From positions 1-64,000 of the forward strand of contig JADMJR010000214.1 in NCBI GenBank assembly GCA_018780365.1: a stretch of DNA of 64,000 nt, given 5' to 3'. Each line of letters starts with the position of its first letter. Position 1 is the first letter of the stretch. Source of the DNA: Acidovorax sp. Lineage in GTDB: Bacteria; Pseudomonadota; Gammaproteobacteria; Burkholderiales; Burkholderiaceae_C. Both the position numbers and the translations under genes were made by a program. Positions 1-64,000 of this stretch are shown one piece after another. The notes beneath the pieces are model-generated. The model was not told where the DNA came from. It worked only from the letters and a program-made list of their open reading frames with translations, and did not search any database.

Positions 1-367
1 TCGAGAATTCGCGGTTGCCCTCGGTGAACCAGGGCGAGTTGTAGTACTGCTCCTGGAACACCACTTCGGCATACTGGTCCAGCCGGTGCCGCAACAGGTT
101 GCCCCAGGCGCGCCGCACGCGGGCGCGGTAGGGCATGCCAGGCGCGATGCCCTCCATGATGCGGGCGGCCGTGACCGTCTTGGCATCTTGGTAGAGCTGG
201 CTGATGAGTTCATCCTTGGACGGGTAATACACATACAGCGTGCTGGTGGCAATGCCCGCTGCGCGGGCAATGTCGGCCAGGGTCAGGCCGCTCAGGCCCG
301 TCTGGGCCACCAGCTCGAAGGTGGCCTGGGCAATGGCGCGCTGCTTTTCGTTGTCTTTGGGCTTCAT
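1..367 (-). CDS. TetR/AcrR family transcriptional regulator (partial, runs off window start)
   Basis: Minus-strand translation from ATG at 367: MKPKDNEKQRAIAQATFELVAQTGLSGLTLADIARAAGIATSTLYVYYPSKDELISQLY..., a classical TetR HTH. Confidence 0.85.
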   Translation of the reverse strand, partial: MKPKDNEKQRAIAQATFELVAQTGLSGLTLADIARAAGIATSTLYVYYPSKDELISQLYQDAKTVTAARIMEGIAPGMPYRARVRRAWGNLLRHRLDQYAEVVFQEQYYNSPWFTEGNREFS

Positions 368-383
368 CGGGGGGCAATATAAG

Positions 384-397
384 CGAATAGTTATTCG
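384..397. promoter_or_regulatory. Candidate TetR operator, perfect inverted repeat CGAATA-GT-TATTCG
   Basis: Perfect 6-bp arms, 17 nt upstream of the TetR start, in the divergent tetR/pdxH spacer. Confidence 0.5.
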
Positions 398-514
398 ACG
401 ACAACGGGGCCACCGAAGACCCCACGTTACCTAGATCCCGCCCGGCCGTCGCCCTCTTTAGAGCGTGCCCGCCGTGGCTGGCAACCGTCCTGCCCTCGCA
501 TGCACAATTGGCCC

Positions 515-1153
515 ATGACCACCTCCATCGCCGACCTTCGCAAGAGCTACGAGCGCGCCGAACTCAACGAAGACGCCTCGCACGCCGCCCCCCTGCAGCA
601 GTTTGACCAGTGGCTCCAAGAAGCCATCAGTGCCGAAGTGCCCGAGCCCAACGCCATGACCTTGGCCACCGTGGGCAGCGACCTGCGCCCCAGCACCCGC
701 ATCGTGCTGATCAAGGGGTATGACGAACGCGGCATCGTCTGGTTCACCAACTACGACAGCCGCAAGGGCCGCCAGATCGCGGGCAACCCCTGTGCAGCCC
801 TGCAGTTCCACTGGGTGGAGCTGGAACGTGTGGTGCGCATCGAAGGCGTGGTGGAAAAGGTCAGCGATGAAGAGAGCGACGAGTACTTTGCCAGCCGCCC
901 GCTGGACTCCCGCATCGGCGCCTGGGCCAGCCCGCAAAGCCAGGTGATCTCCGGGCGGGGCGTGCTGGTGGCCAACGCGGCCAAATACGGCGCGCAGTTT
1001 TTGCTGAAACCGCCCCGCCCGCCGCACTGGGGTGGGTATCGCCTGAAGCCTGACCAGTGGGAGTTTTGGCAGGGGCGCAAGAGCCGCCTGCATGACCGGT
1101 TGCGCTACAGGCTGGATGGCGGAGAGTGGGTGCGGGAGCGGCTGGCGCCGTGA
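515..1153 (+). CDS. pdxH: Pyridoxamine 5'-phosphate oxidase
   Basis: [19 protein letters not shown]...; C-terminus [18 protein letters not shown]...WVRERLAP typical of PdxH. Confidence 0.95.
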
Positions 1154-1214
1154 TTCGCAGGTAGCGCACAAGGCGTTTCTTGCCAATTTTTGCCAAACCT
1201 GCCATCCTGCCGCC

Positions 1215-1472
1215 ATGAGCACCATGAATATCTCTTTGCCTGAGAGCCTCAAAGTCTTTGTGGACGAGCAGGTGAACGAGCGTGGCTACAGCACCAGCAG
1301 TGAATATGTGCGCGAACTGATTCGCAAGGACCAGGACCGACTGCAACTGCGCAGCTTGCTGCTGACGGGGGCCGCCTCTGTGCCTGCAGAGCCTGTCAGC
1401 CTCGCTTACTTTGAGGGGCTGCGAAAGCGTGTGCAGCAAGCCAAGACTGCAGGCTCACTCGCCAGGCCGTGA
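1215..1472 (+). CDS. ParD-like ribbon-helix-helix antitoxin
   Basis: MNISLPESLKVFVDEQVNERGYSTSSEYVRELIRKDQDR RHH motif; stop overlaps downstream ParE-like ORF. Confidence 0.85.
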   Translation: MSTMNISLPESLKVFVDEQVNERGYSTSSEYVRELIRKDQDRLQLRSLLLTGAASVPAEPVSLAYFEGLRKRVQQAKTAGSLARP

Positions 1473-1789
1473 AAACCAAGCCCGTTGTTCCACGCACGTC
1501 GGCGCTGCAGGATGTGGAGGATGCGTTGTCCCACTACCTCGACGAAGGCGCCGAGCAGGCGGCGCTGGGCTTCATTGACGCGCTGGAGCAGGCCTACAGC
1601 CACATTGGCAGCCACCCTGCCACCGGCTCGCCCCGCTACGCCCATGAACTGAACCTGCCGGGGCTGCGATTCTGGCCGCTCACACGGTATCCGCACCTGG
1701 TGTTCTATGTAGAACAGGCCGACCACATCGATATTTGGCGCGTGCTGCACGGAAAGCGCGATATCCCTGCCTGGATGTCCGAACCCTGA
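1469..1789 (+). CDS. ParE/RelE-family toxin
   Basis: 106 aa, ...GLRFWPLTRYPHLVFYVEQADHIDIWRVLHGKRDIPAWM typical of ParE; 4-bp overlap with antitoxin. Confidence 0.85.
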   Translation: MKTKPVVPRTSALQDVEDALSHYLDEGAEQAALGFIDALEQAYSHIGSHPATGSPRYAHELNLPGLRFWPLTRYPHLVFYVEQADHIDIWRVLHGKRDIPAWMSEP

Positions 1790-1811
1790 GTGCTGATCCC
1801 CTGGGGCCGCG

Positions 1812-2822
1812 TTACCCCACCACCCACCGCGTCACCACCACAATCACCACCGGCATCGTCACCAGCCCCAGCGCGGTAGACACGGCCACGCTGGCCGTCA
1901 CCTCTTCTTCTGCCACGCGGTAGCGCTGCGAGAACAGGAATACATTGGCCCCCACGGGCAGCGATGCCGCCACGATCATCACCGCCAGTGGCAGGCCCGA
2001 CAGGCCCAGCGCCCAGCCCAGGGCGGCCAGCACGACGGGGTGCACCACACATTTGACGAGCGCAATGCGCAGCGCCGCCTTGAACTGGTGGCCGACCTTG
2101 GTGAACGCCAGCGTCACGCCCACCAGCAGCAGCGCAATCGGCCCCAGGGCCTGGCCCAGCAGCAGCAGGGGTTTGTCCACCACCTGGGGCACCACCAGGC
2201 CGGTTTGCGCAAACAGCAGGCCCGCAATGATGGGCAGCGGCACCGGGTGCACGATGCCGTTGCGCACGGCCTGCAGCACGGTGCGCCACATGGGCTGCTG
2301 CGCGGAGCCCTCCCGGCCTGCATGCTCGCGCGCGGCGGCCAGTTCAAACACCACGGTGGCGGCGGTCAGCAGGATGAGCGAGTGCACCGAGATCAGCGTG
2401 AACAGCGTGACCAGCCCCGCATCGCCAAACACCAGGCCCACCAGCGGCACGCCGATCATCAGCGTGTTGCTGAAGGTGTTGGCCAGCGCCCGCGCCGCGC
2501 CCAGGCTGGTAAAGCCCAGCACCGCCAGCGTGGCCGTGTACACCACGCCAAACGCCACAAAGTAGATACCCACGGGGCCGAAGTTGAGGTCTTCGATGTG
2601 CACCGTGCTCATGGTGCGAAACAGCAGCGCGGGCGTGAGCACCATGAACACCAGGTTGGCCAGGTCCTTCACGGCTGCAGCCCGAATCCAGCCGCGCCGC
2701 CCCACATAAAAGCCGATGGCTATGAACAGGATGACGGGGATCAGCGAGGTGAAAACGGGCGAGTTCAAGGTGGTAGCCGGCGCGCGAACGCGGCAAGAAG
2801 GGGCAAGCGGGAGGGGGCACAT
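1812..2822 (-). CDS. AEC (auxin efflux carrier) family transporter
   Basis: 336-aa multi-TM protein, N-term SLIPVILFIAIGFYVGRRGWIRAAAVKDLANLVFMVLTPALLF. Confidence 0.8.
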   Translation of the reverse strand: MCPLPLAPSCRVRAPATTLNSPVFTSLIPVILFIAIGFYVGRRGWIRAAAVKDLANLVFMVLTPALLFRTMSTVHIEDLNFGPVGIYFVAFGVVYTATLAVLGFTSLGAARALANTFSNTLMIGVPLVGLVFGDAGLVTLFTLISVHSLILLTAATVVFELAAAREHAGREGSAQQPMWRTVLQAVRNGIVHPVPLPIIAGLLFAQTGLVVPQVVDKPLLLLGQALGPIALLLVGVTLAFTKVGHQFKAALRIALVKCVVHPVVLAALGWALGLSGLPLAVMIVAASLPVGANVFLFSQRYRVAEEEVTASVAVSTALGLVTMPVVIVVVTRWVVG

Positions 2823-2875
2823 AGCCGGCAGCAGGGCCCTATTGTGGCCTGGGCGGCCACCGCACGCGCATCTCT

Positions 2876-2940
2876 ATACTATGAATTCAATAGCTGTTAG
2901 CGCTTAACCAGAAGGCGCAAGAGGCCATTTTGATGCGGAA
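2876..2940 (+). repeat. Interspersed ~60-bp repeat, copy 1
   Basis: ACTATGAATTCAATAGCTGTTAGCGCTTAACCAGAAGGCGCAAGAGGCCATTTTGATGCGGAAA. Confidence 0.75.
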
Positions 2941-2983
2941 ATTCCCGGCGCCAGCGACGGCCCGCGATCCCTGGCTCGACGCT

Positions 2984-4723
2984 TTATTGAAACACGCACA
3001 CGCCCAATGACTGACTTTTGGCCCGGTACATGGCGGTGTCTGCAGCGCGCAGGTAGTCGTCGACCGTCGCCAGCCTGGATGCGCTGCTGGCCAATCCGAT
3101 ACTCGCACCACTGATCACGGTGTGCCTGCCAATCACGTAAGGCACTTTTAGGGCGGCGGCAATCTGCCCTGCACGGTGGGTGGCTTCAGCGGGATCAATG
3201 GACTCCAGCAGCACATTGAACTCGTCGCCACCCATGCGGGCGACCAGGTCCACCGCCCGCACGCAGGATTCGAGCCGCCGCGCCACCTGCTGCAACAGCT
3301 GGTCGCCCACGTGGTGCCCGTAGCTGTCATTGACGGCCTTGAACCCGTTGAGATCCAGCAGCAGCACCGAGAACATCGTGGCTCCATCGCGCGCCGGCAC
3401 GCCATCACCGTTCACCACCTCGTTTTGCTGCAGCGCGATGAGTTGCGCGAGGCGATCGCGGAACAACGGCCGACCCGGCAAATTGGTCAGTGCATCGTAG
3501 GAACTGCCCCGCTCGGCCAGATCGCTCAACGATCCTGCCATGCGCACGGGCACCCCCTCTTCGAACTCGGCGAGCCCGCGCCAATTGACCCACACCAGCC
3601 TATCAGCCCCGTGGAACGCGCGGAAGTCCACCGAAAAGTTCGGGCTGCTTCCCGACAGGTGCCTGCGGTAGGCCTCCTGCACGCGCCCGCGATCCTCGGG
3701 ATCGATGAGTTGCTCCAAAAAGCGCCAGCCTCCGTCATGCACATGATCGCGGCGACCCAGCCCGACGATCTGGAGAAAGCGCCCCGACACATGCAGGGCG
3801 TCGGTTCGCAAGTCCCAGTCCCAGATGCCGTCATTGGACCCGCGTGTTGCCAGCGAATAGCGGTTTTCGGAGCGCAACAACTCGAGTTCGGTGTCCTTCT
3901 GCTGGGTCACGTCGATCATCAGGCCGATCATGCGGTTCGGCCGCCCCGGCTCGACCACGGCGCGGCACAGATCACGCACCCACACGACCTTGCCGGACTT
4001 GGCAATCAGCCTGTAACTCATCTCGTAGGCATGGCTCTGCGTGGCGTTGTAGGCGGCATCGTCAATCAGCAGGGCCTGCGCCAGATCATCGGGGTGCACA
4101 TGCGCGCGCCAGAAGCCCGGGTCAGACCGCCACTCCTCGACGGAGTAGCCGAACAAGCGTTCGACCTGCGGGCTCAGAAAGGTATTGCCCACCCCGATTT
4201 CAGCCTCCCACACCACGCCATCAATGGTTTCCAGCAAGCGCAGAAAGCGCTGGCGAATTTCCACCAGCACCTGTTCGGTGACCTCGGTGATCTCGATCAG
4301 GACACCCTGGCGGCTGATCACCCGCTCCGCCGCATCCGTCTCCGGGTGGAGCTGCAGACGCACCCAGCGATAGTCCGCGTCGGCAAAGCGCAAGCGGAAC
4401 ACCGGCATGCCCGAGCGCATGGTGCCGATGTCGTCGGGATGCACGAATTCCAGCAAAGACCGGCCAAGCGCCGCCGCCACCGAGTGGCCGGTGAGCTTGT
4501 GCCACGCTGGATTCAGATAAGTGATCTCCCACAGCGCATCGGTTTGCACCACCGCCTCGGGTAACAGTTGCAGCAGTTTTGCGGACGGCGTGGGAGTGGT
4601 GGGCATGCAGGGAGGGCTATCGCAAAACGGGGCAGATACATACAGGGCAGCGCTGAACAAGTCCTTCGCGCGTCGCGCAACCCGGCTTGGGGCGGCCTGC
4701 TGCGGTGCCAATCCCATTCCCAA
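2984..4723 (-). CDS. Multi-PAS GGDEF diguanylate cyclase
   Basis: PAS repeats followed by RMGGDEFNVLLES and DTAMYRAKSQ. Confidence 0.9.
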   Translation of the reverse strand: MGMGLAPQQAAPSRVARRAKDLFSAALYVSAPFCDSPPCMPTTPTPSAKLLQLLPEAVVQTDALWEITYLNPAWHKLTGHSVAAALGRSLLEFVHPDDIGTMRSGMPVFRLRFADADYRWVRLQLHPETDAAERVISRQGVLIEITEVTEQVLVEIRQRFLRLLETIDGVVWEAEIGVGNTFLSPQVERLFGYSVEEWRSDPGFWRAHVHPDDLAQALLIDDAAYNATQSHAYEMSYRLIAKSGKVVWVRDLCRAVVEPGRPNRMIGLMIDVTQQKDTELELLRSENRYSLATRGSNDGIWDWDLRTDALHVSGRFLQIVGLGRRDHVHDGGWRFLEQLIDPEDRGRVQEAYRRHLSGSSPNFSVDFRAFHGADRLVWVNWRGLAEFEEGVPVRMAGSLSDLAERGSSYDALTNLPGRPLFRDRLAQLIALQQNEVVNGDGVPARDGATMFSVLLLDLNGFKAVNDSYGHHVGDQLLQQVARRLESCVRAVDLVARMGGDEFNVLLESIDPAEATHRAGQIAAALKVPYVIGRHTVISGASIGLASSASRLATVDDYLRAADTAMYRAKSQSLGVCVFQ

Positions 4724-4820
4724 ATCGGTCGCGCCATCACGGAGACTTAGGCAGCGTCGCCTTAACGGTCCGGAAAATCAACCAAGTAAAACCTAGTATG
4801 GCACGCATCCAAGCCATCCT

Positions 4821-4847
4821 TGGTTTGGGTGGTTTGGGTGGTTTGGG
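4821..4847 (+). repeat. Short tandem repeat, 3 x TGGTTTGGG
   Basis: Direct reading of sequence. Confidence 0.8.
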
Positions 4848-4918
4848 GCAGTGAGGTGCGCGAGCCCGCAACGCCCTCCCCCGCCGCTGGCTCGCTCACA
4901 TCACAACGGCAGTACCCG

Positions 4919-7126
4919 TCAGAACGCCACCTTCACCCCCACCGTCACATTCCGCCCCATCAACGGCGCGGCGTTTTTGATGAAGGAGGTGTGCGCATAC
5001 GCCAGGCGGTCCGTCAGGTTGGTGCCTTTCAGGTACACCTGCCAGGGCGTGCCGCTGCTGAACTGGCCGTTGTAGGCCAGGCCCACATTCAGCATGCCGT
5101 AGCCGGGGGTTGCAGTTTCGAAGGCGGCGATGCGGTTCTGGCGGGCTACCTGCACCCATTCCACCTGGCCTTCCCAGGCGTTCCAGTTCGCATCGAGACG
5201 CAGGCCGGCGCGGGTGGCCGGGATGCGCGGCAGGTTGCCTGCGCCGTCAATCTTGGCTCGCACGGTGTCGCCGAACAGGGTGACGCCCAGGTGGCGCGTG
5301 AGGCGCTGGCGCACCTGGCCTTCGATGCCGGTGAAGGTGGCGTCGGCCTGGCTGTATTGCAGCAGCTGCAGGCCGTCCTGCGCATCGAGCGTGCGGCCGT
5401 AGATGTAGTTGTTGATGCGGTTGCGGAACACGCTCACGCCAAAGGTGGTGTCGCCCGCCGTCTTTTTCAGGCTGAGGTCGAAGTTCTGCGAGGTTTCGGA
5501 GCGCAGGTTGGCGTTGCCGCGCTCGTACGTGCTGGTGGCCATGTGCAGGCCCTGGGCGCACAGCTCTTCGGCCGAGGGGGCGCGGCTGGCGCGGGTGAAG
5601 GATGTGCCGACCTGGTAGCCGGGCGTGAACTTCCAGACCGCGCCCAGCGATGCGGAGGTGCCGTTGTGGCTGCGCTCAATGCCGCTGGTTTCAGCGCGGG
5701 CCGTCTGGCGGTCGTGGCGCAGGGCGGCTTCAAAGCGCCAGTCGCCCAGGCGGTATTCCTCCAGCGCGAAGAAGCCCAGCTTGCGGGTGATGGTGGGCTC
5801 GACATACGCTTCTTCGCCGTCGGCACTGAACTTGCGCTGCGAGGTTTGCAGGCCGACAACCCCCTTGAAGCCACCGATGGGCTCGTGCTGCAACTCGATG
5901 CGGGTGTCGTAGGCCTTGTTCTTGAAGGTGGTGGCGATGGTGCCGCCCTCCACTTCGTCGTGCACGTAGTCCGTCACCCCCGCGCGCAGGCGCAGGGCCG
6001 AGAAGCCGGTGAAGGGGTTGCGCAGCTCGCCCCGGATGTCGAAGCGTTCGCTGCGCAGGTCCACCACCGGGACGTCGCCATGTTCGGCGCCATGGTCATG
6101 GTCGTGGCCGTCTTCTCCTTCGCCTTCGTGGGCGCCGCAGTGCAGATGGTTGCCATGGGTGTGGCAGCCTTCAAAGCTGTGGTTGTGGCCCGGCAGGCCA
6201 TATTTGGCGGCCTGCCGGGTGTAGGCCGCGCCCAGGTACCCACGGTCGCCCACCCACGACAGGCCCACGCTGCCGGTGTGGGTGCGGTTGAAGCTGCCCA
6301 GCACCTTGCGCGTGGCTTCGCCCTCGGGCGCCCAGCCTTTGCCGACGCGGTAGTCACCGGCGTCGCGCGCCACGCCTTCCACGTGCACGGCCAGGTTGCC
6401 GGTGCCGCCGGTGAGCGAGAAGGCCCCTGCCCCTTCGCGCGCGCCGGTGTTGGCACGCAGTTCGGCGCTGCCCTCCAGCCCCTTGGCCGGGACGGCGGTG
6501 GGCACTTTGCCGTCGAGCACGTTGACCACGCCGCCCACGGCGCCGTTGCCATAGATCAGTGCCGAGGGGCCGCGCAGCACTTCGATCTGGGTGGCGAGCA
6601 TGGGCTCGGACACCACGGCGTGGTCGGGGCTGATGGTGGAGGCGTCGTGCAGCTCGGCGCCGTCAGACAGCACCTTGACGCGTGGGCCGTCCATGCCGCG
6701 AATGATGGGGCGGCTGGCTCCGGCGCCAAAGTGGCTGCTGGTGATGCCGGGCTCGCTGTTGAGCGTCTCGCCCAGCGTGGCCTCGCGGCGGCGCACGAGT
6801 TCGTCGCCCTCCAGCACGGTGGCGGGGGTGGTCATGTCATTGGCACCCAGTTGCAGACCGCTGGCGGAGACGGTGACGGACGGCAGGCTGGGTGCGTCGG
6901 ATGGCGCATGGGCCCCGGGCGTGGTCTGCGCTTGGGCAATGCCTGCGCCCGAGAGTGCCAGCATGGCGGCCAGGGCCACGGGGTGCAGGGCGGGACGGCT
7001 GCTGCGGGCGGCAAAACGGAGGGCAAGGGTGGTGTGGGTCATGGTGGTGGTTGCAACAAGGCATGCGCGGCGTTGGCCCGGTTCGGCCAGACGCGCTCGC
7101 GCACGCGGCACCGCGCCACAGGGCAC
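4919..7126 (-). CDS. TonB-dependent outer-membrane receptor with His-rich extracellular loop (ZnuD-like zinc receptor)
   Basis: Plug SEPGITSSHFGAGASRPIIRGMDGPRVKVLSDG; loop NHSFEGCHTHGNHLHCGAHEGEGEDGHDHDHGAEHGD; C-term ...GRNVTVGVKVAF. Confidence 0.88.
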   Translation of the reverse strand: MPCGAVPRARARLAEPGQRRACLVATTTMTHTTLALRFAARSSRPALHPVALAAMLALSGAGIAQAQTTPGAHAPSDAPSLPSVTVSASGLQLGANDMTTPATVLEGDELVRRREATLGETLNSEPGITSSHFGAGASRPIIRGMDGPRVKVLSDGAELHDASTISPDHAVVSEPMLATQIEVLRGPSALIYGNGAVGGVVNVLDGKVPTAVPAKGLEGSAELRANTGAREGAGAFSLTGGTGNLAVHVEGVARDAGDYRVGKGWAPEGEATRKVLGSFNRTHTGSVGLSWVGDRGYLGAAYTRQAAKYGLPGHNHSFEGCHTHGNHLHCGAHEGEGEDGHDHDHGAEHGDVPVVDLRSERFDIRGELRNPFTGFSALRLRAGVTDYVHDEVEGGTIATTFKNKAYDTRIELQHEPIGGFKGVVGLQTSQRKFSADGEEAYVEPTITRKLGFFALEEYRLGDWRFEAALRHDRQTARAETSGIERSHNGTSASLGAVWKFTPGYQVGTSFTRASRAPSAEELCAQGLHMATSTYERGNANLRSETSQNFDLSLKKTAGDTTFGVSVFRNRINNYIYGRTLDAQDGLQLLQYSQADATFTGIEGQVRQRLTRHLGVTLFGDTVRAKIDGAGNLPRIPATRAGLRLDANWNAWEGQVEWVQVARQNRIAAFETATPGYGMLNVGLAYNGQFSSGTPWQVYLKGTNLTDRLAYAHTSFIKNAAPLMGRNVTVGVKVAF

Positions 7127-7131
7127 GGGGT

Positions 7132-7196
7132 TATGAATAAAAAATGCCTCTAGCGCCTGATAGGCAAGCGCTGATAGCTATGAAATCAGGAGTAAT
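7132..7196 (-). repeat. Interspersed ~60-bp repeat, copy 2
   Basis: Reverse complement CATTACTCCTGATTTCATAGCTATCAGCGCTTGCCTATCAGGCGCTAGAGGCATTTTTTATTCATA. Confidence 0.8.
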
Positions 7197-7349
7197 GGGC
7201 GGCACACAGCGGGTGCAGCCCTGTGCACCCCTGCCTCAGCGTGTGCGCAACGGCACAGCACAGGCGCCTGCACGGGCCCGGCCCACACTGCAGGGCAATG
7301 CGGCGGTTGTGCAGAACAGAAGGCGAAGGTTCAGGGATGCCGTGGCGCG

Positions 7350-7844
7350 TCAGGCCGCTGGCGGGCCGCGCGCCTGGAACAGCGCAACATGTGAAGCCCC
7401 ACGGCGCCCCGCCAGGGGCGTGGGCGCTGCCTGTGGTGGCACGGCTTCGGGCAGCACCAGGGGGGTGCTGTGCAAGGCATCGCCCAGCGCCAGCTGGTCG
7501 AGCAACAGGCAATCCACCGGGGCATGGTGGGCCAAAAACAGCGGGGAGGCCTCCCCCACCGCTTCGGCCGATGCCGGGAGTGATGGCGATGGCAGCCCCA
7601 AGGCCTGCTGCCCGGCATGCACCCGGTCCAGCGCGCCGCCGTGGGCCACCTGGTGCAGCCGCCCCAGCGTGGGCACCACCACCAGGGCCAGCAGCAGCCA
7701 GACCAGGGCCATGCGCTGCGCCACCCGCGCCTGCAGGCTGCGTGCCGCCCCGCGCCAGGGCGCGCCCTGCCCTGCGCTGCGCAAGGCGTCAGGCAGCGTG
7801 GGCCAGAGCGGGTGGGAGGGGCGGGTCACGAACAATGAAACCAA
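7350..7844 (-). CDS. Small membrane-anchored His/Cys-containing protein (DUF2946-like)
   Basis: Single TM segment then HQVAHGG..HH.PVDCLLLDQLALGDAL; lies in the zinc operon. Confidence 0.5.
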   Translation of the reverse strand: MVSLFVTRPSHPLWPTLPDALRSAGQGAPWRGAARSLQARVAQRMALVWLLLALVVVPTLGRLHQVAHGGALDRVHAGQQALGLPSPSLPASAEAVGEASPLFLAHHAPVDCLLLDQLALGDALHSTPLVLPEAVPPQAAPTPLAGRRGASHVALFQARGPPAA

Positions 7845-7890
7845 CGAGACAACAAGAAAAAGAGGTGCAAGGTTTGCTGCCAGGCCGCGA

Positions 7891-8520
7891 TTATTTCACT
7901 GGCACCGCGTCCACCACGCGGTAGTACAGGCCATATTGGTCGTTGGTGAGTACGGTGAACTTGCCCTCTACCACCACGGGCTCCAGCGAGTAGCGCACGG
8001 GGGTTTTGGCCTTCACCTCGACCATGCTCTCCGGCCCGCCTGGCAGGCAGAACGAGCAGGTCAGCGGCACGGACGTGAGCAAGAAGTGTGTCTGCGTGGC
8101 CTTGGCGTCCAGCGGCATCATGAAGCCCTGGATGCGCTGCACGGTTTTGTCCATGCCCTTCTGGGCGTCGCTGAACACGGGCAGGATGCCGTCTTTGGTG
8201 GTTTTTTTGGTCAGGTCGGTCAGCACCGACCACGGGATCACGTCGTTGCGCTGGGGCAGCGGCGCGATGGGGCTGTTGGGGCTGTGGTAGCCAGCGCCCG
8301 AGCCCGATGGCACGGCAGTGCCCGTGCCCGCAGGCAGCGGCGACGAGAGCACCGGCGCTGCGGCCGCCCCCTCTTTGGCACGCTCAAAAGCGCCCGGTGC
8401 GGGTTTGGTGGCGATGCCATGCTGGGCCTGCGCGCCGCCAGCCAGTACCAGTGCGGCCGCCATGCCGGCAAAACGAAGCGTTCGGCCGTGGGCGGGGAGA
8501 GGGGTCAGGGCATGGGGCAT
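7891..8520 (-). CDS. DUF3299 domain-containing periplasmic protein
   Basis: Signal peptide; LTCSFCLPGGPESMVEVKAKTPVRYSLEPVVVEGKF. Confidence 0.75.
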   Translation of the reverse strand: MPHALTPLPAHGRTLRFAGMAAALVLAGGAQAQHGIATKPAPGAFERAKEGAAAAPVLSSPLPAGTGTAVPSGSGAGYHSPNSPIAPLPQRNDVIPWSVLTDLTKKTTKDGILPVFSDAQKGMDKTVQRIQGFMMPLDAKATQTHFLLTSVPLTCSFCLPGGPESMVEVKAKTPVRYSLEPVVVEGKFTVLTNDQYGLYYRVVDAVPVK

Positions 8521-8562
8521 GGCGGCAGTCTCGGTAAACGGGAGTCGATGGGGAACAGGCGC

Positions 8563-8814
8563 TCAGTGCGCGTGTTTCATGCCGCAGTATTTTCCGATAG
8601 CCAGGCTTTTGCAGGCGGCCTGCAGGTCTTTCTGGCACTGGTCGTGGCCCTTGCCAGACTCCAGGCATTTGGCGGCGGCCTCATGCGCGGCGGCCATGGC
8701 GCGGTGGCGGGCGATGTCCTCCTTGGTGTCCTTGTCGTTGTGGGCCTGGGCGTGGGCCAGGGCTCCGACGAGGAGCATGGGGGCCAGGGCGAGAGCGGTG
8801 AGGAGCTTTTTCAT
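8563..8814 (-). CDS. Small secreted Cys/His-containing protein of zinc operon, function unknown
   Basis: MKKLLTALALAPMLLVGALAHAQAHNDKDTKEDIARHRAMAAAHEAAAKCLESGKGHDQCQKDLQAACKSLAIGKYCGMKHAH. Confidence 0.6.
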   Translation of the reverse strand: MKKLLTALALAPMLLVGALAHAQAHNDKDTKEDIARHRAMAAAHEAAAKCLESGKGHDQCQKDLQAACKSLAIGKYCGMKHAH

Positions 8815-8874
8815 GGAGGGACTTTCAGGTTGAGTTGGTAGAGGGTTTATGGCGGTCAGAACTTGGTGGCTGCA

Positions 8875-10110
8875 TCAGGGCTGGCCGAGCAGGTCCGCCA
8901 CGTCGGTGCGGTAGGCCTGCATGGCGGGCAGCAGTGCCGCCAGCGCCGCCACACCCGCTGCCAGCAGCGGTACACCCACCTCGGCGGGCAGCCAGATGAG
9001 GCCGGTCACGGGCAACAGCCCCTGCGCCTGCAGTGCCCAGCCCAGGCCATGCGCCAGGCCGTGGCCCAGCAGTAGCCCGAGGATGGACGCCAGCGCAGCC
9101 AGCCACAGAGCCTCCCACAGCACCAGCCCCGCCACGCGGCCGGGCGGCGCGCCCAGCATGCGCAGCATGGCCAGGTCGGCGCGGCGCTCGCGCACGGCGT
9201 TCCACAAGGCAATGAACACGCTGAGCGCGGCCACGGCCAGCAGCACGCCGCCGAAGGCGCGCAGCACATCGGCCCCCACGCCCAACAGGCGCAAGAGGCG
9301 TGTGACCTCGATGGCGGGTGCCGCCGCCTGCATGGCGGTGTCGGCGTTGATCTTGCGCGGCAGCGTGACGGCAGCCATGGGCGTGCGGTAGCGCACCAAT
9401 GCCACGGTCACTTCGCGCTCCTGTTTCATGATTTCCAGGTCCTCGGCATCGTTGGCCGTGGCGGTCTCGTGCACCATCCAGACGGATTCGGTGCTGGTCA
9501 GGATGAGCCGGTCAAGCACGCAGCCGCAGGGCGCGAGCACGCCGCTCACGCGGTAGGGGTGGTTGCCATGTGCGTGCCCTCCCCCGCCCAGCCCGTGGCT
9601 GCCGACAAAGGTGGCGCCCACCAGCGGCGCGCCTGCATGGCTGCTTTTGACAATGCCACGCGCCACACTGGCGCCCAGCACCGCATCCATGGGCTGCTGC
9701 CACAACGCGCCCTCGGCCAGCGTGGCCTCGTAATGCGCCACATAGTCGGGCGTGGTGCCGACGATGCGAAAGCCCTGGTAGCTGTCGCCCAGGCTCAGCG
9801 GGATGACCTGGGCCACCAGCGGGTTCTGCTGCAGCGCCTGCACTTCTTGCAGCGGGATGTTGCCGGTGGGCACGTCGATGTGGAACACGCCCGCCAGGAT
9901 CAGCTGCAGCGGGCTGCCCTTGGCACCCACCACCAGGTCGATGCCGTCCAGGTCGCGCTCAAAGGCCTTGTCGAGCTGCGTGGCCACCAGCAGCACCAGG
10001 GTGATGGCGGCCAGGCCCAGCGTGAGCACCAGCAGGTTGAGCACTGCCGCCAGCGGGCGGGACCACAGGTAGCGCCACGACAGGCGGGCCAGTTTTACTA
10101 TGTTTTTCAT
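8875..10110 (-). CDS. ABC transporter permease, FtsX/MacB type
   Basis: MKNIVKLARLSWRYLWSRPLAAVLNLLVLTLGLAAIT...; C-terminal FtsX-like MLRMLGAPPGRVAGLVLWEALWLAALASILGLLLG. Confidence 0.85.
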   Translation of the reverse strand: MKNIVKLARLSWRYLWSRPLAAVLNLLVLTLGLAAITLVLLVATQLDKAFERDLDGIDLVVGAKGSPLQLILAGVFHIDVPTGNIPLQEVQALQQNPLVAQVIPLSLGDSYQGFRIVGTTPDYVAHYEATLAEGALWQQPMDAVLGASVARGIVKSSHAGAPLVGATFVGSHGLGGGGHAHGNHPYRVSGVLAPCGCVLDRLILTSTESVWMVHETATANDAEDLEIMKQEREVTVALVRYRTPMAAVTLPRKINADTAMQAAAPAIEVTRLLRLLGVGADVLRAFGGVLLAVAALSVFIALWNAVRERRADLAMLRMLGAPPGRVAGLVLWEALWLAALASILGLLLGHGLAHGLGWALQAQGLLPVTGLIWLPAEVGVPLLAAGVAALAALLPAMQAYRTDVADLLGQP

Positions 10111-10160
10111 AGCTACTCGCGCCCTTCTGTTGCGCGGTAGGCCGCTATTTCATTCAAATC
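10094..10160 (+). repeat. Interspersed ~60-bp repeat, copy 3 (at ATPase/permease junction)
   Basis: TACTATGTTTTTCATAGCTACTCGCGCCCTTCTGTTGCGCGGTAGGCCGCTATTTCATTCAAATCC. Confidence 0.6.
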
Positions 10161-10790
10161 CAGCGTCTGCGCACCGGCCAGGGCCGACACCACACGCTGG
10201 TCGTGCGTGGCAATGATCAGGCTGGCATCGCAGGCGGCGGCGCTGCGCTGCAGCAGTGCCAGCGCATCCGCGGCAGCTTCGTCGTCCAGGCTGGCCGTGG
10301 GCTCGTCGGCCAGCAGCACCTGCGGCGCCAGCAGCACGGCCCGCGCCAGCGCCACACGCTGCGCCTGCCCGCCCGAAAGCTGGTGTGGCTTGCGCGTCGC
10401 CAGCTCGGCCACGCCCACCTGCGCCAGCGCACGCTGGATGGCCGCATCGTCGCGCGGCAGCCCGGCCGCAAAGTAGACCAGCGCCAGGTTGTCGGCCACC
10501 GAAAGCGCGCTGCTGAGGTACAGCTTCTGCGGCAGAAAACCAATGTTGCGCGCGCGCCAGGCATCGATCTCGGCCCCGCGCTGCGTGCCCAGCTGGGTGC
10601 CTGCCACAAACAGGTCGCCCCCGCTGGCACCGCGCAGCCCCGCCATCAGCGCCAGCCAGGTGGACTTGCCGGTGCCCGAGCGCCCGCGCAGCAGCAGCGT
10701 GCCCCCCTGGCGCAGGTCTACATCGGGGAAACGCAGCGGCGCGGCGCCGCCCGTGGCATAGGTGTATGAAAGGCCCCGGGTGCGGATCAT
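10113..10790 (-). CDS. ABC transporter ATP-binding protein (LolD/MacB-like)
   Basis: Walker A LRGRSGTGKSTWLALMAGL, signature LSGGQAQRVALARAVL, Walker B VLLADEPTASLD. Confidence 0.9.
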   Translation of the reverse strand: MIRTRGLSYTYATGGAAPLRFPDVDLRQGGTLLLRGRSGTGKSTWLALMAGLRGASGGDLFVAGTQLGTQRGAEIDAWRARNIGFLPQKLYLSSALSVADNLALVYFAAGLPRDDAAIQRALAQVGVAELATRKPHQLSGGQAQRVALARAVLLAPQVLLADEPTASLDDEAAADALALLQRSAAACDASLIIATHDQRVVSALAGAQTLDLNEIAAYRATEGRE

Positions 10791-11269
10791 GCGGCGGCAC
10801 CTTCGGCCGGGTGGGCGCACTCCGCACACCGCCCGTGCACGGCAATGTCCACCGCCAGGCGCTCGTGCCCGGCCGTGGCCAGTGCCTGCAGCATCTGCTT
10901 GAGGGCGCTCTGCACCTTGGCCGAGCCCTGCGACAGGCGGAACTGGCGGTGGCAGTCGTCGCATTCAAAGCGGGGGGCGGCGCCCTCTTCGCCCTGGGGC
11001 GCCCGTGCGTAACGGGTGACGCGGGCGGCATCGACCTGCTTGTGCAGCAGGCCGGCGGCAGCAAAACGGTCGAGCATGCGGTACACGGTGACCTTGTTGA
11101 CGGGGGCGCCAGCCATGGCGAGGGCGGCCTCGACTTCGGGTTCGGAGAGTGCTGCGTCGGGGCGCGCTTCATAGAGCGCCGCCAGCGCCCGGGTGGCACG
11201 GGTGGCGCGCATGCCGGGTGGAAGTGACCAAGGCGGGTGGTATGGGGACGAGGGGGCGGAGGTGGGCAT
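10787..11269 (-). CDS. zur: Fur-family regulator, probably Zur
   Basis: PVNKVTVYRMLDRFAAAGLLHKQV...FECDDCHRQFRLS...HGRCAECAHP; ATGA overlap with ABC ATPase. Confidence 0.8.
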   Translation of the reverse strand: MPTSAPSSPYHPPWSLPPGMRATRATRALAALYEARPDAALSEPEVEAALAMAGAPVNKVTVYRMLDRFAAAGLLHKQVDAARVTRYARAPQGEEGAAPRFECDDCHRQFRLSQGSAKVQSALKQMLQALATAGHERLAVDIAVHGRCAECAHPAEGAAA

Positions 11270-11297
11270 GGGGAGGCGTAGTGGGCGGGCGAGGCTT

Positions 11298-11320
11298 GTA
11301 ACGCAATCGGGTTGCATTAT
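11298..11320. promoter_or_regulatory. Candidate Zur box, 23-bp imperfect inverted repeat GTAACGCAA-TCGGG-TTGCATTAT
   Basis: 7 of 9 arm positions symmetric; 29-51 nt upstream of the proposed zur start. Confidence 0.6.
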
Positions 11321-11374
11321 GCGCCGACAGGGAGGTCAGAAATGCCCGCCCTCGGGAATCAAGGGGGTAGCGAC

Positions 11375-11887
11375 TCACCCCTTGCTTGAACTCAACCGCA
11401 GCATCAGCGTCATCGGCTGCAGCGGCGACGGCTGAAACCCGTAGTGCTCGTAGAACTGTTTGGCAGAGTCATTCAGCGCGTGGACCCACAGCGCCCGCAC
11501 TCCCGCGTTGTGCGCAACCGCGACGGCCCTGTTCACCGCGTCCTGGAGCAGTCCGGCACCTAACTTGATGCCCTGGGCGCGGTGGTCCACAGCGAGTCGC
11601 GCCAGCACCATCACCGGAATCGGGTCCGGCATGTTGCGCCGCACGTTGCTGATAGCCATCTGGTGCGACACCGCGCCGGCCGCCATGGCGTAGTAGCCGA
11701 ACACGCGCCCTTCCGGATCGGTGACAACAAATGTGCGGCTGGCTCCACTGAGGTGATTGGCCCTGGCGCGGCGCTTGAGCCATTCATCGAGACTGGGCTC
11801 CCCGCACGCAAACTGATCCAGCTGATGGTGTGTGGCCAGCGGTTGTGGTGCAGCCAGCTGCAAATTCATGCCGCGTCCGTACTCCAC
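11375..11887 (-). CDS. GNAT-family acetyltransferase toxin (TacT/AtaT-like)
   Basis: FACGEPSLDEWLKRRARANHLSGASRTFVVTD...GYYAMAAGAV...RLAVDHRAQGIKLGAGLLQDAV...YEHYGFQPSP. Confidence 0.8.
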   Translation of the reverse strand: MEYGRGMNLQLAAPQPLATHHQLDQFACGEPSLDEWLKRRARANHLSGASRTFVVTDPEGRVFGYYAMAAGAVSHQMAISNVRRNMPDPIPVMVLARLAVDHRAQGIKLGAGLLQDAVNRAVAVAHNAGVRALWVHALNDSAKQFYEHYGFQPSPLQPMTLMLRLSSSKG

Positions 11888-12138
11888 GGCGCCTTGACGG
11901 CCATGAGGCGTTCCAACCCCGGGTTGGCTGCAGGGGGGGCGTCCAGCATGGCGGTAAATTGCTGGAACCTGTCGGCATCCAGGCTGAAGAAGACCTGGTC
12001 CAGCACCACGGCTTGCGCGCGGTCGCAGGCGGCTTCAAGCATGAAGTCGGAGCGGTTCTTGCCGAGCAGGCTGGCAGCGTGGTCGATCAGGTCACGTTGC
12101 TCAGGCAGGGCCCGCAGGTTGATGGCGGCATCACGCAT
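11866..12138 (-). CDS. DUF1778 (TacA-like) antitoxin
   Basis: MRDAAINLRALPEQRDLIDHAASLLGKNRSDFMLEAACDRAQAVVLDQ; overlaps the GNAT gene. Confidence 0.85.
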   Translation of the reverse strand: MRDAAINLRALPEQRDLIDHAASLLGKNRSDFMLEAACDRAQAVVLDQVFFSLDADRFQQFTAMLDAPPAANPGLERLMAVKAPWSTDAA

Positions 12139-12246
12139 AACAAGCCTCCGTTGTGTGTACGTTAGATACACAAATTATACAGGCGATGGGCTGATGTATA
12201 GCTTTTGTCAACACAAACTCTGCCCCTCTCAATGTTGAGGGGCGCC

Positions 12247-12783
12247 TCACCCCTTCAAATACCGCACAAACGTCTTCCTGAACTTCTCCACCTTCGGCCC
12301 CACCACAAATGCGCAATACCCCGCGTTGGGGTTGTTCGCAAAGTAGTCCTGGTGGTAGGCCTCGGCCGCGCTGTAGTTGGCCAGCGGCCTCACCTCAGTG
12401 GTGATGGGCGCGCCAAACAGCTTGTCCTGTGACATCTGTCGGACCATGTCGCTGGCGATCTGGCCGTGCTCAGGGGTTTCGTAATAGATGCCGCTACGGT
12501 ACTGCGTGCCCACGTCGTTGCCCTGGCGGTTGAGGGTGGTCGGGTCGTGGGTGTGGAAGAAGATTTCCAGGATCTCCTCCAGGCTGATCTCGTCGGCATC
12601 AAACACCAGGCGCACCACCTCGGCATGGCCGGTGTCGCCCTGGCAGATCTGTTCGTAGCTGGGGTTGATGGTGTGGCCGTTGGTGTAGCCGCTTTCCACA
12701 TCGGTGATGCCGCGCACGCGGTCGAACACGGCTTCGGTGCACCAGAAGCAGCCGCCGCCCAGGGTGATGGTTTGCAAAGTCAT
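12247..12783 (-). CDS. msrA: Peptide-methionine (S)-S-oxide reductase
   Basis: GGGCFWCTEAVFDRVRGITDVESGYTNG. Confidence 0.95.
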   Translation of the reverse strand: MTLQTITLGGGCFWCTEAVFDRVRGITDVESGYTNGHTINPSYEQICQGDTGHAEVVRLVFDADEISLEEILEIFFHTHDPTTLNRQGNDVGTQYRSGIYYETPEHGQIASDMVRQMSQDKLFGAPITTEVRPLANYSAAEAYHQDYFANNPNAGYCAFVVGPKVEKFRKTFVRYLKG

Positions 12784-12846
12784 GGGGATCCTCGGGTCGA
12801 AACCTGGTCATTATGAATTGACGCCCTATCCTGCGCTTGCTACATT

Positions 12847-12860
12847 ACTAACCGGTCAGT
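12847..12860. promoter_or_regulatory. Candidate TetR operator ACTAACC-GGTCAGT
   Basis: 6/7 symmetric half sites just upstream of tetR at 12877 (msrA/tetR spacer). Confidence 0.5.
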
Positions 12861-12876
12861 CATTAGCAAAAACACC

Positions 12877-13578
12877 TTGTCTCCCACGCCCCCCTCCCCC
12901 TCTTCTGCAGCCGCTGGCACCAAGCGCGAACGCCGCAAGGAAGCCCGTCCCGGTGAGCTGCTGGAAGCCGCGCTCGACCTTTTTGTGGAAAAGGGCTTTG
13001 CCGCCACGCGCGTGGACGAGGTGGCCGCGCGGGCCGGGGTGTCCAAAGGCACGCTGTTTTTGTACTTCCCCAGCAAGGAAGAACTCTTCAAGGCCGTGGT
13101 GCGCGAGAACATCGCGGGCCGCTTTGCGGAGTGGAACGATGAGCTGGAAGCCTTTGTGGGCACCACCAGCGAGGTGCTGCGTTATTGCTACAAGGTCTGG
13201 TGGGAGCGCATTGGTTGCACCAAGGCATCGGGCATCACCAAGCTGATGCTCAGCGAGGCCCAGAATTTCCCCGAGATCGTCCAGTTCTACCAGCAGGAAG
13301 TGATCCTGCCGGGCCAGGCACTGATTCGCCGCATCCTGGAGCGTGGGGTGGCCCGTAGCGAGTTCCGGGCCATGAACCTGGACTACACGGTGTACGTGGT
13401 GCTGGCCCCCATGATCTTCCTCATGCTGTGGAAACACTCCATCGGCGCCTGCGTGCCCGACGCGCTGGGCATGACGCCCGAGCAGTACATCGAGATCCAG
13501 GCCGACAACATCCTGCATGGGCTGTGTGTGCGGCCCGATGCGCCCCCCTCCCCTCCTTCTTCCACAGGCACCTTCTGA
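12877..13578 (+). CDS. TetR family regulator of RND efflux operon (TTG start)
   Basis: ARPGELLEAALDLFVEKGFAATRVDEVAARAGVSKGTLFLYFPSKEELFKAVV. Confidence 0.9.
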   Translation: MSPTPPSPSSAAAGTKRERRKEARPGELLEAALDLFVEKGFAATRVDEVAARAGVSKGTLFLYFPSKEELFKAVVRENIAGRFAEWNDELEAFVGTTSEVLRYCYKVWWERIGCTKASGITKLMLSEAQNFPEIVQFYQQEVILPGQALIRRILERGVARSEFRAMNLDYTVYVVLAPMIFLMLWKHSIGACVPDALGMTPEQYIEIQADNILHGLCVRPDAPPSPPSSTGTF

Positions 13579-13580
13579 TC

Positions 13581-14759
13581 ATGAAACGCTGGATTCCATG
13601 GATGGCCGCAGCCATCGCCGTTGTGTTGTTGGGCAGTGGGGTTTGGCGGGCCATGGCCGCACGGCAGGCGCAGCAAAAGGCGCTGAGCGAGGCCAGTGCG
13701 CAGCGCGCCGAAGCACCGATGCAGCTGGGGGCCGACGAGGTGTTGCCCGTGCAGCAGCTGAACCTGCCGTTGGGTGTGCCGGTGTCTGGCGCCTTGCGGG
13801 CGGTGGACTCGGCCATGGTCAAGGCCCGTGTGGGCGGTGAATTGCAGGGCCTCACGGTGCGCGAGGGCGACAGCGTGAAGACCGGCCAAGAGGTGGCCCG
13901 CATCGACCCCACCGAGGCCCGCGCCCGCCTGCGCCAGGCGCAGCAACAGGCCGATGCCGCCAAATCCCAGGTGGACATCAATCAGCGCCAGTACGCCAAC
14001 AACCGGGCGCTGGTGGACCAGGGCTTTATCTCGCCCACGGCGCTGGTGACCTCGCAGGCCAGCCTGGAGGCCGCGCAATCCAGCTACCAGGCCGCCGTGT
14101 CAGCCGCTGACGTGGCCCGCAAGGCACTGGATGACACGGTGCTGCGCAGCCCGATCAACGGCCTGGTGGCCCAGCGGCTGGCCCAGCCAGGCGAGCGGGT
14201 GGCGATCGACGCCCGCATCATCGAGGTGGTGGACTTGTCGCGCCTGGAGCTGGAGGCGCTGCTGACCCCGGCCGATTCCGTGGCGGTGCGTGTGGGCCAG
14301 AAGGCACAGCTTTCCATCGAGGGCATCGCGGCCCCAGTGCCTGCCACCGTGGTACGCATCAACCCCAGCGCTCAGGCGGGCAGCCGCACCGTGCCGGTCT
14401 ACCTGCGGGTGGAGCAGGCCCAGAATGGAACGCCCCTGCGCCAAGGCCTGTTTGTGCAGGGCACGCTCGACACCGGTCGCGCCGATGTGCTGGCCGTGCC
14501 ACTGGATGCGGTGCGCACCGACAAGCCCGCGCCCTATCTGCAGACGCTGAAGGATGGCCGGGTGGCTTACGTGCAGGTCTTGACCGGCACGCGTGCCGTG
14601 GTCAAGGGGCAGACCCTGGTAGCGGTCGAGGGGGTGCCTGCGGGCACGTCCGTGATTGCCGGTCGCATTGGCCTGCTGCGCGAGGGCACGGCGGTATCCA
14701 TCGCCGGGGCTTCCCCTGCGGTTGCCGCTGCGCCCGCAGCCTCCCGCACCGCGCCCTGA
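13581..14759 (+). CDS. RND efflux periplasmic adaptor (membrane fusion protein)
   Basis: MKRWIPWMAAAIAVVLLG...VSGALRAVDSAMVKARVGGELQGLTVREGDSVKTGQEVARIDPTEA. Confidence 0.9.
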   Translation: MKRWIPWMAAAIAVVLLGSGVWRAMAARQAQQKALSEASAQRAEAPMQLGADEVLPVQQLNLPLGVPVSGALRAVDSAMVKARVGGELQGLTVREGDSVKTGQEVARIDPTEARARLRQAQQQADAAKSQVDINQRQYANNRALVDQGFISPTALVTSQASLEAAQSSYQAAVSAADVARKALDDTVLRSPINGLVAQRLAQPGERVAIDARIIEVVDLSRLELEALLTPADSVAVRVGQKAQLSIEGIAAPVPATVVRINPSAQAGSRTVPVYLRVEQAQNGTPLRQGLFVQGTLDTGRADVLAVPLDAVRTDKPAPYLQTLKDGRVAYVQVLTGTRAVVKGQTLVAVEGVPAGTSVIAGRIGLLREGTAVSIAGASPAVAAAPAASRTAP

Positions 14760-14774
14760 CCGACCCGCACCGCT

Positions 14775-17700
14775 ATGTGGTTCACCAAAGTCAGCCTCAA
14801 AAACCCCGTGTTCGCCACGATGGTGATGCTCGCCATCGTCGTGCTGGGCCTGTTTTCTTACCAGCGCCTCAAGGTTGATCAGTTTCCCAACATCGACTTC
14901 CCGGTGGTGGTGGTCACCGTGGACTACCCCGGTGCTTCGCCTGAAATTGTCGAGAGCGAGGTCACCAAGAAGATCGAGGAAGGCGTCAACTCGATCGCGG
15001 GCATCAACGCCCTCACCTCGCGCAGCTACGAAGGCACGGCCGTCGTCATCATTGAGTTCCAGCTGCACATCGACGGCCGCAAGGCCGCCGAGGATGTACG
15101 CGAGAAGGTGGCCACCGTGCGCCCCAACCTGCGCACCGAGGTCAAGGAGCCGCGCGTGCTGCGCTTCGACCCCGCCAGCCGCGCCGTGTGGTCGCTGGCC
15201 GTGCTGCCCGATGAAAAATCCGGCCGCAGCGCGGTGGAGCTGACCACCTGGGCCGAACAGATCCTGAAGAAACGCCTGGAGAACGTGCGCGGCGTGGGCG
15301 CCGTGAACCTGGTGGGTGCCACCAAGCGCGAAATCAACATCTACCTGAACCCGCAGGCGCTCGAAGCCTTCGGCGTGACGCCCGAGCAGGTGGCCAGCGC
15401 CGTGCGCAACGAAAACCAGGACCTTCCCGTGGGCGCCATCCGCTCGCTCGCGCAGGAGCGCGTGGTGCAGATCGATGCGCGCATGGAGCGCCCCGAGGAC
15501 TTCGGCAAGATCATCGTGGCCCGCAAGAACGGCGCCCCGGTGCGCCTGGACCAGGTGGCTCGGGTGAACGACGGCGCGCAGGAAGTGGAGAGCCTGGCCC
15601 TGTACAACGGCCAGCGCACCCTGCTGCTGTCGGTGCAGAAGTCGCAGGGCGAAAACACCATCGAGGTGGTCGATGGCCTGAACGCGGCCGTGGCCGAACT
15701 CAAGAACCAGCTGCCCCCCGGCGTGCGGCTGGAGAGCATTGGCGACAGCTCCCGCCCCATCCGCGTGGCGGTGAACAACGTGCGCCAGACACTGATCGAG
15801 GGCGCGATCCTCACGGTGCTCATCGTGTTCCTGTTCCTGAACTCCTGGCGCTCCACCGTGATCACCGGGCTGACGCTGCCGATTGCGCTGATCGGCACGT
15901 TTTTGTTCATGAACATGTTCGGCTTCACCATCAACATGATCACGCTCATGGCTTTGAGCCTGTGCGTGGGCCTGCTGATCGACGATGCCATCGTGGTGCG
16001 CGAGAACATCGTGCGCCATGTGCAGATGGGCAAGGGCGCGTATGACGCGGCCATGGACGGCACGCAGGAGATTGGCCTGGCCGTGCTGGCCACCACCCTG
16101 TCCATCGTGGCGGTGTTCATGCCCATCGGGTTCATGGGCGGCATCATCGGCAAGTTCTTCCACGAGTTCGGCATCACCATCGTCGCGGCGGTGATGATCT
16201 CGATGTTTGTGAGCTTCACGCTCGACCCCATGCTGTCGAGCATCTGGCATGACCCGAGCATCCACGCCCACGGCCAGAAGACGGAGCCCGTCACTTTCTA
16301 CGACAAGACCATTGGCCGCGTCACTGGCTGGTTTGACCGCGCCACCGATGCGCTGGCCGAGGGCTACCAGCACATCCTGCGCTGGTCGCTGGTGCACAAG
16401 CTGGCCACCATGGCCATTGCCGTGGCGATCTTCGTGCTGAGTGTGGTCATGGTGCCGCTGCTGGGCACCGAGTTTGTGCCCAAGGCCGATTTTTCGGAGA
16501 CCAGCCTCAATTTTTACACCCCCGTGGGTTCGTCGCTGGAGGCCACTGAGGCCAAGGCCAAACAGGTGGAAGGCATCCTGCGCGAGATGCCCGAGGTGCG
16601 CTACACGCTGGCCACCATCAACACCGGCAGCGCCCAGGGCAAGATGTACGCCAGCATCTACGTGCGCCTGGTGGACCGCAAGGACCGCAGCCGCAGTGTG
16701 GACCAGATGTCCGATGTGCTGCGCGAGCGCCTGAAAACGGTGCCGGGCATCACCATCACCCACGTGGGCCTGCTGGACGCCGTGGGGGGCAACAAGCAGG
16801 TGGAGTTCTCGCTGCAAGGGCCCGACCTGCAGGAGCTGGAGCGCCTGACCAAGGTGGTCACCGAAAAGATCCGCGACATCCCCGGCCTGGTGGACCTGGA
16901 CACGAGCGCCAAGCCCAACAAGCCGGTGATCGCGCTCGAAGTCAAACGCGACGCGGCGTCTGACCTGGGCCTGTCGGTAGCCCCCATGGCCGCATCGCTG
17001 CGCACCTTGGTGGCGGGCACCACGGTGGGCAACTGGCGCGCCCCGGATGACCAGACCTACGACGTGAACGTGCGCCTGGCCCCGGAGGCCCGCACGGCCC
17101 CGGCAGACCTGGAGCGCCTGCCCTTTGCCCTGGCGGCCGCAGATGGCACCACCCGGATCGTGCGCCTGAACCAGGTGGCCCGCGTGACCGAATCCACCGG
17201 CGCCAACCAGATCAACCGGCGCGACCTGACCCGCGAAGTGGCCGTGAACGCCAACGTGGCCCAGCGCTCGGCGGGCGAGGTGTCGGGCGACATCAAAAAA
17301 GCGCTGGAGAGCGTGAGTTTCCCGCCCGGCTACCGCTACCAGTTCGGTGGCTCCACCAAGAACATGGCCGAATCCTTCGGCTACGCCATCTCGGCCCTGG
17401 CCATGGCGATCATCTTCATCTACATGATCCTGGCGAGCCAGTTCAAGAGCTTTTTGCAGCCGCTGGCACTGATGACCTCGCTGCCGCTCACGCTCATTGG
17501 CGTGGTGCTGGCGCTGATGATGTTCCGCTCCACGCTGTCGATGTTCTCCATCATCGGTGTGGTGATGCTGATGGGCCTGGTCACCAAAAACGCCATCTTG
17601 CTGGTGGACTTTGCGATCCGCGCCCGGGACGAGCATGTGAATGACGAAGGCCACACCGTGCCCGGCCTGCCCCGCGCCGAGGCCCTGCTGCTGGCGGCCC

Positions 17701-17957
17701 GCGTGCGGCTGAGGCCCATCCTGATGACCACGCTGGCCATGATTTTTGGCATGGTGCCGCTGGCGTTTGCGCTGTCCGAGGGCTCCGAGCAGCGTGCGCC
17801 CATGGGCCAGGCGGTGATCGGCGGCGTCATCACCTCGTCGCTGCTCACGCTGGTGGTGGTGCCTGTGGTGTATTGCTACATGGACGATCTGGCGCAATGG
17901 GCACTGCGAAAGATGGGGCGCACCCCGCCAGCGCCTAAAATCAAGGGTTTGTCCTGA
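14775..17957 (+). CDS. RND efflux transporter permease
   Basis: MWFTKVSLKNPVFATMVMLAIVVLGLFSYQRLKVDQFPNIDFPVVVVTVDYPGASPEIVESEVTKKIEE; 1060 aa. Confidence 0.95.
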   Translation: MWFTKVSLKNPVFATMVMLAIVVLGLFSYQRLKVDQFPNIDFPVVVVTVDYPGASPEIVESEVTKKIEEGVNSIAGINALTSRSYEGTAVVIIEFQLHIDGRKAAEDVREKVATVRPNLRTEVKEPRVLRFDPASRAVWSLAVLPDEKSGRSAVELTTWAEQILKKRLENVRGVGAVNLVGATKREINIYLNPQALEAFGVTPEQVASAVRNENQDLPVGAIRSLAQERVVQIDARMERPEDFGKIIVARKNGAPVRLDQVARVNDGAQEVESLALYNGQRTLLLSVQKSQGENTIEVVDGLNAAVAELKNQLPPGVRLESIGDSSRPIRVAVNNVRQTLIEGAILTVLIVFLFLNSWRSTVITGLTLPIALIGTFLFMNMFGFTINMITLMALSLCVGLLIDDAIVVRENIVRHVQMGKGAYDAAMDGTQEIGLAVLATTLSIVAVFMPIGFMGGIIGKFFHEFGITIVAAVMISMFVSFTLDPMLSSIWHDPSIHAHGQKTEPVTFYDKTIGRVTGWFDRATDALAEGYQHILRWSLVHKLATMAIAVAIFVLSVVMVPLLGTEFVPKADFSETSLNFYTPVGSSLEATEAKAKQVEGILREMPEVRYTLATINTGSAQGKMYASIYVRLVDRKDRSRSVDQMSDVLRERLKTVPGITITHVGLLDAVGGNKQVEFSLQGPDLQELERLTKVVTEKIRDIPGLVDLDTSAKPNKPVIALEVKRDAASDLGLSVAPMAASLRTLVAGTTVGNWRAPDDQTYDVNVRLAPEARTAPADLERLPFALAAADGTTRIVRLNQVARVTESTGANQINRRDLTREVAVNANVAQRSAGEVSGDIKKALESVSFPPGYRYQFGGSTKNMAESFGYAISALAMAIIFIYMILASQFKSFLQPLALMTSLPLTLIGVVLALMMFRSTLSMFSIIGVVMLMGLVTKNAILLVDFAIRARDEHVNDEGHTVPGLPRAEALLLAARVRLRPILMTTLAMIFGMVPLAFALSEGSEQRAPMGQAVIGGVITSSLLTLVVVPVVYCYMDDLAQWALRKMGRTPPAPKIKGLS

Positions 17958-17991
17958 ACATCCCGGCACCCGCCTCCCACGGAGAAATTCC

Positions 17992-18705
17992 ATGAACATG
18001 CCCCTGAACACGTCCGCCAACATCAGCGACCCCGTCGCCCAGGCCCGCTACAACATGATCGAGCAGCAGATCCGGCCCTGGAACGTGCTCGACGCCGACG
18101 TGCTCGACCTGCTGGCCGTGGTGCGCCGCGAAGACTTTGTGCCCCCGGCTTACCGCAGCCTGGCGTTCATGGACATTGAAGTGCCCCTGCTGGGCGACGA
18201 TGCCGAAGAGGCCGTGCGCCTGGGCCACAGCATGCTGCAGCCGCGCGTCGAAGCACGCGTGCTGCAAGACCTGCAAGTCAAATCCACCGACCGCGTGCTC
18301 GAAATCGGCTCCGGCTCCGGCTATATGGCCGCCTTGCTGGCCCACCGCGCCGAGCGCGTGGTGTCGCTCGAAATCAATGCCGAGCTGGCCGAAATGGCTC
18401 GCGAGAACCTGCGCGACGCCGGCATCCAGAACGCCGATGTGCGCCAGGCCGACGGCGCCCGTGACGCGATCCCGGACGGCCCGTTCGACGTGATCGTGCT
18501 CAGCGGCTCGGTGGCCGAAGTGCCCGCCGCCCTGCTCTCGCTGCTGAAAGACGGCGGCCGCCTGGGCGCCATCGTGGGCGGTGAGCCCGTGATGCGCTTC
18601 ACCCTGACCCGCCGCACCGGCGACCGCTTTGAAACCACGGCCCCCTGGGACACCATCGCACCGCGCCTGGTGAACTTCCCCGAGCCGTCCGGTTTCACGT
18701 TCTGA
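17992..18705 (+). CDS. pcm: Protein-L-isoaspartate O-methyltransferase
   Basis: ARYNMIEQQIRPWNVLD...RVLEIGSGSGYMAALLAHRAERVVSLEI. Confidence 0.88.
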   Translation: MNMPLNTSANISDPVAQARYNMIEQQIRPWNVLDADVLDLLAVVRREDFVPPAYRSLAFMDIEVPLLGDDAEEAVRLGHSMLQPRVEARVLQDLQVKSTDRVLEIGSGSGYMAALLAHRAERVVSLEINAELAEMARENLRDAGIQNADVRQADGARDAIPDGPFDVIVLSGSVAEVPAALLSLLKDGGRLGAIVGGEPVMRFTLTRRTGDRFETTAPWDTIAPRLVNFPEPSGFTF

Positions 18706-18739
18706 CCCCTGCCCCCTGAGTCCCCCTTCGGAGTTCTGC

Positions 18740-19081
18740 ATGATCGATCACGTCCGCCCTGCCCAGCTGTCTGCCTGGTTCGCCACGGCACCCGAAGGCA
18801 GCCAGCCCCTGGTGCTGGACGTGCGGGAACCCTGGGAGCTGCAGACCGCCAGCGTGCGCGCTGAGGGTTTCGAGCTGGTCGCCATCCCCATGGGCGAGCT
18901 GCCCGCGCGCCTGGCCGAACTGAACCCCACCCGCCCCATTGCCTGCCTGTGCCACCACGGCGCACGCAGCCTGCGGGTGGCGGCATTTTTGCAGCACAAC
19001 GGTTTTGAGCAGTTGGCCAACATCACGGGTGGCATCGACGCCTGGTCGCATGAAAACGACCCCGCCGTTCCCCGCTACTGA
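18740..19081 (+). CDS. Rhodanese-like domain protein
   Basis: LVLDVREPWELQTA...PIACLCHHGARSLRVAAFLQHNGFEQLANITGGIDAW. Confidence 0.9.
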   Translation: MIDHVRPAQLSAWFATAPEGSQPLVLDVREPWELQTASVRAEGFELVAIPMGELPARLAELNPTRPIACLCHHGARSLRVAAFLQHNGFEQLANITGGIDAWSHENDPAVPRY

Positions 19082-19151
19082 CGCTCCGCCCCGGCCCCGA
19101 CCGCCCCGCTCGCTTCCTCCATCGAACCGCAGACTCTTCCGAAGGATCTCC

Positions 19152-20486
19152 ATGACACCGTTCCGGCCTCTTTCCCTGTCCCTCCTGTCCCTGGCACTGG
19201 GCGCGGCGCTCACTGCCCCGGCGCAGGCCCAGAGCCTGCTGGAGCTGGTGGAGTCGGCCCGCACCTACGACACGGCCTGGCAATCGGCCCGCGCCCAGCT
19301 CGATGCGGCAGGCCGCAAGGCCGACCAGGCTCGCGCAGGCCTGCTGCCCTCGGCCGCGCTGACCAGTGGCGTCACCCGCAGCAACGTGGAGCTGAGCAAG
19401 CCCAAGATTGAAAACACCGGCACGGCCCAGACGGTGGGCATCAACGCCTCGCAACCACTGTACCGCCCGGCCAACCGCATCAGCCTGGAGCAAGGCCAGC
19501 GCGGCGTGGACGTGGCCCAGGCCCAACTGGATGCCGCCACCCAGGACCTGCTGGTGCGCGTGAGCCAGGCCTACTTTGACGTGCTGGCCGCGCAGGACAC
19601 CCTGACCTTCGTACAGGCCCAGAAAGCCGCCGTGTCCGAGCAACTGGCCTCGGCTAAACGCAATTTCGAGGTCGGCACCACCACGGTGACGGATTCGCGC
19701 GAAGCCCAGGCCCGCTATGACCTGGTGGCTGCACAAGAGATCGCAGCCGAGAACGATCTGCGCGTGAAGCGCCTGGCACTCGACCAACTGGTGGGCATCA
19801 CCGGCACCAAGCCCCGCCCATTGGCCCTGCCGCTGCCGTTGCCAGCCGTGCAGCCCGACAACGTGGCCACCTGGGTAGATACCGCACGCGACCAGCAGCC
19901 CGCCGTGCGCCAGGCCGCCATTGCACTGGACATCGCCCGCCTGGAAACCAAGAAGGCCGAAACCGGCCACCTGCCCACGGTGGACCTGCAGGCCGGCTAC
20001 AACGTCACACGCAACCTGCACGGCACCATCAGCTCGCCCGGCGTCACGGCCCGCAGCAATGCCGCCAGCGTAGGCGTGGCGCTGAACCTGCCGCTGTTTG
20101 CCGGTTTTGCGGTGCAAAACCGCGTCAAGGAAACGCTGGCCCTGGAAGAAAAGGCCACGGCCGACCTCGAAACCGCGCGCCGCAGCGTGGCCCAGAGCAC
20201 CCGCGCCGCCTTCTTTGGCGTGCAGTCGGGCAAGGGCCAGGTGCAGGCCCTGGAGGCTGCCGAAGCCTCCAGCCAAAGCGCGCTCGATGCCAACAAGCTC
20301 GGCTACCAGGTGGGTGTGCGCATCAACATCGACGTGCTCAACGCGCAAAGCCAGTTGTTCCAGACCAAACGCGACCTGGCCCAGGCCCGCTACAACGTAC
20401 TGCTGGGCACGCTCAAGCTGCGCCAGGCGGCGGGCACGCTGGCGCAGCAGGACGTGGAAGCCATCAACGCGCTGCTGGTCAAGTAA
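19152..20486 (+). CDS. tolC: TolC family outer-membrane efflux protein
   Basis: Signal peptide ..APAQAQSLLELVESARTYDTAWQSARAQLDAA; TolC C-term NIDVLNAQSQLFQTKRDLAQARYNVLLGTLKL. Confidence 0.9.
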   Translation: MTPFRPLSLSLLSLALGAALTAPAQAQSLLELVESARTYDTAWQSARAQLDAAGRKADQARAGLLPSAALTSGVTRSNVELSKPKIENTGTAQTVGINASQPLYRPANRISLEQGQRGVDVAQAQLDAATQDLLVRVSQAYFDVLAAQDTLTFVQAQKAAVSEQLASAKRNFEVGTTTVTDSREAQARYDLVAAQEIAAENDLRVKRLALDQLVGITGTKPRPLALPLPLPAVQPDNVATWVDTARDQQPAVRQAAIALDIARLETKKAETGHLPTVDLQAGYNVTRNLHGTISSPGVTARSNAASVGVALNLPLFAGFAVQNRVKETLALEEKATADLETARRSVAQSTRAAFFGVQSGKGQVQALEAAEASSQSALDANKLGYQVGVRINIDVLNAQSQLFQTKRDLAQARYNVLLGTLKLRQAAGTLAQQDVEAINALLVK

Positions 20487-20502
20487 GCGTTGAACTGTCT
20501 GC

Positions 20503-22800
20503 TCAGATGACCGCGTCGGGGATGTTGCGCTCCTCCCCGGCCAGCACCTGCGGGTGCGCGCGCAGCTGCTCGGCGGCCATGGGCCGGCCCAGCAGGTAAC
20601 CCTGCAGAAAGTCGCAGCCCTCGGCCTTGAGGATTTCGTACTGGCGCCAGGTCTCCACCCCTTCGGCCACCACCTTGAGGTGCAAGCTGTGCGCCATGGA
20701 GATGATGGCGCGCACCAGCGAGTGGTTGCGGCTGCTCTCCTGCAACTCCATCACGAAGCTGCGGTCGATCTTGACCGTATTGAGGCTGAAGCGCGAGAGG
20801 TAGCTCAGCGATGAATACCCCGTGCCAAAGTCGTCCAGCGACAGCCCCACCCCCGCGTCGTGCAGGCGGTGCAGCAGCGCGGGCAGGTCTTCCTGGTCGC
20901 TGGCCAGCAGGGTTTCGGTCAGCTCCAGCTCAATGCCCGAGGGCGGCAGGCCATAACGCTGCAACAAGGCAAACACCTGGCCCTCAAAACCCGGCTGCGT
21001 GAATTGCCGCACCGACACATTGATGCTCACCACCGGTGCCAGCCCCTGCGCGCGCCACTGCGCTGCCTGGCGGATCGCCTCTTCCAGAATCCACTCGCCC
21101 ACCTCCAGGATGAGCGAGGTTTCCTCGGCCACCGGGATGAAACGCCCCGGTGGCACCCAGCCCAGCTGCGGGCTCTCCCAGCGCACCAGCGCCTCGGCCT
21201 TGGCCATGCGGCCCGTGTCGCAGCAGTAGATGGGCTGGTAGTGCAGCCGCAGTTCCCGCCGGGGCACCGCCTGGCGCAGGGCCGACTCCAGGCGCAGGGA
21301 TTCGGCCAGGCGCTCGTCCATGTCGGACTCGAAAAAGCACCAGCCCCCGCGCCCGCGCGCCTTGGACTCGTACATCGCCACTTCGGCGTGCTGCAGCAGC
21401 ACCGCAGCCGTGAGCCCTTCCCGGCCCGAAAACGCCACGCCAATGGTGGACTCGATCTGGTAGTCCATGCCATCCGAGCGGAACTGGCGCCGGATGAGCT
21501 GCAGCACCGCCAACGCCCGGGCCTCGACCTCCAGAATGCTCATCAGCGACGGCAACCCGGCCATCACCAGCGCAAATTCGTCACCACTCAGTCGCGCCAG
21601 CAGGTCGCCAGGTTTCTTTTGCTCTTGCAAGGCCTGGGCGATGTCGCGCAGGATCTCATCGCCAAAGGCATGGCCCAGCGTGTCGTTGACTTTCTTGAAG
21701 TGGTCCAGGTCGATCAGCAGCACCGCGCACTGCGTGTGCTGGCGCTGCGCGATCCAGAGCACGGCATCAAGCTGCTGCTCCAGAAAGCGGCGGTTGGGCA
21801 AGCCGGTCAACTGGTCGGTGTTGGCCTGGTGCAGGCGCTCCTCCTCGCCCCTCTTGCGCTCGCTCAGGTCGCGGATCAGGCCCAGGATGACCGGGTAGCC
21901 CAGGTCCATGTAGCTCGAGAAGATGATCTCTGCCGGAAACGGCTCGCCACGTGTGGGGGTGATGGCGCGCTCCAGGCGCATGGGCTCATCCATGGGACCC
22001 GACTGCACCATGGCATTGACCTTGCGGAACATGGCTTCGGCCTCTTCCTGCTCGCGCGCCAGCAGCGGCACCTGCCGGCCCACCAGGTCCTCGGGGGAGG
22101 TATTGCCGGCCAGTTGCGCAAACCGATCGTTGCAGAACAGGATCTTGCCGTCGAGCCTGCGGGCCACCAGTGCATCGGGCAGGTGCTTGATCACGCTGGA
22201 CAGCCGCTGGCGCGTCTGCGCAATCGCCGCATCGACCAGCACCAGCCCCAGGAGCACGCTGGTAACCCAGCCCGCCCCCGCAATGGCCGGGCTCTGGAAA
22301 GGCGTGCCAATGGTGGAAGGCTCCAGAAAGTACAACAGGCAAGCCCCGGTCTTGAGGGCAAAAGCCGTTGCCAGCAGCCGGTAGTTCATGCGCAGGCACA
22401 GATAGGCCGAAGCCCCATACACCAGCATCATCAGGCCCAGCACCAGGACGCTGCCTGCGAACCTGCCGCCCCCAAAACCCACCACGGCAATCAGGAAGGC
22501 GGCCCCCAGGCTGCGCCCAACCAAGCCGCCCGGGCCAATGATGCGCCCCTGCAGGAAATTGGTGCCCGCATGCAGGCTGGCCAGAAAAAAGCCCGTGAGC
22601 ACCGTAGCGACCGCCCCCAGCCACGGCATGTCAGGCTGCAGGTGGAACCGGTAGCCGGTGAACGTGGCCCCTGCCAGGGCCAGGTGGGCGATGCCCCACA
22701 GCAGCGTGGCCTGGTTCAGCCGCGCCCCATTCCAGCCGATCAGGAAGGCCAGGCCCAGAATCGCCAGTGCAGCAACCCCCAGGTCATGAACAGGAACCAC
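20503..22800 (-). CDS. Membrane-anchored PAS-GGDEF-EAL protein
   Basis: N-term TM segments; RLSGDEFALVMAG; EALVRWESP, ELTETLL, DDFGTGYSSLSYLSRF, KIDRSFV, EGVET. Confidence 0.92.
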   Translation of the reverse strand: MVPVHDLGVAALAILGLAFLIGWNGARLNQATLLWGIAHLALAGATFTGYRFHLQPDMPWLGAVATVLTGFFLASLHAGTNFLQGRIIGPGGLVGRSLGAAFLIAVVGFGGGRFAGSVLVLGLMMLVYGASAYLCLRMNYRLLATAFALKTGACLLYFLEPSTIGTPFQSPAIAGAGWVTSVLLGLVLVDAAIAQTRQRLSSVIKHLPDALVARRLDGKILFCNDRFAQLAGNTSPEDLVGRQVPLLAREQEEAEAMFRKVNAMVQSGPMDEPMRLERAITPTRGEPFPAEIIFSSYMDLGYPVILGLIRDLSERKRGEEERLHQANTDQLTGLPNRRFLEQQLDAVLWIAQRQHTQCAVLLIDLDHFKKVNDTLGHAFGDEILRDIAQALQEQKKPGDLLARLSGDEFALVMAGLPSLMSILEVEARALAVLQLIRRQFRSDGMDYQIESTIGVAFSGREGLTAAVLLQHAEVAMYESKARGRGGWCFFESDMDERLAESLRLESALRQAVPRRELRLHYQPIYCCDTGRMAKAEALVRWESPQLGWVPPGRFIPVAEETSLILEVGEWILEEAIRQAAQWRAQGLAPVVSINVSVRQFTQPGFEGQVFALLQRYGLPPSGIELELTETLLASDQEDLPALLHRLHDAGVGLSLDDFGTGYSSLSYLSRFSLNTVKIDRSFVMELQESSRNHSLVRAIISMAHSLHLKVVAEGVETWRQYEILKAEGCDFLQGYLLGRPMAAEQLRAHPQVLAGEERNIPDAVI

Positions 22801-23056
22801 AGGACACCGCCTGAAACAGTTGTTTCATTCCATGGTAACGGCTGCAGCTTACTTTGTGCTTGGAACTTGGGTGAATCGTCGTTCGACCGCTCTGCCGCGC
22901 ATCCGCCGACCCGCTCTTACCGCTGCAGGCACGGCGCCAGTCCCTGGAGGATGCGGTCGTTGCCGCTCATGCCATGATCAGGCGTCTGACACAATATGAC
23001 GCACATTGCAGCTCCTAACTCACGCGCATTGTCATTCTTATCGCAAGGAACGTCCC

Positions 23057-25627
23057 ATGGTTTTTGGCTGGAAACAGTTCACACAGTTGGCCCTGCTGGG
23101 CTGCCTCTTCGTTCTCAGCGCCTGCGGCGGGGGCGGCTCCGCTGAACTGCAGTTGAATCTCCCGCTGCAAGGGGCAAGCGTTCAAATCACCCACGATGCC
23201 CAAGACGCTACGCGGCCGGCGCAGATCATGGCGACATACAGCGCTCGCGTCATCAACGTTGCAACGGATTTCCTCGTGGTAGGCGGCACTTGCACCCAGG
23301 CGCCTGCTCCTGTCATCTCCGTCGATACTGCGCGCATGCTGGTCACGGTGCGCTTGAGCGGCGGCAACTGCGAGGGCGGCCAGACGCTTACGCTCACGGT
23401 GGACCCCGCCAAAGTCACGCTCGAGAACGCGACGCTGGCCAACACGGCGATCTGGACGCGCAGCTTCGCCATCTCGCCCACGAGCCAGAAGATCAGTGGC
23501 TCTATCAGTTGGTTGGCCGGCACCGTGGTGCTCAGGATCAACGGCGGAGAGACGGTGACGGTTGCGAGCGACGGTTCTTTCGCGTTCCCCACACCGGTCA
23601 GAGCAGGTAGCTTCTATACCGTGACCGTGGATACCCAGCCGGTCGGCCAAACTTGCTCGGTGAGCAACGGCAGCGGCGTGGTGGGCACAAGCCCTGTGGA
23701 AAAGTTGATCGTCATGTGCTCCACGGATGCGTACCAGGTCGGGGGCACGGTCGCCGGACTGACCGGCACTTTGGAACTGGTCAACAACGGTGCTGACTTG
23801 TTGGCAATCAACGCCAATGGACGCTTTATCTTCCCTGTTCCCGTGGCCTACGGCGCCGGGTATGCCGTCACCGTCCGCACCCAGCCAATTGGCCAGACCT
23901 GCTCGGTCAGCCGTGGTACCGGGGCCATGGGAGGCCCCGTGAGCGACGTGGCCGTGGTGTGCGCAACCAACGCCTACAAAGTGGGGGGCACGGCTTCTGG
24001 TCTTGTGGGCACCCTGGAGCTGCTCAACAACGGCGTTGATTTGTGGGCAATCACTGCCAACGGCTCTTTCGCATTCCCCACCTCTGTGGCATTCGGCTCT
24101 CCGTACAATGTCACGATCAAGACCCAGCCTCTGAACCAGACCTGTACCGTGGCCAACGGCAGCGGAACGATGGGCGGCGCCAACGTCACCAATGTCACGC
24201 TGGTATGTGCAACGTCCATCTTTTCAGCAGGCAACACCTACAACGGAGCCTCGGGGGCCGGTGATGTGTTCACAGGCCCCATCGCCGGCCTGAACGGATC
24301 GACCTTCAATGGCAATGCGGCCGACACCGACGCGATGACCTTCACCACGGCCGGAAGCGTGAACCTCAACAATGGCACGACCGGCGGCACGCTCTCGAAC
24401 ATCAAAGTGCTGAATCTTGCCAATGGCTCCAATACCATCACGTTTGCCAACGCAACTTCAGGCGTCACCACAGTCGTTGGTGGCACCGGTAACGACGTGG
24501 TCGACCTTGCCAACACAGGCAACACGTTTCTGGCCGGCACAGTCAACCTGGGCACGGGCAGCAACAGCCTGACACTGGAAAACAAGACCTACACGGGCAG
24601 CTACACGTCGGGCTCTGGTGGCAATGACACGCTGTATCTGTTCAACGGCACCAATATCGCCGGAGCAAGCGTGTCGGGCTTCGAGAACCTCGTGGTTGCC
24701 AGCAACGCGACGGTCACTATGGCACCAGGCCAGTCCTCGCAGTTCATAGGCACAATCACCGCCGCAGGCACGGAAACCATCAACCTGGCATCCTCAGGCA
24801 CCTTCAACGCGCTGCCAAATATCGAGAACTACAACCTGGCCAACGGAACGAACAACTTCAGCTCGGCCAATGTGCCCGTGACGGTGGTGGGCGGTTCGGG
24901 CGTTGACGTGTTTAATTTCACAGCAAACCAGATCATCAACTTCCTGACCTCGATTGATGGTGGCGGCGGCGGCACCAACATACTGAACATTGGCGCGACC
25001 GCGACACAGTCGATAGACCTCAGCACCAAGGTCATCAGCAACATACAGATCGTCAATGTTGCGGGCAGCGTCGGAACGGCGAGTTTTACCAACATCAATG
25101 GTGCTGGTGCAACCCTGACCTACACCAAGTCCACAGGCGATAACACCATCAATTTGGGGTCAGGCGGTCAGACACTGAATTTGCTTGGCTCTAGCTCCAC
25201 AAGCACGACCGTCACAGGTAGCCCTGCCGCTGACACCATCAACCTTCCGTTCAGTGGCAGTGGCTCAGAAACCCTGATCGAGACGGGAGCGAACATGTCA
25301 AACCGCACCCAAATAGACACAGTGGGGAATTTCAACGCCACGGGCACCGACTATTTCAAGACCGGAGTGAACGCAACGTCCGTGGGAAGCTTCATCATTG
25401 GCAATGCAGACACCGGCAATTATCTGACCACCATTGGCGCCGGGCTGGCGGTCGTGCTGAACAATACCGGGCAGGCTTACCTCATCACCATCCAGACGGG
25501 CACGGCGGCCGGCACCTACTTGTTCCAGAACACAGGCAGCAACACCGCCCAATTCGACAATACGGATTTCTTTGTGCAACTGACCGGCACCATAGGAACG
25601 ATATCCACCGGTAATTTGATTCAATAG
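23057..25627 (+). CDS. Repeat-containing surface lipoprotein/adhesin-like protein
   Basis: Lipobox LFVLSACGGGG; three ~80-aa tandem domains ending in CSVSNGSG..CSTDAYQ/CSVSRGTG..CATNAYK/CTVANGSG..CATS; Gly/Asn/Thr-rich C-terminal region. Confidence 0.7.
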   Translation: MVFGWKQFTQLALLGCLFVLSACGGGGSAELQLNLPLQGASVQITHDAQDATRPAQIMATYSARVINVATDFLVVGGTCTQAPAPVISVDTARMLVTVRLSGGNCEGGQTLTLTVDPAKVTLENATLANTAIWTRSFAISPTSQKISGSISWLAGTVVLRINGGETVTVASDGSFAFPTPVRAGSFYTVTVDTQPVGQTCSVSNGSGVVGTSPVEKLIVMCSTDAYQVGGTVAGLTGTLELVNNGADLLAINANGRFIFPVPVAYGAGYAVTVRTQPIGQTCSVSRGTGAMGGPVSDVAVVCATNAYKVGGTASGLVGTLELLNNGVDLWAITANGSFAFPTSVAFGSPYNVTIKTQPLNQTCTVANGSGTMGGANVTNVTLVCATSIFSAGNTYNGASGAGDVFTGPIAGLNGSTFNGNAADTDAMTFTTAGSVNLNNGTTGGTLSNIKVLNLANGSNTITFANATSGVTTVVGGTGNDVVDLANTGNTFLAGTVNLGTGSNSLTLENKTYTGSYTSGSGGNDTLYLFNGTNIAGASVSGFENLVVASNATVTMAPGQSSQFIGTITAAGTETINLASSGTFNALPNIENYNLANGTNNFSSANVPVTVVGGSGVDVFNFTANQIINFLTSIDGGGGGTNILNIGATATQSIDLSTKVISNIQIVNVAGSVGTASFTNINGAGATLTYTKSTGDNTINLGSGGQTLNLLGSSSTSTTVTGSPAADTINLPFSGSGSETLIETGANMSNRTQIDTVGNFNATGTDYFKTGVNATSVGSFIIGNADTGNYLTTIGAGLAVVLNNTGQAYLITIQTGTAAGTYLFQNTGSNTAQFDNTDFFVQLTGTIGTISTGNLIQ

Positions 25628-25786
25628 CCCCTGGGTCAAGAAGCGCCAACGGCCATCATCCCGGTGCACCGGGTGCAGGTTGATGCGTGAACCTCCTGCT
25701 TGGTACAGGCCTTCTGGCCTTCTGGCCGCCTTGCGGCTTTGTGTGCGCGATGTGAATTCGGGGCGCACGCGTCCCCTTCCACCAAA

Positions 25787-27142
25787 TCAATGATCGGCTT
25801 GCACCATGCCCAGAATGGCCTGCGCCGTGGCCTGTGCCGCACCGCGGTGGGCGGTGGCAAAGCCGGTGGCGCGCTCGCTGGCGGCGTTTTGTGCGCTGGC
25901 GTCCTGTGCCAGGGTGGCCGCCAGTGCCATGCCAGCAGCCATGTCGGGCACACGCTGCGCCGCGCCCGCTGCGCAGGCCAACTCTGCGGCCTCGGCAAAA
26001 TTGAAGGTGTGGGGCCCCAGCACCACGGGGCAGCCGCAGGCGGCGGCCTCGATGAGGTTCTGGCCGCCCAGCGGGGCAAAGCTGCCGCCCAGCATGGCCA
26101 CATGGGCCAGGCCGTAGTACAGCGCCATTTCCCCCAGCGAGTCGCCCAGCCACACATCGGCCGGTGTGGGGCCTGCGGCCCAGGTGCTGCGGCGCGACAC
26201 ACTCAGGCCCGCGCGCAGCAGCAACTGGTGCACCTCGTCAAAACGCTGCGGGTGGCGCGGCACGATGAGCCATTGCACGCCACAGGTCGCAGGGTCGATT
26301 GCTCTGTTTTTGATAGCTGATTGCGCTTGCTGGTCGCGCGCCAGGGCCATTTTTGACTTCAAATTTTCCAGCCACAGGGTTTCTTCGCCCTCGCGGCTGC
26401 TGGCCAGCATGACCACTGGGCGGCCAGCGTCCCTGCGCCAGAGGCGGCCCCGCTCCAGCAACGGTGCATCGGGCACCACGTCGAACTTCAGGTTGCCGAA
26501 CACACCATGCACCGGGGCCCCGATGGTGCGCAGGCGCCGGGCATCGTCCCTGGTCTGGGCCCACACGGCCGCCAGGCCGCCGTAGGCTGGCCGTGCCAGC
26601 GCCGACAGGCGCTGCGCCTTGTGCAAGGATTTTTCATTGAAGCGCGCATTGGCCAGCACCAGCGGAATGCCCCGCTGCCGGCAGCCTGCCACCAGGTTGG
26701 GCCACACCTCTGTCTCCATCAGGACGCCGATGGCCGGGCGGAACTTGCGCAGAAAGCGGGCCACGGCGCCGGGCGTGTCCCAGGGCTGCCACACCTGCAC
26801 GTCGCCGGGCAGCAGCAGCTTTTCGCCCTCGGCCCGGCCCGTGGCGGTGCCGTGCGTGAGCAACAGGCGCATGCCCGGCAGTTGCTCGCGCAGTTGCGCC
26901 AGCAGGATGGCGGCCGCCCGTGTTTCGCCCAGCGAGACGGCATGCACCCACACAAACCGGCCCAGCGGGTCGGAGCTGCTGTGGGGCATCAGGCTGTCGA
27001 TGGGCGCAGGGTAGCGGCCAAAACGTTCGCCCACGGCCAGCCCGTAGCCAGGCTCCGCCACGGCCCGGCGGCGCAGCTTGCGGCGCAGCAGCGGCTGAGC
27101 GCCCCAGGTGATCAGCGAATACAGGGCACGTGCGGCGTTCAT
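25787..27142 (-). CDS. waaA: 3-deoxy-D-manno-octulosonic acid (Kdo) transferase, with repeat-derived internal insertion
   Basis: MNAARALYSLITWGAQPLLRRKL...VHAVSLGETRAAAILLAQL...WLIVPRHPQRFDEV...WLGDSLGEMALYYGLAHVAMLGGSFAPLGGQNLIEAAACG. Confidence 0.93.
   Translation of the reverse strand: MNAARALYSLITWGAQPLLRRKLRRRAVAEPGYGLAVGERFGRYPAPIDSLMPHSSSDPLGRFVWVHAVSLGETRAAAILLAQLREQLPGMRLLLTHGTATGRAEGEKLLLPGDVQVWQPWDTPGAVARFLRKFRPAIGVLMETEVWPNLVAGCRQRGIPLVLANARFNEKSLHKAQRLSALARPAYGGLAAVWAQTRDDARRLRTIGAPVHGVFGNLKFDVVPDAPLLERGRLWRRDAGRPVVMLASSREGEETLWLENLKSKMALARDQQAQSAIKNRAIDPATCGVQWLIVPRHPQRFDEVHQLLLRAGLSVSRRSTWAAGPTPADVWLGDSLGEMALYYGLAHVAMLGGSFAPLGGQNLIEAAACGCPVVLGPHTFNFAEAAELACAAGAAQRVPDMAAGMALAATLAQDASAQNAASERATGFATAHRGAAQATAQAILGMVQADH
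26302..26368 (+). repeat. Interspersed ~60-bp repeat, copy 4, inside waaA
   Basis: CTCTGTTTTTGATAGCTGATTGCGCTTGCTGGTCGCGCGCCAGGGCCATTTTTGACTTCAAATTTT. Confidence 0.75.
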
Positions 27143-27921
27143 AACGGGAGGTTCAGCCCCACGACCCCACCGGCCCAGCCGCTGTCGCCGCGCTCCGCCC
27201 ACACCAGGCAGGGTGCGTCAGCGAGTGCGGCCACCACACAGTGCCCGCCTGGCGCCCAGAAGGCGCTGCGGCCGGCGCTGGCATACCCCCCGGAGGGCCC
27301 GCTGTAGTTGGCCAGCAGCACCGCCATGTCGTGGTCGCGGGCATAACCCTGCAGCAGGGCCGACTCGGCTTGGTAGGCTTTTTCGGAGATCAGCACCCCC
27401 GCCGCATAGAGGGCCGCGCCCGCACTGCGGGCGGCCTGGGCGTGTGCGGGGTGTGTGATGTCGGCGCACACCGCCAGCCCGGTGGGTTCACCCGCCAGCA
27501 GATGCACCTGTGCGTCATCGGTGCCAGCGCTGGCGAACTGCTCCTCGCTGGTGTGCAGGTGGCGCTTGCGGTACAGCGCCATGCTGCCGTCCGCGCCCAG
27601 CACCCAGGCGCCGATGGCGGGCAATGTGCCCTGCACCACCGGTGCTGCCGGGGCGCCTACCACCAGGGTGATGCCGTGGCTTTGCGCGGCCTGCCCCAGT
27701 GCCGCCAGCGCGGGGTGGTCGGCAGGCAGCAGGTTGTTGGCCATCAGCGCGGGTTCGTACCCGGTCAGCGACAGCTCTGGAAACACCAGCACCTGCACAT
27801 GCTCAAGCACTGCCGCCCGCACAAAGGCCAGGTGGGTCTGCACATTGCGCTCCAGGTTGCCAGGCGCCGAGGGCGACTGGGCTGCGGCCACTCGCAGTGG
27901 GGTGGACAGGGACAGCTTCAT
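27139..27921 (-). CDS. Carbon-nitrogen hydrolase (nitrilase superfamily)
   Basis: RVAAAQSPSAPGNLERNVQTHLAFVRAAVLEHVQVLVFPELSLTGYEP. Confidence 0.88.
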   Translation of the reverse strand: MKLSLSTPLRVAAAQSPSAPGNLERNVQTHLAFVRAAVLEHVQVLVFPELSLTGYEPALMANNLLPADHPALAALGQAAQSHGITLVVGAPAAPVVQGTLPAIGAWVLGADGSMALYRKRHLHTSEEQFASAGTDDAQVHLLAGEPTGLAVCADITHPAHAQAARSAGAALYAAGVLISEKAYQAESALLQGYARDHDMAVLLANYSGPSGGYASAGRSAFWAPGGHCVVAALADAPCLVWAERGDSGWAGGVVGLNLPL

Positions 27922-27989
27922 GCAGGGCGGTTCACAAAAGACACAAGGGTTTGTGGCAGGCAGCGTGGCGGGTTGGGTCAGAGCCGGCT

Positions 27990-29378
27990 TCAGTGGCTGG
28001 CCGCGCCCACATGGGCGTCGGGCTTGACCTTGTGCAGCAGCGCCAGCATGGCGGCCTCGATGCGGGCCAGGGCCTCGGTGGTCTGGCCTTCAAAACGCAG
28101 CACCAGCACGGGGGTGGTGTTGCTGGCGCGGATCAGGCCAAAACCATCGGGCCAGTCCACGCGCAGGCCGTCGATGGTGCTGATGGTGGCGGGGGCCGCA
28201 AAGCTGTCGGCCGCCAGGGCCTGCAGCTCGGCCGTGAGGCGGTGGGGTTCGCCCTCGGCGCAGGCCACGTTCAGCTCGGGGGTGGAGAAACTGGTGGGCA
28301 GCGCGTTGAGCACGGCGCTCGGGTCGTTGGTCTTGCTCAGGATTTCCAGCAGGCGGCAGCCCGCATAGGTGCCGTCGTCAAAGCCGTACCAGCGCTCCTT
28401 GAAGAAGATGTGGCCGCTCATCTCGCCGCCCAGCGGGGAGTTGGTCTCCTTCATGCGGGCCTTGATGAGCGAGTGGCCGGTCTTGAACATCACCGGCACG
28501 CCGCCAGCGGCGGCAATGGCGGGCGCCAGGCGCTGGGTGCATTTCACGTCGAAGATGATCTCGCCGCCAGGCACACGCGAGAGCACGTCTTGCGCAAACA
28601 GCATCATCTGGCGGTCGGGGAAGATGTTGGTGCCGTCCTTGGTCACGATCCCTAAGCGGTCGCCGTCGCCGTCAAAGGCCAGGCCCAGTTCGGCGTCGCT
28701 GGCTTTCAAGGCCTCGATCAGATCGCGCAGGTTCTCGGGCTTGCTCGGGTCGGGGTGGTGGTTGGGGAAGTTGCCATCCACCTCCGAGAACAGCTCGATC
28801 ACTTCGCAGCCCAGGGCGCGGAAGATGTCCGGCGCCGAGGCACCGGCAATGCCGTTGCCGCAGTCCACGACAACCTTCATGGGGCGCGCCAGCTTCACGT
28901 CGCCCACGATGCGTTCACGGTAAGTGGGCAGCACATCCACATGGCGCACCGAGCCGCCGGGCGCCAGTTGCCAGCTCTCTTGCTCCATGGTGCGGCGCAG
29001 GCCCTGGATCTCTTCGCCATAGATGGCACGGCCGTTCAGCACCATCTTGAAGCCGTTGTAGTCCTTGGGGTTGTGGCTGCCCGTGACCTGGATCCCGCTG
29101 TTGCACAGCGTGCTGGCCGCAAAGTACAGGAGCGGCGTGGTCACCAGGCCCACGTCGATGACCTCGATGCCCGCCTCCACCAGCCCCTGGATCAGCGCCC
29201 CCGACATCGTCGGGCCCGACAGGCGCCCGTCGCGCCCCACGGCCACCGTGGTTTGCCCCTCGGCGCGGGCGGCGCTGCCAAAGGCCCGGCCCAGGCCCAG
29301 GGCCACTTCTTCGTTCAGGGTCGACGGCACGATGCCGCGAATGTCGTAGGCTTTGAAAATGGCGGGCGTCGGTTGCAC
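27990..29378 (-). CDS. Phosphomannomutase/phosphoglucomutase
   Basis: IFKAYDIRGIVPSTLNEE...VTGSHNPKDYNGFKM...LAFDGDGDRLGIVTKDG. Confidence 0.93.
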   Translation of the reverse strand: MQPTPAIFKAYDIRGIVPSTLNEEVALGLGRAFGSAARAEGQTTVAVGRDGRLSGPTMSGALIQGLVEAGIEVIDVGLVTTPLLYFAASTLCNSGIQVTGSHNPKDYNGFKMVLNGRAIYGEEIQGLRRTMEQESWQLAPGGSVRHVDVLPTYRERIVGDVKLARPMKVVVDCGNGIAGASAPDIFRALGCEVIELFSEVDGNFPNHHPDPSKPENLRDLIEALKASDAELGLAFDGDGDRLGIVTKDGTNIFPDRQMMLFAQDVLSRVPGGEIIFDVKCTQRLAPAIAAAGGVPVMFKTGHSLIKARMKETNSPLGGEMSGHIFFKERWYGFDDGTYAGCRLLEILSKTNDPSAVLNALPTSFSTPELNVACAEGEPHRLTAELQALAADSFAAPATISTIDGLRVDWPDGFGLIRASNTTPVLVLRFEGQTTEALARIEAAMLALLHKVKPDAHVGAASH

Positions 29379-29506
29379 GTCGAAGGACCTTTAGCGAGGG
29401 GGTTGAAGAGCCGGCTGCATTGTAGGCGGCCCCCCTGCCCGGCCAGGCGTCCGGGCCGCCGCAGGCATATGTCCGAAAACGGCCAGTGCGGGCGCACCCC
29501 ATCCCT

Positions 29507-31090
29507 ATGATCCAGCCCATGACTTCACCCACCACGACCGGCACAGCCACCACCGACACCGCCTCGGACGAGGGCCGCTACCTGGCCGTGCTGGCCCGGG
29601 ATGCGCGTTTTGACGGGCACTTTTTTACCGGCGTGACCTCTACCGGCATCTATTGCCGCCCCGTGTGTGCCGTGCGCACCCCCCGGCGCGAGAACTGCCG
29701 CTTCTTTGTGCTGGCCGCACAGGCGGAGAACGCCGGTTTCCGGCCCTGCCTGCGCTGCCGGCCCGAGCTGGCACCCCAGGCGCTGGTGTGGTCGGTGCAG
29801 GACGCGAGCAGCATCCTGGTGCAACAGGCCGTGCGCCTGCTGGATGCGCCCGACCTCTGGCCGGCCCCATCCACACACAAAACCACACCACCAGCCACAC
29901 CCGGCGACAGCAGCGCCACCGTGGCCCGCCTGGCCGAGCGCCTGGGCGTGAGCGACCGCCACCTGCGGCGCATTTTTGAGGCCGCACTGGGCGTATCGCC
30001 CCTGCAATACCTGCAGACACGCCGCCTGCTCACGGCCAAACAGTTGCTCACCGACACCACCATGCCCGTCACGCAGGTGGCGCTGGCCAGCGGCTTTGCG
30101 AGCGTGCGCCGCTTCAATGCCGCCTTTGCGGGGCACTATGGCCTGAACCCCACCCAGTTGCGCCGCAGCGGCGCAGCCCCCGCCAAAACAGGCGCTCCGG
30201 GTGCGGGCGGCACGCTGCGGCTGGCCTGGCGCCCACCGTTTGATGTGGCCGCACTGCTGGCGTTTTTTGAGCGGCGGCAGTTCCATGGAGTGGAATGGGT
30301 GCTGCCACATGAGGCCACGCTGCGGCGCACCGTGCGCCTGCCCGCCAGCACCACAGGCCTGGGCCAGGAAACCACCGGCTGGTTCAGCGCGCGTTTTGAC
30401 GTGGCCCGCCACCAGGTGCTGCTGCAGACCAGCGACAGCCTGTACCCGGTGCTGCCGCTGGTGATCCGCCGCGTGCGCGCCATGCTCGACCTGGACGCCG
30501 ACCCCGCCGCCATCAACGCCGTGCTGCACCCCCATTTCCCCGACGGCGACGGCCTGCGCGTGCCCGGGGCGTTCGATGGCTTTGAGCTGGCCGTGCGCGC
30601 CGTGCTGGGCCAGCAGATCACCGTGGCCGCCGCGCGCACCCTGGGCCAGCGGCTGGTGGAGCGGCTGGGCGAGCCCATCGAAACGCCCTGGCCCGAACTG
30701 AGCCGCTTGTTCCCCACCGCCGCCACGCTGGCCGTGGCCGACGGCGACACCCTGGGCCAGCTGGGCATCGTGCGCCAGCGCCAGGCCGCCATCGTGGCGC
30801 TGGCCCGCGCCGTGGACAGCGGTGCCCTGGCCCTGCATGCCGGGGCTGACGTGGCCAGCACCACGGCCGCGTTGTGCGCGCTGCCCGGCATTGGCGACTG
30901 GACGGCCCAGTACATCGCCATGCGCGTGCTGCGCTGGCCCGACGCGTTCCCGGCCGGCGACGTGGCCTTGCACAAGGCTCTGGGCGTGTTGGCCGAAAAA
31001 AGCCCGGCCCGCGCGGCCACCGCAGCATCCGAGGCCTGGCGCCCCTGGCGCAGCTACGCCGTGCTGCGCGCCTGGGCCGGCCTATCATGA
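29507..31090 (+). CDS. alkA: Ada-like/AraC/AlkA fusion, DNA-3-methyladenine glycosylase
   Basis: Ada zinc domain TGVTSTGIYCRPVCAVRTPRRENCRFF; AraC HTH; AlkA HhH LCALPGIGDWTAQYIAMRVLRWPDAFPAGDVAL. Confidence 0.92.
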   Translation: MIQPMTSPTTTGTATTDTASDEGRYLAVLARDARFDGHFFTGVTSTGIYCRPVCAVRTPRRENCRFFVLAAQAENAGFRPCLRCRPELAPQALVWSVQDASSILVQQAVRLLDAPDLWPAPSTHKTTPPATPGDSSATVARLAERLGVSDRHLRRIFEAALGVSPLQYLQTRRLLTAKQLLTDTTMPVTQVALASGFASVRRFNAAFAGHYGLNPTQLRRSGAAPAKTGAPGAGGTLRLAWRPPFDVAALLAFFERRQFHGVEWVLPHEATLRRTVRLPASTTGLGQETTGWFSARFDVARHQVLLQTSDSLYPVLPLVIRRVRAMLDLDADPAAINAVLHPHFPDGDGLRVPGAFDGFELAVRAVLGQQITVAAARTLGQRLVERLGEPIETPWPELSRLFPTAATLAVADGDTLGQLGIVRQRQAAIVALARAVDSGALALHAGADVASTTAALCALPGIGDWTAQYIAMRVLRWPDAFPAGDVALHKALGVLAEKSPARAATAASEAWRPWRSYAVLRAWAGLS

Positions 31091-31157
31091 ATGCTATTGA
31101 ATATATAGCTATCAATGCTTACCCAAAGCGCGCAGAAGCCTGTTTTCATCCCTAAAT
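31090..31157 (+). repeat. Interspersed ~60-bp repeat, copy 5
   Basis: GCTATTGAATATATAGCTATCAATGCTTACCCAAAGCGCGCAGAAGCCTGTTTTCATCCCTAAA. Confidence 0.8.
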
Positions 31158-31171
31158 CACAGAGACTCCCC

Positions 31172-31723
31172 ATGCAATACCACCCCCACACCGTGCAGGC
31201 CCGCGCCAGCACCGCCCTTGGACCGGTGCGCCTGGCGGCCTCGCCCAAGGGCCTTTGCGGCGTCTGGTTCGAAGGCCAGCGCCACGAACCCAGCCGCCTG
31301 CTGCACGGCAATAGCGCCTGGGCCGAGGCCGCAGACCACGCGCTGCTGCAACAGGCCACCCACCAGTTGCAGCAGTACCTGCGGGGTGAACGGGATGGGT
31401 TTGACCTGCCCCTGGACCTCTCGGGCGGCACGCCGTTCCAGCAAGAGGTGTGGCACGCGCTGCTGGCCATTGGCCGGGGCGGCACCTGCACCTATGGCCA
31501 CCTCAGCGAACAGCTGGGCCGGCCCCGCGCGGTGCGGGCCGTGGGCGCGGCCGTGGGGCGCAACCCGCTGAGCGTGGTGGTGCCCTGCCACCGCGTGCTG
31601 GGTGCGGACGGCAGCCTGACCGGCTACGCGGGCGGGCTGGATCGCAAGGCCGCGCTGCTGACGCTGGAGAATGCCCCCTCGCAACACGCGCGCTCCCCCG
31701 CTCCCCAGAAAGGCCATGCATGA
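31172..31723 (+). CDS. ogt: Methylated-DNA-[protein]-cysteine S-methyltransferase
   Basis: GTPFQQEVWHALLAIGRGGTCTYGHLSEQLGRPRAVRAVGAAVGRNPLSVVVPCHRVLGADGSLTGYAGG. Confidence 0.95.
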   Translation: MQYHPHTVQARASTALGPVRLAASPKGLCGVWFEGQRHEPSRLLHGNSAWAEAADHALLQQATHQLQQYLRGERDGFDLPLDLSGGTPFQQEVWHALLAIGRGGTCTYGHLSEQLGRPRAVRAVGAAVGRNPLSVVVPCHRVLGADGSLTGYAGGLDRKAALLTLENAPSQHARSPAPQKGHA

Positions 31724-32646
31724 ACAGTCCGGGAAACCAGCCCGTCTCCACCTGGATCATTGAATTCATCCTGCTCGCGGCGCTCTGGGGCGCCTCGTTC
31801 CTCTTCATGCGCATGGGGGCTTCGGAGTTCGGGCCGTTGCCCATGGCGGGGCTGCGCGTGGCGCTGGCCGCCGTGTTCCTGTGGCCCATCATGCTGCACC
31901 AGGGCCACTGGCCCGCGCTGCGCCAGCACTGGCGCCCCATCCTGTTTGCGGGCGTGATCAACTCGGCCATTCCGTTTGCGCTGTTCGCCTGGGCCGTGCT
32001 GCACATCGCCACGGGGCTGGCCTCCATCCTCAATGCCACGGTGCCACTGTTTGGTGCGCTGATTGCCTGGCTCTGGCTGGGCGACCGCATCAACCGGCTG
32101 CGCTGGGCGGGCCTGGCGCTGGGTTTTGTGGGCGTGGCCCTGCTGGCCTGGCGCGCACCAGCGGGCACGGGCTTCAAGACCGACAGCGCCGGGTGGGCGA
32201 TTGGCGCCTGCCTGCTGGCCTCGTGTTTTTATGGCCTGTCGGCCAGCGTTGCACGGCGCCACCTCACGGGCATCCCGCCACTGGCCACGGCCACCGGCAG
32301 CCAGTTGGGTGCGGCACTGGGCCTGGCGCTGCCCACGCTGTGGTTCTGGCCCACACACATGCCGGGGCTGCATGCCTGGGGCGCCATCGCGGCCATTGCC
32401 GTGTTGTGCACGGGCATCGCCTACATCATCTACTTTCGCCTCATCGCCAGTGCCGGCCCCAGCCGGGCCCTGACCGTGACCTTCATCACCCCGGTTTTCG
32501 CGGTGTTGTATGGCGTGTTGTTCCTGGGCGAAACCGTCACGCCCTGGATGATTGGCTGCGCGTTGGTGATTGCGTGCGGCACGATGTTGTCAACCGGGCT
32601 TATCAGGACGGGCCCTGCGCCCGCCACACCTGCTGAACGCGCCTAA
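31720..32646 (+). CDS. DMT superfamily (EamA) transporter
   Basis: FILLAALWGASFLFMRMGASEFGPLPMAGLRVALAAVFL; ATGA overlap with ogt. Confidence 0.9.
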   Translation: MNSPGNQPVSTWIIEFILLAALWGASFLFMRMGASEFGPLPMAGLRVALAAVFLWPIMLHQGHWPALRQHWRPILFAGVINSAIPFALFAWAVLHIATGLASILNATVPLFGALIAWLWLGDRINRLRWAGLALGFVGVALLAWRAPAGTGFKTDSAGWAIGACLLASCFYGLSASVARRHLTGIPPLATATGSQLGAALGLALPTLWFWPTHMPGLHAWGAIAAIAVLCTGIAYIIYFRLIASAGPSRALTVTFITPVFAVLYGVLFLGETVTPWMIGCALVIACGTMLSTGLIRTGPAPATPAERA

Positions 32647-32824
32647 ACTAGGTGCATGGTTTCTGTGCCGGGTTCTTGCTCACGCGCCACGAGTCACCCG
32701 TGGCGGGACACCGGGTTGGGGGCGTGCCTGCCCACCTGGCCCGGTGCGCTGGGCCCTGGGTACTGCACCGCCATTTCCCCCCTTTCCTCGTCTTTTTCTT
32801 CCACTTTGACACGGGCCTTTCACC

Positions 32825-35800
32825 ATGGCCCATAACGCGCTGCTGGCAGGCGGACTGCTGATCTTGCTCGTGCTGGTGCTGGCCCACCTGCAGCCGGCCG
32901 AAATCCTGCGCCCTTCGCGCCGCACGCAGGTGCTGACCGGGATCGCGGGCGGCGTGGTGTCGGCCCTGGTGCTGGTGGTGTTGCGCATGAATGCGCCCGA
33001 ACTGGGGGTGGTGGCCTACCCCACGGCCACCGCCTTCATGGGCCTGTACTTCGGGCCGCTGTCGGCGTTGATCACCGCCGCCTTGGCCTTGCTGGCCTTG
33101 GTCTGGAGCGACGACGCAGCGTGGTTGGCCGCCCTGGCCGTGCTGGTGGGGGCTGGCGCACTGGGCGCGCTGTGGCGCAAGGTCGACACCCGCCCCGGCG
33201 CCAATCCCTGGATGGGCATGGCGGGCATGGCCCTCACGCTGCCGCCGGTGGTCACGCTGTGCCTGATGGCCGGTGGCGCCATGCCAGTTTCGGACTCGGC
33301 CCTGGAATGGCTGCAGCAGCTGCCCTGGTACCACGGCGCCGGCATTCTGATCCTGGGCACGGGGCGGCAGTTGCTGGTGGGCAAGGCGCAATCGGTGGTA
33401 GCGCTGGAACACGCCCACCACCGGCTGGAAGAACGCGAGCAGCAACTGCGCCTGGCGCTGGACTCACTGGGCGGCGGGCGCTGGGAATGGGATGTGGCAA
33501 CCCGCCAATTCCGCTGCGACGGCGCCTTTTACGAGGCCTACGGGATCACCCACGCCGATGCAGGCAACCCGGACCTGTGGGCGCGCTGGTATGCCCGGCG
33601 CCACCCTCTGGACGCCGAGCGCAACGCCGCGCGGCTGGCGCGTGCCATGGACGGGCTGGAGGAAAGCTACGAGGCCGAGTTCCGGGTGGTGGACCTGGCG
33701 GGCCGCTGGCGCTGGCTGATGTCGCGTGGCACGGTAGCGCGGCGCGACGCCCAGGGCCGGCCGGTCAGCATGATCGGCATGGATGTGGACATCACCGCCC
33801 ACCGCGAGGTAGAGGATGCGCTGCGCTCCTCCGAAGCCAAATACACCACCTTCTACCAGACACTGCCCGACCCGGCCGGCATCTCGCGCATCTCGGACGG
33901 CCGCTATGTGGACGTGAACCCGGCCTTTTGCGAGGTGCTGGGCCGCCCACGCGAGGAAGTGATCGGGCGCACCTCCACCGAGCTGCAGATCTGGGCCAGC
34001 GAACAAGAGCGCGCACGCCTGCTCGACACCTTCCGGCGCGAAGGCAAGGTGGACCGCCTGCCCCTGGTGGCCCAGAGCAACGGCGTGCGCATTCCGGGCC
34101 TGATGTCGGCACGCTCCGTGCTTGTGGATGGCGAGAACTGCTTTGTTTTCGTTTTCCACGACATGACCGAAGCCCAACGCACCAGCGACGAACTTCGGGC
34201 GCTCTACAACCAGCTGCAGCAAGCCGGCCGCCTGGCGCGCCTGGGCGCCTGGGAGGACGAGCGTGGCAAGGGCCTGGTGTACTGGTCGGAGATGTGTTTT
34301 GACATCCACGGCCTGGACCCCAGCCAGCCGCCGCCCAGCGACTACATCGACCGCCATGTGGCCCCCGCCTACCGCGAGCCGCTGCGCGAAAAATTCCGCC
34401 AGAGCCTGCGCTCGCGCACCGCGTGGAGCATGGAGCTGGAGGTCATCCACGCCGATGGCCACCTGCTGTGGGTGCGCGCGCGCGGCGAGCCCGTGATCGA
34501 GAACGGCCGCGTTGCGCGCGTGCGCGGCGTGATGCAGGACATCGACGAAGCCAAACGCGCCGAGCAGCGCCTGCGCCAGTCGGAGGAGCGCTTTTCGCGC
34601 ATTTTCCAGCTCATGCCCTACCCCATGGGCCTGTCGCGCCGCAGCGACGGCCGCTATGTAGACATCAACCCCGCCTGGGTAGAGATGCTCGGCATCCCGC
34701 GCAACCAGGCCATTGGCCACACAGGCATCGAACTGGGCATCTTCACCGCTGAAGACCGCCAGCGGCTCATCGCGCAGGCAGAGCTGACCGGCCAGGTCAG
34801 CGACCACGAAATGACCCTGGCCGTGCGCGGCGGCCCGCCCCGCACGGTGCTGCAGTCCATGCGGGCCACCGAGTTTGATGGGGAACCCTGCTGGCTGTTC
34901 TCGGTGCACGACATCACCAACCGCAAGCGCGAAGAAGAACAGGTACGCGAACGGGAGGAACTGCTCTCGCTCACCATCTCGGCCGCTTCGCTGGGGCTGT
35001 GGGACTGGAACCTGCAGACCGGCGTTGTCACCGGCGACGGCCGCTGGCGCGCCATGCGGGGCCTGGAATCCCCAGGCAGCGCACCGGTGTCTGCACAGTG
35101 GGCCACCGCCATTGCGCCCGACGACATCGACCGCATTACCGCCGAACTGGCGCGCCACACCACCAACCCCGGCACACCGTTTGATGCCACCTGGCGCGTG
35201 ACCCCGACCGGCGACGCCGCGCGCTGGGTGCGCAACCTGGGCAAGATCGTGGGCTTTGACGAGGCGGGCCGCCCCGCCCGCATGCTGGGCGTGGCCATCG
35301 ACGTGACCCCCCAGCGCGAACAAGAGGTCATGCTGCAGCGGCTGGCGCTGTTTGACGCCCTCACCGGCCTGCCCAACCGCGTGCTGCTGGCCCGCAAGCT
35401 GCAAGAGAGCATGGGCAAGGCCCGCGACAACGGCACACAACTGGGCGTTGCGTACCTGGACCTGGACGGCTTCAAACCCGTGAACGACCGCCTGGGCCAT
35501 GGCGCGGGCGACCGCCTGCTGGTGATGGTGGCTGGCCGCCTTACCCGCGCACTGCGGCCCAGCGACTGTGTGGCCCGCCTGGGTGGCGACGAGTTTGTGA
35601 TCCTCATGCCCGGGCTGGAGTCCGTCAGCGACTGCGAACACCTGCTTGAACGCGTGATGGAAAGCGTCTCGGCCCCCTACACGCTGGACGCCGAACGCGT
35701 GGTGGTCACGGCCAGCATTGGCTACACCGTGTTCCCGCAGGACGATGCCGATGCCGACACCCTGCTGCGCCACGCCGACCAGGCCATGTACGCCGCCAAG

Positions 35801-36661
35801 CAGGCCGGGCGCAACCGTTTTCACCAGTTCGACGCGGCCCAGGAGCGCGCCGTGCAACTGCGGCGCGCCCAGGGCCGCCACCTGCGCGACGCGCTGGCAG
35901 ACGCCCAGTTCACCCTGTACCTGCAACCCAAGGTGGACATGCGCAGCGGCACCGTGGTGGGCGCCGAAGTGCTCTCGCGCTGGCAACACCCCGAGCGCGG
36001 CCTGGTACCGCCCGGCGAGTTCCTGCCGCTGCTGCAGGGCACCGAGCTGGAGATCGGCTTTGGCGAATGGGTGGCCGAGGCCGCACTCACGGTGCTGGAG
36101 CAGTTGCAGGACCGGGGCCTGCCCATGCCGCTGAGCATCAACATCGCCGCCCAGCACCTGCAGCAGCCCGGTTTTGCCCGCTGGATGGCCCAATGCCTGG
36201 CGCGCCACCCCAAGGTGCCCACCCACTTGGTCGAAATCGAGATCACCGAAAGCGCTGCGCTTTATGACCTGTCGGCCGTGGCGGTCACCCTCACCGAGCT
36301 GCGCGCCATGGGCGTGACCGTGTCGCTGGACGACTTTGGCACCGGCTATTCATCGCTGACCTACCTGCGCCGCCTGCCCATGGACACGCTCAAGATCGAC
36401 CAGAGTTTTGTGCACGGCATGATGGGCGACCCCGGCGACCTGGCCATCGTGCAGGGCGTGATCGGCCTGGCCCGCTCCTTCGGCTACCGCGTGATCGCCG
36501 AGGGCGTGGAAACCATCGAACAAGGCCAGATGCTGCTGCAACTGGGCTGCACCCAAGCCCAGGGTTACTGCATTGCCCGGCCCATGCCGTTGGACGATTT
36601 CATCGACTGGACACCGGGGTGGCAGCCGCCGGCGGGGTGGCAGCGGCAGCGGCCGGTGTGA
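32825..36661 (+). CDS. Large multi-PAS GGDEF-EAL protein
   Basis: N-term TM region, several PAS domains, RLGGDEFVILMPG, EVLSRWQHPERG, DDFGTGYSSLTYLRRLPMDTLKIDQSFV, AEGVET. Confidence 0.93.
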   Translation: MAHNALLAGGLLILLVLVLAHLQPAEILRPSRRTQVLTGIAGGVVSALVLVVLRMNAPELGVVAYPTATAFMGLYFGPLSALITAALALLALVWSDDAAWLAALAVLVGAGALGALWRKVDTRPGANPWMGMAGMALTLPPVVTLCLMAGGAMPVSDSALEWLQQLPWYHGAGILILGTGRQLLVGKAQSVVALEHAHHRLEEREQQLRLALDSLGGGRWEWDVATRQFRCDGAFYEAYGITHADAGNPDLWARWYARRHPLDAERNAARLARAMDGLEESYEAEFRVVDLAGRWRWLMSRGTVARRDAQGRPVSMIGMDVDITAHREVEDALRSSEAKYTTFYQTLPDPAGISRISDGRYVDVNPAFCEVLGRPREEVIGRTSTELQIWASEQERARLLDTFRREGKVDRLPLVAQSNGVRIPGLMSARSVLVDGENCFVFVFHDMTEAQRTSDELRALYNQLQQAGRLARLGAWEDERGKGLVYWSEMCFDIHGLDPSQPPPSDYIDRHVAPAYREPLREKFRQSLRSRTAWSMELEVIHADGHLLWVRARGEPVIENGRVARVRGVMQDIDEAKRAEQRLRQSEERFSRIFQLMPYPMGLSRRSDGRYVDINPAWVEMLGIPRNQAIGHTGIELGIFTAEDRQRLIAQAELTGQVSDHEMTLAVRGGPPRTVLQSMRATEFDGEPCWLFSVHDITNRKREEEQVREREELLSLTISAASLGLWDWNLQTGVVTGDGRWRAMRGLESPGSAPVSAQWATAIAPDDIDRITAELARHTTNPGTPFDATWRVTPTGDAARWVRNLGKIVGFDEAGRPARMLGVAIDVTPQREQEVMLQRLALFDALTGLPNRVLLARKLQESMGKARDNGTQLGVAYLDLDGFKPVNDRLGHGAGDRLLVMVAGRLTRALRPSDCVARLGGDEFVILMPGLESVSDCEHLLERVMESVSAPYTLDAERVVVTASIGYTVFPQDDADADTLLRHADQAMYAAKQAGRNRFHQFDAAQERAVQLRRAQGRHLRDALADAQFTLYLQPKVDMRSGTVVGAEVLSRWQHPERGLVPPGEFLPLLQGTELEIGFGEWVAEAALTVLEQLQDRGLPMPLSINIAAQHLQQPGFARWMAQCLARHPKVPTHLVEIEITESAALYDLSAVAVTLTELRAMGVTVSLDDFGTGYSSLTYLRRLPMDTLKIDQSFVHGMMGDPGDLAIVQGVIGLARSFGYRVIAEGVETIEQGQMLLQLGCTQAQGYCIARPMPLDDFIDWTPGWQPPAGWQRQRPV

Positions 36662-36667
36662 AATGAA

Positions 36668-36728
36668 GGATAAAAATGGCTGCCAGTTATTCTTCTGAAT
36701 GCACTGATAGCTATTATTTTGATAGCTT
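36668..36728 (-). repeat. Interspersed ~60-bp repeat, copy 6
   Basis: Reverse complement GCTATCAAAATAATAGCTATCAGTGCATTCAGAAGAATAACTGGCAGCCATTTTTATCC. Confidence 0.75.
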
Positions 36729-36795
36729 TTTATGGCCAGCCATGTACCTCCATGAAGCAAGCCAATGGGCTGGCTTCCATTTTTAATGGGCCCAT

Positions 36796-37224
36796 ATGCT
36801 GAGACTCCTCGCCGACTTTGTTGATCATCCACTCACGCGGGTGGCGGCAGGGCTCATTGGGCTCGCTGCAATCGCTTTTCTGGGGCTTTTTGGCATCGTC
36901 GTGGCGTTAACTCCGAAGACCAGCTGGATGCTGGCAGCAGGAGCAGGAGGTCTGGTCGGCTTGGTAGGCTGGTGGCTGCGGGTGTTTGTCAGTCTGCCCA
37001 CACTGGCCGCACACCCGCTTTTGCGCTGGACGGTTTGCGGCTCGCTTGCGGTGGGCATTGCAGCGATTACCTACACAGTACTTACCTGGCCTGACGCAAA
37101 TGCCTGGCGGCAGTTTTTGTTCCCCATTGGCTTCACTGGCATGTTGCTCTTTGTCGGCACGTTGGCCTCGTGGCAAAGGCCTGGCAATTCACTCAAGCCG
37201 GACCCGTTTCGCGGGCCAGCTTGA
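36796..37224 (+). CDS. Hypothetical 4-TM membrane protein
   Basis: 142-aa ORF with several hydrophobic segments. Confidence 0.55.
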   Translation: MLRLLADFVDHPLTRVAAGLIGLAAIAFLGLFGIVVALTPKTSWMLAAGAGGLVGLVGWWLRVFVSLPTLAAHPLLRWTVCGSLAVGIAAITYTVLTWPDANAWRQFLFPIGFTGMLLFVGTLASWQRPGNSLKPDPFRGPA

Positions 37225-37310
37225 ATCCGCTGTTTGCCACTCCATTGCCGTGCATCGCCGTACGTCGGGCTTCGCCCGGTTGCCAGCAGGTCGGCTTCTC
37301 TATCTGACTG

Positions 37311-39203
37311 TCACCCCACCAGCTCTTTCACCTGCTGCAACGCCGCCGGGTCTTCCATCGTCGTCAGATCTCCCGGATCGCGCCGCTCGGCCACGGCCTG
37401 GAGTGCGCGGCGCAGCAGCTTGCCGCTGCGGGTCTTGGGCAACACCGTCACAAAGTACACGCGCGACGGCCGGGCTACGGCGCCGAGCTGGCCGTCCACC
37501 TGTTTCATCACCTCGCCTTCGAGCTTCAGGCGCGCAGCGTCGTCCGTCAGGCCCGAGGTATCGCGCGCCACGGCAAACGCCATGGCCACCTGGCCCTTCA
37601 GGCTGTCGGCCACGCCCACCACGGCCACTTCGGCGATGTTGGGGTGGGAGGCAATGCTTTCCTCGATCTCGCGTGTGCCCAGGCGGTGGCCGGCCACATT
37701 GATCACGTCGTCGGTGCGGCCCAGGATGAAGTGGTAGCCGTCGGCGTCGCGGATGCCCCAGTCAAAGGTGCTGTAGATCAGGCGGCCGGGGATGCTCTTC
37801 CAGTAGGTGTTCACAAAGCGAGCGTCGTCGCGCCACACGGTCTGCATGCAGCCGGGCGGCAGCGGGCCTTCGATGGCGACCACGCCCTTCTGGTTGGGCC
37901 CGGTCAGTTCCTCGCCCGTGGCCTCGTCGAGCAGCTTGACGTGGTAACCATAGACCGCTTTGCCCGGGCTGCCCCAGCGCGCCGCGTTGTCTTCGATGCC
38001 ATTGGCCACCGCCAGGATGGGCCAGCCGGTTTCGGTCTGCCAGTAGTTGTCGATGATGGGGATGTTCAGCGCCGCGCCAATCCAGCGTGCCGTGGGCTCG
38101 TCCACCGGCTCGCCCGCCAGCCACAGGGCCTTGAGGCTCTTCACGTTGTATTGGGTGAGGCAGGCCGGGTCTTGCTTCTTCAGCACCCGCACCGCCGTGG
38201 GGGCCGAAAACATGTGCGTGACCTGGTATTTCTCCACAATGCTCCACCACACCCCCGCGTCGGGCCGGATCGGCAGGCCTTCGTACAGGATGGTGGTCAT
38301 GCCCGCTATCAGCGGGCCGTAGACGATGTAGCTGTGCCCCACCACCCAGCCGATGTCGCTGGTGGCGAAGTACACCTCCCCCGCCTTGGCATCGAAGATG
38401 TGCTTCATGCTGGCGGCCAGCGCCACGGTGTAGCCACCCGTGTCGCGCTGCACGCCCTTGGGCTTGCCGGTGGTGCCGCTGGTGTACAGCGTGTAGCTGG
38501 GGTGGGTGGATTCGACCCACTCGCAGGACACCACCGTGTTCAGGTGCTGTTCGCGCAGCGGGGCCCAGTCGTGGTCGAGGCCCGGTTGCAGGTGCATGGG
38601 CGCCAGGCCCCGGTTCACCATCAATACAGCGGCGGGTTTATGTTTGGACAATGCAATCGCCTCGTCCAGCAGCGGCTTGTAGGGCACCACCTTGCCGCCG
38701 CGCGACCCGGCATCGGCGCTGACCACGGCCACGGGCTCGGAGTCTTCAATGCGCGAGGCCAGCGAGCCCGAGGCAAACCCGCCAAACACCACCGAATGCA
38801 GCGCCCCAATGCGCACGCAGGCCAGCATGGCAAACGCAGCCTCGGCAATCATGGGCATGTAGATGAGCACACGGTCGCCCTTCTTCACGCCCAGCGACAA
38901 CAACACGGCCGCCATGCGCTGCACCTCGGCGTGCAGCTCCGCAAAGCTGTAGCTGCGCTCGGTGTCGGTTTCGGTGGAGATCGCCACCAGCGCCGCCTGG
39001 CTGGCGCGCGTGGCCAGGTGCCGGTCTACGGCGTTGTGGCACAGGTTGGTGGTGCCGCCCACAAACCATTGGGCAAACGGCGGGTTGCTGTAGTCGCACA
39101 CCTGCTGGGGCGGGGTTTGCCAGTCAATCAGCTGGGCTTGCTCGCTCCAGAAGGTGTCAGGTTGGTCGATGGACTGGCGGTAGAAGTCGGCGTATGTGGT
39201 CAT
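37311..39203 (-). CDS. prpE: Propionate-CoA ligase (propionyl-CoA synthetase)
   Basis: AMP-binding YTSGTTGKPKGVQRDTGGYTVAL; FYRQSIDQPDTFWSEQAQLIDWQTPPQQVCDYSNPPFAQWFVGGTTNLCHNAVDRHL. Confidence 0.9.
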   Translation of the reverse strand: MTTYADFYRQSIDQPDTFWSEQAQLIDWQTPPQQVCDYSNPPFAQWFVGGTTNLCHNAVDRHLATRASQAALVAISTETDTERSYSFAELHAEVQRMAAVLLSLGVKKGDRVLIYMPMIAEAAFAMLACVRIGALHSVVFGGFASGSLASRIEDSEPVAVVSADAGSRGGKVVPYKPLLDEAIALSKHKPAAVLMVNRGLAPMHLQPGLDHDWAPLREQHLNTVVSCEWVESTHPSYTLYTSGTTGKPKGVQRDTGGYTVALAASMKHIFDAKAGEVYFATSDIGWVVGHSYIVYGPLIAGMTTILYEGLPIRPDAGVWWSIVEKYQVTHMFSAPTAVRVLKKQDPACLTQYNVKSLKALWLAGEPVDEPTARWIGAALNIPIIDNYWQTETGWPILAVANGIEDNAARWGSPGKAVYGYHVKLLDEATGEELTGPNQKGVVAIEGPLPPGCMQTVWRDDARFVNTYWKSIPGRLIYSTFDWGIRDADGYHFILGRTDDVINVAGHRLGTREIEESIASHPNIAEVAVVGVADSLKGQVAMAFAVARDTSGLTDDAARLKLEGEVMKQVDGQLGAVARPSRVYFVTVLPKTRSGKLLRRALQAVAERRDPGDLTTMEDPAALQQVKELVG

Positions 39204-39451
39204 GGTGGGTGTCTCCTCGGCATCTCTCTCGCCCTGCCACGGCAGCAGGTTTTGAATTCATAATTATTCATAACGGGCTTGCGGCAAACTGACGCAGGCC
39301 TTCGCAGCAGCCCTGAATCCACCGCGATACTGGCCTGGTGCCCGCTGCCACACAGCGCCTGCAATCACCGCACGCACGTCCCTCCGCTCTCTTGTATGCC
39401 CTGAAGCACCCAGCGTGCAAGGATTCTTTGGTGACAACAATATTAAAAATA

Positions 39452-39465
39452 GAAATAATTATTTC
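39452..39465. promoter_or_regulatory. Perfect 14-bp palindrome GAAATAATTATTTC upstream of chrB; candidate operator
   Basis: Perfect dyad in AT-rich promoter region, 27 nt upstream of chrB ATG. Confidence 0.45.
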
Positions 39466-39491
39466 AACAAACAACACATATACTTCAGACC

Positions 39492-40460
39492 ATGTGGTCC
39501 ACCCTCATCATGACGCTGCCCACGCAGCCCAACGCCGTGCGGCTGCGCATCTGGCGCAATCTCAAGGCACTGGGCTGTGCCGCCCTGCGCGACGGCGCCT
39601 ACCTGTTGCCCGAAGAACACGCGGGCCTACTCGCCCCCATTGCCACCGAGGTGCGAGAACACGGCGGCACGGCCATGCTGCTGACCCTCACTGCGCCGGA
39701 CAGCGCACAGCGCCAGGAGATCGAAGCGCTGTTCGACCGCACCGAAGCCTTCATGCTGTGGCGCGATACGGCGACGGCCTTGCAGGCGGAGCTGGCACAG
39801 CTCACCGAAACCGAAGCCCGCCGCCGCCTGCGCGGCATTGCCGATGCGCTGCAGGCGCTGCACCGCATCGACTACTACCCAGGCGCCGCCGCCGCGCAGG
39901 CCGATGCCGACCTGGCCAGCCTGCGGCAGGCACTGGACGCTTGCTTCTCACGCGGGGAGCCCGTCGCCCTGCCCGCCCATGGCATCGCCCGCCTGGACGC
40001 CGCCCAGTTCCAGAACCAGCGTTGGGCGACCCGCGCCCGGCCCTGGGTGGACCGCCTGGCCTGCGCCTGGCTGATCCACCGCTTCATCGACCCGGGCGCG
40101 CGGTTCGTATGGCTGGCCGATCCGGCCTCAGCGCTCGCCGATGTGCTGGGCTTTGACTTTGACGGCGCCCGATTCACCCATGTGGGCGCCCTGGTGACCT
40201 TTGAGGTGCTCATTGCCAGCTTTGGGCTCGAAGCCGACCCCCGGCTACAACGCCTGGCCCGCGCCGTGCACTACCTGGACACGGGCGGCATGCCCGTGCC
40301 CGAAGCCGCCGGGCTGGAAGCCGTGCTGGCCGGCCTGCGCGAAGTGCATGCCGATGATGACGCCCTGGCCCAGGCCGCCGCGCAGGTGTTCGACGCCTTG
40401 TACGCCGTGCCGTCCACCCTCCCTTCCTCGCAGGCCCCGCTGTCCAGCGCCGCACCATGA
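39492..40460 (+). CDS. chrB: Chromate resistance protein ChrB
   Basis: LRIWRNLKALGCAALRDGAYLLPE...WVDRLACAWLIHRFIDPGARFVWLADP..FDFDGARFTHVG. Confidence 0.92.
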   Translation: MWSTLIMTLPTQPNAVRLRIWRNLKALGCAALRDGAYLLPEEHAGLLAPIATEVREHGGTAMLLTLTAPDSAQRQEIEALFDRTEAFMLWRDTATALQAELAQLTETEARRRLRGIADALQALHRIDYYPGAAAAQADADLASLRQALDACFSRGEPVALPAHGIARLDAAQFQNQRWATRARPWVDRLACAWLIHRFIDPGARFVWLADPASALADVLGFDFDGARFTHVGALVTFEVLIASFGLEADPRLQRLARAVHYLDTGGMPVPEAAGLEAVLAGLREVHADDDALAQAAAQVFDALYAVPSTLPSSQAPLSSAAP

Positions 40461-41830
40461 CCACCCCCACCCCTGCTCCCGCCACCCCCGCCCTGGACCG
40501 CCCCGCCCCCGTGGGTTTTGGCGAGGCTTTCCTGTTCTGGCTCAAGCTGGGCTTCATCAGCTTTGGCGGGCCAGCGGGCCAGATCGCGATCATGCATGCC
40601 GAGCTGGTGGAGCGCCGCCGCTGGATCAGCGAAAAGCGATTTCTGCACGCCCTCAACTACTGCATGCTGCTGCCCGGCCCCGAGGCGCAGCAGCTGGCCA
40701 CCTACATCGGCTGGCTCATGCACCGTACCTGGGGGGGCATCGTGGCCGGGGCGCTGTTTGTGCTGCCCTCGCTGTTCATCCTGATCGCACTGTCGTGGGT
40801 GTACCTGCGGTTTGGCGACGTGCCGGTGGTGGCGGGCATCTTCTACGGCATCAAGCCCGCCGTGACCGCGCTGGTGCTGCACGCAGCGCACCGCATTGGC
40901 ACGCGCGCGCTCAAGAACGGCTGGATGTGGGGCATTGCCGCTGCGTCTTTTGTGGCCATCTTTGCGTTCGACACGCCCTTCCCTGCCATCGTGCTTGTGG
41001 CAGGCCTCATTGGCTACTTTGGCGCACAGCACTGGCCGGCCGTGTTTGCCCTGGGGGGCGGCCATGCCAACGGCCACCAGGGCTACGGCCCGGCGTTGAT
41101 CGACGACGACACCCCCACGCCCGCCCACGCGCGCTTCTCGCGCAGCCACTTGGCCAAGGTGCTCGCGGCAGGGCTGGCGCTGTGGCTCGCAGCCATGGCC
41201 GCGCTGGTGGCCACGCAGGGCTGGCAAGGCACGCTCACGCAGATGGGCTGGTTCTTCACCAAGGCCGCGCTGCTCACCTTTGGCGGTGCCTATGCCGTGC
41301 TGCCCTATGTGTACCAGGGCGCGGTGGAGCAATACCAGTGGCTCAGCGGCCCGCAGATGATTGACGGCCTGGCGCTGGGCGAGACCACCCCCGGCCCGCT
41401 GATCATGGTGGTGGCGTTTGTGGGTTTTGTGGGCGGCTGGTTGCAGCAGGTGTGGGGGCCGGATGCGCTGTTTGCGGGCGCCGCTGCCGCAGCCGCCGTG
41501 GTGACCTTTGTGACCTTCCTGCCCTCGTTCATCTTCATCCTCGCGGGTGGCCCGGTGGTGGAGGCCACCCACGGCAAGCTCGGTTTCACCGCGCCACTGT
41601 CGGCCATCACCGCCGCCGTGGTGGGCGTAGTCCTGAACCTGGCGCTGTTTTTTGCCTACCACCTGCTGTGGCCCAAGGGTTTTGGCGGGGCGTTTGATGC
41701 GATCTCCGCCGTGATTGCACTGGGGGCGGGCGTGGCGTTGTTCCGCTTCAAGACCGGTGTGCTGCCTTTGCTGGGCGCGTGCGCAGCCATCGGGCTGGCG
41801 GTGACTTTTCTCAAACCGTGGCTTGCCTGA
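40457..41830 (+). CDS. chrA: Chromate transporter ChrA
   Basis: FWLKLGFISFGGPAGQIAIMHAELVERRRWISEKRFLHALNYCMLLPGPEAQQLATYIGWL; ATGA overlap with chrB. Confidence 0.95.
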   Translation: MTTPTPAPATPALDRPAPVGFGEAFLFWLKLGFISFGGPAGQIAIMHAELVERRRWISEKRFLHALNYCMLLPGPEAQQLATYIGWLMHRTWGGIVAGALFVLPSLFILIALSWVYLRFGDVPVVAGIFYGIKPAVTALVLHAAHRIGTRALKNGWMWGIAAASFVAIFAFDTPFPAIVLVAGLIGYFGAQHWPAVFALGGGHANGHQGYGPALIDDDTPTPAHARFSRSHLAKVLAAGLALWLAAMAALVATQGWQGTLTQMGWFFTKAALLTFGGAYAVLPYVYQGAVEQYQWLSGPQMIDGLALGETTPGPLIMVVAFVGFVGGWLQQVWGPDALFAGAAAAAAVVTFVTFLPSFIFILAGGPVVEATHGKLGFTAPLSAITAAVVGVVLNLALFFAYHLLWPKGFGGAFDAISAVIALGAGVALFRFKTGVLPLLGACAAIGLAVTFLKPWLA

Positions 41831-41864
41831 GCCGCCATTCACCCACCTTCGCAGGAGTCTCACC

Positions 41865-42791
41865 ATGCAAGCACACCCCCAAGCCCTTCCTTTTGACCCG
41901 GCCACACTGCCCGGCCTGTCTGAAAAGCTGCTGCGCAGCCACCACAAGAACAACTATGGCGGCGCGGTGGCGCGGCTCAACGCAATCCGGTCACAGCTGG
42001 CGGGTGTGGACTTTGCCGCTGCACCCGGCTTTGCACTCAATGGGCTCAAGCGCGAAGAGCTGATCGCCAGCAACTCCATGCTGCTGCACGAGCTGTACTT
42101 CGCCAGCCTGGGCGGCCAGGGCGCGGCACCGGCGCCCGGCATGGCGCTGGCCCTGGCGGCCAGCTTTGGCAGCCCGGAGCGCTGGCGCGAGGAATTCGTC
42201 GCCATGGGCAAGGCGCTGGGCGGTGGTTCGGGCTGGGTGCTGCTGGTGTTCCAGCCGCGCGAGGGCACGCTCGTCAACCAGTGGGCCGCCGACCACACCC
42301 AGGTGGCAGCGGGAGGGGTGCCCATCCTCGCGCTGGACATGTACGAGCACGCCTACCACCTCGACCACGGTGCAGCAGCGGGTACCTATGTGGACGTATT
42401 CATGGCAAACATCCACTGGGCCGCCGTCTATGAGCGCTACCAGCATGCAGTACATGCAGCAAGCGAAGGGCTGCAAGCCTCGATCCAGGACGCGCAAGCG
42501 GCGGCGCAACTGATTGATGTGCGCCGCGCCGGTGTATACGAGGCGGCCACTACCGCCATCCCCAACGCCCGCTGGCGCGACCCTGCTGCCATCGACACAT
42601 GGGCCCCGGAGCTGTCTGCCAGCGAAGAGGTAGTTGTGTACTGCGTCTATGGCCACGAAGTCGGCCGCTCGACCGCGTTGCGCTTGCGCGCAGCGGGCTT
42701 CAATGCACGCTTTCTCCAAGGGGGCATAGACGGCTGGGCCGCCTCCGGCAACGCCGTGTGTGCCAAGGCAGAGGCGCAGCGGGCGGGGTGA
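41865..42791 (+). CDS. Fe/Mn superoxide dismutase-rhodanese fusion (ChrC-like)
   Basis: SOD LHELYFASLGG..ALDMYEHAYHLDHG..FMANIHWAAVYERY; C-term rhodanese LIDVRRAGVYEAA..VVYCVYGHEVGRSTALRLRAAGFNARFLQGGIDGW. Confidence 0.88.
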   Translation: MQAHPQALPFDPATLPGLSEKLLRSHHKNNYGGAVARLNAIRSQLAGVDFAAAPGFALNGLKREELIASNSMLLHELYFASLGGQGAAPAPGMALALAASFGSPERWREEFVAMGKALGGGSGWVLLVFQPREGTLVNQWAADHTQVAAGGVPILALDMYEHAYHLDHGAAAGTYVDVFMANIHWAAVYERYQHAVHAASEGLQASIQDAQAAAQLIDVRRAGVYEAATTAIPNARWRDPAAIDTWAPELSASEEVVVYCVYGHEVGRSTALRLRAAGFNARFLQGGIDGWAASGNAVCAKAEAQRAG

Positions 42792-42863
42792 ATCGAAGGC
42801 GGCGACGAACCGTGCCGCCGGTGGGGTTTCAGCGGCGCGCCTCTCCACCGTCTCTGGGTTGAT

Positions 42864-42932
42864 TTGCTATTATTTCAATAGCTTTCAGCGCTTTATGGAC
42901 GGGCGAAGAAGGCCAAAAAGACCCAAATTTTT
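42864..42932 (+). repeat. Interspersed ~60-bp repeat, copy 7 (between convergent genes)
   Basis: GCTATTATTTCAATAGCTTTCAGCGCTTTATGGACGGGCGAAGAAGGCCAAAAAGACCCAAATTTT. Confidence 0.75.
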
Positions 42933-43536
42933 ACTTGATCAGCCCCAGCACATCCTTGAACGCCGGGTGCTCGCAGCTGCCCAGCCACTCAAACGCCACC
43001 ATCTCAGTGGTCACCAGCTCGGCGCCCGCGCCGGCCAGGCGGTCAAAGGCGGCGTCGCGGTTGCGTTCGGTGCGCGAGCCGCAGGCATCGGTCACCACCC
43101 ACACTTCGAACTCGTCTTCCAGCAGGTCCAGCGCAGTCTGCAGCAGGCAGACATGGGCTTCGCAACCGGCAATCACAATGGTGCCGCGCTCGTCACCCTG
43201 GGCAGCGGCGGGCTTTTGCAGGTGTTTGGGCAGGCTGCGCGCGTTGCCGCCCTGGGGCTTGGCGGGGGGGCGCAGCCATTCGCCCAGGCCTTCCTCGGCG
43301 GCGCTGAAGTGCATCTTGGCCAGGGTTTTCTGGCACAGGGCGCGCAGCGCGGGGTCGTTGGCACCCAGTCGCGAGGGGTTTTGCTCGGTGCCCCACACGG
43401 GCACATCCAGCATGCGGGCGATCTCGGCCAGGCGGCGTGCGTTGGCCAGCACGGCGGGGCCTTCAAAGATGGCGGGCATCAGGCGCTCCTGGTAGTCAAC
43501 CAGAACGAGTTGGGATTCGGTGGCGTCAAGCAGCAT
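42931..43536 (-). CDS. Isochorismatase-family hydrolase
   Basis: MLLDATESQLVLVDYQERLMPAI...IVIAGCEAHVCLLQTALDLLEDEFEVWVVTDACGSRTERNRDAAFDRL. Confidence 0.9.
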   Translation of the reverse strand: MLLDATESQLVLVDYQERLMPAIFEGPAVLANARRLAEIARMLDVPVWGTEQNPSRLGANDPALRALCQKTLAKMHFSAAEEGLGEWLRPPAKPQGGNARSLPKHLQKPAAAQGDERGTIVIAGCEAHVCLLQTALDLLEDEFEVWVVTDACGSRTERNRDAAFDRLAGAGAELVTTEMVAFEWLGSCEHPAFKDVLGLIK

Positions 43537-43739
43537 GGTGTGGTCGATCGTGTGTGTGTTCTGGGGGGCGTCCGCCGAGACAGTGGGCGCAAAGAATGGT
43601 GCATTGTCGCAGCCCTGCGGCCAGCCTAAGTGCGGATAAAAAACCAGCGGAGCAGTTCTGACCAAGGGCCGCCGCCAGGGCCATCGCGTTGCTCAGGTGC
43701 CGAATGCAGGCCGTGCTCCACAGCTCGCCCACCTCCCCG

Positions 43740-44891
43740 TCATTCCGGCTGCAGGCGCAGCAGCCGCCCCTGGGGGCTGTCGGTCAGCACATAGAGCAGG
43801 CCATCCGGCCCCTGGCGCACATCGCGGATGCGTTCGCCGTTGCCTTGCAGCAGCTTTTCTTCGCGCAACACCTTGCCGCCCGCCACTTCCAGGCGGTGCA
43901 GGGTGCCAAATTTGAGCGATCCGACAAACAGACTGCCCTGCCACGCCGTGCCGTAGCGCGTGCTGGTCAAAAAGGCTATGCCCGAGGGCGCAATGGATGG
44001 CACCCAGTAGTGCAGCGGCGGCTCCATGCCCGCCTTGGCCGTGCCTTCGCCGATCTTGCCGCCGCCGTAGTTCTCGCCAAAGGTGACCACCGGCCAGCCA
44101 TAGTTGCGGCCTGGCTGGGGCAGGTTGATCTCGTCGCCCCCTTGTGGGCCGTGTTCGTGCATCCACAGCTTGCCGTCGGGCCCCAGCGTGGCGCCCTGGG
44201 GGTTGCGGTGGCCGTAGCTCCAGATCTCGGGCAAGGCGCCGGGCTGGTTGGCAAAGGGGTTGCCGGGTGGCAAGGCGCCGTCGGGGGTGATGCGGATGAC
44301 CTTGCCGTGGTGGTTGTCGAGTTTTTGCGCGTCGTCCTTGCGGTGGTAGCGCTCGCCCAAGGCCACCAACAGGTTGCCGTCCGGCGCCTGCACGATGCGG
44401 CAGCCAAAATGCAGCGCACTTTCGACCTTGGGCCGCTGGCTGAAGACCACGCGCACGTCCTGCAGGCTGCGCGCATCGGCCGCCAGGGTGGCGCGCGCCA
44501 CGGCCGTGCTGTTGCCCGGCCCACGGGCTGCGGGTTCGGAAAAGCAAAAGTAAATGCGGCGGTTGCGCCCAAAGTCGGCGTCCGTCACCACATCCAGCAG
44601 CCCGCCCTGCCCGCCCGCAGCCACCGGGGGCACGCCGGCCAGGGCGGGGCCCAGCTGGCCACTGGCACTGACAACGCGCAGGTGGCCCGCCCGTTCGGTG
44701 ACCAGAAACTGCCCCTGCGGCAAAAAAGCCAGGCCCCACGGATGGAGCAGCCCCGTCGCCACCGGTACGAGAGACACAGAGGGGGCCGCGTTCTGGGCCA
44801 CACCCGCACCACAGAAACCAAGAACTATCAAAACGATAGCTGCTTGCGCTTGATGGACGGGCGCTGGCAGCCATTTTTTCATCGAAACCAT
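43740..44891 (-). CDS. PQQ-dependent aldose sugar dehydrogenase (YliI/Asd family)
   Basis: LLHPWGLAFLPQGQFLVTERAGHLRVV...WSYGHRNPQGATLGPDGKLWMHEHGPQGGDEINLPQPGRNYGWPVV. Confidence 0.92.
   Translation of the reverse strand: MVSMKKWLPAPVHQAQAAIVLIVLGFCGAGVAQNAAPSVSLVPVATGLLHPWGLAFLPQGQFLVTERAGHLRVVSASGQLGPALAGVPPVAAGGQGGLLDVVTDADFGRNRRIYFCFSEPAARGPGNSTAVARATLAADARSLQDVRVVFSQRPKVESALHFGCRIVQAPDGNLLVALGERYHRKDDAQKLDNHHGKVIRITPDGALPPGNPFANQPGALPEIWSYGHRNPQGATLGPDGKLWMHEHGPQGGDEINLPQPGRNYGWPVVTFGENYGGGKIGEGTAKAGMEPPLHYWVPSIAPSGIAFLTSTRYGTAWQGSLFVGSLKFGTLHRLEVAGGKVLREEKLLQGNGERIRDVRQGPDGLLYVLTDSPQGRLLRLQPE
44824..44882 (+). repeat. Interspersed ~60-bp repeat, copy 8, overlapping a signal-peptide coding region
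   Basis: ACTATCAAAACGATAGCTGCTTGCGCTTGATGGACGGGCGCTGGCAGCCATTTTTTCATC. Confidence 0.8.
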
Positions 44892-45085
44892 GGCACAAAC
44901 CTCCTTGCATACAAGAACAGCGCCACCGGTGTGCCACCACGGCGCAAGAGCCCGCCCTGCAGGCCGCCTGTGCGCCGCAGAACAACACGCGGACGCCAAC
45001 AAAGCTGATTTATCTGAATCAAATCAATGGCTTGCAAAATCGGTTATTTTTGATAAGTAACCATACCGTGTTACCCTTCGCCCCC

Positions 45086-45676
45086 ATGTCCAGATGGTTT
45101 TGCCTCCTTCTCCTGCTCTGCGCCTTCGCTGCGCAGGCTGCGCCCCCAGCGGGCAATTCTGACGATATGGACCGCTTGCTGGCAGACAAAGGCCTGCTCA
45201 CGCGGCTCGAAAACGTGAGCCACCAGGTGGCCGACAGGGCCCACACGGTGGCCGGTCGGGCGTCTGATCTGGTGGTCAACGCCATGGGTTTCCTGGGCGT
45301 GCCCTACAAACGCGGTGGCAACAGTGCCGAGACCGGTTTTGACTGCAGCGGTTTTGTGCGCGCCATGTACGAGCAGACCGTGGGCTTGCTGCTGCCCCGC
45401 CGAGCAGACCAGCAAGCCGCCGCCACCCAGGTCATCGACAAAAAAGAGCTGCAACCGGGCGACCTGGTGTTCTTCAACACCATGCGCCGCAATTTCAGCC
45501 ATGTGGGCATCTATGTCGGCGACGGCAAGTTCATCCACTCCCCCCGCAGCGGCTCCGAGATCCGGGTCGAAGATATGGGCATGGCCTACTGGAAGCGCCG
45601 CTTCAATGGCGCCCGCCGCGTCACGCCTGCCGAAGGTGGCATGGACAGCGGTATGCAGGCAGCTCGGCAGCCATAA
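45086..45676 (+). CDS. NlpC/P60 family cell-wall hydrolase
   Basis: Signal peptide; GVPYKRGGNSAETGFDCSGFVRAMYEQ...LQPGDLVFFNTMRRNFSHVGIYVGDGKFIHSP. Confidence 0.95.
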   Translation: MSRWFCLLLLLCAFAAQAAPPAGNSDDMDRLLADKGLLTRLENVSHQVADRAHTVAGRASDLVVNAMGFLGVPYKRGGNSAETGFDCSGFVRAMYEQTVGLLLPRRADQQAAATQVIDKKELQPGDLVFFNTMRRNFSHVGIYVGDGKFIHSPRSGSEIRVEDMGMAYWKRRFNGARRVTPAEGGMDSGMQAARQP

Positions 45677-45683
45677 AAACGGC

Positions 45684-46064
45684 TTAGCGCTTGATTTCGT
45701 ACACCGTCTCGGTGCTGCGGATCGGCCCTCCCGTCACATTCACCGGCCCGGCAGACGGGTCTTTCAACAGCGCCTTGGCGGCCGCCATGTCGGCCTGGTA
45801 ACGCGTGCGGGCCTGGGTTTCACAACCCCTGCGCTCCACCGCGGCCATCACACGGCATTCCTCCAGGCCCACCTTGAGCCCACCACCCGCCTCCCGGATA
45901 GCGGACTGGTAGCGCTGCTGGGGCGTGCTGTCAGGCACCGCGCCCCGCGCCAGTGAGGCTTCGTCCACTTGCGCCATGGCGCCGACAGGCAGAGCCAGCA
46001 CACCCCCCAAAACCAAGGCAATAGCCAGCGGCGCGCTGGAGCGGGTACGTCGTAGAGAGGTCAT
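45684..46064 (-). CDS. Hypothetical secreted protein
   Basis: MTSLRRTRSSAPLAIALVLGGVLALPVGAMAQVDEASL, signal peptide. Confidence 0.55.
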   Translation of the reverse strand: MTSLRRTRSSAPLAIALVLGGVLALPVGAMAQVDEASLARGAVPDSTPQQRYQSAIREAGGGLKVGLEECRVMAAVERRGCETQARTRYQADMAAAKALLKDPSAGPVNVTGGPIRSTETVYEIKR

Positions 46065-46237
46065 GAAGCTTCCTTGGTGCGTGTGTAGACAGCCGGGAAG
46101 CCCGCAGGAAGCGCATTGCTCGCTCCCTGCCGAGAGGCCCGGCCCGACAGGAAACCCCACTGTAGATTCGGGGCCAGGCCCTGCCCCGCCAGCAGGTGCC
46201 GCGCTACCATGTCAGACACCACCCACAGGCCGCTGCC

Positions 46238-46945
46238 ATGACCCACCCTCCTGCGCACCCCCATGGGGGCAAGACCCCGCACGACAAGGACTACCTGCGG
46301 CGCCTGCTGGCCGAGCGCAACCAGGCGCCCGCCAACGCCGCAGGCATCGATGCGGCCATCGAACAGGCCTTTGTGCGCAACGTTGCCATCCTGGTGCTGG
46401 ACATGTGTGGCTTTTCCCGCATCACCCAGCGCCACGGCATCATCCACTTCCTGGCCATGATCCACCAGATGGAACAGGCCGCCCGCCCCGCCATCCGGGG
46501 CAACGGTGGTGAGGTCATCAAGCAGGAGGCCGACAACCTGTTTGCGGTGTTCACCACCCCCGAGCAGGCCCTGGAGGCCGCTCTGGACACCTTGCGCGCC
46601 CTCCAGGCAATGAACACCGTGTTGCCCCCCGAGCGCATCCTCAACGTGAGCGCGGGCATTGGATTCGGCCCCACGCTTGTGATTGCGCACCAGGACCTCT
46701 TTGGCCCCGAAATGAACTGCGCCTGCAAACTCGGCGAAGACATCGCCGGTGCCAACGACATCCTGCTCACCCAGGCGGCCTACGCCGGCCTGCCGCCGGA
46801 CCGTTATGTCTGCGCGGGCACGGACCACCAGATTTCGGGCATGGATTTGCACGCGCACCGGTTCGAGCATTGCCTTTTCGACCGCCCCTTGAGTCCATTG
46901 GCGGCATTGAATTCCACACCCCCAGGCACCATGTCACCTGAGTGA
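46238..46945 (+). CDS. Adenylate/guanylate cyclase catalytic-domain protein
   Basis: NVAILVLDMCGFSRITQRHGIIHFLAMIHQMEQAARPAIRGNGGEVIKQEADNLFAVFTTPEQAL. Confidence 0.85.
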   Translation: MTHPPAHPHGGKTPHDKDYLRRLLAERNQAPANAAGIDAAIEQAFVRNVAILVLDMCGFSRITQRHGIIHFLAMIHQMEQAARPAIRGNGGEVIKQEADNLFAVFTTPEQALEAALDTLRALQAMNTVLPPERILNVSAGIGFGPTLVIAHQDLFGPEMNCACKLGEDIAGANDILLTQAAYAGLPPDRYVCAGTDHQISGMDLHAHRFEHCLFDRPLSPLAALNSTPPGTMSPE

Positions 46946-47040
46946 GGCACACAGGGGGCGTTGTCCGACAGGGACGGGCCCTGCCCTTCGGTACAGTCGC
47001 CCTGTCATCAAAAACCACTCTCAAGCTCAAAGGGGAAAAC

Positions 47041-47295
47041 ATGCTGTCAATTCTGGGAACGTTGCTGGTCGGTCTGGTTGTGGGTTTGATTGCCCGCGCC
47101 GTCAAACCCGGGGACGACAAGCTGGGCTGGATCATGACCGCGCTGCTTGGCGTGGCGGGGTCCTTCCTGGCCAGTTACGTGGGCATGGCCATGGGCTGGT
47201 ATGCACAAGGCGACTCGGCGGGCTGGATTGCATCGGTGGTGGGCGCCGTGGTCTTGCTGGTGGTGTACAGCCTGGTCAAGGGCAAGTCGTCGTAA
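47041..47295 (+). CDS. GlsB/YeaQ/YmgE family membrane protein
   Basis: LLVGLVVGLIARAVKPGDDKLGWIMTALLGVAGSFLASYVG. Confidence 0.9.
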   Translation: MLSILGTLLVGLVVGLIARAVKPGDDKLGWIMTALLGVAGSFLASYVGMAMGWYAQGDSAGWIASVVGAVVLLVVYSLVKGKSS

Positions 47296-47316
47296 GCCCG
47301 TTTTCAGGACCACCCC

Positions 47317-47814
47317 ATGCCCAGCGCTTCACACATGGCCGCCGGAAACCCCGAGCTGGCGGCAGCCGTGCAGCGCGCACGCAAGCTGCTGCACCGGCGC
47401 GCCCTGGTGGCCGCCGCAGCCAGCATGGTGCCGGTGCCTGGCCTCGATTGGGCCGTGGACGCAGCCCTGCTCTCACGGCTGATTCCGCAGGTCAGTGCCG
47501 AATTTGGGTTGTCGGCCGGGCAGATCGACCAGTTGGACCCCAAAAAACGCGAGCAGGTGCAAAAGGCCGTGAGCCTGGTGGGCTCCGTGCTCATCGGCAA
47601 GCTGATCACGCGCGAGCTGGTATTGCGCGCCACCCAGACCGTGGGCCTGCGCCTGACCACCAAACAGGTGGCCAAATACGTGCCGCTGGCCGGCCAGGCG
47701 GTGGCCGCCACCATAGGCTACGCCACGCTGCGCTATCTGGGCGAGCAGCACCTGCGCGACTGTGTGCGGGTGGTGCAGGAGGCGGGCCTGTCATTGCCCG
47801 CCCCGCGCAAGTAA
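47317..47814 (+). CDS. Hypothetical protein with hydrophobic segments
   Basis: 165 aa, VAAAASMVPVPGLDWAVDAALLSRLIPQVSAEFGLS... Confidence 0.6.
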   Translation: MPSASHMAAGNPELAAAVQRARKLLHRRALVAAAASMVPVPGLDWAVDAALLSRLIPQVSAEFGLSAGQIDQLDPKKREQVQKAVSLVGSVLIGKLITRELVLRATQTVGLRLTTKQVAKYVPLAGQAVAATIGYATLRYLGEQHLRDCVRVVQEAGLSLPAPRK

Positions 47815-47853
47815 GCCCGGCCCTGCGCCTGGCGACTCCATCCATCCGCTCCG

Positions 47854-49548
47854 CTACTCGGCAGCACAGGCAAAGCTGCTCGCATCTTCCGCGCTGCCCG
47901 AGCCCTTGTACTTGGCGAACTGAGGGTAGGCACACAGGGGGCGGGTGCGGTTGGGCATGTAGGTGTTGGCCGGCAGCGCCTTGGCGGGGATGGCCTCGGG
48001 CGCGACGCCCTTTTCCACCCAGTCCACCATAGCCTGGATTGAATCAAAGTTGTCAGTGGCCGGGCCGCCCGAGCAGTGGGCCATGCCCGGCACCAGGAAG
48101 GTGCGTGCAAAACCCTGCGTGGCCGCCATGCCGCCATGGTTGGCGGCCAGGCGCTCGTAGTAGTCCACGGTGTCCAAGGCCGAAAAAATCGGGTCCGACA
48201 TGCCGTGGATGAACAGCATCTTGCCGCCGCGCTGCTTGAAGGCCGTGAGCTTGTCGTCACGGTAGGTGTCATACACCGCCGAGTAGGCCTCCATGCGCGC
48301 CGGGTCGGTGTCGAAGTTGAAGGTGAGCGGGTTGAACGTGAGATCTGGCGGCGTGAAGAACTCGTTCACCAGCGCGTCCACCATCAGCGTGATGTAGCGT
48401 GCGTCTGGCGTGGCCGTGGTGGAGCTGCCCAGCGTCCAGGTGCGCCAGCCTGGCGCGGCCAGGCCCGGGTCCCAGGGTTGGCCGGCGTACAGCGCCTGGC
48501 CTGCTGAATTGCGCGGCCCCGCAAACACACTCTTGAGCGCGCCCACCTGGGCGCTGCTCAGGCAATTGGCCCCCTTGGCGCCGCTGCACCGCAGCACCGC
48601 CGGGTCAAACTTGCAGGCCTTCACGTTGTTCACCAGTCCATCGGCCACACCATCGGCCGCGTCGCACGACGATTTGACCGCATCGGCCACCAGGTTCAGG
48701 TCGGCATTGCTGAACGCCTGCGACAGGATGCGCTTGCCCGACGCATCCTGCGGGGCGATGGCGTCGAACTGGATGGTGTTCCACATCGCCGCCACCGTGG
48801 CGCCGCTCGATACCCGCATGGCCGGCGCACCAGCGGTGATGGCGTCAAAGTAATCCGGGAACCGCTGCGAAAACATCATGCCCTGGCGCCCGCCACCCGA
48901 ACAGCCCGAGAAATACGAATGGTCGGGCTTGCGGCCATAGCGCGTGGCAATCAGCGACTTGGCGGCCACCGCCGTCTTGTCGTAGGAGTTGTAGGCGTGG
49001 TCGGTGCGCGCCTGCGGGTCGGCCCCGAAGCTGGCCGAGGTGCCGCTGTGCCCCGCGTCCGTCGAGACCACCGCAAAACCCTGCCCCAGCGGCGACGGCG
49101 TGCCGCCCGAGATGCTGGAGCTGAGCGAGGTGTCGCGCAGGATGCCGTCGTTGCCGCCACCGCCAATGAACAGGAAGCGCCCGTTCCAGTGGTCCGGCAG
49201 GCTCAGCTGGAAGCCAATGGCGTAGTTTTTGCCATCCACGCCCACGCGGGGGTTGATGGCGCCCGTGACCACGCAGTGGCCCGGCAGGAAGGCGCCGGTG
49301 GTGGCGCCGCCCGGGCGTTTGGTGTCGGCCGCCACATAGCTGGTGGAGAGCGTGGTGGCGGCCAGCCCTGCCTTGGCCGATAGATCGGCGCAGGCCGCAG
49401 CGGGCGTGAGCTGCTGGGCCGACGCATCGCCGTTGCCACCACCGCAGGCGGCCATCAGCAAAGGCATGGCGAGTGCGGCGGGTACCAGCTTGCGGCGTAG
49501 TCCCGCAGCTGGGGGGCTGGCGGGCTGCAGAGCGTGGAGAAAGGACAT
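47854..49548 (-). CDS. Tannase/feruloyl esterase family alpha/beta hydrolase
   Basis: ATRYGRKPDHSYFSGCSGGGRQGMMFSQRFPDYFDAITAGAPA. Confidence 0.92.
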   Translation of the reverse strand: MSFLHALQPASPPAAGLRRKLVPAALAMPLLMAACGGGNGDASAQQLTPAAACADLSAKAGLAATTLSTSYVAADTKRPGGATTGAFLPGHCVVTGAINPRVGVDGKNYAIGFQLSLPDHWNGRFLFIGGGGNDGILRDTSLSSSISGGTPSPLGQGFAVVSTDAGHSGTSASFGADPQARTDHAYNSYDKTAVAAKSLIATRYGRKPDHSYFSGCSGGGRQGMMFSQRFPDYFDAITAGAPAMRVSSGATVAAMWNTIQFDAIAPQDASGKRILSQAFSNADLNLVADAVKSSCDAADGVADGLVNNVKACKFDPAVLRCSGAKGANCLSSAQVGALKSVFAGPRNSAGQALYAGQPWDPGLAAPGWRTWTLGSSTTATPDARYITLMVDALVNEFFTPPDLTFNPLTFNFDTDPARMEAYSAVYDTYRDDKLTAFKQRGGKMLFIHGMSDPIFSALDTVDYYERLAANHGGMAATQGFARTFLVPGMAHCSGGPATDNFDSIQAMVDWVEKGVAPEAIPAKALPANTYMPNRTRPLCAYPQFAKYKGSGSAEDASSFACAAE

Positions 49549-49693
49549 GGTGTGTGCCTCCGGTCGTGTTGTGGCTGAAATGAAAGTGGAGCCCGTGCCC
49601 TGCGCCAGGGATGGCTGCGCCCCGGCCCGTGCCGCCTGCGAAGGCAGGTGCGCGGGTCTGGACGCGGGGAAATGTGTTGAGCGGGCTGGGCGC

Positions 49694-50716
49694 TCAGTCG
49701 GCCTTGAAACCCGTGGCGGCCACGGCCTTGCCCCAGGTCACCGTGTCGGCGGCGATGGTGCGGGCAAAGTCTTGCTGGCTGGTGCCCGTCACGCGGAAAC
49801 CCGCCTCTTCCATCTTGGCCTTGCCTTCGGCCGACTGCACGGCCTTCACGATGTCGGCATTGAGCTTGGCAATGATGTCTGGCGGCGTCTTGGCGGGGGC
49901 CACGATGCCGAACCACGAGGAGAACTCCAGGTTGGCGTAGCCCTGCTCCTTGATGGTGGGCACCTCTGGCAGCGTGCTGGTGCGCGTGGCGCCGGTGGAG
50001 CCCAGTGCCACCAGCTTGCCCGCCTTCACATTGGGGGCTGCCAGCCCCACACTGGCAAACACCCCCTGCACATCGCCGCTGAACAGGCCGCCCAGCGCGT
50101 CGGCCGTGTTTTTGTAGTGCACGGGCTCGGGCTTGAGCTTGACCGCATCGCCAAACATGAAGGCACCAAAATGCCCCGGCGTGCCCGCGCCGAACGTGGC
50201 CAGGAACAGGCCTTTTTGCTGTTTGGTCCAGTCCACAAACTCCTTCACATTGCGCGCCGGCACCTTTTGTGGGTTGACCAGCAGCACAAAGTCGGAGGTG
50301 ACGACCTGGCTCACGGCCGTAAAGTCCTTGGCCGGGTCGTAGGGCAGCTTGTTGTAGCTGCTGGGCGCAATGCTGAGCTGGCCCGTCTCGCCCAGCATCA
50401 GGGTGTAGCCGTCGGGCACGGCACGCGCCGCTTCACCCGCCGCGATCAGGCCGCCCGCACCGGGCTTGTTGTCCACGATCACGCCCGCATTGCCCCAGCC
50501 TTCAGAGAGCTTTTGCGCCAGCAGGCGCGCCACAATGTCCGGCCCCGTGCCCGCCGGGAAGCCCACGATGATGCGCACGGGCTTGTTGGGGTACGTGGCC
50601 GCACCCTGCGCCTGGGCACCGGCCCAGGGCATCAACCCGGCGAACATGGCTGCGGCCACGAGGGCGCGGCGTGGCATGGCGGCAAGAGGGGAAGGTTGGG
50701 CAAGGTTCTTCTTCAT
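49694..50716 (-). CDS. Tripartite tricarboxylate transporter substrate-binding protein (Bug/TctC family)
   Basis: YPNKPVRIIVGFPAGTGPDIVARLLAQKLSEGWG...VIVDNKPGAGGLIAAGEAAR. Confidence 0.95.
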   Translation of the reverse strand: MKKNLAQPSPLAAMPRRALVAAAMFAGLMPWAGAQAQGAATYPNKPVRIIVGFPAGTGPDIVARLLAQKLSEGWGNAGVIVDNKPGAGGLIAAGEAARAVPDGYTLMLGETGQLSIAPSSYNKLPYDPAKDFTAVSQVVTSDFVLLVNPQKVPARNVKEFVDWTKQQKGLFLATFGAGTPGHFGAFMFGDAVKLKPEPVHYKNTADALGGLFSGDVQGVFASVGLAAPNVKAGKLVALGSTGATRTSTLPEVPTIKEQGYANLEFSSWFGIVAPAKTPPDIIAKLNADIVKAVQSAEGKAKMEEAGFRVTGTSQQDFARTIAADTVTWGKAVAATGFKAD

Positions 50717-50786
50717 GGTTGTCTCCTGGGTTCTTGTGTATCGGTAAGGGGCAGAAAGCGGAAAAATCTGCGGGCATCGCCGGGCG

Positions 50787-51263
50787 CTAGCGCAGCTCGA
50801 AAAAGCGCATGGCCACGGCATCCGGGTAACGCGCGCCGGTGCCCACAAACATGCGCTCGGCAATCCAGCCAAGCGCGGTAGAGGCGGTCTCGAAGCTTGG
50901 GCTGCAGCGGAAGTAAATCTGCGCCGGGTCCACCGGCTCGCCACGCACCAGGCGGGCAATCAGCTCGGCCGGGCCGGAGCGCACGGCGCGGTTTTGCACG
51001 TAGATCAGATCGCCACCGTCGGTTTCCAGCACATAACGCGCATCCAGCTCCGACAGCCGGTCGTTCACGATGAGCTGAAAATCCGCACCGCCGGGCAACA
51101 CCCGTGCGCGCCAGCCGTCGCCGGTGGCGCTGCCGCCCAGGATGGGGATCAACCGGCGCAGCCCGTGCACGGTGTGGCCCACCTCCTGGGGGGTGCCCAC
51201 CTCCACGCGCAGGTCGGCAAAAAATCGGAACTGGGGTTCGGGCAAGGCGCTCAGGTCGGACAT
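50787..51263 (-). CDS. DUF3237 domain-containing protein
   Basis: QFRFFADLRVEVGTPQEVGHTVHGLRRLIPILGGSATGDGWRARVLPGGADFQLI. Confidence 0.85.
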   Translation of the reverse strand: MSDLSALPEPQFRFFADLRVEVGTPQEVGHTVHGLRRLIPILGGSATGDGWRARVLPGGADFQLIVNDRLSELDARYVLETDGGDLIYVQNRAVRSGPAELIARLVRGEPVDPAQIYFRCSPSFETASTALGWIAERMFVGTGARYPDAVAMRFFELR

Positions 51264-51316
51264 GGCGTGAAGGAAGAGTCGATGCGTTAGCGTAAATCCG
51301 GTTGCACGGGCCGCCT

Positions 51317-51334
51317 GTCATCCCAGAGGATGAC
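51317..51334. promoter_or_regulatory. Inverted repeat GTCATCC-CAGA-GGATGAC between divergent genes
   Basis: Perfect 7-bp stem (10 bp with one G.T, 51314-51337); no T-tract. Confidence 0.5.
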
Positions 51335-51428
51335 GGGATAACCCGGGCGTCTGGTGGCGGCCTTGGGGGCTTTTTCAGCGCACACTCCACGTTTTCGGCA
51401 ACGATCACCCCAATTTCCGACTTTCCCC

Positions 51429-52325
51429 ATGCGGCAGTGGCTCCCCCCTTCCTTGCAGAAAGCGCCCGGCCGGCAGGTGCTGCACAGCGCCGCCAGCGAG
51501 ACCCTGGCCAGCATGGTCCACCGCCTGGGCGGCAACGGTTTTGCACCCGGCCTGCTGCAGGACCTGGAGCCCGTGCTGCCCGCCGCATCGTGGTCGGTCT
51601 ACCGCACGGGCCACCGCTGCAAACCCACGCTGTTCATGTCGGCCAGCCGGGGGGTGCCCGACACCACGCAGGATTGCTGGTGGGCCTATCTCTCAGGCCC
51701 CTACCGCAGTGACCGCACCTGGGGCCGCGCGTTTGACGACATTCCCCAGGCCGAACCACAGACGCGGCTGTGCCACGTCACAGCCACCGAGGTGGAAGGA
51801 GAACACCGCGCCCGGGTCTATGAGGCCCATGGCGTGGCCGAGCGCGTCTCTGTGGTCGAGTACGAAAGCGACGGCTCGGTGTTCGCCGTCAACTTCTACC
51901 GGCACCTGCACCAGCAGGCGTTCAGCGACCGGCAGATCTGCGCCTTTGAAGCCGTGGCGCCCGTGCTGCTGGCGCTCACGCGCAAGCACATCGACCTGTC
52001 GCACCCCCACCAGCCCCCGGTAACGTTGTGGCCTGAAACCACCGACGGTGGCCAGGCCCTGGCACTGCCTGCCGACGCGGCCCTGGCCCCGCTGGCGGCC
52101 GACGGCCTGCCCGTGCTGCGCATGCGCCTGGTGCGCCTGCAGGCCGAGTTGACCGACCGCGAGCTGGACGTGTGCGCCCGCCTGCTGCAGGGCATGACGC
52201 ACGAGGGCATCGCCAGCGACCTGGGCCTGAGCGTGCCCACCGTCAAGACCTACCGCAACCGCGCCTTTGCGCGGCTAGGCATCCACTTCCGCAACGAGCT
52301 GTTTGCGCGGGTGCTGAGCGGCTGA
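51429..52325 (+). CDS. LuxR-family transcriptional regulator
   Basis: C-terminal HTH LTDRELDVCARLLQGMTHEGIASDLGLSVPTVKTYRNRAFARLGIHFRNELFARVL. Confidence 0.9.
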   Translation: MRQWLPPSLQKAPGRQVLHSAASETLASMVHRLGGNGFAPGLLQDLEPVLPAASWSVYRTGHRCKPTLFMSASRGVPDTTQDCWWAYLSGPYRSDRTWGRAFDDIPQAEPQTRLCHVTATEVEGEHRARVYEAHGVAERVSVVEYESDGSVFAVNFYRHLHQQAFSDRQICAFEAVAPVLLALTRKHIDLSHPHQPPVTLWPETTDGGQALALPADAALAPLAADGLPVLRMRLVRLQAELTDRELDVCARLLQGMTHEGIASDLGLSVPTVKTYRNRAFARLGIHFRNELFARVLSG

Positions 52326-52353
52326 GCGGCTGAGCGGCTGAGCGGCTGAGCGG
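52314..52353 (+). repeat. 8-bp tandem repeat CTGAGCGG x5 spanning luxR stop codon
   Basis: Five perfect consecutive units. Confidence 0.95.
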
Positions 52354-52365
52354 CGCCCTTCCTCT

Positions 52366-52587
52366 TCAGACGCCTGGAACCCAGGGCGGCGGCCGCCGCC
52401 GGATGGTCTGCGCCTTCACGATGGCCGTGTTGGTCTGCGGCTTGTCGGCAATGCGGTCCAGCACCCCGTCCAGCTGCTCGATGGAGCGCACAAACACCCG
52501 GGCCACAAAACAGTCGTCGCCCGTGACCTTGTCGCACTCGCAGAACTCGGGCGTGTCGCGGACGAACTCGACCAGCGCAGAAGCAGT
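52366..52587 (-). pseudogene. 3' fragment of Lrp/AsnC family regulator truncated at island edge
   Basis: Minus-strand ALVEFVRDTPEFCECDKVTGDDCFVARVFVRSIEQLDGVLDRIADKPQTNTAIVKAQTIRRRPPPWVPGV*; in-frame stop at 52588-52590, no N-terminal domain. Confidence 0.8.
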
Positions 52588-52684
52588 TCAAGTCGTACTT
52601 ATCAAATTCTATTTTCCAATCCCGGCTACTTCATTGGGAAGTTGACAAAAAAATCTTACCGATTATCAACGGAAAGGCTGAACT

Positions 52685-53875
52685 CTATAAAAATATTGCA
52701 GAAATAGAAAAAATAAACAATCCAATTATTAATGCATATGAGAATAGAGTAACTATTGGCCCAAAAAAGAGCGCCAGCTTGTCAATTACGCCATGCCGGA
52801 TGAAATTAAAATTTCTTTTATCCACCACCTCCACATCAGAGTGCAAGTTGAGAAGCGGCAGCCAAAAGTCACGAATAAAACTATCGCCGATAAAAAAGGA
52901 ACTGTGCCCGCCTTTGAAGAATCTATTTATCATCAAGCCATCAGAAAACCCATAAAACCCGCTTCGCCCCCCCATTCCAACACCCCAAACGAAAAACTGA
53001 CTTAAGTACAACGTGTAATCATGATCTGCGCAGTCATTAATAACTTGAATATTGTTTCTTGCAAATAAACTCCAGTCTGTGCGATGCTTGAGAACGCTAC
53101 CAGATAGAATAATTCTTTTTACGGGGAGGGTGGGAAATTCCCCGCTTAAAATAATTTTTAACAAAGATGAATGAAGTAAGAATGTTCCAAAACTATGACT
53201 AAATATAACAATCTTCTTGTTGGGCGTTGATTGAAATTTTTCAATCAACGCTTTTTTCAATTTCTCACTTTCCCGAGATCTAAAATACGGAACAAAAAAG
53301 GCAAGTGCAGAAAACACCCCATACTTATAAGAGTGGAAACCAACCGAGCCAACACTCTCACTCACTAAGCGCTGCAATTTATTTTGCCACTTTCCAAAAG
53401 TCTGAATGCCATGTATCGAAATTATCTCAATATCGCTACTAGACAGAACTTTTGCAACCCCAGATTCTTTTGAGTACGAGACAATATCGCACAACGTACT
53501 TCTCCATGTCGAATCACCAGGAGTTGCTTCAATAACGGTTGTACAGGCCGCAACAAACTGCTGACGATATGATCCGATATCTTTGATGTTTGCAGTTATT
53601 CCAATGATGCGATTGGGCTTGCGAATTCCTTTTCCTTTAAGAACTGTACGAAGAAGGTCTATTCCATTTCGACTGCTACCAAATTCATTCTGGCGCTTAG
53701 GCAATATTACATCGAGTATTAGAACCTCATAATATGAAGTGCGCAGCATTTCAATGCCACTACTGGAATTCTCTGCTATGCTGACCTGATCCTCGTCAAT
53801 GCCAGCATTTATGGCAAGGTAATTTTTAAGAGTATTTGATCGATTAAAATCATCATCAATAATAAGTATTTTCAT
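52685..53875 (-). CDS. dtcC: Receiver domain-alpha/beta hydrolase-TM fusion; candidate DtcC effector of a Detocs (hydrolase-type) system
   Basis: REC MKILIIDDDFNRSNTL...VLILDVILP (Asp55); hydrolase IISIHGIQTFGKWQNKL, nucleophile FSHSFGTF (Ser228), Asp near INDCADHD, GGHSSFF (His324); hydrophobic C-term LALFFGPIVTLFSYALIIGLFIFSISAIFL. Confidence 0.8.
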   Translation of the reverse strand: MKILIIDDDFNRSNTLKNYLAINAGIDEDQVSIAENSSSGIEMLRTSYYEVLILDVILPKRQNEFGSSRNGIDLLRTVLKGKGIRKPNRIIGITANIKDIGSYRQQFVAACTTVIEATPGDSTWRSTLCDIVSYSKESGVAKVLSSSDIEIISIHGIQTFGKWQNKLQRLVSESVGSVGFHSYKYGVFSALAFFVPYFRSRESEKLKKALIEKFQSTPNKKIVIFSHSFGTFLLHSSLLKIILSGEFPTLPVKRIILSGSVLKHRTDWSLFARNNIQVINDCADHDYTLYLSQFFVWGVGMGGRSGFYGFSDGLMINRFFKGGHSSFFIGDSFIRDFWLPLLNLHSDVEVVDKRNFNFIRHGVIDKLALFFGPIVTLFSYALIIGLFIFSISAIFL

Positions 53876-54333
53876 TGATTATTAGATGCATCAAGAACAG
53901 AAGAGAGGCTTTCCTTCCAAGTGGAAACGGAGGTGTCAAAGAAAACTGCCCCTTTGAAGCTTGCCCCACAATCTTTCGCAAGTACAGAGACCAGCTCCTC
54001 AAAAGTATAAGAGCTACCTTTGTCACTAAATGATTTATATTGGGTGATAAACAAAATAGGCACCTGATCAATTGCTTTGATTGCCTTCCGAGCAAGCTCA
54101 CGCCCCCCAAAGGTTCTGAATCGGCCACCACCCTCAGATGGGGTTTTGTCGTAGGTTGGAAGACTTACATCGAGCAATAATAAGTCAAATTTTTGTAGCT
54201 CAATAGCTTCTTTGCCGGAGGTGTAGGATCTTGCCTCAACGACGACGACAGAAGGGTATTCAGATGAGATATAGTCCAAAATTCTTCCGCGCTTGTAATC
54301 ATTATCTTCGACCAATAATAGTTTAGTGGACAT
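53872..54333 (-). CDS. dtcB: Stand-alone receiver-domain protein; candidate DtcB
   Basis: MSTKLLLVEDNDYKRGRILDYI...FDLLLLDVSLP (Asp55); overlaps both neighbours. Confidence 0.8.
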   Translation of the reverse strand: MSTKLLLVEDNDYKRGRILDYISSEYPSVVVVEARSYTSGKEAIELQKFDLLLLDVSLPTYDKTPSEGGGRFRTFGGRELARKAIKAIDQVPILFITQYKSFSDKGSSYTFEELVSVLAKDCGASFKGAVFFDTSVSTWKESLSSVLDASNNQ

Positions 54334-57300
54334 ATGTTATCCTGGCAACAAAATCATCCTGCCGAAGTAAGAACTCAACATCGGATTTTGGAAAGTTATT
54401 CACAATCTCTCTATACGCTTTTACCGTGCCTGAGCCGCCCTCTGAACGAGTCATTATCGCATTCTGCTCGTTTCTTGCGCTACTATTTAGTGCTGCAATA
54501 ACAGTTTCATCAAAAAGACTTAAGCGCTCCTCACTGAGCTTGTTGGTCACCTCTATGATCGTTTGAGTTTCATTTGAAGTGCAGTCAATCTTGATTTTCG
54601 TTGCCCGAGAAAATCCACTGTGCATTAGGCAGTTGTCGAATATATTAATTAAAGCAATTACAAAAGGCCTCGTTGACTCCTTCTGAATAACAATATGTGC
54701 ACTGCCGTATCGTTCAAAAGAAGCATTATGGCCGAGTGCATTCACCCTTTCAAACGCTTGAATTGCAACATTTATAAGCGAATCGACACTTCCAGCGGGT
54801 AAATTGTTATGCGCCGCTCGGCAAAACCAGCCGGAAGCAGTCGCAACATCTGATAAAAATTCAGCCTGGGCAATTCTAATATTTTCAGACACATCCAAAA
54901 AAGGAAGATTGCCCTTCGCGCACCCAAAATCTACTTCAAGTTGAGTAAATGCGTTTACTATTTTCTCTCGGAATTCAACATTGAGTTTGGATCTGATTTC
55001 ATGCAAAGCAAAATCGATATTAGACCAAATCAAATCCAATACCTTATCAATAATCTGGTTGGAATCCGCGCCAAGCTGTGCCAATCGTGTGAGTTCGGCC
55101 AGCTTTACATTAGTCATATATAGGTGAATTCCATCCCCCCCAGTTTCCCCACGAACCTGCATCCAGGATTCAGCCAAATCGATTGTGGAATTTATACTTT
55201 GAGAGAAATTCGCAAAAGCTGCATCAATTTCCTCCCAAACTCTAGGTAAGACAAGTGGGTTCGTGTCGCGCAAAGAAAGACTAGCTCTATATTTCCCGTG
55301 TTCGTCACGCTCCACAAGAAGCTTCCTCTCTTCGAGTTTTGAACGAATAAGGTTGGAAAAAAAACCGTGACGAATTTCAGCACTAAGATTTTTTTCTAAT
55401 CCGTACTTCTCATCGTGGATAAATTCTTTCTTTACAACTGACCAAATTTTTATTGCTGCTGCGGACTTGGCATTCATTACAATAGCGCGCTTCAGCTCTT
55501 CGCCCGCCTCTTCTTTTGAATTTTCCTCGTCGAAACTTTCAAGTTCGATCAGCTCCTCAACAGGCGGCTCATCATCGGAAATTGATTTATAGAGAAGGAG
55601 CAGTTTGTCAACATCCTCTCTAACCTTTCTTTTTATTCCGGCCTCATCGACATAAATTTTGGCGCCATCCATTTTGTGCGCAGCTGCTTCAAAGATGGAT
55701 TGATTTATTAACTCTTCAAATTCTCGCCTACGATAGCCCGGCTCTACACAACCAATATCAATAAGGCAATCCAATATTTTAATGCGCTCAGCCTTAAGGT
55801 CGTCTCCTGATTTAAAGCAAGATAGACAGTCCATTGTGCCGATAACGCAGATATCGCGAAAAAAAACCACCTCCATCGCACTCAAAGCGCGCTTGCTTTG
55901 AAGTAATTCAGAGGGGCGTCGCACAGATTGATTTTCAAGAAAGGCTTCAAATGATTCATTGAGAATGATGTCCTTTGAGTCATCAATATGCTTCACATAG
56001 TTATAGGCCACTATAGATGAAGAGATTGAGCCTACATTTTTTTCTTCAATGCAATCAACGAGAGCATCCATAGGAAAACATGAAACTGTAATAGGATTCA
56101 AGCAAAGATGTTTTGCGGCAAAATCAATCAACTCCTCCAATCGATCAAATTTCACACAGAAATCAGCAAATAATTCAAGATAATCTTTTTCAAGACAATG
56201 ACCAATTGATATTTTCTGAACCAAAGCTTCTATAACATGCTCGCCATCTCCGCTTTGCATCGCGAGCTGCGCGTTTAGGCGCAAATTTCTATCATTTGCA
56301 CCATCCGAAGTCCCGTATGGAATCAGGTTTTTCTCCGTGCTGAGGGATTCGGTCAACGGAGTAACTTCAATATTTTCTATTTTCGAGAGTCTGGCAATTT
56401 TACGACCAAGCCCAGATTTTCTGTGAGAAGGAATGGCACACTTGATGGCGCAAAGCTGAATACTTGCAGATTTTCGGAGAAAATTGAGTCGCACTGACAT
56501 GGCCGATATTGCCTCGTCGGCAATGATTGCATTCTGATCCAAGGAATACATTTGTGCCGTAAAATCAATCAGCTTTGATATTGGATTGCCCCCGCCCTCA
56601 GGGCCAATACTCTTTAAGTATGCTTTTGACTTGCCAATCACATTGACATAGCCAATTATATTTTCAAGTTGCTGCTTCTCAGAGTTAAATATTTTTATTG
56701 CTTTCGCATAATTTCCAGACTCATACTCATCAAGCAGCCTCCCTCCAGCTTCAGATCGCCTAAAATCTCGATCACGGCTGCTCGTTGATGCCGCCATCAA
56801 TAATTCATCGTCTGCTATAGAGGCGAAATTTTTGATCAATTGACTGAAATTCTTCGCGTATTCGCCACTAGCAAGGTGCTCATCAATTGAGGCTTCCATA
56901 AGAATGCAGCTCAAGAAGTCATACAAATCGATCGCGGGCAGCAATTGCAAAATATACAATGCATCCGAAAGTTCCATATTTTGGCGGAAAGAATATGGGA
57001 GAAAAAGTCCAGAAAATAGGGCCGCAAAACTATGACTTCCAGCCGCTTCAAACTCCTGCACCAGCGGCAAAATTGTAGAAATCAATGCGTAATTTGTGTC
57101 ACTCGCAACGGTCAGTGACTGCATTCGCCCTATTACGATTTTTAAAATTTTACTTTCACAACGTCGATGCGCACTTTGAAATATTTCATTAGCATCTGAC
57201 AGCCTTCCAAGTTCGACTAAAATTTGTGATTTAGCTCTGAGGCTCCATAGACTTTCACCTTCTAATTCAATAAATTTGTTTATTGAATCCAAGGCATTTT

Positions 57301-57667
57301 CAAAATCCCCAAGCAACATTGCGTTGGCAACTAAGGTCCGCGTGGAAATAAAGGAAACTATCGACCCCCTAAATTGTCGAATAATTCCCTCATAAACAAT
57401 CCAAATTTTTTCATCAGCCGCTCTGGGATTCCAATATGGAAACCTCCCAATTGTGTCGAATCTCCTTTGACTCTGGTTTAGAGAGTTTATTATTTTTGAT
57501 TTCTGCAGCAGGGGGGATATTTTTGCGCGCAGGTTAGAATTTGGAGTTCTAGCTATCACTTTTTTGAAATGCAAGTCAACAGACCGCTCGTCAAGCACAG
57601 ATAGGGTTAGAAAATTACTTAATATTTCGGCTGAACTCTTATCTACTTTCCGTTTAAAAATCTTCAT
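54323..57667 (-). CDS. dtcA: Large sensor histidine kinase-like protein (helical/TPR-like N-terminus, C-terminal HATPase); candidate DtcA
   Basis: 1114 aa; N-term NALDSINKFIELEGESLWSLRAKSQILVELGRLSDANEIFQSAHRRC (TPR-like); H-box-like FALHEIRSKLN (His889); N-box LINIFDNCLMHSGFS; G-box SEGGSGTVKAYREI. Confidence 0.8.
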   Translation of the reverse strand: MKIFKRKVDKSSAEILSNFLTLSVLDERSVDLHFKKVIARTPNSNLRAKISPLLQKSKIINSLNQSQRRFDTIGRFPYWNPRAADEKIWIVYEGIIRQFRGSIVSFISTRTLVANAMLLGDFENALDSINKFIELEGESLWSLRAKSQILVELGRLSDANEIFQSAHRRCESKILKIVIGRMQSLTVASDTNYALISTILPLVQEFEAAGSHSFAALFSGLFLPYSFRQNMELSDALYILQLLPAIDLYDFLSCILMEASIDEHLASGEYAKNFSQLIKNFASIADDELLMAASTSSRDRDFRRSEAGGRLLDEYESGNYAKAIKIFNSEKQQLENIIGYVNVIGKSKAYLKSIGPEGGGNPISKLIDFTAQMYSLDQNAIIADEAISAMSVRLNFLRKSASIQLCAIKCAIPSHRKSGLGRKIARLSKIENIEVTPLTESLSTEKNLIPYGTSDGANDRNLRLNAQLAMQSGDGEHVIEALVQKISIGHCLEKDYLELFADFCVKFDRLEELIDFAAKHLCLNPITVSCFPMDALVDCIEEKNVGSISSSIVAYNYVKHIDDSKDIILNESFEAFLENQSVRRPSELLQSKRALSAMEVVFFRDICVIGTMDCLSCFKSGDDLKAERIKILDCLIDIGCVEPGYRRREFEELINQSIFEAAAHKMDGAKIYVDEAGIKRKVREDVDKLLLLYKSISDDEPPVEELIELESFDEENSKEEAGEELKRAIVMNAKSAAAIKIWSVVKKEFIHDEKYGLEKNLSAEIRHGFFSNLIRSKLEERKLLVERDEHGKYRASLSLRDTNPLVLPRVWEEIDAAFANFSQSINSTIDLAESWMQVRGETGGDGIHLYMTNVKLAELTRLAQLGADSNQIIDKVLDLIWSNIDFALHEIRSKLNVEFREKIVNAFTQLEVDFGCAKGNLPFLDVSENIRIAQAEFLSDVATASGWFCRAAHNNLPAGSVDSLINVAIQAFERVNALGHNASFERYGSAHIVIQKESTRPFVIALINIFDNCLMHSGFSRATKIKIDCTSNETQTIIEVTNKLSEERLSLFDETVIAALNSSARNEQNAIMTRSEGGSGTVKAYREIVNNFPKSDVEFLLRQDDFVARITYVH

Positions 57668-57847
57668 TTGTCGCCATTTTCAATTGATAGGTAAACATTT
57701 TTAGTTTATAGAGTTTCTTGCTGATGTCGAGTTTTTTGTCTTCGTCTTGCGCCCAACCGGGTTCGATGGACGGCTCCCTACGGTGAAGTACCTGACACTA
57801 GCGCCTTACCTAGCCCCGCGCAGCCACCACGGCACAATCGGCGGCCT

Positions 57848-60685
57848 ATGCCTGCCGCTGGCCACGACCCTGCCCACCCCGCGCCCCCTGATCAGCCCCG
57901 GTCGAACCGGAGCGCCCTGATCGCCGCCTGGGCCCAGGCCCTGCGCCAGCGCGCCGATGCGGCCACGCTGCAGGCGTTGGCACCGCTGACCGACGCCGAG
58001 GCCGCACAGGTGATGGCGCTGCTGCGCGACGGCGCCGCACCAGCCCCTTCTGGGGCCCCTACCGCTTCGTCGGCGCCAGCCGCCGCTGCATCCGGTGTGG
58101 TCGCAGGCCAGTTCCGCCCCCGCATCACCCTCATGACCCTGGGCCGGGGCGACGGCCTGCTGGGCATGGCGCCCCAAGGCAAGCTGGGGCCACGCGGCGA
58201 CAACGTGACCCTGGCACAGATCGACTGGACCTACCGCACCGACACCGGCGCCCAGTGGGAGACTGCCGCGCCCACCTCGGTGCTCAACGCCCGCCCCGCG
58301 CCCGTGCAAGACCTGTACGACACCGGCGGCCCCGTGCTGCGCATGCAGCGCCACCTGGCCGCCGAGGCCGACGCCACGGACCGCGTGTGGGACCTGGGCC
58401 TGACCCCCGTGGACCCCAAAAGCCTGCAGTGGCGCCACCGCGCGGCCGCCGCCACGCTGGGCCCCGTGTGGACCCTGGCGCAGGAGGCGCACTTTGGCGA
58501 CTTCTGGGCCGACGTGGTTCCGCAGCTGCGCGCCGAGGGCTGGAGCGTGGTGGTACACCCCGGCTTTGCGCACGAAAGCGTGCCCGTGTCGCGCTGGAAG
58601 CTCGTCATCGCCCCCGACACCGGCGAGCTGCTGGCCAAGGAAGTCGATGGCCCGCTGGGCACACGCCAGCGCCCCGTGCAGAAGCTGCACCTGCCCGAAC
58701 GCGAAGGCGCCTGGCTGCTCAGCCTGGGCATCGAGATCGACGGCGAGGTGTTGGACCTGGCCCCCATGCTGGCCGACCTGCTGCGCCGCGACATGCGCTG
58801 GCTCAACGCGCGGCAGATGGCGGCCATCGACGACATCGCCGTCATTTCGCTGCGCGCTCCTGGCGGGCGGCGCATCGACGCACCCGCAGGACCGCTCAAG
58901 GCCATCGTGGGCGCCATGGTGGACCTGCTCACCGACCCCTCCCGCAAACAGCTGAAGGACGGCGACCCGCTGCGCCTGGGCGCCTGGGAGGTCCGCCGCA
59001 TCGAGGCCCTGCGTGCCGGGCTGGTGCAAGCCCACCGCGTGGGCACCGTCAGCGGCTGGAGCAACGACTGGCAGCTGCAGGGCGACGTGGGCCTGGCACA
59101 GCTCGCCCAGCGCCTGCGCCGCATCGGCACCCCGCAGCCCGTGCCCGCACCCCAAGGCCTGCAGGTGCAGCTGCGCCCCTACCAGCTCGACGGCCTGGCC
59201 TGGCTGCAGTACCTGCGCGCCCAGGGCCTGGGCGGCATCCTGGCCGACGACATGGGCCTGGGCAAAACCGCGCAGGCGCTGGCCCATGTGCTGGTGGAGA
59301 AACAAGCGGGCCGCCTCACCCGCCCGGCCCTGGTGGTGCTGCCCACGTCGCTGCTCTTCAACTGGCAGGCCGAGGCCGCGCGCATGGCGCCGGGCCTGCG
59401 CGTGCTGGCCCTGCACGGCGCTAGCCGGGGCCAGCGCTACCTGCAGGTCGCCGACCACGACCTGGTGCTGACCACCTACCCGCTGCTCTGGCGTGACGTG
59501 GATGCGTTGGCGGCAGAGCCTTTTCACCTGCTGATCCTGGACGAAGCCCAGATGGTGAAAAACGCAGGCAGCCGCAGCGCCCGCGCCCTGCGCAAACTGC
59601 AGGCCCCGCACCTGCTGTGCCTGACGGGCACGCCGCTCGAAAACCACCTGGGCGAGCTGTGGGCGCAGTTCGACTTCTTGATGCCCGGCTTTCTGGGCGA
59701 TGTGCGCAGCTTCAACGCGCGCTGGCGCAAGCCCATCGAAGAGAACGGTGAAACCCTGCGCGCCCAGCTGCTGGCCCAGCGCGTGCGCCCCTTCATCCTG
59801 CGCCGCCGCAAGCAGGACGTGGCCACCGAACTACCGCCGCGCACCGAAACCATCTTGCGCGTGCAGCTGCAGGGCAAGCAGCGCGAGCTGTACGAGGCCG
59901 TGCGCACCACGGCCGACAAGCAGGTGCGCCGAGCGCTGGAGCGCCAGAGCTTTGATGGCGCGCAGATCACCATCCTGGATGCACTGCTCAAGCTGCGCCA
60001 GGTGTGCTGCGATCCGCGCCTGGTCAAAGGCGCGAAGATCCACCCCGGCACCGAACGCGCCAAGCTCGACCTGCTGGCTGACATGCTGCCCGCCCTGGTC
60101 GAAGAAGGCCGCCGCGTGCTGGTGTTCTCTCAGTTCACCGAGATGCTGATGCTGGCCGCCGAACAACTGGACGCGCTGGCCCTGCCCTACCTCACCCTCA
60201 CCGGCCAGACGCCACCGGGCCAGCGCGGCGCCATGGTTCAACGTTTTCAGGCGCAGGACGCCACCAGCGCGCCCATCCTGCTGGTCAGCCTCAAGGCGGG
60301 CGGCACGGGTCTGAACCTGACGGCCGCCGACACCGTGATCCACCTCGACCCCTGGTGGAACCCTGCCGTGGAGGAGCAGGCCACCGCCCGTGCCCACCGC
60401 ATCGGGCAGGACCAGCCGGTGTTCGTCTACAAGCTGGTGGTCGAGGGCAGCATCGAGGAGCGCATGCTGGAGCTGCAGGCGCGCAAGGCCGCGCTGGCCA
60501 GCGGCGTGCTGGGCCACGACGCGGCCGGTGCGCTGAAGTTCAGCGAGGCCGACCTCACGGCCCTGCTCGCGCCACTGGCCGAGCCCGCCGACAACCCGCT
60601 GGCCATCCCGGGCGAGGATGCGCGGCGCTGGGGTGGCACCGGCCAGCGCCGCCCGCGCCCGCTGCAGCCGCCAGAATATGAATAA
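57848..60685 (+). CDS. SNF2-family DEAD/DEAH helicase
   Basis: ILADDMGLGKTAQALAHVL, LILDEAQMVKN, LTGTPLENHLGELWAQFDFLMPGFLG, VSLKAGGTGLNLTAADTVIHLDPWWNPAVEEQATARAHRIGQ. Confidence 0.95.
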   Translation: MPAAGHDPAHPAPPDQPRSNRSALIAAWAQALRQRADAATLQALAPLTDAEAAQVMALLRDGAAPAPSGAPTASSAPAAAASGVVAGQFRPRITLMTLGRGDGLLGMAPQGKLGPRGDNVTLAQIDWTYRTDTGAQWETAAPTSVLNARPAPVQDLYDTGGPVLRMQRHLAAEADATDRVWDLGLTPVDPKSLQWRHRAAAATLGPVWTLAQEAHFGDFWADVVPQLRAEGWSVVVHPGFAHESVPVSRWKLVIAPDTGELLAKEVDGPLGTRQRPVQKLHLPEREGAWLLSLGIEIDGEVLDLAPMLADLLRRDMRWLNARQMAAIDDIAVISLRAPGGRRIDAPAGPLKAIVGAMVDLLTDPSRKQLKDGDPLRLGAWEVRRIEALRAGLVQAHRVGTVSGWSNDWQLQGDVGLAQLAQRLRRIGTPQPVPAPQGLQVQLRPYQLDGLAWLQYLRAQGLGGILADDMGLGKTAQALAHVLVEKQAGRLTRPALVVLPTSLLFNWQAEAARMAPGLRVLALHGASRGQRYLQVADHDLVLTTYPLLWRDVDALAAEPFHLLILDEAQMVKNAGSRSARALRKLQAPHLLCLTGTPLENHLGELWAQFDFLMPGFLGDVRSFNARWRKPIEENGETLRAQLLAQRVRPFILRRRKQDVATELPPRTETILRVQLQGKQRELYEAVRTTADKQVRRALERQSFDGAQITILDALLKLRQVCCDPRLVKGAKIHPGTERAKLDLLADMLPALVEEGRRVLVFSQFTEMLMLAAEQLDALALPYLTLTGQTPPGQRGAMVQRFQAQDATSAPILLVSLKAGGTGLNLTAADTVIHLDPWWNPAVEEQATARAHRIGQDQPVFVYKLVVEGSIEERMLELQARKAALASGVLGHDAAGALKFSEADLTALLAPLAEPADNPLAIPGEDARRWGGTGQRRPRPLQPPEYE

Positions 60686-60745
60686 AAATGGCCTCTACCG
60701 CCTGATAGACATGCCTTTATAGCTATCAAAACAATAGTATTTGAT
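60675..60745 (-). repeat. Interspersed ~60-bp repeat, copy 9 (touches helicase stop codon)
   Basis: Reverse complement ATCAAATACTATTGTTTTGATAGCTATAAAGGCATGTCTATCAGGCGGTAGAGGCCATTTTTATTCATATTC. Confidence 0.8.
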
Positions 60746-60903
60746 GGGCCAACAGGGGGAACCGACTACGCACCCGGCCGAGGTGCAGAATTCAAAAGCA
60801 AGCTTCGGAGTGCACACTGCACGCGCCGTTTCTACAGTGAGGGCATCGCAACGCCAGCTGTTCGCACCCCGTGTGTGAACAGGTTCTTTTCGGAACCCTC
60901 ACC

Positions 60904-62088
60904 ATGCAAGCCCTAGCCACCGCAAATTCCTCAACGCCCCCACTGCCCATGCCCACCCGCCCGGCACCCCGCACCGCCCAGGCAGCGCAACAAGCCGCCG
61001 CCACCCAGGCCGACCCGCGCTGGGCGGCGGTGTTGGCGCGCAGTGCGGCGGCGGATGGCAGCTTCTGGTATTCGGTGTTGTCCACAGGCGTGTATTGCCG
61101 CCCCAGCTGCGCGGCGCGCACGCCCCGGCCCGAGAACGTGCGCTTCCACACCAGCTGCGCCGACGCCGAAAACGCAGGCTTTCGCCCCTGCCAGCGCTGC
61201 AAGCCACAGCAGCCCTCGGCGCAGTCGCACCATGCCGAATGGGTCACACAGGCCTGCCGTTTCATCGAAGCCGATGCGGCCGAGGGGCGCGCCCCCACGC
61301 TCGATGCACTGGCTGCCCGCCTGGGGCTGAGCGGCTCGCACCTGCACCGCATCTTCAAGCAGGCCACGGGCCTCACGCCCAAGGCCTACGCCGCCGCGCA
61401 GCGCGAGCAGCGCGTGCGCAGCGCACTGGGGCAAACCACCGATTCGGTGACCGAGGCCATCTACGGCGCGGGCTACCAGTCCAGCAGCCGCTTCTACGAA
61501 AAATCTGCCCAGGTGCTGGGCATGACACCCACGCGCTACCGCGCGGGCGGTGCCGCGCAACACATCCACTTTGCCGTGGCGCAATGCTCGCTGGGGGCCA
61601 TTCTGGTGGCACACAGCGGCCAGGGTTTGTGCGCCATCCTGCTCGGCGACGACCCGGATGTGCTGGTGCGCGACCTGCAGGACCGGTTTGCGCAGGCGCA
61701 GCTGGTGGGCGGCGATGCCGGTTTTGAATCGCTGGTGGCCCAGGTGGTGGCTTTTGTCGAAGCGCCCGGCCTGGGCCTTCACCTGCCGCTTGACGTGCAG
61801 GGCACGGCCTTCCAGCAGCGCGTGTGGCAGGCGCTGCGCACCATCCCGCCCGGGCAGACAGCGAGTTATGCCGAGATTGCAGCGCGCATCGGCGCCCCCG
61901 CCGCCACCCGCGCCGTGGCCCAGGCCTGTGGCGCCAACGCGCTGGCCGTGGCCATCCCCTGCCACCGGGTGGTGAGGAGCGACGGCGCGCTCTCGGGCTA
62001 CCGCTGGGGTGTGGAGCGCAAGCGCGCGCTGCTGGAGCGCGAGTCCGGCGCCGCCGAACCCACACGCCTGCAGGAGAAGGCCGCATGA
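60904..62088 (+). CDS. ada: Bifunctional Ada transcriptional activator/O6-methylguanine-DNA methyltransferase
   Basis: SFWYSVLSTGVYCRPSCAARTPRPENVRFH; AraC HTH; AFQQRVWQALRTIPPGQTASYAEIAARIG..ALAVAIPCHRVVRSDGALSGYRWGVERKRALLERE. Confidence 0.95.
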   Translation: MQALATANSSTPPLPMPTRPAPRTAQAAQQAAATQADPRWAAVLARSAAADGSFWYSVLSTGVYCRPSCAARTPRPENVRFHTSCADAENAGFRPCQRCKPQQPSAQSHHAEWVTQACRFIEADAAEGRAPTLDALAARLGLSGSHLHRIFKQATGLTPKAYAAAQREQRVRSALGQTTDSVTEAIYGAGYQSSSRFYEKSAQVLGMTPTRYRAGGAAQHIHFAVAQCSLGAILVAHSGQGLCAILLGDDPDVLVRDLQDRFAQAQLVGGDAGFESLVAQVVAFVEAPGLGLHLPLDVQGTAFQQRVWQALRTIPPGQTASYAEIAARIGAPAATRAVAQACGANALAVAIPCHRVVRSDGALSGYRWGVERKRALLERESGAAEPTRLQEKAA

Positions 62089-62843
62089 GTGGCTTGAGCG
62101 CCTTGCCCCACAGCACACCACAGGCCACCAGCCCCTGGCCCGGGCGTGTGGCCGCGCTCGACTGGGCCCAGGCCACCGACGACCTGCACACCCAGGGCCA
62201 TGCGGTGTTGCCGCAACTGCTGAGCGCCGAGGAATGCTCGGCCCTCGCCGGGCTCTACCGCCGCCCCGGCCCACCCCTGTTCCGCAGTCGCGTGGTGATG
62301 CAGCGCCACGGCTTTGGCCTGGGCGAATACCAGTATTTCAACTACCCGCTGCCGGACATGGTGGCCGGGCTGCGCGACGCGCTCTACCCGCAACTGCAGC
62401 CCATCGCCAACCACTGGAATGCCGCCATGGGCATCGACGTGCGCTACCCCGCGCACCACGCCGACTTCATCGCCCGCTGCCATGCGGCCGGGCAACTGCG
62501 CCCCACGCCACTGCTGCTGCAGTACGCGCCGGGCGACTACAACTGCCTGCACCAGGATTTGTATGGCGAGCATGTGTTCCCGCTGCAGGTGGCCATCCTG
62601 CTGTCGGAGCCCGGCCACGACTTCACCGGCGGCGAATTTGTGCTGACCGAGCAACGCCCCCGCATGCAGTCACGCGCCGAAGTCGTGCCCTTGCGCCAGG
62701 GCGATGCCGTGGCATTTGCCGTGCACCACCGCCCGGTGCAAGGCACACGCGGCACCTACCGCGTGAACCTGCGCCACGGTGTGAGCCGCGTGCGGTCTGG
62801 GCAGCGCCACACAATGGGCATCATCTTTCACGACGCTGAGTAG
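62085..62843 (+). CDS. 2OG-Fe(II) oxygenase, uncharacterised member of the ada-alkB operon
   Basis: LLQYAPGDYNCLHQDLYGEHVFPLQVAILLSEPGHDFTGGEFVLTEQRPRMQSRAEVVPLRQGDAVAFAVHHRPV; ATGA overlap with ada. Confidence 0.88.
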   Translation: MSGLSALPHSTPQATSPWPGRVAALDWAQATDDLHTQGHAVLPQLLSAEECSALAGLYRRPGPPLFRSRVVMQRHGFGLGEYQYFNYPLPDMVAGLRDALYPQLQPIANHWNAAMGIDVRYPAHHADFIARCHAAGQLRPTPLLLQYAPGDYNCLHQDLYGEHVFPLQVAILLSEPGHDFTGGEFVLTEQRPRMQSRAEVVPLRQGDAVAFAVHHRPVQGTRGTYRVNLRHGVSRVRSGQRHTMGIIFHDAE

Positions 62844-62849
62844 GTGGCG

Positions 62850-63503
62850 ATGACCCTCGGCCTGTTTGACGACCTGCCCGCCACGCCCCAGGCCCCCGAG
62901 TGGCTGGAGCCAGGCGCCGTGGTGCTGCGCGGCTTTGCATTGCCGCAGGCTACCGATTTGTTGCAGGCCGTGGATGCCATCACGGCCCAGGCGCCCTTCC
63001 GGCACCTCATCACGCCCGGCGGGCAGCGCATGTCGGTGGCCATGAGCAACAGCGGCGCGCTGGGCTGGATCAGCGACCGCAGCGGCTACCGCTATGGCCC
63101 CACCGACCCGACCACCGGGTTGAACTGGCCGCCCATGCCTGCACTGTTTCGCCAACTGGCCCGGGACGCGGCCGAGGCGGCAGGCTACCCCGGCTTTGCG
63201 CCCGATGCCTGCCTCATCAACCGCTACGCGCCCGGCACGCGGTTGTCGCTGCACCAGGACCGCGACGAGGGCCACTACGACCACCCCATCGTGTCTGTCT
63301 CCCTGGGCATCCCGGCCATCTTCCTGTGGGGCGGTGCTGAGCGCGCCGACAAGGCCCGGCGTGTGGGCCTGTGGCATGGCGATGTGGTGGTGTGGGGCGG
63401 CCCGGCGCGGCTGCGGTTTCATGGCGTGTTGCCGCTGGCCGACGCCAGCCATGCGATGACGGGCGGGTTGCGCATCAACCTCACGTTTCGCAAGGCGCGC
63501 TGA
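62850..63503 (+). CDS. alkB: Alkylated DNA repair dioxygenase AlkB
   Basis: PDACLINRYAPGTRLSLHQDRDEGHYDHPIVSVSLGIPAIFLWGGAERADKARRVGLWHGDVVVWGGPARLRFHGVLP. Confidence 0.96.
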   Translation: MTLGLFDDLPATPQAPEWLEPGAVVLRGFALPQATDLLQAVDAITAQAPFRHLITPGGQRMSVAMSNSGALGWISDRSGYRYGPTDPTTGLNWPPMPALFRQLARDAAEAAGYPGFAPDACLINRYAPGTRLSLHQDRDEGHYDHPIVSVSLGIPAIFLWGGAERADKARRVGLWHGDVVVWGGPARLRFHGVLPLADASHAMTGGLRINLTFRKAR

Positions 63504-63527
63504 AACCCTTCCACCGCATCGGAGACA

Positions 63528-64000
63528 TCAGCGAATGGGATACCCCGTCGCGCTGCCAATGGACGCGAGCATCCGGTCCGCGTCCTGGCGTCCCTTCAGG
63601 TCCTGGGCCACGGTGATCTTCTTGCCGCTGCGCAGCTCGGCCTCGATGCGGTAGTAGATCTCGCGGCGGTTGTTGATCTCCACGGTGTAGCCCTCCACCA
63701 CACGCAGCCGGGTTATCTCGGGGGCTGGCACCTGGTGCCATTGCAGCATCAGGCCCAGCAGGCGCCGTTCGGTGCGCAGGCCGTCGCGGTCGATCTGCAC
63801 GCGCAGGCTGTTGGCCAGCGCGTAAAACGCGCCCACCAGCACCGCGCCTCCCACGCCCCCAAAGCCCAGCCTGAACAGCCAGGGCCCGATGTCGGACTGG
63901 GCCTCCTGCTCCCAGGGCACCAGCGCGCCCACAGCCATAAACACCACCCCCACCAGCCCCATCGCCAGCTTGAGTCCCCACCACCGCCCGGCCGGAAAGT
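63528..64000 (-). CDS. Hypothetical membrane protein (partial, open frame runs off window end)
   Basis: Frame FPAGRWWGLKLAMGLVGVVFMAVGALVPWEQEAQSDIGPWLFRLGFGGVGGAVLVGAFYALANSLRVQIDRDGLRTERRLLG remains open to position 64000. Confidence 0.7.
   Translation of the reverse strand, partial: FPAGRWWGLKLAMGLVGVVFMAVGALVPWEQEAQSDIGPWLFRLGFGGVGGAVLVGAFYALANSLRVQIDRDGLRTERRLLGLMLQWHQVPAPEITRLRVVEGYTVEINNRREIYYRIEAELRSGKKITVAQDLKGRQDADRMLASIGSATGYPIR

Follow-up and report, generated by a model that had tools for sequence, protein, structure and literature searches.

The Rickettsia palindromic elements (RPEs; Ogata 2000, 2002, reviewed in PMC10969869) are repeats of ~150 bp from an obligate intracellular alphaproteobacterium. 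They are singled out in that 2024 review as unusually frequent in-frame fusions, and an RPE-like process in other prokaryotes is described there only as "conceivable". REPs of the GTAG and CGTC superfamilies lie mostly by the 3' ends of genes, in convergent or codirectional settings, and intragenic REPs have been listed in other bacteria, including cases in dnaE2 and RNA helicase genes (PMC3733652, 2013). The BRE repeat, present in Bordetella, is ~90 bp long with 69% GC and has 13 copies in Delftia acidovorans and 1-4 in Acidovorax (PMC3110155).

Here we describe a repeat from Acidovorax sp., found in a stretch of 64,000 nt (contig JADMJR010000214.1, assembly GCA_018780365.1) that is referred to below as the window. 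Like RPEs, it is a short palindromic repeat that lies in frame in several unrelated conserved genes and adds a peptide to their products. Unlike RPEs, its unit is ~70 nt and three of its reading frames are used. As far as tested, the repeat appears to work like an RPE while forming a separate family, set apart by the published descriptions of RPEs. With REPs it shares a palindromic form, high copy number, a setting at gene 3' ends and an occasional position inside ORFs, but its unit is longer. The GTAG tetranucleotide was not conserved at either end of the consensus (50 copies). CGTC-type REPs have a CGTC end tag, an 8-9 bp stem and a loop of 4-5 nt, whereas this repeat has a loop of ~11 nt and carries CCGTCC in that loop, not at an end. 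By tag, by stem and loop, or by the presence of a RAYT, we do not class it as a GTAG or a CGTC REP, and the text of PMC3733652 makes no mention of Acidovorax, Delftia, Polaromonas or Burkholderiales. BRE is likewise a dispersed betaproteobacterial repeat that has been reported in Comamonadaceae, with some copies in coding sequences (PMC3110155). The two differ in length (~70 nt here), in GC content (~40% here) and in distribution, BRE being compared by description only: the present repeat numbers at least 150 in this Acidovorax genome, and a search of a Delftia tsuruhatensis genome gave no copy at E<1e-9. A known RNA family was ruled out, as Rfam gave no match above the gathering score in the window and only chance-level matches near the element. 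None of the open-licence papers searched describes the repeat.

The waaA gene and its repeat copy

The ORF at 25787-27142 (-) was identified as waaA from Pfam (PF04413, E=1.3e-58), NCBIfam (PRK05749) and sequence matches to PDB entries 4bfc and 2xci. Its product contains both the Glycos_transf_N domain and the WaaA fold, and 2xci was also the best Foldseek match of the structural model (TM 0.71 by target length). Nine repeat copies were scored in the window at E 2e-12 or better with covariance model R1, which was built from these same nine copies. Features of the window are as follows.

25787..27142 (-): waaA (kdtA), lipid IVA Kdo transferase, 451 aa, split in frame by the repeat (PF04413, PRK05749, 4bfc/2xci)
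26297..26368 (-): repeat copy in waaA, translated NLKSKMALARDQQAQSAIKNRAID, WaaA residues ~259-282 (R1 65.9 bits; independent profile 60.9 bits)
2874..2944 (-): intergenic repeat copy (R1 72.5 bits)
7127..7197 (+): intergenic repeat copy (R1 73.2 bits)
10093..10163 (-): repeat copy across the junction of co-directional ORFs 10113-10964 and 8875-10110 (R1 55.6 bits)
31089..31159 (-): repeat copy where ORF 29486-31090 (+) ends and ORF 31115-31723 (+) begins (R1 64.8 bits)
36660..36730 (+): repeat copy where ORF 32825-36661 (+) ends (R1 61 bits)
42862..42932 (-): intergenic repeat copy between ORFs 41991-42848 and 42931-43665 (R1 64 bits)
44820..44890 (-): repeat copy near an ORF end (R1 63.1 bits)
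60672..60742 (+): repeat copy within which ORF 57848-60685 (+) ends (R1 73.5 bits)

For an independent score, an nhmmer profile was made from 95 non-waaA copies of the same genome, leaving out those in-gene copies that were already recognized at that stage. This profile scored waaA at the insert only (60.9 bits), whereas the maximum among codon-shuffled waaA controls was 7.1 bits (n=1000). The GC content of the insert is 0.48, compared with 0.70 for the gene. A genuine waaA, a gene of the essential type, is thus read in frame through a complete copy of the dispersed repeat, as the initial annotation had proposed. The location given there (26302-26368) stood, although the element is slightly wider, and the distance of ~39 residues noted there between the EGEE and VPRHP motifs was counted as exactly 39. 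Its figure of ~18 extra residues was close to the ~20-21 that other families of the order lack (see below). Beside waaA, the ORF at 23006-25627 (+) (873 aa) contains three direct repeats ~245 nt apart (23633, 23879 and 24122); its product is repetitive and probably a secreted or surface protein.

The repeat family and its other sites

The unit is palindromic with a GC content of 0.40, and copies from the same genome gave the consensus AAATTTTGAATAAAAATGGCCGCTAGCGCCCGTCCATCAAGCGCTAATAGCTATNAAATTAATAGCAATC. In this genome, a draft assembly of 4.6 Mb in 370 contigs that is ~85% complete, at least 150 copies were found with the covariance model, every one at E<3e-7; extrapolating the density in the window gives an estimate of several hundred. 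Alignment columns 17-30 pair with columns 42-55 as the arms of an imperfect hairpin. Using hand-defined arms on a trimmed alignment, 74% of the cells in the 13-pair arms were paired, versus 23-51% when the partners were slid. Changes on both sides of a pair were seen in 21 cells, versus 14.2 in shuffles (6 of 500 were as high), and the covariation score was matched by 7 of 500 shuffles. An alternative pairing of GCTAT (51-55) with ATAGC (63-67) is possible in 95% of the cells and hardly varies. On the wide alignment of 107 columns, RNAalifold returned almost no structure. Of 50 copies, 27 have CCA in the loop and 13 have TGG, never both together, with the arms unchanged, as if the loop sits in both orientations. 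A longer reversed loop motif occurred at the shuffled level (5 of 50 copies; shuffles reach 6), and loop inversion is only hinted at.

Pairwise identity among 50 aligned copies averages 63% and never exceeds 82%, and the family therefore looks old. A recent burst was rejected, there being no near-identical pair among these copies. Target-site duplications were not found in the flanks of the loci; for empty-site comparison, intergenic regions were too diverged. Mobilization by a RAYT was also rejected, since the Y1 transposase (PF01797) had no match in the assembly at its ~85% completeness.

The majority of copies lie close to gene 3' ends. Based on gene calls from a home-made coding score, 49 copies have codirectional flanking genes, 30 convergent and 5 divergent, and the median distance to a gene 3' end is 6 nt. 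For the intergenic copies, this setting suggests either a role, or tolerance, at the ends of transcripts. Four window copies (10093-10163, 31089-31159, 36660-36730 and 60672-60742) overlap ORF ends. With stops in two of its frames, the element's 5' end (TTTGAATAA) apparently provides the stop codon of the neighboring gene.

In-frame copies were found in at least 12 genes of this genome, waaA included, a minimum count that comes from sampled loci. The other hosts encode HrpA, PurL, MoeA, a DnaE2-type error-prone polymerase, ComEC, an FAD oxidoreductase, GluQRS, Lpd (in the lipoyl-Lpd linker), MacB, the TIGR00275 FAD enzyme and the formate dehydrogenase alpha subunit. Identities are from NCBIfam except for the FAD oxidoreductase, which had no NCBIfam match and was named from sequence motifs. 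WaaA, HrpA, GluQRS, Lpd and the FAD oxidoreductase share the reading frame KxKxPLAxDGxAQAAIxSxA. PurL, MoeA, MacB and the TIGR00275 enzyme use another, KMASSAxPSSANSYQNxS, and the DnaE2-type polymerase, ComEC and formate dehydrogenase use an antisense frame. Three of six frames are thus used, and on each strand one frame is closed in all of 50 copies. Long spanning ORFs at three further loci (L142, L218 and L169) are probably spurious and were disregarded. The gene for the FAD-dependent oxidoreductase (contig C50 of this genome, 20759-24829) has two in-frame copies, at 1107-1168 and 1992-2077 of the locus (L171), in different reading frames. With a single family in frame in this many genes, the likeness to RPEs drawn by the initial annotation is borne out, and waaA becomes one of about a dozen such genes, which goes beyond what that annotation saw.

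The insert in related genomes and in the protein

A profile of intergenic copies recognized 76 of 110 WaaA segments, each above all 2200 codon-shuffled controls; note that the 110 loci include some genomes reached twice. Among segments above 5 bits (n=74), the insert is on the same strand in 74, in the same frame in 72 and at an identical offset in 64, with a shift of three codons in 7 more. Shared strand, frame and offset are what one ancestral insertion predicts. The insert is present in most Comamonadaceae sampled. In several other families of the order, WaaA alignments break at query positions ~261-290, where the gap holds just 12-27 nt versus 24-30 residues in the query, so that ~20-21 WaaA residues are lacking there. 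The repeat itself was absent at E<1e-9 from genomes of six other families of the order that were searched. The search in more distant taxa, which the initial annotation had named as the way to refute its reading, therefore came out in favor of that reading. Within the genus, the insert occupies a constant position in PurL, MoeA and HrpA orthologues, with some exceptions, and orthologues from other families are without it.

The presence or absence of the insert among Comamonadaceae, the comparison that had been recommended at the outset, tracks the repeat family. Copies were found in 10 of 11 genomes with a recognizable WaaA insert versus 4 of 19 with a short WaaA (Fisher p=0.0004, ignoring the relatedness of genomes), and in 3 of 9 genomes with a long but unrecognizable segment. 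In two Variovorax and at one further locus (L067), an insert-sized peptide is kept where repeats were undetected; we read these peptides as relics. In a WaaA tree made with the insert columns removed, insert-bearing rows fall in both main halves of Comamonadaceae, and short WaaA proteins are scattered (Delftia, Comamonas, Ramlibacter, Paracidovorax cattleyae and an A. soli clade). No fewer than 13 changes are required to explain this pattern, which implies frequent loss. One Acidovorax soli-like genome (G005) is without the WaaA, PurL and MoeA inserts (loci L244, L273 and L027) and has two repeats only at E<1e-9, a parallel loss from genes and genome.

Two side observations concern waaA in relatives. 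In the MAG Acidovorax sp. WOFB25 (L056:1-1425), 87 residues separate EGEE from VPRHP, and the insert seems to hold a second in-frame insertion with inverted GTTCGGGCTGAGCCTGTCGAAG / CTTCGACAGGCTCAGGGCGAAC arms. This second insertion is different-looking and inverted-repeat-like, and a loop of 87 residues indicates that the site is permissive. In Rhodoferax, short repeat-like matches (L103:967-1010 and L107:650-695) lie in an apparently conserved stretch beside waaA and are possibly another in-gene copy.

AlphaFold models place a helix at 253-275 of the window WaaA, followed by residues 276-289 at pLDDT ~48-57 and a strand from 290. In the insert-less A. soli WaaA, the helix spans 253-266 and is followed by a short turn and a strand from 276, at higher confidence; the remaining structural elements correspond between the two models. 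As modeled, the insert makes the helix longer and contributes a disordered loop that avoids the invariant motifs, in agreement with the surface loop that the initial annotation had proposed to look for. Values of dN/dS for the insert and for the rest of the gene were 0.73 and 0.24 (WaaA), 0.31 and 0.09 (PurL), 0.57 and 0.17 (MoeA), and 0.61 and 0.13 (HrpA), making those of the inserts ~3-5 times those of their flanks. Synonymous change was not reduced in the inserts, and there is thus no sign of constraint at the DNA level. The picture is one of inserts under relaxed constraint, a tolerated and drifting loop.

Origin and meaning of the insert

We consider it very probable that the WaaA insert goes back to a single early insertion from a high-copy, REP/RPE-like family of Comamonadaceae, and that it was then vertically inherited, weakly constrained and lost repeatedly. 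Copies of the repeat would have settled mostly beside gene 3' ends. A minority would have landed in genes, in a stop-free frame and at sites tolerating an extra loop, and stayed there as in-frame peptides. In waaA, one insertion early in Comamonadaceae, placed downstream of the helix that follows EGEE and ahead of the strand that leads to VPRHP, would have given ~20 residues that form a longer helix and a disordered surface loop. The insert would later have passed vertically, drifting under weak constraint and disappearing from several lineages. We infer past mobility of the repeat, with movement into genes and not out of them, as well as translation of the peptide, to which we ascribe no independent function. 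Against this simple history, no copy was caught moving, and neither a target-site duplication nor, in the ~85% complete assembly, a Y1 transposase was found; the tree also requires more changes than a simple gain with few losses.

The same excess of changes favors a hot spot in waaA that received independent insertions recurrently, as does the second repeat-like insertion in the WOFB25 loop. Independent insertions should vary, however, and the uniform strand, frame and offset argue against repeated gain, which leaves this explanation improbable. That the ~20 residues are ordinary WaaA sequence, matching the repeat by chance or low complexity, would fit the differing loop lengths at this site among species. 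It has virtually no likelihood, given a profile score that no codon-shuffled control approached and by which a chance match was excluded, the local drop in GC content, and the same peptide motifs in unrelated enzymes.

Domestication, in which the inserted peptide gained a function in WaaA (for example, contact with the membrane or a partner) and was kept by selection, has several points in its favor. The insert is found in most Comamonadaceae sampled, its residues A-I-N/K-S are widely kept, dN/dS of the inserts is below 1 (just 0.31 in PurL), and an insert-sized peptide persists in a few genomes where repeats were undetected. Nonetheless, the WaaA insert has a dN/dS well above that of the remaining gene, several lineages have lost it, among them an Acidovorax soli clade, the AlphaFold model shows it as disordered, and its length varies, up to the 87 residues of WOFB25 after a second in-frame repeat. 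We therefore regard a domesticated peptide as unlikely. The initial annotation had called the insert a "domesticated selfish" repeat; "domesticated" is unsupported in view of its relaxed constraint and several losses, and "selfish" finds no backing in an assembly where neither a transposase nor recent copies were detected.

We can tentatively imagine a palindromic repeat without a Y1 transposase that spread in a Comamonadaceae ancestor and entered at least a dozen conserved genes in frame. Genes and intergenic regions alike would have been purged of it in some lineages, such as the Acidovorax soli-like genome, and a loop that is maybe present in both orientations would hint at a hairpin intermediate.

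Rickettsia provides the best-known in-frame palindromic inserts, and here they occur in the mostly environmental Comamonadaceae. Members of the genus have them in common at constant positions, within enzymes that serve LPS, purine, molybdopterin, tRNA and DNA metabolism, and some relatives have lost them. Relatives with and without an insert are ready-made pairs for testing whether such peptides matter, and a route of repeats into proteins is thereby opened to comparative study.
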